Shown here: positions 1 to 45,147 of the stretch, piece after piece
How the letters are laid out: each line of letters starts with the position of its first letter
Numbering within the stretch: position 1 is the first letter of the stretch
Assembly: GCA_000156115.1 (NCBI GenBank)
Contig: DS995276.1
Location: forward strand, 2,853,011 to 2,898,157
DNA: 45,147 nt
DNA from: Rhodobacteraceae bacterium HTCC2083
Lineage (GTDB): Bacteria > Pseudomonadota > Alphaproteobacteria > Rhodobacterales > Rhodobacteraceae
Direction of reading: 5' to 3'
Notes under the pieces: generated by a model
The model's input: the letters and a program-made list of their open reading frames with translations, nothing else
Told to the model about the DNA's origin: nothing
Database searches by the model: none
Translations under genes and position numbers: made by a program

Positions 1-218
1 AGGAATATGCGTCACCAGCGTCACCAGCGTCACCAGCGTCACCAGCGTCACCAGCGTCACCAGCGTCACCAGCGTCACCAGCGTCACCAGCGTCACCAGC
101 GTCACCAGCGTCACCAGGGAGCGTTTTGCACCTGACCGCGATGGCCCTCCCTACAGCGGACTTGGCCCCGCCTGCACTGAGGTGTGCTTTATGCATGACG
201 ATCAGTATGCGTGGAGAC
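1..218. repeat. Dispersed repeat, right half, with 9-bp minisatellite (12 units)
   Basis: Positions 9-116 hold 12 exact head-to-tail copies of the 9-mer gcgtcacca. The sequence just before the array (aggaatat) and about 90 bases after it (128-218) recur around 6325-6506, where the array has 8 units. Both arrays therefore belong to one dispersed element whose unit number varies. The left part of this copy lies outside the window. No start codon or ribosome site supports translation of the array. Positions 219-385 show nothing further. Confidence 0.9.
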
Positions 219-385
219 TGTTATTCTATAGCCGACATTCATATGTGACGCAGCAAATGGCCGTAGAGAGCCCCAAGTCACCGATGCTGCAAAATGTGCA
301 AATGACAGCTTCTCCAAGCATAGCGGGCGTTCATTTCTGAACTGCAATACCAATCTTTAATCGTGTGGCGACCTCGGGCGACCGA

Positions 386-1021
386 TTACTTCGCCAGAAT
401 TTTCGCAAGCTGCGCAGCTGATGTGACGCCGTCAATAAGCCGGGTGTGTCCGATATTACCAACGTGGGCTGGAATATGCCCCATTCCGGCGCAGCCAAGA
501 ACGACTGTATCAACTTTATCTTCGGTGACAGCACGTTTGATTTCGCCAACCACTACATCCGCCGTTCCGGCTGGATCGATTTCCAGATCTAACACGGGAA
601 CACCACTGGCACGGACGCGGGCCAGTTGGGATGTGAAGCCATAAGCGTGGATGTTCTTTTCCAGTATGGGCACAGAAACGTCTAAAGTGGTCACGACAGA
701 AAATTTGGCTCCTGAAAGCACAGCCATGTGATAGGCTGCTTGGCCAATACCAATGACTGGACAGGATGCGATATCGCGGGCGGCGTCCAGCCCGGTGTCA
801 TCAAAGCAGCCAATAATAATGGCCTTTGCGCCTGCATCAGAGGCTTTGCGCACTAGCGTCAACAACGGCGGGATACAGGCCGCGCCGTCTTCAGGGCCTT
901 GGATCGCGGCTGGTCCTTCGACAGAGGTCCACCCTTCCAGCTCGACGCCTGCAAATGATGCCGTTTCAACCATGGCTTTGGTCATGGCGTCTGTGCTGTT
1001 GGGATTGATCAGGACAATCAT
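386..1021 (-). CDS. Asp/Glu/hydantoin racemase family protein
   Basis: The 211-residue protein fits the Asp/Glu/hydantoin racemase superfamily, which inverts a chiral carbon with two cysteines and no cofactor. The two expected cysteines are visible as GCFDD (C72) and GCAGM (C177), and the N-terminus carries the usual INPNS phosphate-like loop. It is the last gene of a minus-strand ABC operon: its ATG shares one base with the stop of the upstream permease (TAATG). The context suggests racemisation of an imported amino acid, hydantoin or allantoin-type compound, but the substrate cannot be read from sequence. Family assignment is firm; the reaction is inferred. Confidence 0.85.
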   Translation of the reverse strand: MIVLINPNSTDAMTKAMVETASFAGVELEGWTSVEGPAAIQGPEDGAACIPPLLTLVRKASDAGAKAIIIGCFDDTGLDAARDIASCPVIGIGQAAYHMAVLSGAKFSVVTTLDVSVPILEKNIHAYGFTSQLARVRASGVPVLDLEIDPAGTADVVVGEIKRAVTEDKVDTVVLGCAGMGHIPAHVGNIGHTRLIDGVTSAAQLAKILAK

Positions 1022-1857
1022 TAGACGGCTTTTCCGGCGTCGCTGCCTGCGCGTGCTTTACGTCGGTTGCTCAAAAGTGCAAGGGCGAGGAATATGCCGA
1101 TAATCAGAAGGGAGAACACTGTCGTCAGCGTGCCAAGCGCGTAAAGCACAGGCGATGTGACATTCGTCGTCATCCCGTAGATTTCTAAAGGCAGCGTGTT
1201 GTAGCTACCCGCCGTTAGCAGGGTGCGCGCGAATTCGTCATAACTGAGCGTGAAGCCAAACAAGGCGACGCCAATCAGCGAGGGTGCAATTATCGGCAAT
1301 ACAACATGGCGGATTGTCTGCCATGGGGATGCCCCAAGATCGCGGGCGGCTTCCTCAAAGCTTTTGTCGAAACGGTTAAAGACTGCGAACATGATCAGCA
1401 GGCCGAACGGCAGCGTCCATGTCAGTTGCGCGCCAAAACCGGAGGTCGACCAATGCACGTTGAGCCCGCTTTGCGAAAACAGCAAGCCCACACCCAGCGA
1501 GACAAGGATCGACGGGATCACCAGCGCCGTTATGATAAGGTAGAACAGAATGCCCGAGCCTACGAATTTCTTGCGAAATGCCAGGCCGCCCATAACCGAG
1601 ACGACCACTGTTGTGACCATGACCATCAGACCCAACAAGATTGAACGGCGAAAGCTGCCCCAAATGTCGCCGACAGCCTGTTGTTCAAACAAGTCATAGA
1701 ACCAATACATCGACACGCCGCGCATCGGGAATGTCAGCCCGCCACCCTCGCCTTGGAACGATAGAATGCCGATGGTCAGGGTCGGACCGTAAAGGAACAT
1801 CACAAACAGCGCGAAGAAAGCGGATAGCAGGTAAAATGATCTGGCGCGCGGTTCCAT
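1021..1857 (-). CDS. ABC transporter permease, PotC-like
   Basis: A 278-residue inner-membrane permease of the spermidine/putrescine type. It has about six hydrophobic segments and the cytoplasmic coupling loop EEAARDLGASPWQTIRHV, the EAA motif that docks to the ATPase. I start it at the ATG at 1857 (MEPRARS), which overlaps the preceding permease stop as TAATG. A longer reading of the frame back to 2115 would run through that permease and is not credible. It works with the permease at 1857-2720, the binding protein at 2781-4067 and the ATPase at 4103-5086. The substrate is unknown; polyamine-type family membership does not fix it. Confidence 0.9.
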   Translation of the reverse strand: MEPRARSFYLLSAFFALFVMFLYGPTLTIGILSFQGEGGGLTFPMRGVSMYWFYDLFEQQAVGDIWGSFRRSILLGLMVMVTTVVVSVMGGLAFRKKFVGSGILFYLIITALVIPSILVSLGVGLLFSQSGLNVHWSTSGFGAQLTWTLPFGLLIMFAVFNRFDKSFEEAARDLGASPWQTIRHVVLPIIAPSLIGVALFGFTLSYDEFARTLLTAGSYNTLPLEIYGMTTNVTSPVLYALGTLTTVFSLLIIGIFLALALLSNRRKARAGSDAGKAV

Positions 1858-2720
1858 TACAGTTCCTTCCGGATGTCGACAAAGCGCAACAAGATGCCGA
1901 TGGTGATCAGCACAGTCGCGAGCAGCACGATGGCGGTGGCAGACGCGCTTGGGTATTGGAGCAGTGCAATGTCGTTCGATATCAGGCGGCCCACGTTGGC
2001 GGATTGACTGCCGCTCATGAAGCGCACAGTGATGAAGTCGCCCATTACCAGCGTCACCACGAAAATAGTGCCGATCATGATTCCCGGTTTCGTCAGCGGT
2101 ATGATCACGTTCCACAGGATTTGCGCACCGCTTGCGCCTGCATCACGTGCAGCCTCGATCAGGGATTTGTCGATCCGCATCATCGTGTTGAAGATCGGGA
2201 CGACCATGAACAGCGTGTAGAGGTGCACAAAAGCGAGGATGACGGCGAAATCTGAAAACAACAACCACTCGACCGGTTCGTCTATGACGCCCCAAGACAT
2301 CAAGGTTGTGTTGGCGATGCCATTGCGCCCCAGAAACGGAATCCAGCTGATCATGCGGATGATGTTGGAGGTCCAGAACGGGATTGTGCACAGCAGGAAT
2401 AGTGCGATTTGCCATGTCAGGCTGCGAATGTGGAATGCCAGATAATAGGCTACGGTGAACCCTATGACCAAGGTAAAGGCCCATGTGATGAACGCATATT
2501 TGAACGTATTGAGAAAGACGGTGTAGGTGACGGGCGACCCAAACAGGAACGCGTAGTTGTCCCATTCTAAGGCCGGAATGATCGAGAATTCTGTTGCCCG
2601 CCAAAAGCTGACGATCACGATCAGCACAATCGGCATCACGAGAAAAACCAGCAAAATGGCGGCAAGGGGCGACACCATAAGCCAGCCGGTCACATTGCGA
2701 TTTTCTAACAGCTTTTTCAT
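1857..2720 (-). CDS. ABC transporter permease, PotB-like
   Basis: A permease of about 287 residues with an N-terminal transmembrane helix (WLMVSPLAAILLVFLVMPIV), several further helices and the EAA loop IEAARDAGASGAQILWNVI. I place the start at MKKLLENRN (2720), which matches the usual beginning of PotB-like proteins; an upstream in-frame ATG at 2753 would add 11 residues of low-complexity leader. No strong ribosome site precedes either. It pairs with the overlapping PotC-like permease downstream to form the membrane channel. Its gene follows the binding-protein gene after about 60 bases. Confidence 0.9.
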   Translation of the reverse strand: MKKLLENRNVTGWLMVSPLAAILLVFLVMPIVLIVIVSFWRATEFSIIPALEWDNYAFLFGSPVTYTVFLNTFKYAFITWAFTLVIGFTVAYYLAFHIRSLTWQIALFLLCTIPFWTSNIIRMISWIPFLGRNGIANTTLMSWGVIDEPVEWLLFSDFAVILAFVHLYTLFMVVPIFNTMMRIDKSLIEAARDAGASGAQILWNVIIPLTKPGIMIGTIFVVTLVMGDFITVRFMSGSQSANVGRLISNDIALLQYPSASATAIVLLATVLITIGILLRFVDIRKEL

Positions 2721-2780
2721 GAGTATTCTTTGTATTGTATGGGGTGGGTGCACCCCGTAAGGCGCACCCGTTGGTCGTTC

Positions 2781-4067
2781 TTAAGCGGCGATAAATTCGT
2801 TCCACTTGCGGACCATGTATTGGTTTTCGTCCATGACAGAGTTCCAGCACACAACTGATCCCATGCGATCAAGGAAGGCCCCACCATCGCGAACTTCGCC
2901 TGCACCGGCCAGTTTGTCGCCAGTTGGGGACAAGATGTCACCTTCCGCGGCTTTGCCTTCGTACCAGAAACCCCATTCGTCTGCGGTCATGAACTCTTTC
3001 GACGTTTCAGGAACAGCAGAGTAATAGCCCTGACGCATCAGATAACCGCCGACCCAGCCGGAGAGGTACCAGTTGATGTATTCATAAGCTGCTTCCAGCT
3101 CCAAACCAGAAAGTGCAGCAGAGATGCCCAAACCACCACCCCACGAGCGGTAGCCTTCTTCCAAAGGCTGGTAGACGCATGGGACACCTTGCGATTTGAC
3201 CGCCGTGATCGCTGGAGACCACATGGACTGGATCACAACTTCGCCGGACGCCATCAGGTTGACGCTTTCATCAAAGGACTTCCAGAATGCGCGGAACTGA
3301 CCGTTTTTCTTGGCTTCGGTGAAGATGCCAAGCGTCAGGTCGATCTCTTCTTTCGTCATGTTGCCTTTGTCGGGGTAGGTGTATTCGCCCATGGATTCCA
3401 CGACCATCGCCATGTCCATGATCCCGATAGACGAGATGTCGAGGATTGATGCCTTGCCTTTAAATTCAGGGTTTAAAAGTTCGGACCAGTTGTTGATCGG
3501 ACGGCCAATTAGGTCAGGGCGGATGCCCAGCGTGTCAGCGTTGTAGATTGTCGGGATCAGGGTCATCCAACCTGATTCCTCGTCCACAAAGTCAGTGCCG
3601 TTCGGCCCTGATGTGAAGCCGACAGTGTGCGGTGCTGTGCCCTGTGCAATCGTGCTTGTCGGTGTCAAAAGGCCGCTGCGGAATGTACCGGCGATCTTGT
3701 CGTAATTGGCGATCTTGGACGTATCCATTGCCTGCATGTTGCCAGCGGCCCAGACCTTTTTGCAAATAAAGTATTCGATGTCTGCGATGTCAAAACTGTT
3801 GGGCTGTGTGGCTGCGCGTTGTGTCACGCTGTCCGTATCTAGCGCAGTCATTTCAAGCGTAAAGCCAAGATCTTCTTTCACTTTATTGGCGACATCATTG
3901 AGGTTGGACACCCCTGTGCCGAACTGGCGGATGGTGACGTCCTTGATGTTTTGCGCCCAAAGCATCGGCGCGCCAAGGGTCGTTGATCCCGCCGCAATCG
4001 CAGTCGATGCGGCGCCTTTTAGTAATGCGCGGCGGCTAAGGCCGGTCCGTGATGTAAGTTTGGTCAT
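2781..4067 (-). CDS. Periplasmic polyamine-type substrate-binding protein (Tat signal)
   Basis: A binding protein of about 428 residues related to PotD/PotF (family 1/8 extracellular solute-binding). The N-terminus has a twin-arginine leader (LSRRALLKGAAST) followed by a hydrophobic stretch and a likely cleavage after MLWAQ, so it should be exported folded. The start at 4067 is fixed by a good AAGGAG ribosome site eight bases upstream; an upstream ATG at 4139 would overlap the ATPase gene and lacks such a site. The gene lies between the ATPase and the permeases of one operon. The ligand could be a polyamine, opine or amino-acid derivative; the racemase in the operon argues for a chiral substrate. 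Confidence 0.9.
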   Translation of the reverse strand: MTKLTSRTGLSRRALLKGAASTAIAAGSTTLGAPMLWAQNIKDVTIRQFGTGVSNLNDVANKVKEDLGFTLEMTALDTDSVTQRAATQPNSFDIADIEYFICKKVWAAGNMQAMDTSKIANYDKIAGTFRSGLLTPTSTIAQGTAPHTVGFTSGPNGTDFVDEESGWMTLIPTIYNADTLGIRPDLIGRPINNWSELLNPEFKGKASILDISSIGIMDMAMVVESMGEYTYPDKGNMTKEEIDLTLGIFTEAKKNGQFRAFWKSFDESVNLMASGEVVIQSMWSPAITAVKSQGVPCVYQPLEEGYRSWGGGLGISAALSGLELEAAYEYINWYLSGWVGGYLMRQGYYSAVPETSKEFMTADEWGFWYEGKAAEGDILSPTGDKLAGAGEVRDGGAFLDRMGSVVCWNSVMDENQYMVRKWNEFIAA

Positions 4068-4102
4068 GCGTAGTCTCCTTGTCGATGATGAAGTGCCGCG
4101 AT

Positions 4103-5086
4103 TTATGCGGTCAGTTGGTGAAGGTTTTTGGCATCCCAATGCAGACCAATCTGGTCGCCGGGGTGATGCGGGGTGGTGAAGTATTCAGCTTCGGGCACCA
4201 GCGCTGTGATTTCTTGGTCGCCGGTAATGCGCGACAGCAAGGATACATGGGTGCCCTGGTATTCAACGGCGGTCACTTGGGCGTCTAACCTGCCTTTCTG
4301 TGGCGCGGTGATGGCGACAGCGTCAGTGCGGATTGCGAAATGCCCCTCGGGCAGGGCGATGACATTATGGCCGCCCATAAACTGCGCAACGAAACGTGTT
4401 TTCGGGGCGTTGAACACATCGCGCGCTGCGCCCGCCTGTTCAATCACCGCGTCATTCATCACGACGATCTCATCGGCCAACGCCAGTGCTTCGTCTTGCC
4501 CGTGGGTAACGTGGATAAAGCTGATGCCCAGCTCCTTTTGCAGCTTCTTCAGCTCGCCACGCATCCGGGTGCGCAAGAACGGGTCTAGCGCTGAAAGCGG
4601 TTCATCCAGCAACAAAACCTCTGGCCGTGTGATCAGGGCACGGGCGAGTGCTACTCGCTGTTGTTGCCCGCCAGACAATTGATCAGGCAGTCGATCTGCC
4701 AGCGCCGTTAGGTCGACCAACTCCAGCATCTCGCCCGCTTTGGTATGGCGTTTCTTGACGTCCACCCCCTTCATTTTCAGGCTAAATGCAACGTTATCAA
4801 GGACGCTAAGATGCGGAAACAAAGCGTAGTTCTGAAACATCATCGCAGTGCCGCGCTGCGCGGGCGGCAGAGCGGAAATGTCACGCCCTGACAGCAAAAT
4901 CGCGCCTTCGGTCACGCTTTCATGGCCCGCAATCATCCGCAGGGTCGATGATTTTCCGCAACCCGAAGGCCCAAGCAGGCAGGTATAGGAGGATGGCTGG
5001 AACCTATGCTTTATCGCGTCCACAGCGACGGTCGGACCATAGCGTTTGGTGACTTTCACCAGTTCCAGATCATGTTTTGCAGTCAT
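4103..5086 (-). CDS. ABC transporter ATPase, PotA-like
   Basis: A 327-residue ATP-binding subunit. Visible motifs are Walker A (GPSGCGKSS), Q-loop (FQNYALFP), signature (LSGGQQQR), Walker B (VLLLDEP), D-loop (SALD) and the switch histidine (VTHGQDEA), followed by a C-terminal TOBE-like regulatory part. All catalytic motifs are intact. An AGGAG ribosome site precedes the ATG at 5086. It is the first gene of the ABC operon, and the 5087-5271 interval shared with the divergent GntR gene carries likely operators, so the operon is probably controlled by that regulator. Confidence 0.93.
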   Translation of the reverse strand: MTAKHDLELVKVTKRYGPTVAVDAIKHRFQPSSYTCLLGPSGCGKSSTLRMIAGHESVTEGAILLSGRDISALPPAQRGTAMMFQNYALFPHLSVLDNVAFSLKMKGVDVKKRHTKAGEMLELVDLTALADRLPDQLSGGQQQRVALARALITRPEVLLLDEPLSALDPFLRTRMRGELKKLQKELGISFIHVTHGQDEALALADEIVVMNDAVIEQAGAARDVFNAPKTRFVAQFMGGHNVIALPEGHFAIRTDAVAITAPQKGRLDAQVTAVEYQGTHVSLLSRITGDQEITALVPEAEYFTTPHHPGDQIGLHWDAKNLHQLTA

Positions 5087-5211
5087 GGGTGCTCCTGTTC
5101 TGAAACCAGCTGGGCGCTTGTGGTGATAGAGTTCAAACAGTGCCTACGGTTTCGAAGAATAAGTCAGGTCGATGGCTTAAAATTAGGCGGACTAATTCTG
5201 TGACGCTCAAA

Positions 5212-5247
5212 TATTGAACACAATAGATATTCTATATTGTATACAAT
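5212..5247. promoter_or_regulatory. Two palindromes, likely GntR/FCD operators
   Basis: The interval between the divergent ABC operon and GntR gene contains a perfect 12-bp palindrome attgtatacaat (5236-5247) and an upstream imperfect one, tattg-N4-caata (5212-5225). Their centres are 23 bases apart, about two helical turns. Short TTGTATACAA-type palindromes are the usual targets of FadR-subfamily GntR regulators such as VanR. Assignment to the neighbouring regulator is inference from position. Confidence 0.6.
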
Positions 5248-5271
5248 TAAGCTTCACCTTGTTCACACAGC

Positions 5272-6015
5272 ATGCCTCTGGCATCAGTGATTCTGAAGGA
5301 GCCTTCCATACAGGCAAAGCCCATCTCCACGCCCAAATCTCAAGATGCGACGCAAAAGGTAGCTGACGCGCTGGCTTAGGTGATTCATGAACATCGTCTC
5401 GCACCGAGTACAAAGCTGGGAGAGGACGAAATTGGAGAAATCTACAAGGTGTCTCGCACCGTTGTACGCGCGGCACTTCAATCGCTCGCGCATGTTCAGC
5501 TTGTAGAAATCCAGCGTAATAAGGGTGCCTTCGTGGCAAGTCCGACCCCGCGTGAAGCCCGCGAAGTGTTTGAAGCGCGCGCGCTGCTGGAACCGCGTAC
5601 CGCCCGTTCCGCCGCGAGCCGAGTCACACCACGCGACATTGAGATTTTGAAAGATCACATTGCCCAAGAGCATTTAGCCTTGGATGCTGGCGATAATGGC
5701 CGAGCGATTAACCTGTCTGGACGCTTCCATATCGAGATCGCGCGGATCGCAGATCAGGACACAATCAGTCAGTTCATCGAAACGCTGATCGCTCGTTCTT
5801 CATTGGTCATAGCACTCTATTGGCGGCGCGAAAGTGCGTTATGTGAGAGCCATGCCCATCACGCCCTGGTGCAATCAATTGCCGATGGAGATGAGCAAAA
5901 TGCCGAAGAGCTGATGCGCAGCCATCTTGTCGATCTAAACTCAGCACTTGATTTACGTGATCGCCCTGTTCGGGCGCAGAACCTACGGGAATTACTGCAA
6001 GCAACCGATCAATAG
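5272..6015 (+). pseudogene. GntR-family (FadR/FCD) regulator with an in-frame amber codon
   Basis: Reading from ATG 5272 gives MPLASVILKEPS... up to VADALA, then a TAG at 5377-5379, then VIHEHRLAPSTKLGEDEIGEIYKVSRTVV without a frame change. The stop falls inside the first helix of the winged-helix DNA-binding domain, where relatives read VADALR-x-AI-x-x-HRLAPGTKLGEDE. The rest is complete: recognition helix (SRTVVRAALQ), a wing and an all-helical FCD effector domain with histidine metal ligands. A GTG directly after the stop (5380) could restart translation but would leave an incomplete DNA-binding domain. It is divergent from the ABC/racemase operon, its likely target. Unless the stop is suppressed, the regulator is probably inactive and the operon derepressed. 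Confidence 0.75.
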
Positions 6016-6113
6016 TAACGCAGCCTTCAAATTGATCCCAACGCAGCCTGCCGACAACCGCTTTGAAAAGTAAGCTGACATCCGTTCAAATCCATCGAAA
6101 GGAAGGTTTGTCT

Positions 6114-6506
6114 GCGTTGTGTGAGTTCAGACAAGCCGCAGCGAATGGCACGTACTCCCGAACCAGTCGTTGGTGCATAACGCGGCTAAGGTCGACTGGG
6201 TGCGGGGTGATCAGCCATCGGGTAGGGGGGAGGGTGACGCTTGTGACGCTTCTTCTTACTGCGCTCTCTATTCAAAAAAACATGTTTTCAAATGAATATA
6301 TTTTTTCACCATAGACCGTGCAGTAGGAATATGCGTCACCAGCGTCACCAGCGTCACCAGCGTCACCAGCGTCACCAGCGTCACCAGCGTCACCAGCGTC
6401 ACCCGAAAGCTTTTTGGACCTGACCGCGGTGGCCCTCCCTACGCCGGACTTGGTCCCACCTGCGCTGAGGTGTGTTTTGTGCATGACGATCAGTATGAGT
6501 GGAGAC
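6114..6506. repeat. Full copy of the dispersed repeat with inverted GTGACGCT/AGCGTCAC arms and 8-unit minisatellite
   Basis: The left conserved block (6114-6240, starting gcgttgtgtgagttcag) recurs at 9093 and 32519, and partly at 44947. It ends in gtgacgct-t-gtgacgct, the reverse complement of the minisatellite unit. An AT-rich spacer of about 80 bases follows, then eight units of gcgtcacc(a) from 6333 to 6403 and the right conserved block (6417-6506) shared with 128-218. The whole could fold into a long imperfect hairpin. No protein-like reading is convincing. It fills most of the gap between the GntR gene and the Old Yellow Enzyme gene; positions 6507-6711 hold nothing else recognisable. 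Confidence 0.8.
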
Positions 6507-6711
6507 GGCAGTGGAATTTCCAGCAATAATATACGCTGTTTCGTTCTGTATCCGCGTGCCATCAACTAGACACTTGCTCTGCGACCTCTGAAAAAGTAAG
6601 TCTGCACGTCGCGTGGCAATTCGGGGCTGCTTATGTCGCCGTTTCGATTTCAAGGCGATGAAATGCCAAAATCGAAAACCCAAATTATCGTGATCCTATA
6701 GGTTGGTGATA

Positions 6712-7857
6712 TCAGTAAATATTTGAACGCTCATATTGAATTGGCCATTCAAAATTTTTCGCTTTGAGGTGATTTGCAGCACGTTGCGGCCATACAGGGT
6801 CCGCTAATAAAGCGCGGCCAAGTATTACAATATCTGCATCTCCGTTGGCGACAATCGACTCTGCAAGGTCCGGAGAATTAATTAGCCCTACTGCACCTGT
6901 CGGTATTTGAGCCTCAGATCGAACAGTGGCGGCCAGTGGTATTTGATAACCTGGATGAATTGGAATCGATTGGCGTGGATTGTTCCCACCTGATGAGCAA
7001 TCGATTAGATCAATAGATCCTTCCTCCTTTAGAATCTTGGAAAGCCTGACGCTATCCTCAATGCTCCAACCGCCTTCAACCCATTCTGTAACAGAAAGAC
7101 GAATGAACAGTGGCAAATTGGAAGGCCATTCGGACCGAACGGCTTCAATGCTCTCTATCAAGAACCGGATTCTGTTTTCAAAGGACCCGCCATAATCGTC
7201 ATCTCTGAAGTTGCTCAGTGGTGAAAGAAACTGATGAACCAAATATCCATGTGCCGCATGCAATTCTAAGGCTTGGAAACCAGCATTGCGAGCTCTCTTG
7301 GATGCATTAGCCAGCATGTCAAGTTGCGATTCTATTCCTGATTTGGTTAATGCAACAGGTTCGCGCCAGTCACTTGAGTACGCCTGTGCGGATGGGGCCA
7401 CTGTGTTCCAGCCGCCTTCTTCAATTGGTATCGGCGATGAACCATCCCATGGTCGCCCAACGGATGCTTTACGTCCTGCATGCCCAAGTTGAATTCCCGC
7501 TACTGCGTCTTGTCCATTCACAAATTCAGCTATTCGGCTTAATCTATCCTGCTGTTCATCGTTCCAGAGCCCAAGGCAATTTGGTGTGATTCTCCCCGCA
7601 GGCTCTGTGTGCACAGCTTCTGTAAACACGATCCCTGCGCCGCCAGCGGCCCGAGCAGCAAGATGCGCAAAATGCCAGTCATTCGGAATGCCGTCATTAC
7701 TTGAGTATTGACACATCGGCGACAGCATAATCCGATTTTTAGCTGTCACACTGCGAAACGTGATTGGCCTGAACAAATGCGGGTTAGGATCACGTTTGAG
7801 CACTCGGCGACTAGTTTCGCCAGTTAGCCGCGAGTCATGTTTTGATCCGTTCGTCAT
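6712..7857 (-). CDS. NADH:flavin oxidoreductase, Old Yellow Enzyme family (YqjM-like)
   Basis: A 381-residue FMN-dependent TIM-barrel ene-reductase. Family marks include the SPMCQYSS segment with the redox-tuning cysteine typical of the YqjM subclass, the ligand-binding HAAHGYLVHQFLSPL motif, the GGSFENRIRF segment and a C-terminal phosphate-binding part (ILGRALLADP). These enzymes reduce activated C=C bonds of unsaturated carbonyl or nitro compounds with NAD(P)H. A GGAGA ribosome site precedes the ATG. It lies about 100 bases downstream of the truncated amidase gene on the same strand, so the two may once have shared a transcript. The natural substrate is unknown. Confidence 0.9.
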   Translation of the reverse strand: MTNGSKHDSRLTGETSRRVLKRDPNPHLFRPITFRSVTAKNRIMLSPMCQYSSNDGIPNDWHFAHLAARAAGGAGIVFTEAVHTEPAGRITPNCLGLWNDEQQDRLSRIAEFVNGQDAVAGIQLGHAGRKASVGRPWDGSSPIPIEEGGWNTVAPSAQAYSSDWREPVALTKSGIESQLDMLANASKRARNAGFQALELHAAHGYLVHQFLSPLSNFRDDDYGGSFENRIRFLIESIEAVRSEWPSNLPLFIRLSVTEWVEGGWSIEDSVRLSKILKEEGSIDLIDCSSGGNNPRQSIPIHPGYQIPLAATVRSEAQIPTGAVGLINSPDLAESIVANGDADIVILGRALLADPVWPQRAANHLKAKNFEWPIQYERSNIY

Positions 7858-7957
7858 GATTTCTCCGAAACAGTTTAAATTAAATTTTGCAGCCTAATTT
7901 TTGGCCACACGCAAAGTGGACGTAAGAGTTGTTGAGTAGTTTTGCCCGGTAATGGCT

Positions 7958-9115
7958 TCAGTGGTTAGCTTTCGGCAACTTGAAGTAGCTTTCAACCTTC
8001 GCAGCAAGTGCCAAAAGCTCAAGATCGTTACCGCCACTGGCTGTTAACATCACCCCAGTCGTTATTTTGTTATGTTCGAAAGGCAGCGAGATACTACAGC
8101 AGTCGAGCACATTTGCGATTGAGGGGTTTCGGAGCACCTGGAGATTTATGCGATTATATTCATCATCCGACTCCATTGTAGCGAAGCTGGGTGGAAGAAT
8201 AGGCACTGTAGGCATCAGCAGGACCTGTGTCCCGATTTCATTCTTAAATCTCGTAATAAGCTCATTTCGAGAATTAAGGGTTTTGCGATACTCAATAGCG
8301 CTTACCTCGTCCGCTCGCCCCATCCTTGTGGCGCTTGCAACTCGTGGATCCATTATTTCTCGCTGCGTTTTGTAAGCCTCATCATAAGAAGCACGGGACT
8401 CAATCGATGAGAATTGCCAAACTGGCAACGTCTTGAGCGCATGAAGAGTATTCAGTGACTCATAACGGACTTTGAAGCCTTGGCGTCGCAAAATCTCAAT
8501 TGCCTCGCTAAATCCCGTAGCCACGGCCGGTTCAAGGTCATCCATTCCATAATTTGTCGGAACGATAAATTCAGGCTGCAGGTCGACTATTGGTTCACGC
8601 AGACTTTGTGCGATAGCTTGATATACCAGTTTACACGCATCGACACTCGCGGCCATCGTTCCAACGCTATCCAAGCTTTGTGAAAGGGCCTTACACCCTT
8701 CTCTTGAGACACTATTTTGGGTGGGTTTAAAGCCGACAATGCCATTAAAAGCGGCCGGTATTCGGAGGGATCCACCGGTGTCTGTCCCGATTGCGACATC
8801 GGCTGCACCACACGCAACAGAGATGGCACCACCAGATGTAGAACCGCCGGGTATGCAGTCGGCATACAATGCATTTACAGGGGTACCATAGTGGGGGTTC
8901 AAGCCTAGCCCAGAGTAAGCCAGCTCCGTCATATTGGTATGCCCGATAAATACGGCTCCTGCTTCGCGCAGGCGTGCAATGACGTCACAGTCTTTTGCTG
9001 CGGGCTCATCGAATTTCATAAATTGCGTGCCAGCTTTCGTAATAAATCCCTTTACATCAAATAAGTCTTTGACGGACATTGGTCTGACACCACCGCGTTG
9101 TGTGAGTTCAGACAA
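7958..9115 (-). pseudogene. Amidase-signature enzyme, N-terminally truncated by the dispersed repeat
   Basis: The reading frame covers most of an amidase-signature hydrolase. The Ser-cisSer-Lys residues are present: lysine in SVKDLFD (residue 16), serine in GGSTSGG (92) and the nucleophile in GTDTGGSLRIP (116). Normal members have roughly 60-70 residues before the catalytic lysine; here only about 15 exist, and the first nine (MSELTQRGG) are encoded by the dispersed repeat that begins at 9093. The true 5' end has been replaced. The start shown is only the longest frame and has no clear ribosome site. It may be inactive or misfolded despite the intact triad. The natural substrate cannot be told. 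Confidence 0.8.
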
Positions 9116-9240
9116 GCCGCAGCGAACGGCACGTATTTCCGAACCAGTCGTTGGTGCATAACGCGGCTAAGGTCGGCTGGGTGCGGGGTGATCAGCCATC
9201 GGGTGGGGTAGGGTGACGCTGGTGACGCTTTTTCTCACTA
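9093..9240. repeat. Dispersed repeat, left block, interrupted by IS6-type element
   Basis: Starts with gcgttgtgtgagttcagac and matches 6114-6245 almost base for base, including the gtgacgct-g-gtgacgct motif. After about 15 further bases the sequence passes directly into the IS6-type element at 9241; the minisatellite and right block are missing. The block also supplies the artificial 5' end of the amidase frame. Confidence 0.85.
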
Positions 9241-10057
9241 GGTCTTGTCAGAAGAAAGCTGCTTGAGACGGGCAGGGTGGTCTCGTGCGTTTGAGGATGA
9301 CAAAACGCTCCGCATTTCGCTACTTCAAAACCAGTCCTGAGATCATTCGCCTGGCTGTTATGCTCTACGTCCGATTTCCGCTCTCGCTACGAAACGTTGA
9401 GGACCTGCTGCACGAACGCGGCATCGAGATTAGCCATGAGACGGTCCGGTTCTGGTGGAACAGATTTGGACCGATGTTTGCAGCCGAGATCCGCAGAGAA
9501 CGGGTTCAGCAGATGCGCGCATACTCGAACTGGCAGTGGCATCTGGATGAGGTTTTTGTAAAGATTAACGGCGAGACGCACTACCTTTGGCGAGCCGTGG
9601 ATCACGAGGGCGAGGTGCTGGAAAGCTATGTCACGAAGCGCCGTGATCGCAAAGTGGCGCTGAAGTTCCTCAAGAAAACAATGAAGCGCTTTGGCCCACC
9701 ACATGTCATTGTGACCGATCTTCTGCGGTCTTACGGTGCCGCGATGAAGCTTATCGGCAATGCCGACAGACAAGAAACCGGCCGTTGGATTAACAACCGA
9801 GCTGAGAATTCGCACCTGCCGTTTCGACGACGAGAACGGGCCATGCAACGGTTCCGCAGCATGCGAAGTTTACAGAAATTCGCCACCGTTCATGCCTCCG
9901 TCTGCAACCATTTCAATCAGGATCGCGTACTCTACAGCAGAGACAATTTCAAGCTTAACCGCGCCGCCGCTCTTGCCGAGTGGCGCGATCTCGGTGCGGC
10001 GTAAATCGCAGCCTCACTGTCCTGGCAGAGGCGAGTTCGCATTCGTCTGACAGCACC
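9241..10057 (+). mobile_element. IS6-family insertion sequence, copy 1 (intact)
   Basis: An 817-bp element bounded by imperfect inverted ends: left ggtcttgtcagaagaaag, right (reverse complement) ggtgctgtcagacgaatg. It holds one transposase gene. Copies 2 (12541-13106, truncated) and 3 (28429-29246) share the sequence. The flanking 8-mers (tctcacta and acaaatgg) differ, so no target duplication remains, as expected after recombination between copies. Confidence 0.88.
9297..10004 (+). CDS. IS6-family transposase (copy 1)
   Basis: A DDE transposase of 235 residues from MTKRSAFRYF. It has an N-terminal helix-turn-helix (RNVEDLLHERGIEISHETVRFW) and a catalytic core with D in WHLDEVFV, D in VIVTD and E in NRAEN, the compact spacing of the IS6/IS26 family. 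I prefer ATG 9297 to the longer GTG 9285, because the equivalent upstream bases in copy 3 are altered while the ATG is kept. It appears intact. In the segment after SYGAAMK it reads LIGNADRQETGRW, unlike the other two copies, which suggests exchange between IS copies. Confidence 0.9.
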   Translation: MTKRSAFRYFKTSPEIIRLAVMLYVRFPLSLRNVEDLLHERGIEISHETVRFWWNRFGPMFAAEIRRERVQQMRAYSNWQWHLDEVFVKINGETHYLWRAVDHEGEVLESYVTKRRDRKVALKFLKKTMKRFGPPHVIVTDLLRSYGAAMKLIGNADRQETGRWINNRAENSHLPFRRRERAMQRFRSMRSLQKFATVHASVCNHFNQDRVLYSRDNFKLNRAAALAEWRDLGAA

Positions 10058-10201
10058 ACAAATGGCATAGGAGCGAAATTCTATAATTATAGTTAGGAAA
10101 ACACCATGAATTGTTGTAGTTTGATTGTATCAATGGCGCAGCGGCGCAACAAAGATCTATGGGTTCACATCACGCAAGATACCAACGTTTAGGATAAAAA
10201 G

Positions 10202-10813
10202 ATGAAAAAGTATTTTGCATCATTTCTATTTGGGTTTGGATTATTGGCCTGTCAGTCTTATGCTGGTGAATTAAAAATTGGCTCTTGGGGTGGTAATGTT
10301 CGCTCTGGTCCAAGTACAGAATATCCAAAAATTGGAAGCCTGAAAAATGGTGACCCGGTTGTTCTGTTGAAGAAACAAAGGCCTGCTAGAGATGGCTTTA
10401 ACTGGTTTAAGATTGCATATCGCAATGGTCGGGTTGGGTATCAATGGGGGGGGATACTTTGTGGTTTCAACAATAAGGTTAATGGCACATATGGCCTCTG
10501 TGAAAACGACAATAGATCCACACCACGAAGTTATGAATGTTTGGACCTAAATCAATTCCGCTCAAAAGAAGCTAAACGCAAAACAAAAATTACATTTTTC
10601 GTTGGCCAAACTGATAACTCATTCAAAATCTACTGGCTAGATTATAATGGAAGCAAGAAAGCATACACTAGCTTAGAATCAGGCACGAATTGGACCGCTG
10701 AGACATACATCTCTCATCCATGGGTTGTTTATAGAGTATCAGCTAATGGCAGTGAATCATGCCATAGCATTGTCAAGGGCAAGAAAAGTTCATCACAATG
10801 GCTTCTTAGATAA
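10202..10813 (+). CDS. Lipoprotein with bacterial SH3 domain and VHL beta-like domain
   Basis: A 203-residue exported protein. Residues 1-17 form a lipoprotein-like signal (lipobox LLAC, cysteine 17). Residues 25-88 match a bacterial SH3 domain (GNVRSGPSTEYPKIGSLKNG). Residues about 126-192 resemble the von Hippel-Lindau beta domain: KIYWLDYNG and then AYTSLESGTNWTAETY and SHPW align without gaps to human pVHL 87-117. The counterparts of the hydroxyproline-pocket residues W88, Y98, S111, H115 and W117 are W145, Y155, T168, H172 and W174. An AGGA ribosome site precedes the ATG. The gene is clearly AT-rich relative to its neighbours and lies between IS elements, so it is probably acquired. Its role, perhaps binding a modified peptide at the envelope, is inferred only. 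Confidence 0.75.
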   Translation: MKKYFASFLFGFGLLACQSYAGELKIGSWGGNVRSGPSTEYPKIGSLKNGDPVVLLKKQRPARDGFNWFKIAYRNGRVGYQWGGILCGFNNKVNGTYGLCENDNRSTPRSYECLDLNQFRSKEAKRKTKITFFVGQTDNSFKIYWLDYNGSKKAYTSLESGTNWTAETYISHPWVVYRVSANGSESCHSIVKGKKSSSQWLLR

Positions 10814-10818
10814 GAAGC
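10801..10818. other. Perfect palindrome over the stop codon
   Basis: The arms gcttctta and taagaagc (two-base centre) overlap the TAA of the VHL-like gene. It can form a tight hairpin at the end of the mRNA, but no T-run follows, so it is not a standard terminator. Confidence 0.5.
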
Positions 10819-10828
10819 GCTAAAGCGT

Positions 10829-11207
10829 TGTATCCTAGACGAACCTGCGGGTCACTTCCATTGTTACTGTAGCTTGTCTCTGAGCGCTTCGTAAGGAGTC
10901 TGACCGTTATGTGCGCCGTGCGGTCCAGCGAAGTTATAGAAGCGTTCCCATTCATCCAGGTTAGCCTCGAGATCCACGTCGCCTTTGTAACTGAGGAGCT
11001 GATAGAATTCTTGCTGATCGGAACGGTGTGATCGCCCGACCTTCCCATTGAGTTGAGGCGTGCCCCGTTTGATGTAGGCGTGCCTGATCCCGAGATCTAC
11101 GACATGCCAATGGAATTTGGCCTGAAACTCATGACCATTATCCGTGCGCACCTCGCGAATGCGGAAAGGGAACTTTTCGATGATATGATCAATGAAGTTG
11201 ATGGCGT
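10829..11207 (-). pseudogene. IS481-type transposase relic (C-terminal part)
   Basis: On the minus strand the frame reads INFIDHIIEKFPFRIREVRTDNGHEF and continues to KRGTPQLNGKVGRSHRSDQQEFY and GQTPYEALRDKLQ, the integrase core and C-terminus of an IS481-type transposase with the second aspartate in RTDNG and the glutamate position changed within GKVGRSHR. The 5' part is missing: the frame is cut at the left end of the IS3 element at 11208. The right end begins at tgtatcctag (10829). Confidence 0.75.
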
Positions 11208-11264
11208 TGAGCCTCCCCCTTTGAAGTGGTTCGCCCCTATAGCTAGGAAAGCGGAGGACCTGAG

Positions 11265-11543
11265 ATGGCCATTAAGAGACCAAAGCCCGAAGAGATTGTC
11301 GTGAAGTTACGGCAGGTTGAAGTTCTGATGGGGCAAGGCATGCCTCGGATTGACGCAATCAGACAGATCAGTGTGACTGAACAAACCTATTATCGCTGGA
11401 AGAAGAAGTATGGCGGAATGGGCACGGAACAACTCAAGGAATTAAAGCGCCTTCAGAAAGAGAACGAACGTCTTCGGCGTGCAGTTTCCGACCTGACGCT
11501 GGATAAGTTGATCTTAAGGGAGGCCGCATCGGGAAACTTCTAA
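11265..11543 (+). CDS. IS3-family transposase OrfA
   Basis: A 92-residue protein with the helix-turn-helix typical of OrfA ([17 protein letters not shown], then [14 protein letters not shown]) and a leucine-zipper-like region ([26 protein letters not shown]). It binds the element ends. A GGAGG ribosome site lies ahead of the ATG. The catalytic protein would come from a -1 frameshift into orfB near its 3' end. Confidence 0.88.
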
Positions 11544-12391
11544 GCCCCTCGCGCAGGCGTGCCTGCATCAATCACGTTCGTAGTCAGTTCAAAGTTTCTG
11601 AGCGTCGTGTCTGCCGTGTATTAGGCCAACACCGATCCACGCAGCGGCGGTTGCCACAAGGGCGTGCTGACGAAGAACGCTTGGTTGCGGACATGATCGA
11701 GTTCACACGCCAGTACGGCCGATATGGCTATCGTCGGGTTGCAGCCCTGCTGAGAGACGCGGGTTGGCAGGTTAATGACAAGCGTGTCGAACGCCTATGG
11801 CGACGTGAGGGGCTTAAAGTGCCAATGAAGCAACCAAAGAAAGGACGGCTCTGGCTGAATGACGGATCATGTGTCCGTTTACGTCCCGAGTATCGTAATC
11901 ACGTCTGGTCGTATGACTTCGTGCATCACCGGACAGATGATGGCAGGGCGTTTCGGACGCTTAACATCTTGGACGAGCATAGCCGAGAATGTCTGGCGAT
12001 CCGAGTGAAACGAAAGCTGAACTCGACGGAGGTCATCGACGCTCTTACGGACCTGTTCATCCTGCGGGGCGTGCCAGCCTACATTCGGTCGGATAATGGC
12101 CCGGAGTTCATTGCTGAGGCCGTCAGAGATTGGATCAAAGCCGTGGGAGCCAAGACGGCTTATATAGAACCTGGATCACCCTGGGAGAACGGATACTGCG
12201 AAAGCTTCAACGGGAGAATGCGAGACGAGTTGCTGAACGGAGAAATCTTCTACTCGCTCCGAGAAGCCCAAATCATCATTGAAAGATGGAGGAACCATTA
12301 CAACACCAAGCGACCACACAGTGCATTGGGCTACCGCCCGCCTGCGCCAGAGGCCATCGTTCCGATGGACCAAAGGCCAATCATGCACTAA
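11507..12391 (+). CDS. IS3-family transposase OrfB (catalytic part)
   Basis: The frame is open from 11507, just after a TAA, and is -1 relative to orfA. It reads [19 protein letters not shown] through an HTH_21-like segment ([18 protein letters not shown]) to an rve core with D in VWSYDFVH, D in IRSDNGPEF and E in YCESFNG, ending PIMH. No good start codon exists at the beginning, so it is most likely made as an OrfAB fusion by frameshifting; a TTG at 11651 is only the first formal start. I do not see a classical A6G slippery site. All three catalytic acids are present. Confidence 0.85.
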
Positions 12392-12540
12392 CTTTCAAAT
12401 TGGACCACTCAAGTGGGGCTGCTCACGACCACACAGTGCATTGGGCTACCGCCCGCCTGCGCCAGAGGCCATCGTTCCGATGGACCAAAGGACGATCATG
12501 CACTAACTTTCAAATTGGACCACTCAAGTGGGACTGCTCA
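12311..12540. repeat. 115-bp tandem duplication of the IS3 right end
   Basis: The segment 12311-12425, from the cgaccacacagtgc region of orfB to the right inverted repeat, is repeated directly at 12426-12540 with a few substitutions (for example aggccaatc against aggacgatc). The second copy runs straight into the truncated IS6-type element. It therefore holds a second IS3 right end and a second copy of the OrfB C-terminus. Confidence 0.92.
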
Positions 12541-13106
12541 CGCAGAGAACGGGTTCAGCAGATGCGCGCATACTCGAACTGGCAGTGGCATCTGGATGAG
12601 GTTTTTGTAAAGATTAACGGCGAGACGCACTACCTTTGGCGAGCCGTGGATCACGAGGGCGAGGTGCTGGAAAGCTATGTCACGAAGCGCCGTGATCGCA
12701 AAGTGGCGCTGAAGTTCCTCAAGAAAACAATGAAGCGCTTTGGCCCAGCACATGTCATTGTGACCGATCTTCTGCGGTCTTACGGCGCCGCGATGAAGGA
12801 CATCGGCAACGAGCAGAGGCAGGAAACGGGCCGCTGGAAAAACAACAGAGCTGAGAATTAGCACCTTCCGTTTCGACGACGAGAACGGGCCATGCAACGG
12901 TTCCGCAGCATGCGAAGTTCACAGAAATTCGCCACCGTTCATGCCTCCGTCTGCAACCATTTCAATCAGGATCGCGTACTCTACAGCAGAGACAATTTCA
13001 AGCTTAACCGCGCCGCCGCTCTTGCCGAGTGGCGCGATCTCGATGCGGCGTAAATCGCAGCGTCACTGTCTTGGCAGAGGCAAATTCGCATTCGTCTGAC
13101 AGCACC
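12541..13106 (+). pseudogene. IS6-family transposase, 5'-truncated copy 2
   Basis: Starts abruptly at gcagagaacgggttcagcag, corresponding to 9493 of copy 1, and runs to the right inverted end at 13106. The helix-turn-helix is missing and the frame has a TAG immediately after the catalytic RAEN motif (gagaattag where intact copies read gagaattcg). The part before SYGAAMK matches copy 1, whereas KDIGNEQRQETGRW matches copy 3, so this copy is a mosaic. Confidence 0.88.
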
Positions 13107-13136
13107 GCTTCATGGGCTTGGCAGCTCCAATAGTTA

Positions 13137-15062
13137 TTATTCGCTGCTGAGATGTTTATAAATTGTGGTCCGTGATACACCCAATCTGCGTGACACAAGG
13201 CTAACATTCCCCCCCATTTCAAGCCACGTTTTTTTAATTAAAACGCAGCTTTCTTTGCGCACAGGTGAATTGGAACATGACATGCATGGTGTTAACCCTT
13301 CGGATTTAAGTTGAGTGCCACCTGAGATAGCCTCAGCGCGGATGATTGGTCCGTCCGCATTAGAAAGTAACATTTGAATGGTCCGCTTTAGTTGTTTGAC
13401 CTGGCCCGGCCAGTCGCGTTTCTGTAAAGCATCCAAAGCCGATTTGGAGAATTTATGACAGGGCGAAACCTGGTATAAGAGCTCTGTTGCTAACAACCGA
13501 AAGTCTAACCTTTGTGAAAGATGTGGCAGAACAACTTGCGATCCCTGTAGCGCTTCCAGAAAGGCTGGGTCTAAATATTCACTCGCTTTTAGCTCTGTAA
13601 ACGATAACTGGCTTGAGGAAAATACAGCAGAAATTTCAGTTTTGCCCTGGTCAATTTTCGCTTCTTGTCGTTCTTCCAGGACTTGTATGAGGGCTTTTTG
13701 TGCCACGATCGGAAGCGCTTCGATACCGTTTAAAAACAGGCTCCCATTACGCGCCTTGTCTAGAAGGCATGCAGAAGAAATTGAGGATAAAGGTTGAAAA
13801 TAGGCCAGCTTGCCCGCCTCTCCAAACAACATTTCTTCGCAATTCTCTGCCGTTAATAAATTACATTTTATTTCGACAAAGGGCTGTTCGCAGAAGAGAA
13901 GTTTGTGCAATTCGGCCGCTGTAGCTTTCTTACCTGAACCACGGGCACCTTCAATAAACACTGGAAGCTCGTATTTCAGAGCATTTTTAGCCATCAGTAA
14001 GTGTCGTTTTAAACCGGCATCTTCCGCTATGTAACTCCTCTTGATTTTTACATTCTCGAGATCTTTTTTGTCGGTCTGAAAAACCTGCGGTAGCAATTTT
14101 ATGTTGGGCGCCTTTGAGCGACTTTGTAAATCCATGTCCACAATGCGTTTCGTCGTGCTTTCTTTAATCGCCATGAACACGGCAGATCCCATGACATCAT
14201 GGATGCGTATAATCTCATTGGAAGAGAGCCGGTTAATTATGTTAGAAAACGGAATAGAAAAAATATCACCAAAATGGCGTTTATGAGACAGGTTTAAGCC
14301 ATTTAACATCATTTTTGCATTGGTGTTTGCACCATCAATAAACCCATGTCCGTCTATGGCTATTAATGCAGCGCTTGTAGTCCCAAGATATTCGTGGCGA
14401 GCGTGAAAACTAATAATCAATGAGTGTTCAAACGCATCGGTAAACAAGCGATTTTCAACGTTTTTGCAAGCCAACTTAACTAATGCAAGAGTGTGGTGTT
14501 GCCGTGATGATGCATCAGATGTTGCATCAATCATTCCCACAATTTCATTATTAGGGTTGTAAATTGGTGCTGCAAAGCAAGACAAATTGCCAAGTTTGTA
14601 AAAAAAATGTTCGCGTCCAGCTACGATCTGTGATGAGCCCGTATGCAAGCACAAGCCCAAGGCATTCGTACCACGATATTCCTCAGTCCAGATAGACCCT
14701 GGAATAACTGCTTTGCCGGCATCGCTGTTTTTGAAGTCTTCGTCCCGCAGAGCATTTACGACAACGCCTTCACTATCTGCGTAGGCTACCATAAAGTTTG
14801 TGCCGGCGATTTGGTTATATAAAAGCTCCAGTTCAGGCATTACGAACTGTGTAATGTATTCATTTTTTTGGTTTGATTGATAAAGTTCAGTTTCAGATAT
14901 CACGGCGTCTATTGGTTTGCCATTTGGATCTAAACCAAAAGACGAGCTACGCTTCCAACTATCTGCGAGCGAAGCCTGTGAGATTTCAATTTCTGTACCA
15001 AGCGCGGTTTGAGCTAATTGATCACCTTGATCACCGCGCAAGTTGCCATCGAATAATGTCAT
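13137..15062 (-). CDS. AcoR-like transcriptional activator with degenerate sigma-54 AAA domain
   Basis: A 641-residue protein organised like AcoR-type activators: GAF-like sensor (about 70-205), PAS-like part (about 225-300), AAA domain (about 345-560) and a Fis-type helix-turn-helix at the end (GNVSLVSRRLGVSRTTIYKHL). The AAA domain is eroded: Walker A reads EGARGSGKKA (371-380), Walker B reads SLFLNGIEAL (441-450) where LFLDEI is expected, and no GAFTGA loop for sigma-54 contact can be seen near LFGEAGKLAY. A GGAG ribosome site precedes the ATG. It is divergent from the alcohol dehydrogenase/ABC operon and probably controls it. Loss of GAFTGA and of the Walker B acids suggests it works without sigma-54 and ATP hydrolysis. 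Confidence 0.85.
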   Translation of the reverse strand: MTLFDGNLRGDQGDQLAQTALGTEIEISQASLADSWKRSSSFGLDPNGKPIDAVISETELYQSNQKNEYITQFVMPELELLYNQIAGTNFMVAYADSEGVVVNALRDEDFKNSDAGKAVIPGSIWTEEYRGTNALGLCLHTGSSQIVAGREHFFYKLGNLSCFAAPIYNPNNEIVGMIDATSDASSRQHHTLALVKLACKNVENRLFTDAFEHSLIISFHARHEYLGTTSAALIAIDGHGFIDGANTNAKMMLNGLNLSHKRHFGDIFSIPFSNIINRLSSNEIIRIHDVMGSAVFMAIKESTTKRIVDMDLQSRSKAPNIKLLPQVFQTDKKDLENVKIKRSYIAEDAGLKRHLLMAKNALKYELPVFIEGARGSGKKATAAELHKLLFCEQPFVEIKCNLLTAENCEEMLFGEAGKLAYFQPLSSISSACLLDKARNGSLFLNGIEALPIVAQKALIQVLEERQEAKIDQGKTEISAVFSSSQLSFTELKASEYLDPAFLEALQGSQVVLPHLSQRLDFRLLATELLYQVSPCHKFSKSALDALQKRDWPGQVKQLKRTIQMLLSNADGPIIRAEAISGGTQLKSEGLTPCMSCSNSPVRKESCVLIKKTWLEMGGNVSLVSRRLGVSRTTIYKHLSSE

Positions 15063-15116
15063 TTTTTTCTCCTAGCGAAGGCATAGGACTTTTCTCTCTA
15101 AACTGCAAATTAGCTT

Positions 15117-15168
15117 AGTGTTCATAAAGTGAACAGTTTTCGGGCTATTATGACCAGAAGTGAACACT
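15117..15168. promoter_or_regulatory. Repeated TGTTCA/TGAACA operator candidates
   Basis: The divergent interval contains tgttca-N5-tgaaca (15119-15135) and a further tgaacact (15161-15168) that is the exact inverse of agtgttca (15117-15124). The two tgaaca half-sites are 31 bases apart, about three helical turns. They lie between the AcoR-like gene and the dehydrogenase operon. I found no TGGCAC-N5-TTGC sigma-54 promoter in this interval. Confidence 0.55.
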
Positions 15169-15242
15169 TTTTAATCTTGATGGAAAGCGTCAGCTTGTTG
15201 AGGTTTGACCAAGAAATAGGAAGTTAGATTGGAAGGCTATTC

Positions 15243-16295
15243 ATGCGCGCGCAAGTTCTAAAACAATACGACGATCACCTGACAGCACCGTCTTGGGTTG
15301 ACTTGGAAAATGTTCCGGATCCTAAAATTGAGAAAGCTAGCGATGTTATTGTCCGCATCGGGGGTGCCGGCGTTTGCCGTACTGATTTGCACATCATTGA
15401 AGGTGTTTGGCGCGAGGCGACTGATGCGGATCGCACGCTCCTGCCGCTCATAATGGGCCATGAAAACGCTGGCTGGATTGAAGACGTCGGGAGTGAAGTG
15501 GAGGGGCTCAAAAAGGGTGACCCTGTGATTGTACACCCGAAAATAACTGGTGGCACGTGTTTGGCATGCCGGCGGGGGCACGACATGCACGGTGAAAATG
15601 GCATGTTTCCTGGAGTTGATTGCAACGGCGGTTATGCGGAAGCGCTTAAAACCTCTGTTCGAAATATTGTGAAATTACCACAAACCTTGGTCCCTAAGGA
15701 AGTTGCGGCCTATTCAGATGCAGGGCTCACCGCCTACCGCGCTGCTAAGAAAGCTTCGCGGCATCTTCTACCCGGTGAAAAATGCGTTGTGATTGGATCT
15801 GGCGGATTAGGACACATTGGCATTCAAGTTTTGCGCGCCATGTGTGCGGCGGAAATTATTGTTGTTGATCCTTCTGACATGGCCTTAGCGCTTGCCGAAA
15901 CTTGTGGCGCAGATGCGTTAGTCAAAGCAGACGGTAACGAGGTACAAAAAGTCTTGGAATTGACAAAAGGCAAGGGTGCCGAAGCCGTATTAGATTTTGT
16001 AGCCGAGCGTGGAACAACTGCTAAAGGCCTGGCTATGACCCGCGATATGGGAAGCTATTATGTAGTTGGCTATGGCGAAGATATCAATGTGAGCGCCTTT
16101 GAGATGATCACCACAGAAAAAAATATAATTGGGAATTTAGTGGGAACATGGGCTGAGCTTACGGAGTTAATGTCTCTAGCCGACAAGGGCCTCGTGAATT
16201 TGGCTACGCAAGAATACAGCCTGGCTGATGCCAACCTGGCTTTGCAGGATTTGAATAACGGTAAGGTGAAGGGGCGTGGCGTCCTGATACCTTGA
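15243..16295 (+). CDS. Zinc-type alcohol dehydrogenase (MDR family)
   Basis: A 350-residue medium-chain dehydrogenase that would oxidise an alcohol with NAD. Catalytic zinc ligands are C45 (GVCRTDLH) and H73-E74 (MGHENAG); the Rossmann motif is GSGGLGHIG, followed by an acidic residue at VVDPSD that favours NAD. The structural zinc lobe is incomplete: the segment TGGTCLACRRGHDMHGENG keeps C106 and C109, but the first and fourth cysteines appear as glycine. It is the first gene of a plus-strand operon with a GlpV-like binding protein, permeases and two ATPases, so the substrate is probably an imported polyol or small alcohol. Confidence 0.88.
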   Translation: MRAQVLKQYDDHLTAPSWVDLENVPDPKIEKASDVIVRIGGAGVCRTDLHIIEGVWREATDADRTLLPLIMGHENAGWIEDVGSEVEGLKKGDPVIVHPKITGGTCLACRRGHDMHGENGMFPGVDCNGGYAEALKTSVRNIVKLPQTLVPKEVAAYSDAGLTAYRAAKKASRHLLPGEKCVVIGSGGLGHIGIQVLRAMCAAEIIVVDPSDMALALAETCGADALVKADGNEVQKVLELTKGKGAEAVLDFVAERGTTAKGLAMTRDMGSYYVVGYGEDINVSAFEMITTEKNIIGNLVGTWAELTELMSLADKGLVNLATQEYSLADANLALQDLNNGKVKGRGVLIP

Positions 16296-16335
16296 TAAAA
16301 AATCTACTGAATCAACACAAATGGGAGGAAGAATA

Positions 16336-17871
16336 ATGAAAAATTCAATAAGAGTGGGCGTTTTAGTGGGGTCTACTGCCCTGCTGGGCAGCCTTGCACA
16401 TGCAGATCAATGGAGCGATCAGTTTCCACACATAAAAAATACGGGCGACATAGCGGGTGAATGCTCCTATGACTCCATGTCAAAAAAAGATTACAGTGGT
16501 CAAAAATTGACCATAAACACGCATGCTGTACCAGTTATGGGTGAGCCAACAGCGCTTCACGCGGAACAATTTAGTGCTTTGACGGGTGCTGAAGTTAACG
16601 TGATCCATACGCCAGCAGGCGATTTGTATTCAAAGGCCATGGTTCCGTTTCAGGCGGGCCAAGCCCCTTATGACATCGTTTTTGGTTTTTCCAACTTTAT
16701 CCGCGATTGGAAGCAATATCTGCAGCCCGTGCCAGCAAAATATGTAAATATGGCGCAAATGCAGGATATCACTCAAAGCCACATCGACGTGAATTCTTGG
16801 GATGGTGAGATGATCCAGTTTCCAATTGATGGGGATCGTCACTACTTGAAGTATCGTAGAGATGTAATTGATAACCCTGAGTATCAAGCAAAATACAAAG
16901 CCGAAACGGGCAATGAATTGCGCATTCCACAAACTTGGAAAGAATATGCTGAAATGGCTGCGTTCTTCAACGGTTGGGACTGGGATAACGACGGTGAGCT
17001 GGAATATGGATCTGCCGAAGTTATGAAGAAAGACGACCTGATGTTTGCGGCGTTTTTTAGCCGTTCGGTGGCCTATTCAAAGAACCCGCGGGTCAAGGGT
17101 GGTTTCTTTTTTGACCTTGAAACTATGGAGCCGCTGATCAATGGGCCAGGTTTTGTTGAAGCCTTGACCGATTGGGTTGAAGCTACGAAATACGTTCCAC
17201 CAGGTGGTATCAACTTCGGTCTTGGCGATGAAATCAACTCGTTTGGCGGTGGACAAACCCTGTTCAGCTTCTCGTGGGATGATGCTTTTGTTAAGGCTAT
17301 GGAAGATGACAGCCCAATCAAAAACAAAGTCGGCGCAGCGCCACTACCAGGCGCTACGCGAGTTTGGAATCGTGATAGTGGAGCTTGGGAACAAGAGTTT
17401 AATCAGGCACCCTACATCGTTTGGGGCTGGACAGCGGCGGTTGCCAAGAAAAGCAAGAACCATGATATGGCCTTTGACTATCTTTGCTTCTTTGCTAATG
17501 ACGCCAATCACCAAGCTGACATAGGCATTGGTCGCTTTGGTGTGAACCCGTTCAAGAAATCAGACTTTGTGCCTGAGATCTATGTTGAGCGTCAAGGTTG
17601 GGATCCTGAGATTGCCAAGCAATATGCGGACACTCTTATGGAAATGGAAGAAGGCAGCACCAACCGTGTGTTCCCATTGCGGGTGCCAGGTGTTTTCCAA
17701 TTCAATAGCGCAGTTGCAACGGGCACCTCTAAGGCTTTGGCTGGCCAGTTGTCACCACAAGAAGCTCTCGATGAGGTGGCGGCTGAGTGGACAAAAATTG
17801 TAAAGCGTATTGGCGCTGATACAGTTCGAGAAGCCTATGCTATTGGTGTAGCTCTGGAAGACGCAGAATAA
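16336..17871 (+). CDS. ABC substrate-binding protein, GlpV-like
   Basis: A periplasmic binding protein of 511 residues with a Sec signal peptide (SIRVGVLVGSTALLGSLAHA). The length and the segments TINTHAVPVMGEPTALHAEQF, AGQAPYDIVFGFSNFIRDW and PQTWKEYAEMAAFFNGWDWDN fit the large family-1 solute-binding proteins of GlpVPQST-type systems. The start at 16336 follows a strong GGGAGG ribosome site; a frame start at 16321 would overlap that site. It precedes the two permeases and two ATPases. Glycerol or another polyol is a plausible ligand because of the GlpST-like ATPases and the linked alcohol dehydrogenase; this is inference. Confidence 0.85.
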   Translation: MKNSIRVGVLVGSTALLGSLAHADQWSDQFPHIKNTGDIAGECSYDSMSKKDYSGQKLTINTHAVPVMGEPTALHAEQFSALTGAEVNVIHTPAGDLYSKAMVPFQAGQAPYDIVFGFSNFIRDWKQYLQPVPAKYVNMAQMQDITQSHIDVNSWDGEMIQFPIDGDRHYLKYRRDVIDNPEYQAKYKAETGNELRIPQTWKEYAEMAAFFNGWDWDNDGELEYGSAEVMKKDDLMFAAFFSRSVAYSKNPRVKGGFFFDLETMEPLINGPGFVEALTDWVEATKYVPPGGINFGLGDEINSFGGGQTLFSFSWDDAFVKAMEDDSPIKNKVGAAPLPGATRVWNRDSGAWEQEFNQAPYIVWGWTAAVAKKSKNHDMAFDYLCFFANDANHQADIGIGRFGVNPFKKSDFVPEIYVERQGWDPEIAKQYADTLMEMEEGSTNRVFPLRVPGVFQFNSAVATGTSKALAGQLSPQEALDEVAAEWTKIVKRIGADTVREAYAIGVALEDAE

Positions 17872-17895
17872 GCTATACCATAGTTACAGATTGCT

Positions 17896-17920
17896 AGAGC
17901 GCCTCGTTCTGGGGCGCTCT
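17896..17920 (+). promoter_or_regulatory. Intercistronic hairpin after the binding-protein gene
   Basis: Perfect 8-bp arms agagcgcc and ggcgctct with a nine-base loop lie 25 bases after the binding-protein stop and before the first permease. There is no T-run, so it more likely blocks 3' decay and raises binding-protein mRNA over the membrane genes, as with malE-malF type intervals. Confidence 0.65.
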
Positions 17921-17942
17921 ATGTCAAACAGGGTGATAATTG

Positions 17943-18809
17943 ATGAACTTCAAACATAAATATATGTTCTTGCTTCCTGGGCTTTTGGTCCTTCTGGGCA
18001 TTTTGATATTTCCGATTGGGTTTACGGTCCGCTTAAGTCTGTCAAGTTGGGACAGCTTTTACCCAGGTTTGGATTTTATTGGCATCGAGAATTATATCCG
18101 ATTGTTTACAGATGACCTGCGGTTCTGGGAAGCGTTTGGCCGTTTGAGCATGCTGTCACTCACCACGGTTTTTCTACAATATGTCATCGGGTTTTCTCTC
18201 GCACTTATGGTGTGGAAAGATATTGTTTTCCAGAGATTTTTCCGAGTTCTCTTTTTGATCCCTATGATGACGACACCTGTGATTATGACCGTCATCTGGC
18301 GAACAGTTTTCCATGAATCCCTCGGGCCGGTGAATGATTTTTTCAATCTCTTTGGAATGAATCCACTCTGGCTTAGCAGCGAAATACTCGCCAAATTTAC
18401 GGTCATTCTTGTAGAGGTATGGCAATGGACCCCGTTTATGTTCCTTTTGCTGTTAGCAGGTCTTTTATCACTGCCCAAAGAACCTTATTTGGCGGCCTCT
18501 ATCGACGGTGCTGGGCCAATCCGGACTTTTGTTTATGTGACCTTTCCATTAATGGCACCAATTTCGATTGGGGCAATCATCATTCGGCTTATTGAAGCGT
18601 CAAAGATCATGGATACTGTTTATGTACTCACTTCGGGTGGGCCGGGAACATCTACTGAAACCTCAAGTTTTTACATTTTTATTAAGGGCTTGCGAGAATT
18701 TCAATTTGGATACTCTGCCGCGCTATCTTTAACCTATCTGATCATCATGATCATCAGCTTTACGATCATCGCAAAGATTTTGGTAAAATTGATGGTAAGA
18801 GGTAATTAA
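17943..18809 (+). CDS. ABC sugar/polyol permease, GlpP-like (MalF type)
   Basis: A permease of 288 residues with six predicted helices and the coupling loop LAASIDGAGPIRTFVYVTFPL. The start is ATG 17943; a TTG one codon earlier is possible. GlpP/UgpA/MalF-type proteins form one half of the channel. Downstream is its partner at 18812, two bases after the stop. Motifs GPGTSTETSSFYIF fit the C-terminal part of this family. Confidence 0.88.
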   Translation: MNFKHKYMFLLPGLLVLLGILIFPIGFTVRLSLSSWDSFYPGLDFIGIENYIRLFTDDLRFWEAFGRLSMLSLTTVFLQYVIGFSLALMVWKDIVFQRFFRVLFLIPMMTTPVIMTVIWRTVFHESLGPVNDFFNLFGMNPLWLSSEILAKFTVILVEVWQWTPFMFLLLLAGLLSLPKEPYLAASIDGAGPIRTFVYVTFPLMAPISIGAIIIRLIEASKIMDTVYVLTSGGPGTSTETSSFYIFIKGLREFQFGYSAALSLTYLIIMIISFTIIAKILVKLMVRGN

Positions 18810-18811
18810 TC

Positions 18812-19660
18812 ATGGGCCTTTTATACTCCACCCTCAAATATCTGGCCGTTACTTTGTGGTCGGTCTTTGTTATCGCGCCGTTCCTATGGGCAATTTCGAC
18901 CTCCTTTAAAGACTTTCAATCGGTGACCAATGGGGCTACTTACATCCCTTGGGTAGATTTTGAGCCAACATTGGAGGGATGGCGCGCGCTCTGGAAATCG
19001 CCGGCGCAAGGCGGTGTGGCCATTGTTGAGCCTTTCTTTAACAGTGTGTTTGTCACAGCTGCGGGCAGCGCGATTAGCATCGTTTTGGGCACCTTGGCCG
19101 CCTATGCATTGTCACGGTTTACCTTCAAAGCCGGCCCCATTCGCAACGGTGATATAACTTTCTTTTTCATCTCGCAGCGGATTATGCCGCCTGTTGTATT
19201 GGCGATTCCGTTTTTTATCATGCTTGGCAAATTCTCGTTGCTGGACACCCTAATGGGGCTCATTTTGGTCTACATTGTTTTGTTGATGCCGATTGCTGTT
19301 TGGATCATGGTTGATTTTTTCAACAAGGTGCCGCGCGAAATCGACGAAACTGCACTAATTGATGGCTGTAATCCCTATCAGGCGTTTTACAAAGTCGTGC
19401 TTCCAAATTCGATCCCCGGGATCGTCGTTGCGGGTATGTTTTGCATGATCTTCGGTTGGACCGATTTTTTCTTTTCATTTATTCTGACATTTACTGAAGT
19501 TCAACTTCTGCCAGTCGCGATTGTGGCTCTAAACTCATCGATCACACCGTGGTGGAGCCTATCAGCAGCAGCGCTGGTCAGTGTTGCACCTCTGGTTTTC
19601 GTTGCCTTCATAGTTGAAAGATTTTTGTCAAAAGGTAACCTGTCAGGAGCGTTGAAATAA
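18812..19660 (+). CDS. ABC sugar/polyol permease, GlpQ-like (MalG type)
   Basis: A 282-residue permease with six helices and the EAA loop IDETALIDGCNPYQAFYKVVLP. The N-terminal FLWAISTSFKDFQSV and the periplasmic loop before FFNSVFVTAAGSAISIVLG are usual for MalG-like partners. It is translationally coupled to the upstream permease and is followed one base later by the first ATPase gene. It completes the transmembrane pair. Confidence 0.88.
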   Translation: MGLLYSTLKYLAVTLWSVFVIAPFLWAISTSFKDFQSVTNGATYIPWVDFEPTLEGWRALWKSPAQGGVAIVEPFFNSVFVTAAGSAISIVLGTLAAYALSRFTFKAGPIRNGDITFFFISQRIMPPVVLAIPFFIMLGKFSLLDTLMGLILVYIVLLMPIAVWIMVDFFNKVPREIDETALIDGCNPYQAFYKVVLPNSIPGIVVAGMFCMIFGWTDFFFSFILTFTEVQLLPVAIVALNSSITPWWSLSAAALVSVAPLVFVAFIVERFLSKGNLSGALK

Positions 19661-19661
19661 A

Positions 19662-20741
19662 ATGTCACTCATTGCCTCGAAGCTGTGTCTGAAGCCAGAT
19701 ACGGAATATCATTTGAATGACGTTTGTTTTGAGATGTCTAAGGGTGAAATTTATACAATTATCGGTCGGACCTTGGCCGGTAAAACGACCTTGCTCAAAA
19801 CCATCGCGGGATTGATTGCGCCTGAAAGTGGCAGTTTAACTTTGGATGGAGCAGACTTTGGTCGCATTCCGGTGTGGAAGCGCGAAGTGGCAATGGTGTA
19901 TCAACAATTCATCAACTATCCACATCTGAGCGTCTATGAAAATGTGGCTTTTCCACTGAAACAGCGCCGTATGCCGAAGGTCGAAATTCGTAATCGAGTT
20001 ATGAGAGCCTTGTCACAAGTCGGGCTGGACGGGTTTGAAAACCGCAAAATACAAGCTTTGTCGGGTGGGCAACAACAGCGGGTGGCGCTTGCACGCTCCT
20101 TGGTAAAAGAGGCGAATATCGTTCTTCTGGATGAGCCGTTGGTGAATTTGGATTATAAATTGCGCGAACAATTGCGCGAAGAGTTCAGAAACCTCTTTAG
20201 CGCGAAAGCCTCCGAAAATTCTATTTTGATCTATTCTTCGACGGACCCGGTTGAGGCGATGCAACTTGGCGGGCAGATATTAGTAATGGATGAAGGTCGC
20301 ATCTTACAACAGGCCAGCGCCAAAGAAGTGTATGAGAACCCCAATTCGACCAAAGTGTCGCAAATTACCAATGATCCAGCGATGAACCTGTTTGAAGGCA
20401 CCGTGGCCGATGGAAAGGTTATTTTAAGCGCGGAAATTCACTTTGAACTGCCTCAACATTGTCAGGCGCTGCCGCAGGGCTCCTATATTTTTGGCCTAAG
20501 GGCCGCGGCGATCAGCCTGGCAGATGGGGGTTTTCCCTTTACCGTTGAGCTGTCTGAGATCAGTGGTTCAGAAACATTCCTGCATCTCAAACATGAGCAT
20601 GTACAGATGGTGGGCCTGTTGGATTCAGTTCAGAATTTCAATATCGGTGAGACCGTGTCAGCGCAATTTGATACCGCCCATCTTTATGCATTTGCAACGG
20701 ATGGCAGATTGAAATCCTCACCCTATGGCGGACTGAAATAA
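19662..20741 (+). CDS. ABC ATPase, GlpS-like, lacking the switch histidine
   Basis: A 359-residue ATPase. Walker A is unusual but usable (GRTLAGKTT, lysine 41), the Q-loop is YQQFINYPHLS, the signature LSGGQQQR is intact and Walker B is NIVLLDEP. In the switch region, where most ABC proteins read VTHD, it reads YSSTDPVEA, so the catalytic histidine is a threonine. The same change and the TLxGKT Walker A are known in GlpS proteins of alphaproteobacterial glycerol ABC systems. Its stop overlaps the ATG of the second ATPase. It should form a heterodimer with that protein, supplying the good signature to one nucleotide site. Confidence 0.85.
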   Translation: MSLIASKLCLKPDTEYHLNDVCFEMSKGEIYTIIGRTLAGKTTLLKTIAGLIAPESGSLTLDGADFGRIPVWKREVAMVYQQFINYPHLSVYENVAFPLKQRRMPKVEIRNRVMRALSQVGLDGFENRKIQALSGGQQQRVALARSLVKEANIVLLDEPLVNLDYKLREQLREEFRNLFSAKASENSILIYSSTDPVEAMQLGGQILVMDEGRILQQASAKEVYENPNSTKVSQITNDPAMNLFEGTVADGKVILSAEIHFELPQHCQALPQGSYIFGLRAAAISLADGGFPFTVELSEISGSETFLHLKHEHVQMVGLLDSVQNFNIGETVSAQFDTAHLYAFATDGRLKSSPYGGLK

Positions 20742-21817
20742 TGGCTGAAATTGAACTGAAAAATATTGCGCACTCGTACAATCCGCAGGCGGCGGACATG
20801 ACCTATGCGTTGGACCCGTTTAATATGACCTGGGTTGATGGCGGCCGTTATGCGATTTTAGGACCCTCGGGCTGTGGTAAAACGACCATGCTCAACATCA
20901 TGTCCGGTATCGTGCAACCCTCAGAGGGGAAACTCCTTTTTGATGGTGTAGATGTGACCACGCTGTCGACGTCTGAGCGCAATATTGCGCAAGTGTTTCA
21001 ATTCCCGGTAATTTACGGCACAATGACTGTCGAGCAAAATTTGGCCTTTCCCTTGGTGTGCCGGAATTATGAAAAATCTGTGATTGATGCTAAAGTCGAG
21101 GAAGTGGCCAAGGCGTTAAGCCTGCAGGGGTTGCTGAAAAAATCGGCAAGCCGGCTGACCGCGGATCAAAAACAGCTGATTTCACTGGGTCGTGGACTGG
21201 TGCGCGATGATGTAGCAGCAGTTTTGATGGATGAACCGCTAACGGTTATTGATCCAGACTTAAAATTTCGCCTGCGTCGTCAATTGAAAGAAATCAATCA
21301 AAAATATCGCTCTACGTTGATTTATGTAACCCATGATCAGAATGAGGCCATGACTTTTGCCGAAAATATCATTGTCATGGATGCTGGAAAAATTGTGCAA
21401 GTGGGCACCCCCGCTGAGCTGTTTGATCGACCCAAAACGACTTTTGTTGGTTATTTTATTGGCGCTCCTGCGATGAACTTTTTTGAGTGTCAGGCTGCCG
21501 GGGGATATAAATTGTCAATTGGCAGTGCAGTGATCATGACAGGCACAGATTTGTCCAAAGTTGGATCAGCGCCATTTAAGTTGGGTATTCGATCTGAGTA
21601 CATCCGAATTGTCGAGGTAAAAGGTGCAAATACGTTTTCCGCTTACGTGCAACGGGTGGAAGATATGGGCAATTACAAACTCGTGACTGCAGTGTTTGAA
21701 GGGCATGTCATTAAAGTTAAGGTAGAGCGAGATATAGCCGTTCCGGCGGACAGTGTGGAACTACAGTTGCCGGCTGAAAATTGCTGTGTTTACGCGGCTG
21801 ATGTATTGGTCTCATAG
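20741..21817 (+). CDS. ABC ATPase, GlpT-like, lacking the LSGGQ signature
   Basis: A 358-residue ATPase with canonical Walker A (GPSGCGKTT), Q-loop (FQFPVIYGTMT), Walker B (AAVLMDEP) and switch histidine (YVTHDQNEA), but the signature is degenerate: RLTADQKQLISLGRG in place of LSGGQQQR. This is complementary to the GlpS-like partner. Paired, they would form one complete ATPase site (this protein's Walker motifs and histidine with the partner's LSGGQ) and one degenerate site. A TOBE-like C-terminus follows. It is the last gene of the operon. Confidence 0.85.
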   Translation: MAEIELKNIAHSYNPQAADMTYALDPFNMTWVDGGRYAILGPSGCGKTTMLNIMSGIVQPSEGKLLFDGVDVTTLSTSERNIAQVFQFPVIYGTMTVEQNLAFPLVCRNYEKSVIDAKVEEVAKALSLQGLLKKSASRLTADQKQLISLGRGLVRDDVAAVLMDEPLTVIDPDLKFRLRRQLKEINQKYRSTLIYVTHDQNEAMTFAENIIVMDAGKIVQVGTPAELFDRPKTTFVGYFIGAPAMNFFECQAAGGYKLSIGSAVIMTGTDLSKVGSAPFKLGIRSEYIRIVEVKGANTFSAYVQRVEDMGNYKLVTAVFEGHVIKVKVERDIAVPADSVELQLPAENCCVYAADVLVS

Positions 21818-22235
21818 AGTGGTGCTGTCAGAATAAATTTACTTTAAGCAGGCATTGCTTTGGTCAAGCACTATCGGCTGCTAAGCTAACAAAGCGATAG
21901 GTCAGTGTCGTGTGTGGACGGCTCCTTTTATGCAAGGGTTAATTCGAGTGACTTTGATGTTTGCAGGTTGCGGTCATGTTTTCGGCCTTTTGATGCGGTT
22001 CATATTACCGCTGACCTTGATGAAGTCCGCACGTTAGTTGCCATTCAGGCTAGCGAGCTTGTAAGCCCAGACAATACCTTGGGTTGCCCTAACTTCAGTT
22101 CCTTTAAATGGGGAATGGTGCAGTGCTGCAAGATCGAGTGCATCCCATTGATGCAAGCTGTAACGGATTTGAAATGACGTAAGGTGCTTTTACGTTTTCG
22201 ATTGGTATTTCTGCTGAAGCCGATAATATAGAGCA
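21818..22235. other. Intergenic stretch with IS6-like terminal motif
   Basis: At 21823 the 13 bases ggtgctgtcagaa equal the outer part of the IS6-type right end, but the following bases do not match, so it is at most a relic or a related element. A 90-codon frame at 21905-22177 is open, but has no ribosome site and resembles nothing I recognise. The rest holds no feature that I can support. Confidence 0.35.
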
Positions 22236-23114
22236 ATGCTTTCCACATCTTTGAAATCAGTTTTCCATCACGCCCGATACTTCCCTTTGTGGTCAGCGTT
22301 GACTGCTGTTCGATGGCGGACATTTGATTTGCGGTCTCGTGGGTTGGGGACAACATTTGCGATCGTCATGCGTTGGTTTCCGCCTGCACGGATCCGATTT
22401 AACCGCGAAGCCAAACGAGTTTTTCCCAATATGAAACGAAGTGCGCGCGCGAGACTTGGCCAAGATATGGGTCAACATATGGGGCGAACACTTTTTGAGA
22501 TTTATCACGATGCTGAATTTCAAACCCAACACCATAAGTTTAGCGCCTCAGGCCCTGGTCTTGCCGCCCTAAAAGAAGCTCAGGCTGCGGGCAAAGGAGC
22601 GATTATTGTTTCTGGCCATTTCGGACAATGGGAAGCTGTTCGCGCTGTGATCAAGATGCATGGGTTAGAAAGCGGAGCAGTTTATCGACCTCACAAAAAC
22701 CGGCACTACGAACGCCGCATTCGTGCTGGTATTGAGGCAGGAGGGATGCCCATTTTTCCAACCGGCCGCATAGGAACCAAAGCACTTGTGCGTCACGTAC
22801 GAGGCGGCGGCATTATTTCTATCTTGCTAGATGAAAAATATTTGGAGGGTGTACGGATACCATTTCTTGGACATGACGCCTACACATCTCTATCAGCGGC
22901 CCAGCTTGCCCTGAAATACGATCTCCCCATGATCCCCGCGTATGGTATTCGCGCTGAAGATGGGAACGCTTTCCGTGTGGAATTCGAAGCCCCAATCCGA
23001 CACACCAACACAATCACGATGACACGTGCTTTTAATGACAGTCTATCAGCGCGAATTTTGACTAATCCAGAACAGTGGTACTGGATGTTGCGACGTTGGG
23101 ATGGTGTAGCCTAA
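22236..23114 (+). CDS. Lauroyl/lysophospholipid acyltransferase family protein (LpxL/HtrB-like)
   Basis: A 292-residue inner-membrane-associated acyltransferase. The catalytic HX4E motif is SGHFGQWEA, followed by YRPHKNRHYE, the IPFLGHDAYTSLSAAQLAL segment and the typical end NPEQWYWMLRRW. Members transfer acyl chains to lipid A precursors or to other lipids such as ornithine lipids. The ribosome site before ATG 22236 is weak, but the length matches the family. It stands alone between the ABC operon and repeat debris. The exact acceptor is not predictable; it could be a housekeeping lipid A enzyme or a paralogue. Confidence 0.85.
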   Translation: MLSTSLKSVFHHARYFPLWSALTAVRWRTFDLRSRGLGTTFAIVMRWFPPARIRFNREAKRVFPNMKRSARARLGQDMGQHMGRTLFEIYHDAEFQTQHHKFSASGPGLAALKEAQAAGKGAIIVSGHFGQWEAVRAVIKMHGLESGAVYRPHKNRHYERRIRAGIEAGGMPIFPTGRIGTKALVRHVRGGGIISILLDEKYLEGVRIPFLGHDAYTSLSAAQLALKYDLPMIPAYGIRAEDGNAFRVEFEAPIRHTNTITMTRAFNDSLSARILTNPEQWYWMLRRWDGVA

Positions 23115-23280
23115 CACCCCAAAGCTTAATGCCAAGGCAAAATTCAATCTCGTTGAGTGTTATTGACAGTCGCCCGAATAACGTCGGCAATGCACCTGAG
23201 AGCCGCTGTACTGATCTGTGGGAGCCAACTCAGCCTGAACTCCCGCTGCCACCGCAGCGAATGCCTCAACAGCACTAAAA

Positions 23281-23689
23281 GGACCGCTAAGCGAGGGTAA
23301 GCACGTTTGTGAAAACCTGTGAGCTAGGTGACAAGATTTCACAACGACAGGATGAGCGAGGGTAGGGGAGAGAAGCAGGTAAGTTCATAGGCAGTCAGAA
23401 GTAATATTTGGTACTAAGTATTTTCCAGATATGGTACATAAGCTAAAATAAGAATTTTCAATTTATATTTTATTTACAGAAGTTTATGTCTATTTTATTG
23501 TGGCTTATGAGTCTGTGTGGGGCACCACTTAATCCTGAAAATATATTTTTTAACAATAACATGAGATATTCATGTGTATTTTTATCCACCCAATTATACA
23601 CCCTATGAACGCTGAGCTTTTGTTCAATGTTTGATTTGGGCTGAAGTCTATGCCACGCGCGCTTGCGCACGCGCGGAGGTGTATCGCTG
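23281..23689. repeat. Long dispersed repeat, copy 1, non-coding part
   Basis: From ggaccgct onward this stretch matches 38664-39060 in the same orientation, with substitutions and small indels. Shared landmarks are cacgtttgtgaaaacctgtg, ggtactaa, ggcaccacttaatcctgaaa and a GC-rich palindromic ccacgcgcgc...gcgcgcgg. No coding frame is apparent. It leads into an IS3 transposase relic in both places, so the two copies probably represent one degraded composite mobile segment. Positions 23115-23280 show nothing else. Confidence 0.8.
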
Positions 23690-23984
23690 GAGTGAGCCTG
23701 CGCCCTCTAAGTGGTCTGCCTGATGAACTCGAAGCCCAGATCGAAGCCTCCGCCGAGTCCTACAATCATCAGCGCTACCACGAGAGCATCAACAACGTCA
23801 CACCTGCAGACGTCTAATTCGGCGTGACAAAGCCACTCTAGAGAAAGGAAAAAGATCAAGAAACAGACAATCCAACAACGCCACTTGCAACATTAAAAAC
23901 AAGCCGCCTTATCAATTACACAAACGAACCAGAGCCTCCAATGCTCAAGCCGCTATGACGTCCAAATTTATATGACGACGGACA
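23690..23984 (+). pseudogene. IS3-family transposase relic 1 (C-terminus and right end)
   Basis: The frame GLPDELEAQIEA...SYNHQRYHESINNVTPADV is the end of an IS3 OrfB, but it meets TAA where relatives read VYFG. The right end tgacgacggaca closes at 23984. Similar relics lie at 33353-33622 and 39101-39358. It ends about 100 bases before dctP, so it may supply or disturb the TRAP promoter. Confidence 0.78.
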
Positions 23985-24084
23985 TTAGTCTTGCTCCCAA
24001 TCAGAACATGGTGTTTTCTATGCCTCATCAAGCCCCTGCACCTTTCGATGGATGCAATAGAGGGCTCTTTTCTGGGAGGAAACA

Positions 24085-25113
24085 ATGAAACGTAGAACAC
24101 TGATGAAAACCAGCTTGGCCGCAGGCGTGCTGGCATTCGGCCTTGGTGCGACAGCCGCATTCGCGGAAACCGTCACATTGCGCATGTCCACATGGTTGCC
24201 ACCAAAGCACCACCACACAGCAACAACCCTGCCAGCATGGATCGCAGCTGTGGAAGAAGCATCCGGCGGCACGCTTAAGATCAAGATCGACCCAGCACCC
24301 ATCGCAAAGCCGCCAGGCCAGTACGACATCGTACGCGATGGCGCGGCGGATATGTCCTATCACGTTGTGGCCTACACGCCTGGCCCATTTGAGATCTTGC
24401 GCGGCGCAGAGCTGCCGTTCTTGTCCCCAAGCGCGGAGGTCGGATCTCAGGCGGCTTATGACTGGTACGACCGTAACATCGGTTTCGACAAAGAATTTAA
24501 AGATGTCAAAATCATCACGATCTTCGTGCATGGTCCGGGCGCTATCCACTCCAAAGAGCCAATCAACTCTCTTGAAGACCTCGCAGGCGTAAAGCTACGC
24601 GTTGGTGGCGGTGGTGTGCGTATGGGTGAAGCACTTGGTGCGACGCCAGTGGCTTTACCCGCGACGCAAGCCTATGAAGCAATCCAAAAGGGTGTTGCCG
24701 AGGGTGCTATGTTCCCCTTCGAATCCATCGGCGGTTTCCGTTTGGGTGAGCTGGTGAACTATCACCTCGAAATCCCAGGTGGTCTTTATACGACTCCCTT
24801 CGCGGTCATGATGAACCCTGCGAAATTCGACGCACTCTCTGATGAGCATAAGAAAGTGCTGACAGATCTTGGTGGTGTTGCGGGCGCGAAAATCTTTGGT
24901 AAAGGCTGGGATGACGCGGACGCGGTTGGCCGTAAACTTGCAGAAGAGCAAGACGGCGTTTTTTCCAAGCTTGAGGGTGAAGAGCTTCAACGTTGGGACG
25001 AAAAGATCGCCTTCATGAACGATGCGTGGATCGAGAAAGCAAACGCAGCCGGCCTTGACGGTGCCGCGCTTCTTGAAGACCTCAAAGCGACAGTTGCAAA
25101 ATACGCCAACTAA
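24085..25113 (+). CDS. dctP: TRAP transporter substrate-binding protein, DctP
   Basis: A 342-residue periplasmic receptor with a signal peptide (SLAAGVLAFGLGATAAFAE). Family marks include MSTWLPPKH, a DIVRDGAADMSYH segment and the conserved arginine in GVKLRVGGGG that binds the ligand carboxylate. A strong GGGAGG ribosome site precedes the ATG. It starts a dctPQM operon that continues into a flavin monooxygenase gene, which points to an aromatic or other organic acid as the ligand. The specific ligand is unknown. Confidence 0.92.
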   Translation: MKRRTLMKTSLAAGVLAFGLGATAAFAETVTLRMSTWLPPKHHHTATTLPAWIAAVEEASGGTLKIKIDPAPIAKPPGQYDIVRDGAADMSYHVVAYTPGPFEILRGAELPFLSPSAEVGSQAAYDWYDRNIGFDKEFKDVKIITIFVHGPGAIHSKEPINSLEDLAGVKLRVGGGGVRMGEALGATPVALPATQAYEAIQKGVAEGAMFPFESIGGFRLGELVNYHLEIPGGLYTTPFAVMMNPAKFDALSDEHKKVLTDLGGVAGAKIFGKGWDDADAVGRKLAEEQDGVFSKLEGEELQRWDEKIAFMNDAWIEKANAAGLDGAALLEDLKATVAKYAN

Positions 25114-25127
25114 TCGCTCACGATACA

Positions 25128-25164
25128 AGTGGTGCCGGATGTGATCTGGCGCCGCTCTTTTTTT
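25128..25164 (+). terminator. Rho-independent (attenuating) terminator between dctP and dctQ
   Basis: A 9-bp stem agtggtgcc/ggcgccgct (two G-U pairs) is followed directly by c and eight T residues. It stands 15 bases after the dctP stop. Partial termination here would make more binding protein than membrane subunits. Confidence 0.8.
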
Positions 25165-25182
25165 GCTTTAGGGGCGTCTCGC

Positions 25183-25686
25183 GTGGAAAACCTTCTAAAA
25201 TCGCTTTCCAAAGCGCTGGCGAGCTTCGCTTGTATCGTGCTTTTGGCTGTGATGCTGATCACCTTCGTCGATGTTGTAGGGCGCTATTTCTTTAATTCAC
25301 CCATCACCTTTGCGGTTGAGATGATCCAGCTTGGCATGGGGCTTTTGGTGCTCTTTGGTCTTGCGATCACGACACTAGATCGCGGACACATCGCCGTTGA
25401 CGTCCTCGACACCGTCGTTCCCAAATCCGTGCAACGCATTTTCGCAATGCTCGCCGCCCTGAGCGCTGTGGTGTTCATCACGCTCATCGCGTGGCGGCTT
25501 TGGGATCGCGGTATCAAATTTTATGAAGATGGCCTTGCCACCGACGTTCTTTTCCTACCTGTTTGGCCTGTCGTGATACTGATGGCAGTCGCCGCTAGCG
25601 TGGCCGCCTTCATCGCCCTCGTGCAGTTCTTTATCCCCTCTATTCAAGGCGACACACACCCGCTCGCCCCAGATTTGGAAGACTGA
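25183..25686 (+). CDS. dctQ: TRAP transporter small permease, DctQ
   Basis: The small four-helix subunit of the TRAP carrier (about 167 residues). Hydrophobic segments begin at ALASFACIVLLAVMLITFVDVVGRYFF, which is the family hallmark. The frame is open back to GTG 25129, but that start lies inside the terminator stem; I therefore prefer GTG 25183 (VENLLKSLSK), which has a purine-rich AGGGG element a few bases upstream. The stop overlaps the dctM start as TGATG. Confidence 0.85.
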   Translation: MENLLKSLSKALASFACIVLLAVMLITFVDVVGRYFFNSPITFAVEMIQLGMGLLVLFGLAITTLDRGHIAVDVLDTVVPKSVQRIFAMLAALSAVVFITLIAWRLWDRGIKFYEDGLATDVLFLPVWPVVILMAVAASVAAFIALVQFFIPSIQGDTHPLAPDLED

Positions 25687-26996
25687 TGGACCCGATTACA
25701 ATTGGCACGCTGACGTTCGTCATTCTCTTTTTCATGCTTATTCTCACCGTCCCCATAGGCTTTGCCATGGGGATTTGCGGCCTTGCGGGCATGTCGATGA
25801 TTATCGGCTTTGGCCCCTCTCTCTCGCTCTTTGGCACAACGGTTTATGAAACCACTGTGACCTACGATCTTTCCATCGTGCCGCTTTTTGTCCTGATGGG
25901 TGCCGTTGCTGCCCGGTCTGGGTTGAGCCAGGAGCTTTATGGTGCTTTTAACGCGTGGTTCGGGGCGTTCAGGGGCGGACTGGCGCTTGCAACTGTCGGC
26001 GCATGTGGTGCGTTCGCTGCAATCTGCGGATCATCGGTTGCCACAGCAGCGACCATGTCAAAAGTCGCGCTGCCCGAGATGAAGAGATACAACTACGATG
26101 AAAGCCTCGCCACTGGGTCGGTTGCAGCAGGGGGGATCATCGGCATTCTTATTCCGCCGTCTGTCGTGCTGGTGTTGTACGGTGTTCTGACGGAAACCTC
26201 GATCGGGGACCTGTTCATCGCAGGCTTCCTGCCGGGGGTGCTGACCATCGTGGGCTTCATGCTTGTCGTTGTGGTGATGACGCGGATTTATCCCACAATC
26301 GGCCCCGCAGGTGAACAGGCAACCCTCGCTGAAAAGTTTACTGCATTGGGCCGGACATGGGCCATCATCCTGCTTTTTGCCCTGGTGATCGGCGGCATCT
26401 ATTTTGGTGTTTTCACCCCGACCGAGGCTGCGGGCATCGGCGCTGTTGGCGCGTTCGTTATATCAGCCTTGCGGGGTCGTTTGACATTCACCAACATCCG
26501 CGAGGCGCTGATGGAAACCGTCACCACGACGGCGATGATTTTCACCATTCTGATTGGGGCACTCACCCTTAACAACCTCATGGTTTTTTCCGGGATTGCG
26601 GGCGCTTTGTCGGGATTTGTCTCGGGTCTTGACATGCACCCAATGGCTGTGATGGCTGTCATCTTGTTGATCTACTTGGTTATGGGCTGTTTTCTCGATG
26701 CGCTGGCGATGATTCTGCTGACGGTGCCGATCTTCTTTCCGATCATCACAAACCTTGGTTTTGATCCCATCTGGTTCGGCATTATTGTGGTAATGGTGGT
26801 AGAATTGGGCCTGATTACCCCACCAATCGGCATGAACGTTTTTGTCATCAAAGGCATGGCTCCGGATGTCAGGCTGTCTTCGATCTACAAAGGGGTTATC
26901 CCGTTTGTGATCGCGCAATTGGTTCTGATTGTGCTGGTCTTTTTCATTCCTGATATTGCGCTATGGCTGCCAGAGACAGCGCGCGCGTTCCGCTAA
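25686..26996 (+). CDS. dctM: TRAP transporter large permease, DctM
   Basis: A 436-residue, about 12-helix carrier subunit driven by the sodium or proton gradient. Typical segments are LSIVPLFVLMGAVAARSG, CGAFAAICGSSVATAATMSK, GGIIGILIPPSVVLVLYG and LGLITPPIGMNVFVIKG. It overlaps dctQ by one base and is followed 35 bases later by the monooxygenase gene. It appears intact. Confidence 0.93.
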   Translation: MDPITIGTLTFVILFFMLILTVPIGFAMGICGLAGMSMIIGFGPSLSLFGTTVYETTVTYDLSIVPLFVLMGAVAARSGLSQELYGAFNAWFGAFRGGLALATVGACGAFAAICGSSVATAATMSKVALPEMKRYNYDESLATGSVAAGGIIGILIPPSVVLVLYGVLTETSIGDLFIAGFLPGVLTIVGFMLVVVVMTRIYPTIGPAGEQATLAEKFTALGRTWAIILLFALVIGGIYFGVFTPTEAAGIGAVGAFVISALRGRLTFTNIREALMETVTTTAMIFTILIGALTLNNLMVFSGIAGALSGFVSGLDMHPMAVMAVILLIYLVMGCFLDALAMILLTVPIFFPIITNLGFDPIWFGIIVVMVVELGLITPPIGMNVFVIKGMAPDVRLSSIYKGVIPFVIAQLVLIVLVFFIPDIALWLPETARAFR

Positions 26997-27031
26997 CTGC
27001 GCGGCGCGCTTTGGGAGAAAGGGCCAAACAA

Positions 27032-28279
27032 ATGACTGTTCTTATTGCGGGTGGTGGAATTGCAGGTCTGACTTTGGGGCTGACGCTGCATCAGATCAGC
27101 ATCCCGTTCCATATCTTTGAGACCACACGTGCGCCAAAACCACTTGGGGTCGGGATAAACTTGCAACCCCCCGCAGTGCGTGAACTCTTTGCGCTTGGGC
27201 TTGAAGATATGCTGGATGAGGTCGGAATTCAGACGCGGGACTATGGGTTCTACACACGAACCGGACAGGAGATCTGGACCGAGCCGCGCGGCTGCCATGC
27301 GGGATACAATTGGCCGCAATATTCGGTACATCGGGGCCGGTTGCAGATGGCGCTTCTGGATGCACTGCGTACGCGATGTGGCGACAGCTGCATCACCTTT
27401 GGTGCCAGAGTGCGCAGGTATGAAACCAGGTGCGATCGTGTGACGGTTCACTATGAAGTGCAAGGTAGCGATAAGACCGCTTCAGCAGACATGCTCATCG
27501 GCGCGGATGGCATTCATTCCGGCGTCCGTGCACAGATGTATCCAACCGAAGGGCCCCCAGTTTGGGGCGGCGCGATCATGTGGCGCGGCACATCCCTTGC
27601 CAAACCATTTTTGACTGGCCAGTCAATGATCCTTGCTGGGAACAACACGCAACGCTTCGTCAGTTACCCGATTTCTGCGCCAGATGGGGTAACGGGCCTT
27701 TCTCAGATAAACTGGATTGCAGAAAAGACGGTCGACCCCACAACACATTTCGAGAAAGAGGATTGGAACCGCCGCGTTGACGTAAATCAGTTTGCCAGTG
27801 ATTTCTCGGATTGGGATTTCGGCTGGATCTACGTCCCGAGCCTGATCGCTGCTGCAACAGAGGTGTTCGAGTATCCGATGGTAGACCGCGAACCTGTCCC
27901 ACGTTGGACAGATGGCCCTGTCGTTTTGATTGGTGATGCGGCTCACGCAACATATCCGGTCGGATCAAGTGGTGCTACACAAGCCATTCTAGACACCCGT
28001 ATTCTGGCGGCTGAACTACGCGGCCATGGCCTCGGGAGTGCTGCGGCAAGTGCTTTCGAAGCGCGCGTTCTCCCCATGGCCAATAGGGTCACGTTGGGCA
28101 ACCGCGGCAATGGGGGGCCTGACGCAATCATGCAAATCGCAGAGGACCGCTGCAAAGGCGACTTTACCGTTCTTGATCGTGCCTTGCCCTACGACGAAAG
28201 AGCGGCTCATTCTGCTTCGTTCAAAAAGCTAGCTGGGTTGAGCTTAGAGGCGACAAACAACGCACCCGCTCTTTTGTAA
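27032..28279 (+). CDS. FAD-dependent aromatic-type monooxygenase
   Basis: A 415-residue group A flavoprotein hydroxylase. It has the dinucleotide fold GGGIAGLTLGL, the DG motif ADMLIGADGIHSGVR and the GD motif VLIGDAAHATYPVGSSGATQAI that closes over the FAD. I start at ATG 27032 because MTVLIAGGG is the natural beginning; the longer frame from 26963 would overlap dctM. It belongs to the salicylate/3-hydroxybenzoate/PhzS-like clade, which hydroxylates aromatic rings with NAD(P)H. Its place after dctPQM suggests that it acts on the compound imported by that carrier. A probable P450 gene began 50 bases downstream. Confidence 0.87.
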   Translation: MTVLIAGGGIAGLTLGLTLHQISIPFHIFETTRAPKPLGVGINLQPPAVRELFALGLEDMLDEVGIQTRDYGFYTRTGQEIWTEPRGCHAGYNWPQYSVHRGRLQMALLDALRTRCGDSCITFGARVRRYETRCDRVTVHYEVQGSDKTASADMLIGADGIHSGVRAQMYPTEGPPVWGGAIMWRGTSLAKPFLTGQSMILAGNNTQRFVSYPISAPDGVTGLSQINWIAEKTVDPTTHFEKEDWNRRVDVNQFASDFSDWDFGWIYVPSLIAAATEVFEYPMVDREPVPRWTDGPVVLIGDAAHATYPVGSSGATQAILDTRILAAELRGHGLGSAAASAFEARVLPMANRVTLGNRGNGGPDAIMQIAEDRCKGDFTVLDRALPYDERAAHSASFKKLAGLSLEATNNAPALL

Positions 28280-28329
28280 GTCTCGAGATTGCCAGTTATG
28301 TAGTTGGACAGGAAAATGGAGTTATCGAA

Positions 28330-28428
28330 GTGGAACTGATCGAAGGCCACCGCCCCATCCAACCTGCCGAGGGTATCCATGTTTGGGACGTTGATCCCTA
28401 TTCTGATGCCAATCTTACAAACCCTAAT
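28330..28428 (+). pseudogene. 5' stub of a probable cytochrome P450 gene, cut by IS6-type copy 3
   Basis: A GTG with a GGAG ribosome site eight bases upstream opens a frame reading MELIEGHRPIQPAEG and then HVWDVDPYSDANLTNP, after which the IS6-type element starts. The DPYSDANLxNP pattern resembles the N-terminus of class I bacterial P450s of the CYP101/CYP199 kind. Only about 33 codons remain, so the assignment is tentative. It would have formed the end of the TRAP/monooxygenase operon. Confidence 0.45.
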
Positions 28429-29246
28429 GGTCTTGTCAGAAGAAAGCTGCTTGAGACGGGCAGGGTGGTCTCGTAGCGTTTGAGGATGACAAAACGCTCC
28501 CCATTTCGCTACTTCAAAACCAGTCCTGAGATCATTCGCCTGGCTGTTATGCTCTACGTCCGATTTCCGCTCTCGCTACGAAACGTTGAGGACCTGCTGC
28601 ACGAACGCGGCATCGAGATCAGCCATGAGACGGTCCGGTTCTGGTGGAACAGATTTGGACCGATGTTTGCAGCCGACATCCGCAGAAAACGGGTTCAGCA
28701 GATGCGCGCATACTCGAACTGGCAGTGGCATCTGGATGAGGTTTTTGTAAAGATTAACGGCGAGACGCACTACCTTTGGCGAGCCGTGGATCACGAGGGC
28801 GAGGTGCTGGAAAGCTATGTCACGAAGCGCCGGAATCGCAAAGCAGCATTGAAATTCCTCAGGAAAACCATGAAGTGTCACGGTCATCCTTATATCCTGG
28901 TGACTGACAAACTCCGGTCCTATGGCGCGGCAATGAAGGACATCGGCAACGAGCAGAGGCAGGAAACGGGCCGCTGGATTAACAACCGAGCTGAGAATTC
29001 GTACCTTCCGTCTCGACGACGAGAACGGGCTATGCAGCCGTTCCGCAGCATGCGAAGTTTACAGAAATTCGCCACCGTTCATGCCTTCGTCTGCAACCAT
29101 TTCAATCAGGAACGCGTACTCTACAGCAGAGACAATTTCAAGCTTAACCGCGCCGCCGCTCTTGCCGAGTGGCGCGATCTCGGTGCGGCGTAAATCGCAG
29201 CGTCACTGTCTTGGCAGAGGCGAGTTCGCATTCGTCTGACAGCACC
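28429..29246 (+). mobile_element. IS6-family insertion sequence, copy 3
   Basis: An 818-bp element with the same ends as copy 1 (ggtcttgtcagaagaaag on the left, ctgacagcacc on the right). It interrupts the P450-like frame on the left and abuts an inverted IS3 left-end relic on the right. The flanking bases do not form a target duplication, so the right flank was probably exchanged by recombination. Confidence 0.88.
28486..29193 (+). CDS. IS6-family transposase (copy 3)
   Basis: A 235-residue DDE transposase, collinear with copy 1 from MTKRSPFRYF. The central part (from about 28832 to 28970) is divergent at the DNA level: it reads RRNRKAALKFLRKTMKCHGHPYILVTDKLRSYG, whereas copies 1 and 2 read RRDRKVALKFLKKTMKRFG and so on. 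The flanks are nearly identical, so a patch from a related element appears to have been inserted by recombination. The catalytic D, D and E are kept (LDEVF, LVTDK, NRAEN). Confidence 0.88.
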   Translation: MTKRSPFRYFKTSPEIIRLAVMLYVRFPLSLRNVEDLLHERGIEISHETVRFWWNRFGPMFAADIRRKRVQQMRAYSNWQWHLDEVFVKINGETHYLWRAVDHEGEVLESYVTKRRNRKAALKFLRKTMKCHGHPYILVTDKLRSYGAAMKDIGNEQRQETGRWINNRAENSYLPSRRRERAMQPFRSMRSLQKFATVHAFVCNHFNQERVLYSRDNFKLNRAAALAEWRDLGAA

Positions 29247-29371
29247 CCCATCAGAACTTCAACTTGCCATAATTTCACGACAATCTCTTCCGGTTTGGTT
29301 CTCTTAATCGTCATCTTTGGTCCTCCGCTTTCCTAACTACAGGGGCGGACCACTTCAAAGGGGGAGGCTTA
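29247..29371 (-). pseudogene. IS3-type left-end relic with OrfA start
   Basis: On the minus strand it carries the IS3 left end (ending at ggggaggct on the plus strand), the GGAGGACC ribosome region and [23 protein letters not shown], after which the frame is cut by the IS6-type right end. It matches 11208-11330 of the complete IS3 element. Confidence 0.82.
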
Positions 29372-29424
29372 TTTGGAGAATTTAGGATTGTGATTGGCTT
29401 TCGAAGCGACAGCAAAGCTAGATT

Positions 29425-30234
29425 CTAGCTTTTCCAAGTAGGGTCTATTTGATCAATCAGTCGCACTAAGGCTGGCCATTCGGGATGTCTAACAAGTGCA
29501 TTTGCCTGCGCCGAGCCACCTTCAAATTGTTCGCGTGTCTTTACCATAATTTCGTTTGGTATCAGATTGAGTTTTCCGGATGCCATCGCAGCAAGCTGTA
29601 CCTCGGTATTCCGAATAAAAGCGAGGTGACGAACAAAGGCCCAAATTGCATCTGGTCCAGCGGTAATCAGACCGTGGTTGCGCAACAATAGCGTGTGGGC
29701 ATCACGGCCAATCGCCTCCACTAGCCGGGGTCCTTCACTTCCGTCTAGAACTATGCCTTCAAAGTCATGATAACCAATCCGTTCGTAAAGCTGACAGCCT
29801 TCTTGGGTGAGTGGGATCGCCTGCGACTGCAATGCACAAAGCGCCTGCGAAACTGGCTCGTGTGTGTGTATTATGCAATGCAGGTCTTCGCGCGCTTGGT
29901 GCAATTTGGAATGTATGAGATAGCCAGCCTTATTCACGGGCCACTTGCTTTCGGATTTTTTGTTTCCATCAACATCGACGCGAATGAGGTTAGATGCCGA
30001 AATTTCATCGTATCGCAGGCCAAAAGGATTGATCAAAAATTCATTTGTTCCGGGCACACGCAATGTGATGTGATTATATACTACGCTGGTCCAGCCATAG
30101 TGATCGACCAGCCGATAGCATGCAGCAAGTTCTAACCGGGTCAGCCATTCACTTTCATCCATATCTGAGGGAGTTGGAGGAATGGATATAGCATCTGAAA
30201 ACACAGCTTCGGTCTTTTGTCTCAAGTTTATCAT
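29425..30234 (-). CDS. Class II aldolase/adducin family protein
   Basis: A 269-residue zinc-dependent aldolase-type enzyme. The metal ligands are visible as IIHTHEPVS and LLRNHGLITAG, with a preceding NHITLRVPG motif. Such proteins include fuculose-phosphate aldolase-like enzymes and decarboxylases of hydroxy acids. The ribosome site is weak (AAGG far upstream). It lies downstream of the DmdA/GcvT-like gene on the same strand, but separated by almost 200 bases, so co-transcription is uncertain. The substrate is unknown. Confidence 0.85.
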   Translation of the reverse strand: MINLRQKTEAVFSDAISIPPTPSDMDESEWLTRLELAACYRLVDHYGWTSVVYNHITLRVPGTNEFLINPFGLRYDEISASNLIRVDVDGNKKSESKWPVNKAGYLIHSKLHQAREDLHCIIHTHEPVSQALCALQSQAIPLTQEGCQLYERIGYHDFEGIVLDGSEGPRLVEAIGRDAHTLLLRNHGLITAGPDAIWAFVRHLAFIRNTEVQLAAMASGKLNLIPNEIMVKTREQFEGGSAQANALVRHPEWPALVRLIDQIDPTWKS

Positions 30235-30331
30235 TAGGTTCGGCCTTGCGTAAGTTTAGAAGTTGCTTGAAGGACCCTAGTCCTCTTTGCAAATACAGGA
30301 TTGAGATAAACATGGTGGAGAATTAGATCGC

Positions 30332-30345
30332 GGTCAATTTTGACC
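30332..30345. promoter_or_regulatory. Palindrome ggtcaa-tt-ttgacc upstream of the aldolase gene
   Basis: Six-base perfect arms around a two-base centre lie about 100 bases upstream of the aldolase start. The symmetry and position suit a repressor or Lrp/GntR-type operator, but no partner can be named. Confidence 0.35.
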
Positions 30346-30427
30346 ATATAAAACAATAGCCCGCCAGTAATTACCTAGATAGGTCTCCAAATGGGTTATT
30401 TGTTAAATTACGAGCAAGGGCAGGGTG

Positions 30428-31570
30428 TCAAGCAGCCGCGATTTGTTTTTTAGGATCATAGAACGGACGCTCACATATCATCGCGGGGAAAGGGCCAGAC
30501 CTTGTGACGACCTCGACCTGTGCGCCGATGTTGGCGTGCTCTACCGACACCATGGCCAGAGCAATGTTCTGTTCCAAACGTGGGGAATAAATCGCGGATG
30601 TGACTTTACCGATTGGTGTGCCGTCCAAGTTGATTTCCCAGAACGTCGTGTTTGGGCAGGTGAGCGGGGCCCCATCAATGATCAGGCCGATTTGCTTGCG
30701 GCTCAGGCCTTCGTCTTTGATCCGCTGTAGCGCAGCTTTGCCGATGAAATCAGCCTCCATATCGAGATTGACCAGCCGATCAAAGCCAAGCTCAAAGGGG
30801 TTCGTGCTCATGTCGGCATCAGCATGATAGGATAGCATCCCGCCTTCAATACGGCGAATGGAGGAAGTGTGTCCTGGCTTGAGGCCGAATTCCAGACCTG
30901 CGGCCATGATTGTTTCCCAGAGCAGATCTCCCTTGGAGCCATCGCGCAGATAAATCTCGTAGCCCAGCTCACTGGACCAACCCGTACGGGACACGATCAG
31001 AGGGATGCCTTTCAACTCTACCTCGCGCAGCCAGTAATAGCGCAGGTCCATGATATCGTCGCCAAAGAGCGCCTTCAATATCTCGCCAGACTTTGGGCCC
31101 TGCAATTGTAAGGGAGACACATCAGGCTCACTAATCGTGACATCAAGGCCAGAATTGATCGCAACTCCTTTCGCCCAAAGCAGGATGTCGCTGTCTGCTA
31201 GAGAAATCCAGAAGTGGTTCTCTGCAAGTCGCAGCAGGATTGGATCGTTTAGGATACCACCATCGGCATTGATGATCAGGATGTATTTGCACTGCCCTAC
31301 GGCCATCTTCGAAAGATCACGGCAGGTTAGCATCTGGGTAAATTTCGCAGCGTTCGGCCCGGTGATCTCGACCTGGCGCTCGACGGCCACATCACACAGG
31401 ATCGCCTCGTTCACGAGGTTCCAGAAGTTCTGCTCCGGATCGCCAAAGTCACGGGGAATATACATATGGTTATAAACAGAGAACCCCTTTGCACCCCAGC
31501 GAACAGTGGCGTCGAAATAGGGGGATTTGCGGATCTGTGTGCCGAAGCCAAAGTCATCTGTCTGTGTCAT
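30428..31570 (-). CDS. GcvT/DmdA-like tetrahydrofolate-dependent methyltransferase
   Basis: A 380-residue protein of the aminomethyltransferase (GcvT) superfamily. Hallmarks are DVAVERQVEITGPNA, VGQCKYILIINADGGILND, the VSRTGWSSELGYEIYL folate-binding segment and RRIEGGMLSYHADAD followed by a C-terminal GcvT barrel. It resembles the DmdA-like subgroup that transfers methyl groups from sulfonium or O-methyl compounds to tetrahydrofolate, but true DMSP demethylase activity cannot be claimed. The start at 31570 (MTQTDDFG) has a GAGGGC ribosome site; an ATG at 31606 would add 12 residues. An Lrp regulator lies immediately upstream on the same strand. Confidence 0.82.
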   Translation of the reverse strand: MTQTDDFGFGTQIRKSPYFDATVRWGAKGFSVYNHMYIPRDFGDPEQNFWNLVNEAILCDVAVERQVEITGPNAAKFTQMLTCRDLSKMAVGQCKYILIINADGGILNDPILLRLAENHFWISLADSDILLWAKGVAINSGLDVTISEPDVSPLQLQGPKSGEILKALFGDDIMDLRYYWLREVELKGIPLIVSRTGWSSELGYEIYLRDGSKGDLLWETIMAAGLEFGLKPGHTSSIRRIEGGMLSYHADADMSTNPFELGFDRLVNLDMEADFIGKAALQRIKDEGLSRKQIGLIIDGAPLTCPNTTFWEINLDGTPIGKVTSAIYSPRLEQNIALAMVSVEHANIGAQVEVVTRSGPFPAMICERPFYDPKKQIAAA

Positions 31571-31677
31571 ATTTACGCCCTCATAGCGGGTGGCCTGACG
31601 GGCCATGAAGTGGCAAAACCTGCGGGCAATCTAAATCAACTAGACTGAGGATATTGGTCTGAAAAAAGCGCTGTTTT

Positions 31678-31723
31678 AGGCTGAACGGTCTATTTTACGC
31701 ACAGTTTTTAGACTGTTCAGCCT
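31678..31723. terminator. 15-bp inverted repeat between the Lrp gene and the methyltransferase gene
   Basis: Arms aggctgaacggtcta and tagactgttcagcct pair along all 15 positions (one G-U) around a 16-base loop. It stands just after the Lrp-type gene on the minus strand, with a T-rich stretch (gcgctttttt) some ten bases later. It can act as a terminator or attenuator, or as an operator for the regulator; sequence alone does not decide. Confidence 0.6.
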
Positions 31724-31734
31724 GCGCCTATTTT

Positions 31735-32223
31735 TCATAATCTGTTTGCGACAAGTTTTTCTAGATTTGGCCGACTCGTCTTGAGCTGCCGCGTCACGAT
31801 ATAAGTCATATAGCGGTCGATTTTCAGATCGGCCGACAGCATTTTTTCCATCACCGACTGAAACGTAGCCAGGCTTGGCGTTGCAATCTTCATCACATAA
31901 TCCATCCCGCCTCCTGTCGCGACGCACTCTGTCACCTCATCCAGACCCTGAATATGGGCTTCGAAGCGCTCGAAATCTGTCTTGCGGTGATGGGTGAGCG
32001 AGACCGTCACGACCACTAGCGTGAAATCGACAATGCGCTCTAAAGCAAGCGTTGCGTTATACCCACTAATATATCCTGCAGCCTTTAGACGATCGAGCCG
32101 CGCCCAGCAGGGCGTTGGCGACAGGTTTACGATCTCGGCCAATTTGGTTTTGCTCAGTTGCCCATGTTTCTGAACAGCACTCAGTATGCGGATATCTGTT
32201 GCATCAAAGCCGAGTTTTTTCAT
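31735..32223 (-). CDS. Lrp/AsnC family transcriptional regulator
   Basis: A 162-residue regulator with the usual N-terminal helix-turn-helix (DATDIRILSAVQKHGQLSKTKLAEIVNLSPTPCWARLDRL) and a C-terminal ligand-binding domain (VTVSLTHHRKTDFERFE, VTECVATGGGMDYVMK). I choose MKKLGFDATD (32223) as the start, as in relatives, over an upstream ATG at 32292. It probably controls the adjacent methyltransferase gene in response to an amino acid or a related metabolite. Positions 32224-32518 show nothing certain. Confidence 0.9.
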   Translation of the reverse strand: MKKLGFDATDIRILSAVQKHGQLSKTKLAEIVNLSPTPCWARLDRLKAAGYISGYNATLALERIVDFTLVVVTVSLTHHRKTDFERFEAHIQGLDEVTECVATGGGMDYVMKIATPSLATFQSVMEKMLSADLKIDRYMTYIVTRQLKTSRPNLEKLVANRL

Positions 32224-32518
32224 GAGACCGTTATTCCGTTGGAGTGAGTGGTATAGTCTAACAATTGCCGAGATTTTGGCATATGACGACATTTAAACGG
32301 TGAAAGCCAAAAAATACATCTCGTTTTCCGCCCCTTTTTCTTAAATGCCCGCCAATTTTACCATTGCAACGTCTCAGGCAAGCAAACCTTCGGTCTGAAT
32401 TCAGGCCCTGTAGAACGATAATAATCTACGCCGCGATAAGAATTTTAGCACAATATTCGACGCAAATTGTTCGGCAAGCAGTCATTGGTGCAGCCGCAGC
32501 GAATTTACAGTTTGCCCC

Positions 32519-32636
32519 GCGTTGTGTGAGTTCAGACAAGCCGCAGCAAACGGCACGTATTCCCGAACCAATCGTTGGCGCATAACGCGGCTAATGTCGG
32601 CTGGGTGCGGAGTGATCAGCTATCGGGTGGGGTAGC
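32519..32636. repeat. Dispersed repeat, left block (copy at 32519)
   Basis: Starts gcgttgtgtgagttcagac like the copies at 6114 and 9093 and follows them with a few substitutions to cgggtggggtag. The gtgacgct motif and minisatellite are absent; the sequence diverges after 32636. Confidence 0.85.
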
Positions 32637-32670
32637 TTGCTCGTTTCGCGAGGCCTGCCGCGCCATGACG

Positions 32671-32698
32671 AAGGACACCCCTTTAGGGGGATGTCCTT
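32671..32698. terminator. Strong hairpin downstream of a minus-strand relic gene
   Basis: aaggaca-ccccttta-gggg-atgtcctt forms a long stem with a short loop, about 40 bases past the stop of the 32739 frame on the minus strand. There is no T-run, so termination is only a possibility. Confidence 0.45.
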
Positions 32699-32738
32699 GT
32701 CCGTCTGGATGGGGCGCTGACCGCGTCAGACATGCCCG

Positions 32739-32960
32739 CTAGGTGTCTTTGCTGCCTTTGATTGAGAACCCAATTTGCGCCAGTAGTCTTGAGCGCTCCT
32801 CTAGCCATTTAGGCACAAGAGGTCGAGACTGATTGGTGAGGATACTTCGCGAAGGCCAACGCGGGATTAGCCAAAGTAGAGCGAGGGGAGCGATTTCTAA
32901 ATAACTTACATAGCCAATGCTTGCGTCACCCCCCTTAATTCCAATTACCTCTTAATAATT
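32739..32960 (-). pseudogene. C-terminal relic of an unrecognised gene
   Basis: The minus-strand frame is open for about 73 codons from just after a TAA near 32961 to a TAG at 32739-32741, with no start codon. It contains a hydrophobic stretch (YLEIAPLALLWLIPRWP) and a protein-like end (VPKWLEERSRLLAQIGFSIK...). The codon pattern looks real, but I do not recognise a family. Confidence 0.35.
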
Positions 32961-32996
32961 TCATAAAAACAGTGGTTAAGGGGTGGGTAATAAGGT

Positions 32997-33356
32997 TCAG
33001 CTTAAAGGCTCAACTTGCTCCACCTCTTCCCCTAATCGGACTGGAAAGAGTGCCACGGCGGTTTGCTCCACCTTGGTGCTCTTCTCTTTTTTGCGTATCA
33101 AAGTGGTAATTTTTGCTCAGGTAAGGGGAGTGCAAAGATCGTCCTCCCTTTATGATCCACCTGAGGTGAACTTTAACCCTTTGCTCTTGAAGCCTGCAGC
33201 GTTTAACGCGCCTCTTAACCGATGTTGGAGCTGTGGAGACATCTTGACGGCTGAAGTGTCCTCATTATCTTAGGCAACAGCAGCCAGTGCCTCCCGCATA
33301 CAAGTTTCACTGTTCTCTGATGTTTCAAGCCACTTGGCGACCTCATCAAACACACC
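32997..33356 (-). pseudogene. Broken gene with three in-frame stops, cut by an IS3 relic
   Basis: One minus-strand frame reads FDEVAKWLETSENSETCMRE and ends ALAAVA with TAA; it resumes in the same frame as MSPQLQHRLRGALNAAGFKS and stops at TAA (33150-33152); after REDDLCTPLT and a TGA it reads ITTLIRKKEKSTKVEQTAVA up to a final TGA at 32997. The pieces look like one former protein with nonsense mutations. The 5' side is lost at the IS3 relic at 33353. The plus-strand frame at 32983-33273 is its shadow. Family unknown. Confidence 0.45.
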
Positions 33357-33622
33357 AGGCGATCTCGAATGTCAGATCGAAGCCTTCGTTGATCACTACA
33401 ATCATCAGCGCTACCACAATAGTTAAAGCAACGTCACACCCGATGACGTCTACTTTGGCCGCAACAAAGCCATCCTAAGAGAAAGGGAAAAGATCAAGAA
33501 ACAGACAATCAGACAGTGCCGCTTGCAACATCAAAAACAAGCGGCTTAATTGATCACACAAACGAACCAGAGCCTCTGATACCCAAATCGCCCTGACGTC
33601 TAACTTTATACGACGACGGACA
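33353..33622 (+). pseudogene. IS3-family transposase relic 2
   Basis: Reads IEAFVDHYNHQRYHNS, a stop, then SNVTPDDVYFGRNKAILRERE, the C-terminus of the same IS3 OrfB as at 23690 and 39101. It ends with the right terminus cgacgacggaca at 33622. It is about 70 bases upstream of the ligase gene and may influence that operon's promoter. Confidence 0.75.
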
Positions 33623-33690
33623 ACCTTGGTTCTAGACAAACGCTTTTACGCTGGATCAAAATAAAGTTGATATGATAGAAAGTTGAAGCA

Positions 33691-35193
33691 TTGAGTATAG
33701 AAATCGTCCCTGACAGCTGGAGAATGGATGCGGCGACTGTCGCGAGCGCGTTCAAGACAGCAGCGATCCGCGCGCCCGATGCAATTTATTGCAAAAGCGC
33801 GACTGGTTCGTTGACCTACGCCCAGGCGGCCGGCGCGATCCAATCGCTAGCGGATGAGTTGGGCGCGGACGTTCAGGGACGTTCTGCTGCGTTGATCTTG
33901 CCGAACTCAAAAGCGTTTTTGATTGCCTATTTCGCGGTTCTATTCGCGGGTGGGAAACCTGCGCTGATCAATCATGGGCATCCCGCCCCAACGATTGCCA
34001 AATTGTTAGGTAGTCTTGATGCGGCAGTTGTTCTGTCGGACCATGAGCAAGGTAAAGGCACAACACGCCTTTTGAATGATGACCTTTTGGGGGTGCTGGT
34101 AAAACCTGTCGATATGAATGGGTTGATCGACCCCAGCACTTCAGAGGACATTGCCGCGATCATGTATTCAGGTGGCACGACGGGCTTGCCGAAACAGGTT
34201 CCACATTCAAACGCTTCCATTATTGCCACTATGGAACGTGGCGATTGGGGCTGGCGTACGCGCGCTGATGAAGTCTGGCTACCTGTAGCGCCTTTTACGC
34301 ATATTTACGGGTTCCTAATGGGACTGACCAACCCGATCATGCAATCCGGTACAACTGTTATTCCAGAGCGATTTCAACCTGACTTGATCGTGGATATGTT
34401 AGAAACTGAAAAAGTCACCATTTTTGGCGGTGGGCCCCCCGCGATCTATCAAGCGGTGATGGCGTCCAGCAAATTTGCGGATGCCAAGTTTACTAACTTG
34501 CGCATATGCCCTGGCGGCGGCGCGCCGTTTCCGCTGGATGTGCATAAGCGCTGGGAAGCGGCGACAGGCCTCAAGATTTATGAGGGCTACGGCATGACCG
34601 AGATCGCCCCGATTTCGATCAACACTGACGAGCATGGCGTAAAACCGGGATCAGCAGGTAAGGCCGTCCCAGATACTTTGATCGAGATTGTCGATCTTGA
34701 AACAGGTGATACGGTGCTACCCACAAGCGAAGCGGGGGAAATTCGTGTCAAAGGCCCGCATATGATGACAGGTTACACTGGCAATCCAGAAGAAACTGCA
34801 ATCGCGCTACGACATGGGTTTGTCTACACTGGCGATATCGGAACACTGGACAATGAGGGGTTCCTGACGATCACGGATCGCAAAAAGAACGTGATCTTTG
34901 TGAGCGGATTTAATGTCTTCCCGCGCGAGGTTGAAGAAATGTTGCTGACCCATCCAGCCATATCTGGGTCTTGTGTTGTGGCGCGCGCCCATAAGCGGTC
35001 CGGTGAGGTGCCTGTTGCCTTTGTTACGTTGCGCTCAGATGTGGACGCGGCCAACATTATGGCTTTCTGCAAACACAACCTGATCGCTTATAAACTGCCT
35101 GAAGACGTGATCATCTTGCCAGAAATGCCGCTTACTCCGGCGGGTAAGGTTGATCGCACCGTTCTGCAATCCAGCCTGAAAGCACAGTCATGA
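33691..35193 (+). CDS. AMP-binding acyl-CoA ligase/synthetase
   Basis: A 500-residue member of the ANL superfamily that activates a carboxylic acid with ATP and couples it to CoA. Motifs are the P-loop MYSGGTTGLPKQV, YEGYGMTE, YTGDIG, DRKKNVIFVSGFNVFPREVE and the C-terminal catalytic lysine in PLTPAGKVDR. The TTG at 33691 gives the longest frame; ATG 33724 (MDAATVASAF) is the alternative. It is the first gene of a four-gene operon, overlapping the next gene as ATGA. The substrate is probably an aromatic or branched acid in view of the Rieske oxygenase, but this is inference. Confidence 0.87.
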   Translation: MSIEIVPDSWRMDAATVASAFKTAAIRAPDAIYCKSATGSLTYAQAAGAIQSLADELGADVQGRSAALILPNSKAFLIAYFAVLFAGGKPALINHGHPAPTIAKLLGSLDAAVVLSDHEQGKGTTRLLNDDLLGVLVKPVDMNGLIDPSTSEDIAAIMYSGGTTGLPKQVPHSNASIIATMERGDWGWRTRADEVWLPVAPFTHIYGFLMGLTNPIMQSGTTVIPERFQPDLIVDMLETEKVTIFGGGPPAIYQAVMASSKFADAKFTNLRICPGGGAPFPLDVHKRWEAATGLKIYEGYGMTEIAPISINTDEHGVKPGSAGKAVPDTLIEIVDLETGDTVLPTSEAGEIRVKGPHMMTGYTGNPEETAIALRHGFVYTGDIGTLDNEGFLTITDRKKNVIFVSGFNVFPREVEEMLLTHPAISGSCVVARAHKRSGEVPVAFVTLRSDVDAANIMAFCKHNLIAYKLPEDVIILPEMPLTPAGKVDRTVLQSSLKAQS

Positions 35194-36167
35194 ACGATAA
35201 AATTGATGCTCTTAAGTCCCGTATGGTGCTGCCTGCTATCGCCGCGCCGATGTTTCTGGTCTCAAACCCAGAGACCGTCATTGCGTCGTGTAAAGCGGGT
35301 GTCATGGGATCGTTTCCTGCCCCGAATGCTCGGACCACTGATGATTTGCGGGGCTGGTTAACCCATATCAACGACAGTGTTTGCCAAGACGACGCGCCTT
35401 GGGCGATGAACATGATTACGCATTCCAGCTACGGTCGGTTCGAAGGTGAAATTGCCTTGGTAGAGGAATTTCAACCTGATTTAGTGATCACTGCTTTAGG
35501 GGGACCGCACCGTGTTACGCAACAGGTCCATGCCTATGGCGGCCTTGTTTTTGCGGATGTGATTTCCCCGAAACTCGCACAAAAAGCTTTGGACAAGGGC
35601 GCGGATGGTTTGGTTTTGGTCTGCTCGGGTGCAGGTGGGCATACCGGTGAATTTGCAATGCTGCCGTTCGTCGAAGAGGTGCGCAGCTTTTTTGATGGAC
35701 CACTGATTGTTGGCGGCGGCATCGGCACGGGGCGCGCCGTTCGTGCGGTTGAAAATCTTGGTGTTGATTTTGCCTACCTTGGCACGCGTTTTCTTGCGGC
35801 GAATGAGACGATGATTAGCCAAGACTACCGCGAGATGGTTTGGCAAAGCGCGATGGAAGACCTGATCGCGTCGCGCGCCATTACAGGTGCTTTGGGCAAC
35901 TGGATGCGCGCGAGTGTCGAAGCGGCAGGTCTAACTCTTGAAGATATGAAAGAAACCGTCAAAATTGATTTCTCCGGCGATATGCACGATGCTCCGAGAG
36001 GGTGGAAACACGTCTGGAGTGCCGGGCAAGGTGTCGGCGGAATTACCAAGTCAGAGAGCATTGCTGACGTTGTTGCCGAATTGTCAGGCGAGTATGCACA
36101 GGCGGTTTTTCGGCAAAGCAAAGGTAGCCGATATGCGGCAGCGGACAAAAACGAAAGCGGAGCATAA
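35190..36167 (+). CDS. Nitronate monooxygenase-like flavoprotein (NMO/2-nitropropane dioxygenase family)
   Basis: A 325-residue FMN TIM-barrel protein. It has an N-terminal PAIAAPMFLVS, the SGAGGHTGEFAMLPF segment with the family histidine, and the phosphate-binding VGGGIGTGRAV...YLGTRFLA. Bacterial members oxidise nitronates, but others act as enoyl reductases or have unknown roles. Its ATG overlaps the ligase stop and the Rieske gene follows after three bases, so it is translationally coupled to both. In this setting it may act on a CoA-linked or oxygenated intermediate; the reaction is not predictable. Confidence 0.85.
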   Translation: MNDKIDALKSRMVLPAIAAPMFLVSNPETVIASCKAGVMGSFPAPNARTTDDLRGWLTHINDSVCQDDAPWAMNMITHSSYGRFEGEIALVEEFQPDLVITALGGPHRVTQQVHAYGGLVFADVISPKLAQKALDKGADGLVLVCSGAGGHTGEFAMLPFVEEVRSFFDGPLIVGGGIGTGRAVRAVENLGVDFAYLGTRFLAANETMISQDYREMVWQSAMEDLIASRAITGALGNWMRASVEAAGLTLEDMKETVKIDFSGDMHDAPRGWKHVWSAGQGVGGITKSESIADVVAELSGEYAQAVFRQSKGSRYAAADKNESGA

Positions 36168-36170
36168 ATT

Positions 36171-37325
36171 ATGAGCATCAGCATTGAAGAGGTCGAGATC
36201 GTCAAAACCATCTTGAAGCATACAGAAGACGGCACGACAGATATGCAGCCAGAGCTGATGCGCAATCCGGTGACGATCTATACTGATCCTGATGTGTTGA
36301 CCAAAGAGGTCGACGTATTGTTCCGTAAGTTCCCGATTATCATGGGACATTCCGAACAGCTCGATGGGCCTGCGTCGTACTTTACCAACGATGAATTAGG
36401 CGTGCCGATCCTGATCACTCGCAACAATGACGGTGTCGTCAAAGCCTTTATGAACGTCTGTCGTCACCGCGGCGCGCGCTTGACTGATAGCGAATGTGGC
36501 CATGCAAAAACCTTCTCCTGCCCCTATCACAAATGGACTTACGATCTGAACGGTGATTTGCGCGGCTTGCCCCAAGCGGCTGGGTTTGGCGACATTGACA
36601 AGAAAGATTTGGGCCTCGTCGAACTCCCTGCCTTTGAGCGTTTTGGCTTGATCTGGGTGCGTCCGTCCGTCAGCGATGAACCGCTTGCTTTTGACGCATG
36701 GATCGCGCCGATGGCTGAGCAACTTGGTGGGCTAGGCCTGGACACGCACACTGTCTTTAAAACTTGGTCGCTGGATCGCAAAATGAACTGGCATCTCGCA
36801 CTTGAGGGTTTTCAGGAATCTTATCACTTTTGCGGCGCACACGAACACACAGCCTGTTCCGCGTACCTTGATAATCAAAGCGTGTGGACGGACAACTACC
36901 CGCATGTGCGCCATTCCGTGCCGCTGCCAACGGTGATTGAGTTGAAAGACCAAGCACCAGAGGACTGGAACCCGCGCCCTTACTTTATGACGCAAAACTA
37001 CGTGTTCCCCTGCAATTATGTGCAGGTGATGACGGATCACGTCTACATTCATACGATCATTCCAACGGGCCAAGACACCTGCATTTTCAAATGCATGATG
37101 CTGATCGCCGAGCCGCCAAAAACCGAAAAAGCAGAACGCTATTGGCAGAAAAATTACGATGTTATTCGCACCGTCTTTGATGAGGACTTCGAGATAGGTG
37201 AAAACATCCAGAAAGGTTTGAACACTGGCGCAAATACAGAGTTTCTGTTTGGTCGCTACGAAATTGGTTTGCATCTTGGCACCAAAGCAATCCACGACGC
37301 GCTTGCCGGAAAGCTGACCGCGTAA
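36171..37325 (+). CDS. Rieske-type aromatic ring-hydroxylating oxygenase, alpha subunit
   Basis: A 384-residue terminal oxygenase. The Rieske 2Fe-2S ligands are C97-x-H99 (CRHRG) and C117-x2-H120 (CPYHKWTY). The mononuclear iron site is EGFQESYHFCGAHEHT with H219 and H224, with an aspartate likely in the DEDFEIGENIQKGL segment. It belongs to the single-subunit type, without a linked beta subunit in this window. It needs an electron supply; the only candidate in the operon is the flavin reductase-like protein downstream, and no ferredoxin or Rieske reductase gene is adjacent. The substrate may be aromatic or a quaternary amine, as in other members. Confidence 0.9.
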   Translation: MSISIEEVEIVKTILKHTEDGTTDMQPELMRNPVTIYTDPDVLTKEVDVLFRKFPIIMGHSEQLDGPASYFTNDELGVPILITRNNDGVVKAFMNVCRHRGARLTDSECGHAKTFSCPYHKWTYDLNGDLRGLPQAAGFGDIDKKDLGLVELPAFERFGLIWVRPSVSDEPLAFDAWIAPMAEQLGGLGLDTHTVFKTWSLDRKMNWHLALEGFQESYHFCGAHEHTACSAYLDNQSVWTDNYPHVRHSVPLPTVIELKDQAPEDWNPRPYFMTQNYVFPCNYVQVMTDHVYIHTIIPTGQDTCIFKCMMLIAEPPKTEKAERYWQKNYDVIRTVFDEDFEIGENIQKGLNTGANTEFLFGRYEIGLHLGTKAIHDALAGKLTA

Positions 37326-37344
37326 AAGTCGACGGAGACGACGT

Positions 37345-37998
37345 ATGCAATATGACCCTAGATCAGACAAATGCCCGCTGCCGTATTCGCCCTTTAAATC
37401 TTGCACAGTTCCCCGTCCTATTGGCTGGCTCAGCACAATTAGCCGTGATGGTGTGCCCAATCTTGCGCCCTATTCGCAGTGGCAAAACCTGACCTTTGAC
37501 CCGCCTATGGTGATGTTCGCGGCCAACCAATATTCATCCGGCAAGCGCAAACACACCGTCATCAATGCCGAGGAAACTGGATGGTTTGTTTGGAACATGG
37601 CGACGTACGAATTGCGAGAGGCGGTTAATTTGTCCGCGATGGAAGTCGCGGCAGACGTGGACGAATTCGTGCATGCAGGTGTCACTGCAACGTCTTGTGT
37701 TGATGCCCCGGGACCTCGGGTAACGGAAAGCCCTGCTCAGTTTGAATGCAAGTACCTGAGTACACACCGTTTGCGCGGCAGTTCAGAGCACGGCTGGGTC
37801 GATGTGGTCTACGGTGAAGTGGTGCGCATTCACGTAAAGGACGAAGTGATCACGCCTGAGGGCAAGTTGGATATCCCTAGCATTCGACCTTTGGCCCGTC
37901 TTGGCTATTACGATTACACTTCCGTCACCGAGACTTTTGATATGAAAATTCCCGGGCCGAATGGGATGACAAACGTTGGTCTTGAGGGCAAACAATAA
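37345..37998 (+). CDS. Flavin reductase-like (DIM6/NTAB, FMN-binding) protein
   Basis: A 217-residue FMN-binding split-barrel protein of the DIM6/NTAB family. Marks are PRPIGWLSTISRDGVPNLAPYS and an NLTFDPPMVMFAAN segment that binds FMN. A GGAG ribosome site precedes the ATG, 19 bases after the Rieske gene. It might supply reduced flavin or electrons to the NMO-like or Rieske partner, or be an enzyme with bound flavin. It ends the four-gene operon. Confidence 0.85.
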   Translation: MQYDPRSDKCPLPYSPFKSCTVPRPIGWLSTISRDGVPNLAPYSQWQNLTFDPPMVMFAANQYSSGKRKHTVINAEETGWFVWNMATYELREAVNLSAMEVAADVDEFVHAGVTATSCVDAPGPRVTESPAQFECKYLSTHRLRGSSEHGWVDVVYGEVVRIHVKDEVITPEGKLDIPSIRPLARLGYYDYTSVTETFDMKIPGPNGMTNVGLEGKQ

Positions 37999-38121
37999 CC
38001 GGCCCAGTTAGGTTTTGGACAGGCGAACATTATAGATCAAGGTGCGCCTGACTCTAGGATAACCCCAACATTTGATATGCCTGCGTCGCGTAGTTTCGGA
38101 TTTGACATTGGACAAGATGAT

Positions 38122-38236
38122 CTTCAACTTGCCGTAACTTCACGACAATCTCTTCCAGCTTGGGTCTCTTGATGGCAATCTCTGGTCCTCCGCTTTCCTA
38201 ACTATAGGGGCGGACCACTTCAAAGGGGGAGGCTCA
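38122..38236 (-). pseudogene. IS3-type left-end relic with OrfA start
   Basis: On the minus strand it shows the left terminus (ttgagcctccccctttgaag), the GGAGGACC region and [19 protein letters not shown], then loses similarity. It is the same end as at 11208 and 29371. Positions 37999-38121 hold nothing recognisable. Confidence 0.82.
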
Positions 38237-38242
38237 ACACTT

Positions 38243-38554
38243 TCAAGTGCCCTTAGAGCCTCTCTTGCGTTCGTACTCATCTAAGTTGGCCTTCATCATA
38301 GCCTCGTGTTTTGCAGCCTGACGCATGAGGGCTATTCCCAAGATCCACCCTATAACTAAGGCACCAACGCCAAAAAGTCTCATATTACGTACTACCCAAT
38401 CAGGTTGACCTGCGCTTTGGTCTAAAGCTGCGCCAATAAAAAAGAACATAGAGATGAATGACATGAGAATGATCAGGAACATTCCGTAGCCCTTTTTGAA
38501 CTTCGGAAATACGGCAGCCAAGGCCACAATGATCGCCTTGATAACTATGTTCAT
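38243..38554 (-). CDS. Small hypothetical membrane protein
   Basis: A 103-residue protein with two clear hydrophobic segments (GMFLIILMSFISMFFFIGAAL and LFGVGALVIGWILGIALM) and a basic, charged tail (AMMKANLDEYERKRGSKGT). No family is recognised and the ribosome site is weak. It lies between two IS relics and is AT-richer than the adjacent catabolic genes. It could be an IS-region passenger; no function can be given. Confidence 0.5.
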   Translation of the reverse strand: MNIVIKAIIVALAAVFPKFKKGYGMFLIILMSFISMFFFIGAALDQSAGQPDWVVRNMRLFGVGALVIGWILGIALMRQAAKHEAMMKANLDEYERKRGSKGT

Positions 38555-38663
38555 GTCTTGTGGCCTACTGTTTGATTTGAACGCATAATAACTATTAGTC
38601 TCATCAGAGCGTCAATAACTGAACTCGAAGAACTTCCAAACTTAACACCCTACAGCACCACAC

Positions 38664-39100
38664 GGACCGCTGAACAAGCGTCAGCACGTTTGTGAAAACC
38701 TGTGAGCTAGCTGACAAAGTTTCATAATGACAGGATGGTGAAGGGTAGGGGAAAGAGGTAGGTAAGTTCGTGAGCGGTTAGAAGTCATATATGGTACTAA
38801 ATATTTTACAATTATGGTACTAGTTTACCTCGGCTTTATTAAATTTTTCGTTTATAATCAATCATTTAGATGCGCTACATGGCATCGAGTGAGTCCGTGT
38901 GGGGGCACCACTTAATCCTGAAATTATATTTATTTACAATAACATGAGACTTTCATGTATATTTTTATCCACCTAAATATACACCCTTTGTCTGTCGAGC
39001 TTTAGTATGATGTTTGATTTGGGCTAAAGTCTATGCCACGCGCGCCTGCACACGCGCGGCTGTGTGTCATTGGCGTGAGCCTGCGCTCTCGAAGCGGTCT
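38664..39100. repeat. Long dispersed repeat, copy 2, non-coding part
   Basis: Matches 23281-23689 in the same orientation through landmarks such as cacgtttgtgaaaacctgtg, ggcaccacttaatcctgaaa and aataacatgaga, up to ccacgcgcgcctgcacacgcgcgg. No coding sense is evident. Confidence 0.8.
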
Positions 39101-39358
39101 GCCTGATGAACTCCAAGCCTTTGTCGATCACTACAATCATCATCGCCACCACGAGAGCCTGAACAACGTCACACCCGCCGACGTCTACTTTGGCCGCGAT
39201 AAAGCCATCCTGCAACAAAGGGAAAGGATCAAACGAAGGACACTCGAAGCGCGACGCTTGCATCACAGCATGCGCGCCGCATAATGCAATCAACCGGATG
39301 GGCCGAACTCACTCTTAGTTTAAGACGCAATTGGTTCCAAAAACCCTGACGACGGACA
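39101..39358 (+). pseudogene. IS3-family transposase relic 3 (intact C-terminus)
   Basis: Reads GLPDELQAFVDHYNHHRHHE, then SLNNVTPADVYFGRDKAILQ and QRERIKRRTLEARRLHHSMR with a normal TAA; only the C-terminal part of OrfB is left. The right terminus gacgacggaca ends at 39358. Positions 39359-39600 hold an inverted repeat tgtgttga-N14-tcaacaca (39370-39399) and nothing else that I recognise. Confidence 0.8.
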
Positions 39359-39600
39359 GTGTAACGCATTGTGTTGAGTATACTTATCACGTCAACACAA
39401 CAGGCTCGTCGATAATGCTATTTTGAACTGCCCAGAAATCTGCAACGCGACTGAAAAAAACCCGATTTGTGCACCCATTCCCGGCATTTCCAGCAACTTT
39501 GAATTAGCGTTTGGGGCCATTTAATACCGAGTAGACAAGGGCAATTCATTGCCCAGCTTCGCAAAGTTATAAGTGACTGACAGTTTATTTATCTGAACCC

Positions 39601-40770
39601 TCAATAGGGAAGGCCCACATAATTCTCTGCCATCGCTTTTTGCGCGGCTTCATTTGTGCGTAGGAACTCGATTTCAGCAATCTGCATTTTCACATCAAAC
39701 TCTGTTTGATCGGGGAAGCTGTGCATGAGAGACGAGAACCACCAGCTGAACCGTTCTGTTTTCCAAACACGCGCGAGAGCCTTTTCTGAGTATGTGTCTA
39801 ACCCCTCGGGCGAACCATCTTCGTAGAATTGGCGCAACCCATTGTAGAGGTAATGGATATCCGACGCCGCTGTGTTCAACCCTTTCGCCCCCGTTGGTGG
39901 CACAATATGCGCAGCATCGCCGCAGAGGAACAATCGCCCCCAGCGCATGGGTTCTGTCACAAAAGAGCGAAGCGGCGCGATGGATTTCTCAATCGAAGGG
40001 CCGGTTATCAATTTATCCGCTTGCTCGCGTGGGATACGGCGCTTGAGCTCATCCCAGAACGCCTCGTCAGACCAATCATCGACCTTATCGTCAAGCGAGC
40101 ATTGAATGTAATACCGGCTCAGGTTTTCATTGCGCATCGAGCACAGCGCAAAACCGCGCTCGGACCTGGAATAGATGAGTTCATGGTTTACGGGCGGCGT
40201 TTTGGACAAGATGCCGAGCCAGCCAAACGGATAAACCTTCTCATACTCTTTGCGCACATCCGCAGGTATCGTTGGACGACTGACGCCATGAAACCCGTCA
40301 CACCCTGCGATATAGTCACACGCGATCCGACGCTCTTCGCCAGCGACCGTGTAGGTGATGAACGGCGCATCTGTGTCAGCACCGTTGATCACCACATCCT
40401 CGACGTTGAACTCAATCTTGCCATTCGCCGCTTCGCGCGCGGCGTAGAGATCGCGGGTCACTTCGGTCTGGCCGTAAACCGTCACATGATGCCCTGCATG
40501 TTTGGTAAAATCGACGCGGAACATCGTGTCGCCAAAGGACACCAGTGTGCCGTCATGCACAAACCCTTCCGCATCAAGCCGCTCCACAACGCCTGCTTCG
40601 CGCATTAGCGCAACGAAACCACGCTCTAACACCCCCGCACGAATGCGGGTTAGCACGTAGTCTTTTGTTTGACGCTCGAGAACGGTGCTGTCTATTCCGC
40701 GCTTGTGCAAAAGCTGGGACAGCAACAAACCAGACGGGCCACCGCCGATGATGCAGACTTGTGTTTTCAT
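39601..40770 (-). CDS. pobA: 4-hydroxybenzoate 3-monooxygenase
   Basis: A 389-residue FAD enzyme that converts 4-hydroxybenzoate to protocatechuate with NADPH. It matches PobA along its length: GGGPSGLLLSQLL (FAD), ACDYIAGCDGFHG (DG motif) and FLCGDAAHIVPPTGAKGLN (GD motif). The known active-site residues of the Pseudomonas enzyme (Y201, S212, R214, R220, Y222, Y385) are all present here as Y200, S211, R213, R219, Y221 and Y384, one position lower. It starts 12 bases after the stop of the fused reductive dehalogenase, so the two are one transcript. The coupling implies that the dehalogenase product is 4-hydroxybenzoate. Confidence 0.95.
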   Translation of the reverse strand: MKTQVCIIGGGPSGLLLSQLLHKRGIDSTVLERQTKDYVLTRIRAGVLERGFVALMREAGVVERLDAEGFVHDGTLVSFGDTMFRVDFTKHAGHHVTVYGQTEVTRDLYAAREAANGKIEFNVEDVVINGADTDAPFITYTVAGEERRIACDYIAGCDGFHGVSRPTIPADVRKEYEKVYPFGWLGILSKTPPVNHELIYSRSERGFALCSMRNENLSRYYIQCSLDDKVDDWSDEAFWDELKRRIPREQADKLITGPSIEKSIAPLRSFVTEPMRWGRLFLCGDAAHIVPPTGAKGLNTAASDIHYLYNGLRQFYEDGSPEGLDTYSEKALARVWKTERFSWWFSSLMHSFPDQTEFDVKMQIAEIEFLRTNEAAQKAMAENYVGLPY

Positions 40771-40782
40771 GGGCCGATGTCC

Positions 40783-43700
40783 TTAGAGGTCGATAACAAT
40801 ACTCCCGTCCGGCGTGGCGGCGCGCGACTGACAGGTGATAATTTCATTTTCACGTTGCTTGTTAGATAGCACGAAGTCGCGGTGTTCAACGTCGCCACTT
40901 TGAAGGCCACATTTACACACGCCACAAATCCCGTCAGAGCACTTCACATCCACAGGGATGCCGTTGGCGATCAGCACATCAGAAAGGTCTTCATCCGCGC
41001 GCACGCTCAGCTCTTTCCCAGATTTTGCCAGCGTCACAGTGAAGGGATAGTTCACATAGTCGGGTTGCTCAGGAACGGAGAAGTACTCCAGATGCCGCGC
41101 CTCTTCAGGGAAGCCTTGGCGCGCAGCGGCCTGCACGACGCCCTCCATGTAGCGATCAGGGCCGCATGTGTAGACGTGCCAGCCATCCTTGTAGCCGTTG
41201 AGCAACTTGTCGAGATCAGCGCGTGTCCCTTGGTCGGAGAAATGGAAGGTCACATGCTGCGCCCAGGGCATCGCCTTGAGATCTTCAACATAGCCTGCAC
41301 TTTCCATCTTGCTCGCGGAGTAATGTAGCTCAAAGGGTTTGCCCAAAGCGTGCAAACGATGCGCAAAAGCGATCATCGGGGTAATGCCGATACCGCCACC
41401 CATGAGGTAGGTCTTCGTCGCGTCCTCAACCAGATCAAAATGATTGATCGGTTTGGAGATGAAGACGCGGCGTCCTTCGTTAAAGATGCGGTGCATCATC
41501 AGGGATCCACCACGTCCTTCGTCCTCTCGCAGTACTCCGATCTGGTACTTTGACGTATCCGCAGGATCGCCTGACATGGAATATTGCCGCAAGTAATCAG
41601 GGGTCACAACCACATCCAAATGCCCACCCGCAGTCCAATCGGGCAGGGCAGAGCCGTCCCAAGCGGTGAACTCATACTTCGTCACATCAGGCGTCATCGC
41701 TTCGGCCTTGCTAATGCGCGCCATGATCACGGGGGCGTCAGTGAAGTCGGGACGTGTGTGGGAAAGTCCCTCAGTCTCGCCGCGCGCAAGACGCGCGCGA
41801 TACTCATCCGCACTGATCATATCTTGATAGGCTTTGATCCCCGCCTCTCGGTCCATCGCAAAGGGGTAGGGATAGGGCCAAGGTGTGAGGTAGGCAGGAT
41901 ACACTGCGAGCGTTTGATCCTCGTATTTCAGGTCCAGATCAGGATCGATGCCGCGTCGGTTCGCAGGTTCAGCAGGCTCTTTATAACCGCCATCCTCTTT
42001 CAGCTCTAAGTCCCACCACCACTTCTTCATCTCATTGAGACTGCCATGACCGAGCGTGTCATCCAGCTTGGCCAACACGGGCGCAGCCTTGGGCATATTC
42101 ATCGCGGCCCAGCGGAACGGCTTTTCTTTGAAGATGCCCTCAAGGTTCCAAGGGCAGGTCTTCATACACCGCCCACACATCGCGCCGCCCTCAGTCGTGA
42201 TGCGGTAAGTGGTGCATTTCTGGCTGTCGGATTTCCAAATCTCATACCCATTAAACATGCGTTTCGGACCCGCAGTGATCGCACCAGAAGGACATTCACG
42301 CGCGCATTTGTTGCAGCTCTCGCAAAAGTTTTGCAGGCCGAAATCAATCGGCTTGTCATGTGCCATCGGCATATCCGTGGTCACAACGCCTGACTTCAAA
42401 CGAGGCCCCAGCAGCGGGTTCAGAATAACCTCACCAATGCGGCTGACCTCGCCCAAACCAGAGAGCAACAAAAGCGGCGGCTGCAAGACCTCGCCATCCA
42501 TGACCGAATGCGCTTTGGCCATGTAGCCGAGCCTGCGGATTTGCTTGGCAATCACACCGCCCAAAAGCGAGAAGCGCAGGTAGGCGCGCATGGATTGCGC
42601 GACGCTGATCCAATCATCACCCGACGCCCCCTCCATCGTCTCATAGCCCTGATCAATGATCATCGAAATGGCTTGGTTATGCGGCGGCTCAAGCGGCGCA
42701 CCTGTGGCGTCGTGACTGTACCATGTCCAATCAGGGCAACGGCTGATGCCGACCGCATCGATGCCAAGAAAATAGGTCGCCGCTTTGACATTGGCGGCGT
42801 TTTGCACTGGATCGCTTGGCTTTTCAGCCACCTCGTTACTGGCACCATCTTGCAGCAAAACAAACGCGCCAAGTAAACGGCGCTGCGCAAAAGAGGCGGG
42901 GCTTTTGCGTGCATACCAACCGCCCGATGCGGCCTGTTGTTGCTTTTTGCCCATGTCACCAAATTGCGCGCGCGCGAACATATCCGCACGCTTGGGGACG
43001 CGCGCCACACGGTCCTCATCAATGTAGGTCGTCGGCGTGTCCACGCGTTTGAGCTTCTCAAAGGCATGCGCGCCGTCCACATAGCGGCGCTTGGCGTAAG
43101 GATCACGGTTCAGCGCGCTTTTTGACGTGCCTTTGCCAACCCACCACGCAGGGCCATTGGGTTGATCACTCCACGAAGCAAGGGGCGCATCCACGGCCAT
43201 TTCAAAATTGGTTGTGACGACGGCGATGCCGAACCCTTCGCCAATATAGGGCGCGAACAAGCGGCCCTTTTCGAGCGATGCAAGACCAGCAGCGACAGCG
43301 AGTTGATTGAGGTCAACGTCCGATGATGTCGCCGTATGTGCGCGCGCTGAATATCCCAATAGATGTAGGTATTCGGCCAAGATCACAGCCGTTTCCGTGC
43401 TGCGCAAAGCGGCGCGATGCGCTTGTGTTCCCATTATCCATTCAGAGCCTGGCTCATGCGCTTTCGGGTCGCGGTGATGTTCTACGAGCAGCACAATCGC
43501 ATGGGTGTGATCGTCGATGGGTTGCAGCGGTGCTTCAATCGACTCCTTCAAGGCGGCCATGATCTGATCAATGCCAGAGGCGAGTGTTTTGGTTTGTTTC
43601 GTGCGAATATCATGCGCAAGCCGGTCGATGTCGGGATTGCGCGTGGCCTGCGCCAAATGCGCGCTTTTTGGCAATTCACAAATACCGATCATCGACGTGT

Positions 43701-43989
43701 CTTGGAAATATCCAAACGCTTTCATGTGGTTGCTACGTTCTTGCGGATCGCTGGGCGTGGCGGCGGGCGTTGGGTTCACCACACCTTCGCGGATCGCATC
43801 CATCATCGCCTGATATTCGCCCATTGCATTCACTAGCGAATGCGGCGTTTCGAGATTGCGAAAATTTAGCGCTTTGAATGGAGGAACCGTTTGTAAGTTG
43901 GGCAAGCTATCGACACGTTTCAAACGCTCAAGCGGGTAGGGACCCATATGAAACGGACGGTCCTTGGTCGAGAAAAAGCGCATGCCCAT
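40783..43989 (-). CDS. Self-sufficient cytoplasmic reductive dehalogenase fused to flavin/2Fe-2S reductase (BhbA/NpRdhA type)
   Basis: A 1068-residue protein in three parts. Residues 1-about 380 repeat the fold of the next part in weak form. Residues about 390-620 form the cobalamin-binding dehalogenase core: candidate catalytic Tyr and Lys in WTWYSHD (Y424) and YMAKAHS (K492), and two 4Fe-4S motifs, C556-x2-C559-x2-C562-x3-C566P and C592-x12-C605-x2-C608-x3-C612P. Residues about 750-1068 form an oxygenase-type reductase: flavin motif RQYSM (801-805), NAD(P) motif GGGIGITPM (864-872), CGPDRYM (942-948) and a plant-type 2Fe-2S site (C1017, C1022, C1025, C1053). There is no Tat leader or membrane anchor partner, unlike respiratory enzymes. 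An AGGAG ribosome site precedes the ATG. With pobA next, the likely substrate is a bromo- or chloro-4-hydroxybenzoate. Confidence 0.92.
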   Translation of the reverse strand: MGMRFFSTKDRPFHMGPYPLERLKRVDSLPNLQTVPPFKALNFRNLETPHSLVNAMGEYQAMMDAIREGVVNPTPAATPSDPQERSNHMKAFGYFQDTSMIGICELPKSAHLAQATRNPDIDRLAHDIRTKQTKTLASGIDQIMAALKESIEAPLQPIDDHTHAIVLLVEHHRDPKAHEPGSEWIMGTQAHRAALRSTETAVILAEYLHLLGYSARAHTATSSDVDLNQLAVAAGLASLEKGRLFAPYIGEGFGIAVVTTNFEMAVDAPLASWSDQPNGPAWWVGKGTSKSALNRDPYAKRRYVDGAHAFEKLKRVDTPTTYIDEDRVARVPKRADMFARAQFGDMGKKQQQAASGGWYARKSPASFAQRRLLGAFVLLQDGASNEVAEKPSDPVQNAANVKAATYFLGIDAVGISRCPDWTWYSHDATGAPLEPPHNQAISMIIDQGYETMEGASGDDWISVAQSMRAYLRFSLLGGVIAKQIRRLGYMAKAHSVMDGEVLQPPLLLLSGLGEVSRIGEVILNPLLGPRLKSGVVTTDMPMAHDKPIDFGLQNFCESCNKCARECPSGAITAGPKRMFNGYEIWKSDSQKCTTYRITTEGGAMCGRCMKTCPWNLEGIFKEKPFRWAAMNMPKAAPVLAKLDDTLGHGSLNEMKKWWWDLELKEDGGYKEPAEPANRRGIDPDLDLKYEDQTLAVYPAYLTPWPYPYPFAMDREAGIKAYQDMISADEYRARLARGETEGLSHTRPDFTDAPVIMARISKAEAMTPDVTKYEFTAWDGSALPDWTAGGHLDVVVTPDYLRQYSMSGDPADTSKYQIGVLREDEGRGGSLMMHRIFNEGRRVFISKPINHFDLVEDATKTYLMGGGIGITPMIAFAHRLHALGKPFELHYSASKMESAGYVEDLKAMPWAQHVTFHFSDQGTRADLDKLLNGYKDGWHVYTCGPDRYMEGVVQAAARQGFPEEARHLEYFSVPEQPDYVNYPFTVTLAKSGKELSVRADEDLSDVLIANGIPVDVKCSDGICGVCKCGLQSGDVEHRDFVLSNKQRENEIITCQSRAATPDGSIVIDL

Positions 43990-44006
43990 CGTGGTCGTCT
44001 CCTAAA

Positions 44007-44381
44007 TCAAGATATGCCCAGAAGGCCGAGGATATGATGCAAACCTGACCAAACAATTATGCCTGACAAAGCAGTTGTTATCAATGCAGGCAAGCCGTCT
44101 TTCCACGTATCCCAAATCAAGTGGCAGCCAATTGCGCCAATGGACGTTCCAAGGATTGCAAGCGCGCCGAGTGCTCCAAGCCACGAGGCTTGAAACCAAA
44201 TTGCTATTGCTCCGGATAATTCCAAGAGGCCAACAAATCGCATGATCTGACGGTTCAGCCCGTATTTGATGAACATACCAAGCTGGGTCTCGAAGATGAA
44301 CTTTTGCCAGGCGAAAATCTTGATCGAACTCGCAAACAGGAAGAAGGCCGACAAAAGGACAATAATGATTGTTTGGGTCAT
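44007..44381 (-). CDS. DoxX-like small membrane protein
   Basis: A 124-residue protein with four hydrophobic segments (IIIVLLSAFFLFASSIKIF, a LELSGAIAIWF segment, LGALGALAILGTSIGAIGC and LITTALSGIIVWSG) and the KFIFETQLGMF segment, as in DoxX-like proteins. The start at 44381 follows a dctM stub by 11 bases; a longer frame to 44648 would run through debris. It precedes the dehalogenase gene by 17 bases, so it belongs to the same operon. Its role there is unknown; it might help an uptake or redox step at the membrane. Confidence 0.78.
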   Translation of the reverse strand: MTQTIIIVLLSAFFLFASSIKIFAWQKFIFETQLGMFIKYGLNRQIMRFVGLLELSGAIAIWFQASWLGALGALAILGTSIGAIGCHLIWDTWKDGLPALITTALSGIIVWSGLHHILGLLGIS

Positions 44382-44392
44382 TAGCTTAAATA

Positions 44393-44482
44393 CTATCCTG
44401 TGAGTGTCTGCGGAAGGAAGGTTGCGAGGGAGGGAAAGGCGACGAGCAATACGAGCATGAGCGCCAGGCCTGTTTGCAGTTC
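44393..44482 (-). pseudogene. 3' stub of a TRAP large permease (dctM) gene
   Basis: The minus-strand frame reads LQTGLALMLVLLVAFPSLAT and ends FLPQTLTG with a TAG, matching the last helix of DctM proteins. It is open for only about 29 codons after a TGA. It stands 11 bases before the DoxX-like gene, so a TRAP carrier probably once headed the dehalogenase operon. Confidence 0.55.
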
Positions 44483-44756
44483 TCACAAACGATGTGTCTC
44501 CAATGACGCGGGGCGAAGCTGCTGGGGGATTGCTTGCGGAGTTTATGCAAGGGCAACAAAGCGAATTGTTGTCTGTGCAGATGTCGATTCCTGGCGCAAG
44601 TCGCCTGCCGCCTCGGCCATTTCTGGATATAGGCATTGGCATACGCAAAGCCTATTTGCGCAGCGTCGCGCGCGATGAGTTTTAGAAAACTGTGAGCGAT
44701 ACTTGAACCGCGACTCTTGTTGAGCTTCAGGGTAGGGTTCTCATTGCAGTTCCTCC
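44483..44756 (-). other. Coding debris of unknown origin
   Basis: One minus-strand frame is protein-like in part (SSIAHSFLKLIARDAAQIGF), and a second frame in the middle reads YPEMAEAAGDLRQESTSAQT and then IRFVALA with a TAA, as if a frameshifted gene end. I do not recognise either piece. The block separates the dctM stub from IS sequence. Confidence 0.3.
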
Positions 44757-44905
44757 TGTCTGACGTCAGCACCTATGGGTCCAAATAGGCCGATTTGATA
44801 AGAGAGTGTTCTTGGCTCATCGTAACCACCGAGGAGTGGACGATGAGAAAGACAACGAAGAGCCCCGGCGAGAAGATCGTCAAAGCAATCTGGGTGGGGC
44901 TTTGA
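44757..44905 (+). pseudogene. IS3-family left-end relic with OrfA start
   Basis: After tgtctgacgtcag a GAGGAGTGG ribosome site precedes ATG 44843, which opens MRKTTKSPGEKIVKAI and soon ends at TGA. The MxKTTKSPGEKIVKxI start is typical of OrfA of the IS3 elements whose OrfB ends are found at 23690, 33353 and 39101. It is probably the left end of that element family. Confidence 0.6.
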
Positions 44906-44946
44906 CGGTGTGTTTCGTGCGCTGCTGCTCCCTTGTTCGTATCGCT

Positions 44947-44981
44947 GGCTGGGTGCGGAGTGATCAGCCATCGGGTGACCC
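44947..44981. repeat. Short fragment of the dispersed repeat left block
   Basis: ggctgggtgcggagtgatca and the following bases to cgggtgaccc equal the 3' part of the left block found at 6114, 9093 and 32519. It breaks off at the start of a membrane-protein frame. Confidence 0.75.
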
Positions 44982-45147
44982 AAATTCATCCTTTCCCAAC
45001 AGAATGGCTGTTCCCGATCACCTTCTTCTGGATGATGTTAATCGTCGCGCTCAAACACTCTATGTGGAACAGTTGGGCTGGTAAGTCTGCCATGATGCGC
45101 CGCCTCGGTCTGTTCATGGATGTGGCACTCATCATAGCCGCCGGTGC
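44975..45147 (+). CDS. Partial membrane-protein gene running off the window
   Basis: A frame open from GTG 44975 to the window end reads PFPTEWLFPITFFWMMLIVA and then NSWAGKSAMMRRLGLFMDVA with further hydrophobic residues, at least two membrane segments. Its first codons lie in the dispersed repeat, so the true 5' end may be missing. It may be part of a TRAP-type or other permease, but so little is present that the family remains open. Confidence 0.4.
   Translation, partial: MTQIHPFPTEWLFPITFFWMMLIVALKHSMWNSWAGKSAMMRRLGLFMDVALIIAAG

Follow-up and report, generated by a model that had tools for sequence, protein, structure and literature searches.

The rdhA–pobA locus of HTCC2083

The window, i.e. 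the whole stretch of 45,147 nucleotides analysed here, sits on a 3.95-Mb contig of the 4.02-Mb genome of Rhodobacteraceae bacterium HTCC2083, which belongs to the same genus group as Planktotalea frisia. It carries a gene for a fused reductive dehalogenase, rdhA, followed by a gene for a 4-hydroxybenzoate hydroxylase, pobA (Table 1). Both open reading frames were recovered on the minus strand, with pobA starting 12 bases after rdhA, as the first-pass annotation of this DNA had reported. As read from the sequence, the stop codon of rdhA falls within TAAGGA, which resembles a ribosome-binding site for pobA. From the spacing of the two genes we infer that they would be co-transcribed as a small catabolic operon. 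A search of Rfam around the locus gave 0 matches, and a scan for promoters and terminators stayed at the chance level (3 promoter-like sequences vs 3.9 expected; 7 terminator-like sequences vs 6.2 expected). The reading frame of the upstream DoxX-like gene is listed from position 44648, its likely start being the ATG at 44381 (MTQTIII). The other loci yielded no match to it at E 1e-20, so that it did not emerge as a conserved partner; upstream of rdhA in the sister locus L037, a blastn match reaches into its 3' end.

Table 1. Features of the rdhA–pobA locus (positions in the window; aa, amino acids of the encoded protein)
Feature	Position	Strand	Evidence
Gene for a DoxX-like membrane protein, next upstream of rdhA	44007..44381	-	PF13564
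rdhA, fused reductive dehalogenase, 1068 aa	40783..43989	-	ORF call; TIGR02486; matches to NpRdhA and PDOR structures
Vestigial N-terminal repeat of the RdhA core (about aa 1-300)	43090..43989	-	internal duplication; NpRdhA alignment
Cobalamin-binding core and 4Fe-4S region, about aa 301-735	41785..43089	-	6zxu alignment; TIGR02486
Y470 (= NpRdhA Y426, proton donor)	42580..42582	-	alignment
First 4Fe-4S motif, CESCNKCAREC, aa 556-566	42292..42324	-	domain match, alignment
Second 4Fe-4S motif, CGRCMKTC, aa 605-612	42154..42177	-	domain match, alignment
Phthalate-dioxygenase-reductase-type module (FMN/NAD(P)H/[2Fe-2S]), aa 756-1068	40786..41724	-	2pia; Fer2; motifs
rdhA–pobA spacer, 12 bases	40771..40782	-	same 12-base spacing in P. 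frisia L036
pobA, 4-hydroxybenzoate 3-monooxygenase, 389 aa	39601..40770	-	TIGR02360; alignment to PHBH structures
Transposase remnant (rve_3, C-terminal part), behind pobA	39033..39284	+	domain match

Membership of the HTCC2083 protein in the RdhA family, as first proposed, is borne out by its match to the reductive dehalogenase model TIGR02486 (217.8 bits, cut-off 160.35; best stretch aa 438-649) and by a very strong match to the NpRdhA chain 6zxu (E 4e-168; best stretch aa 160-734). Pfam PF13486 is absent from its list of matches even at E 0.1, and the sole match to this model in the HTCC2083 genome is another locus, not the fused rdhA. The N-terminal part repeats the core: aa 66-270 align with aa 379-548 (E 3e-15), with a score of 66.6 bits against a maximum of 23.5 among 200 shuffled sequences. 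A vestigial duplicated half of this kind has been described for catabolic RdhAs (PMC10463259). The same source places the epoxyqueuosine reductase QueG in the same cobalamin class as RdhA, and the HTCC2083 protein does give a weak match to TIGR00276. This match reaches only 23 bits for a cut-off of 200, against a TIGR02486 score far over its own cut-off, the NpRdhA match and the conserved residues of the halophenol site. We therefore rejected a QueG-like assignment; that the protein is an epoxyqueuosine-reductase-like or otherwise non-dehalogenating relative seems to us hardly conceivable.

The fusion of two 4Fe-4S motifs and a complete FMN/NAD(P)/2Fe-2S reductase in one protein, noted in the first-pass annotation, is likewise present in the motifs and domain matches. 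The Fer4 (Fer4_16) and Fer2 families are both above cut-off, with Fer2 at aa 986-1057, and aa 756-1067 match the phthalate dioxygenase reductase 2pia (E 3e-48). The reductase module contains the motifs RQYS (801), GGGIGITP (864) and CSDGICGVC (1017). C592 is located between the two 4Fe-4S motifs and, together with Cys 556, 559, 562, 566, 605, 608 and 612, is invariant in 94/94 aligned rows; Cys 1017, 1022, 1025 and 1053 are invariant in all 93 aligned rows that have a reductase module. By direct reading, the N-terminus (MGMRFFSTKDRPFHMG) shows no Tat-like twin arginine. The protein is thus predicted to be cytoplasmic, and its identification as a respiratory RdhA was rejected.

Alignment with NpRdhA places its residues F291, S422, M423, Y426, K488 and R552 at F338, S466, M467, Y470, K532 and R596 of the HTCC2083 protein. 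These six substrate-site residues are identical in NpRdhA and in all 93 full-length fused proteins aligned, HTCC2083 included; they are also reported to be retained in JtRdhA, the fused enzyme of Jhaorihella thermophila (PMC10463259). The second halogen pocket varies: NpRdhA A419 corresponds to V463 in HTCC2083, to V in 88 of the 93 fused proteins and to S in BhbA; such divergence from NpRdhA and BhbA counts against the reading preferred below. This position may matter for substrate preference, because the A419M substitution in NpRdhA moved the relative preference toward the monobrominated substrate (PMC7565698). JtRdhA still favours the dibromo over the monobromo acid, according to its published characterisation (PMC10463259).

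The downstream gene product matches the TIGR02360 equivalog at 684 bits (cut-off 538.7) over positions 1-390 and aligns end to end with P-hydroxybenzoate hydroxylase (PHBH) structures (E 1e-154). The residues Y201, S212, R214, Y222, P293, T294 and Y385, which we take to be the substrate and catalytic (flavin-site) residues of PHBH, are all identical in the alignment of the PHBH chain with the linked PobA, where the HTCC2083 numbering is one lower. The earlier description of a pobA with its key active-site residues thus stands. A second pobA, 77% identical to the rdhA-linked copy, lies elsewhere in the HTCC2083 genome; the linked copy is therefore not strictly needed.

A candidate catabolic route and a second dehalogenase

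The route that had been proposed for this locus relies on cobalamin and on protocatechuate degradation, and genes for both were found elsewhere in the genome. cobN, a marker of cobalamin synthesis, is present. A protocatechuate 4,5-cleavage cluster with ligAB lies at C5:2.05 Mb: ligA is over the cut-offs of its models, a class III extradiol dioxygenase beta subunit in the ligB position is also over cut-off, as are ligK and 4-oxalomesaconate tautomerase. A Gfo/Idh reductase occupies the ligC position, a PIG-L protein is encoded in the same cluster, and an amidohydrolase in the ligI position matched a single NCBIfam model and stayed under its cut-off. Searching the genome with TIGR02422 revealed no protocatechuate 3,4-dioxygenase beta subunit (pcaH). 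The beta-ketoadipate route was set aside on the result of this one model, which leaves room for a very divergent enzyme. Because the ligAB cluster is present and the TIGR02422 search was negative, protocatechuate here would go via 4,5-cleavage, as reported for the bromoxynil pathway of Comamonas (PMC10463259).

A probable mechanism can be drawn from characterised homologues. Hydride from NAD(P)H would be passed to FMN in the C-terminal module of RdhA, and electrons would then flow through the [2Fe-2S] cluster and the two [4Fe-4S] clusters to cobalamin. Bromine would be bound to cobalt and an ortho-halogen (Br or I) removed from a phenol of the 4-hydroxybenzoate type, with Y470 and K532 as the probable proton donor dyad, the proton coming from Y470 with the aid of K532. 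By analogy with JtRdhA, one NADPH would be consumed per debromination, in air. PobA, encoded alongside, would hydroxylate the released 4-hydroxybenzoate, and the resulting protocatechuate would be degraded by 4,5-ring cleavage, whose genes lie at another place in the genome. Gene order, domains, conserved residues and the pathway genes themselves were observed in the sequence; the chemistry, the halogen range and the substrate of RdhA in this scheme are presumed from its homologues. That RdhA would debrominate bromo-4-hydroxybenzoate ahead of PobA is well supported by the sequence, and we consider it quite probable that this aerobic marine bacterium of the Planktotalea group possesses an operon feeding, through a self-sufficient RdhA and PobA, into 4,5-cleavage. 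Among the natural products of the sea, brominated phenolics are common. 3-Bromo- and 3,5-dibromo-4-hydroxybenzoic acid are tabulated in a review of marine phenolics (PMC7601137).

A second dehalogenase was found outside the window, at C5:3605083-3606252. It is a 390-aa RdhA without a reductase module, over the TIGR02486 cut-off (173.2 bits) and about 30% identical to the RdhA core of the fused enzyme. It shares 74% identity over 382 residues with an ORF of Roseobacter sp. MED193, in which the motifs CDICTKCADACP and CAICMRVCP are found exactly as published for Ros_A3X954. Strain and motifs both suggest that this ORF is Ros_A3X954, described as a 2,6-dibromophenol debrominase (PMC13101508). Close relatives (64-84% identity) were present in 7 of the 19 other genomes or records searched.

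Distribution of the fused enzyme and its association with pobA

Matches to the fused RdhA at E<=1e-200, a few of them partial, were obtained in 149 of the 394 genomes sampled from the family of HTCC2083. Five of six genus genomes have the enzyme, partial at a contig end in one and split over two contigs in another. In the class, it is found over essentially its whole length in 9/385 genomes, HTCC2083 included; the tally of 77/385 also takes in reductase-only and dehalogenase-only matches. Among 72,556 plasmid records, 8 hold at least 80% of the fused RdhA. Homologues of BhbA have been reported mostly from marine aerobic proteobacteria (Chen et al. 2013, cited in PMC5316534), a distribution repeated for the Roseobacter clade (PMC13101508).

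To describe the neighbourhood of rdhA, we used loci from named genomes. These were the best 80 of 231 relatives and therefore lean to the nearest kin of HTCC2083. In 67 of these 80, a full-length rdhA is followed by at least 1,300 bases, with flanks that differ in length. An intact, co-directional pobA comes next after rdhA in five of the 67 (L036, L045, L090, L113 and L114); L113 and L114 are close kin, and in L045 a stretch of N lies in the junction. P. frisia (L036) has a spacer of 12 bases, as does HTCC2083; in L113 and L114 it measures 9 bases. The other 62 loci of this set, drawn from the best 80 of 231, gave no PobA match at E 0.01 in the fetched flanks. A wider set of 87 loci takes in HTCC2083, plasmids and shorter contigs as well. 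Six of these have pobA directly behind rdhA, and with the clustering used (ORFs of at least 90 aa, 30% identity, 60% coverage) no other family occupies that place on the same strand in more than two loci. No neighbouring gene family occurs in more than 11 of the 87; these thresholds give too low a count for small or divergent neighbours, MarR regulators for example. Other arrangements exist as well: in pBHB and pOM-1, pobA or a stretch resembling it lies a few genes away from rdhA, and the genome of L114 contains a second, BhbA-like rdhA (47.5% identical to that of HTCC2083) divergent from another pobA. Direct adjacency of rdhA and pobA is thus uncommon among the best 80 of 231 relatives, yet present in unrelated lineages, and pobA as a mere chance neighbour was rejected on this ground.

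Since most homologues in this set have no adjacent pobA, the enzyme family may serve other phenols. In HTCC2083 too, RdhA could mainly detoxify or salvage other ortho-bromophenols (e.g. bromophenols or bromo-4-hydroxyphenylacetate), the neighbouring pobA being incidental. The scarcity of pobA in the flanks, the lack of any widely shared neighbour and the second pobA of the genome are in line with this reading, as is the activity of JtRdhA on 3-bromo-4-hydroxyphenylacetate, given as 99.3% of its rate on 3,5-dibromo-4-hydroxybenzoate (PMC10463259). However, several unrelated lineages have pobA as the next gene downstream, their PobA sequences being themselves unrelated, and a rough Poisson estimate (1-2 pobA per 4000 genes) predicts 0.02-0.03 such loci in 67, against the five seen, two of them close kin. 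We regard an incidental pobA as unlikely, though deserving of serious attention, and prefer a role in the degradation of bromo-4-hydroxybenzoate.

The comparison with P. frisia SH6-1 bears on the state of the pair. RdhA and PobA of L036 are 89% and 95% identical to the HTCC2083 proteins, which suggests that both are maintained. Between the HTCC2083 locus (L133) and the 15-kb L036, no homology was detected at E 1e-5 outside the exact two-gene block; rdhA–pobA therefore behaves as a unit changing place. In the sister genome G401 (L037), rdhA and the junction are kept, but the PobA match next to rdhA ends after 27 residues and is followed by an inverted copy of window positions 38237-38990, either a real rearrangement or a join made in the metagenome assembly. 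In two other genus members, G400 and G402, no pobA follows rdhA within the short stretch that could be compared. The truncated pobA of L037, the transposase remnant behind the HTCC2083 pobA and the unrelated flanks might point to a decaying or non-functional relic left after insertion sequence activity. Both HTCC2083 frames are nevertheless open and full length, with key residues kept and with high identity to the P. frisia copies, and we judge a relic very improbable, a functional pair being the better reading.

Phylogenetic analysis indicated that linkage has a scattered distribution. The PobA tree comprised 21 rows, including a long branch (L154) and a row labelled unlinked (L152) whose pobA in fact lies next to, and divergent from, a second, BhbA-like rdhA in its genome. 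Linked PobAs are dispersed in this tree, the sister group of the HTCC2083 and P. frisia copies being made up of roseobacter PobAs, the second HTCC2083 copy among them. Common descent was rejected by the AU test for the eight linked or near PobAs (p 1.5e-42) and for the six directly adjacent ones (p 1.9e-6); a grouping of HTCC2083, P. frisia and L045, picked after seeing the tree, was rejected with p 0.015. Linkage is not clustered in the PobA tree (6 changes vs 6.6 in shuffled labels; 203 of 500 shuffles as low). For RdhA, a tree of 97 rows was built by a quick method with no bootstrap and with long-branch warnings. Rows with fewer than 1050 aligned residues were left out, except for four reductase-less outgroups. 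The label "other" was given to L038, although its contig breaks off just past rdhA, and also to L037, in which pobA is truncated. The six linked rows need five changes in this tree, at least four of them forced by starred branches, and linkage is weakly clustered (shuffled mean 5.9; 40 of 500 shuffles as low as 5). Some of these changes may be losses, as exemplified by L037. On the evidence of these trees, rdhA and pobA were apparently brought together on more than one occasion.

A broader proposition is that rdhA, widespread in marine Alphaproteobacteria, joined a local pobA independently several times, as a convergent two-gene module that would fix the substrate and, with the short debrominase, would make up a dedicated route; we consider it evenly balanced. 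If it is true, repeated pairing would tie these enzymes, at the least, to brominated 4-hydroxybenzoates as natural substrate, and together with the relative of the short debrominase it would define a dedicated aerobic marine route with a bromophenol and a bromohydroxybenzoate branch. The fused dehalogenase occurs in over a third of the sampled family genomes and few members have been characterised. The pairing with pobA offers a concrete candidate for the natural substrate of part of the family, as well as a ready two-gene cassette.

Relation to known systems

Among the closest known systems is JtRdhA, expressed and characterised in 2023 as a fused, self-sufficient RdhA (PMC10463259). Like the HTCC2083 protein, it is of marine origin and a full-length fusion of RdhA with PDOR, and the key residues reported for it are the same. 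It is described as NADPH-driven and oxygen-tolerant, debrominating and deiodinating phenols, with its highest rate on 3,5-dibromo-4-hydroxybenzoate; in the assays reported there, chloro analogues inhibited the enzyme and were not turned over (PMC10463259). The "halogenated" substrates of the first-pass annotation should be narrowed to bromo and iodo compounds, because JtRdhA is only inhibited by chloro analogues. A term search of PMC10463259 found no description of the JtRdhA gene neighbourhood.

The annotation had also named BhbA and NpRdhA as known relatives; of these two, only BhbA is itself fused. NpRdhA of Nitratireductor pacificus (PDB 4ras, 6zxu) is a catabolic RdhA core with the same substrate-site residues and 45% identity to the HTCC2083 protein over aligned residues (259/571); it is reported to have no reductase module and to need external electron donors (PMC10463259). 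BhbA and JtRdhA are thus the proper comparators. BhbA of Comamonas sp. 7D-2 (plasmid pBHB, NC_021077) is a full-length fusion, 49.6% identical over its whole length, and genes for protocatechuate 4,5-dioxygenase lie in its cluster, with a partial match to pobA close by; the published route runs from a nitrilase through BhbA and a monooxygenase to protocatechuate dioxygenase (PMC5316534). In contrast to HTCC2083, this system lies on a conjugative plasmid of a soil bacterium, in a herbicide pathway with a nitrilase, and has no immediate rdhA–pobA pair; the two enzymes also differ (S vs V) at the NpRdhA A419 position. P. frisia SH6-1, of the same genus group, shares the pair and its spacing, whereas its flanking genes are unrelated in the stretches compared. 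The roseobacter enzyme Ros_A3X954 is a short catabolic debrominase, described without a reductase module (PMC13101508), whose HTCC2083 relative lies outside the window.

Among the records listed in searches of the openly accessible literature, we found no description of direct rdhA–pobA adjacency or of its repeated origin. The locus is not a new kind of system, the fused architecture being shared by BhbA and JtRdhA. The kind of enzyme, its air tolerance, its use of NADPH and its place before a hydroxylase and a protocatechuate dioxygenase are already in print. What HTCC2083 and its relatives add to these known systems is evolutionary and modestly interesting: an rdhA–pobA pairing of apparently repeated origin.

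Mobile elements and catabolic genes around rdhA-pobA

The first-pass annotation described an IS-rich setting, and the three transposases and one remnant recognized by Pfam in the window agree with that description. The four consecutive genes that begin with an acyl-CoA ligase form a putative catabolic operon. The region adjoining the window on its right, where the ABC transporter is of the branched-chain amino acid type by resemblance, is a putative aromatic (lignin-type) catabolic cluster.

Features located in the window and in related loci
Feature	Location	Strand	Basis
IS240-type transposases (two)	window 9285-10004, 28480-29193		Pfam
IS3-like transposase	window 11651-12391		Pfam
Transposase remnant	window 39033-39284		Pfam
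TRAP transporter genes (DctP; 185-aa ORF; DctM), then FAD_binding_3 monooxygenase	window 24085-28279	+	
Acyl-CoA ligase, nitronate-monooxygenase/FabK-like protein, Rieske oxygenase alpha subunit, flavin reductase, consecutive	window 33691-37998	+	
LysR-type regulator, ABC transporter, aldehyde dehydrogenase, coniferyl-alcohol dehydrogenase	L133:8976-18199 (past window right end)		
Second RdhA of HTCC2083, without reductase module	L001:991-2163 = C5:3605083-3606252		
Sister-genome junction, PobA match and inverted stretch	L037:3375-4382		
rdhA match, Yoonia sp. SS1-5 plasmid	L118:8001-11208		
Second rdhA and second pobA, divergent, L114 genome	L165:705-5605		

rdhA and pobA in related genomes

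In the sister genome (L037), rdhA is intact and the adjoining PobA match ends after 27 residues, beyond which lies an inverted copy of window 38237-38990, reflecting either a rearrangement or an assembly join. The tblastn match on the Yoonia sp. SS1-5 plasmid is full-length and split into two pieces, this rdhA being perhaps frameshifted; the plasmid's table has no gene entered there. Planktotalea frisia (L153, G385:C90) carries a distant second pobA with two in-frame stops. In the genome of L114, one of the relatives with adjacent rdhA and pobA, an extra, BhbA-like rdhA (47.5% identical to the window's) lies in divergent orientation to another pobA copy, the second of that genome.

A second dehalogenase in HTCC2083

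The HTCC2083 genome holds two catabolic RdhAs, the window fusion and a reductase-less copy. The latter shares 74% identity with the Roseobacter MED193 ORF bearing the motifs of Ros_A3X954, the 2,6-dibromophenol debrominase.
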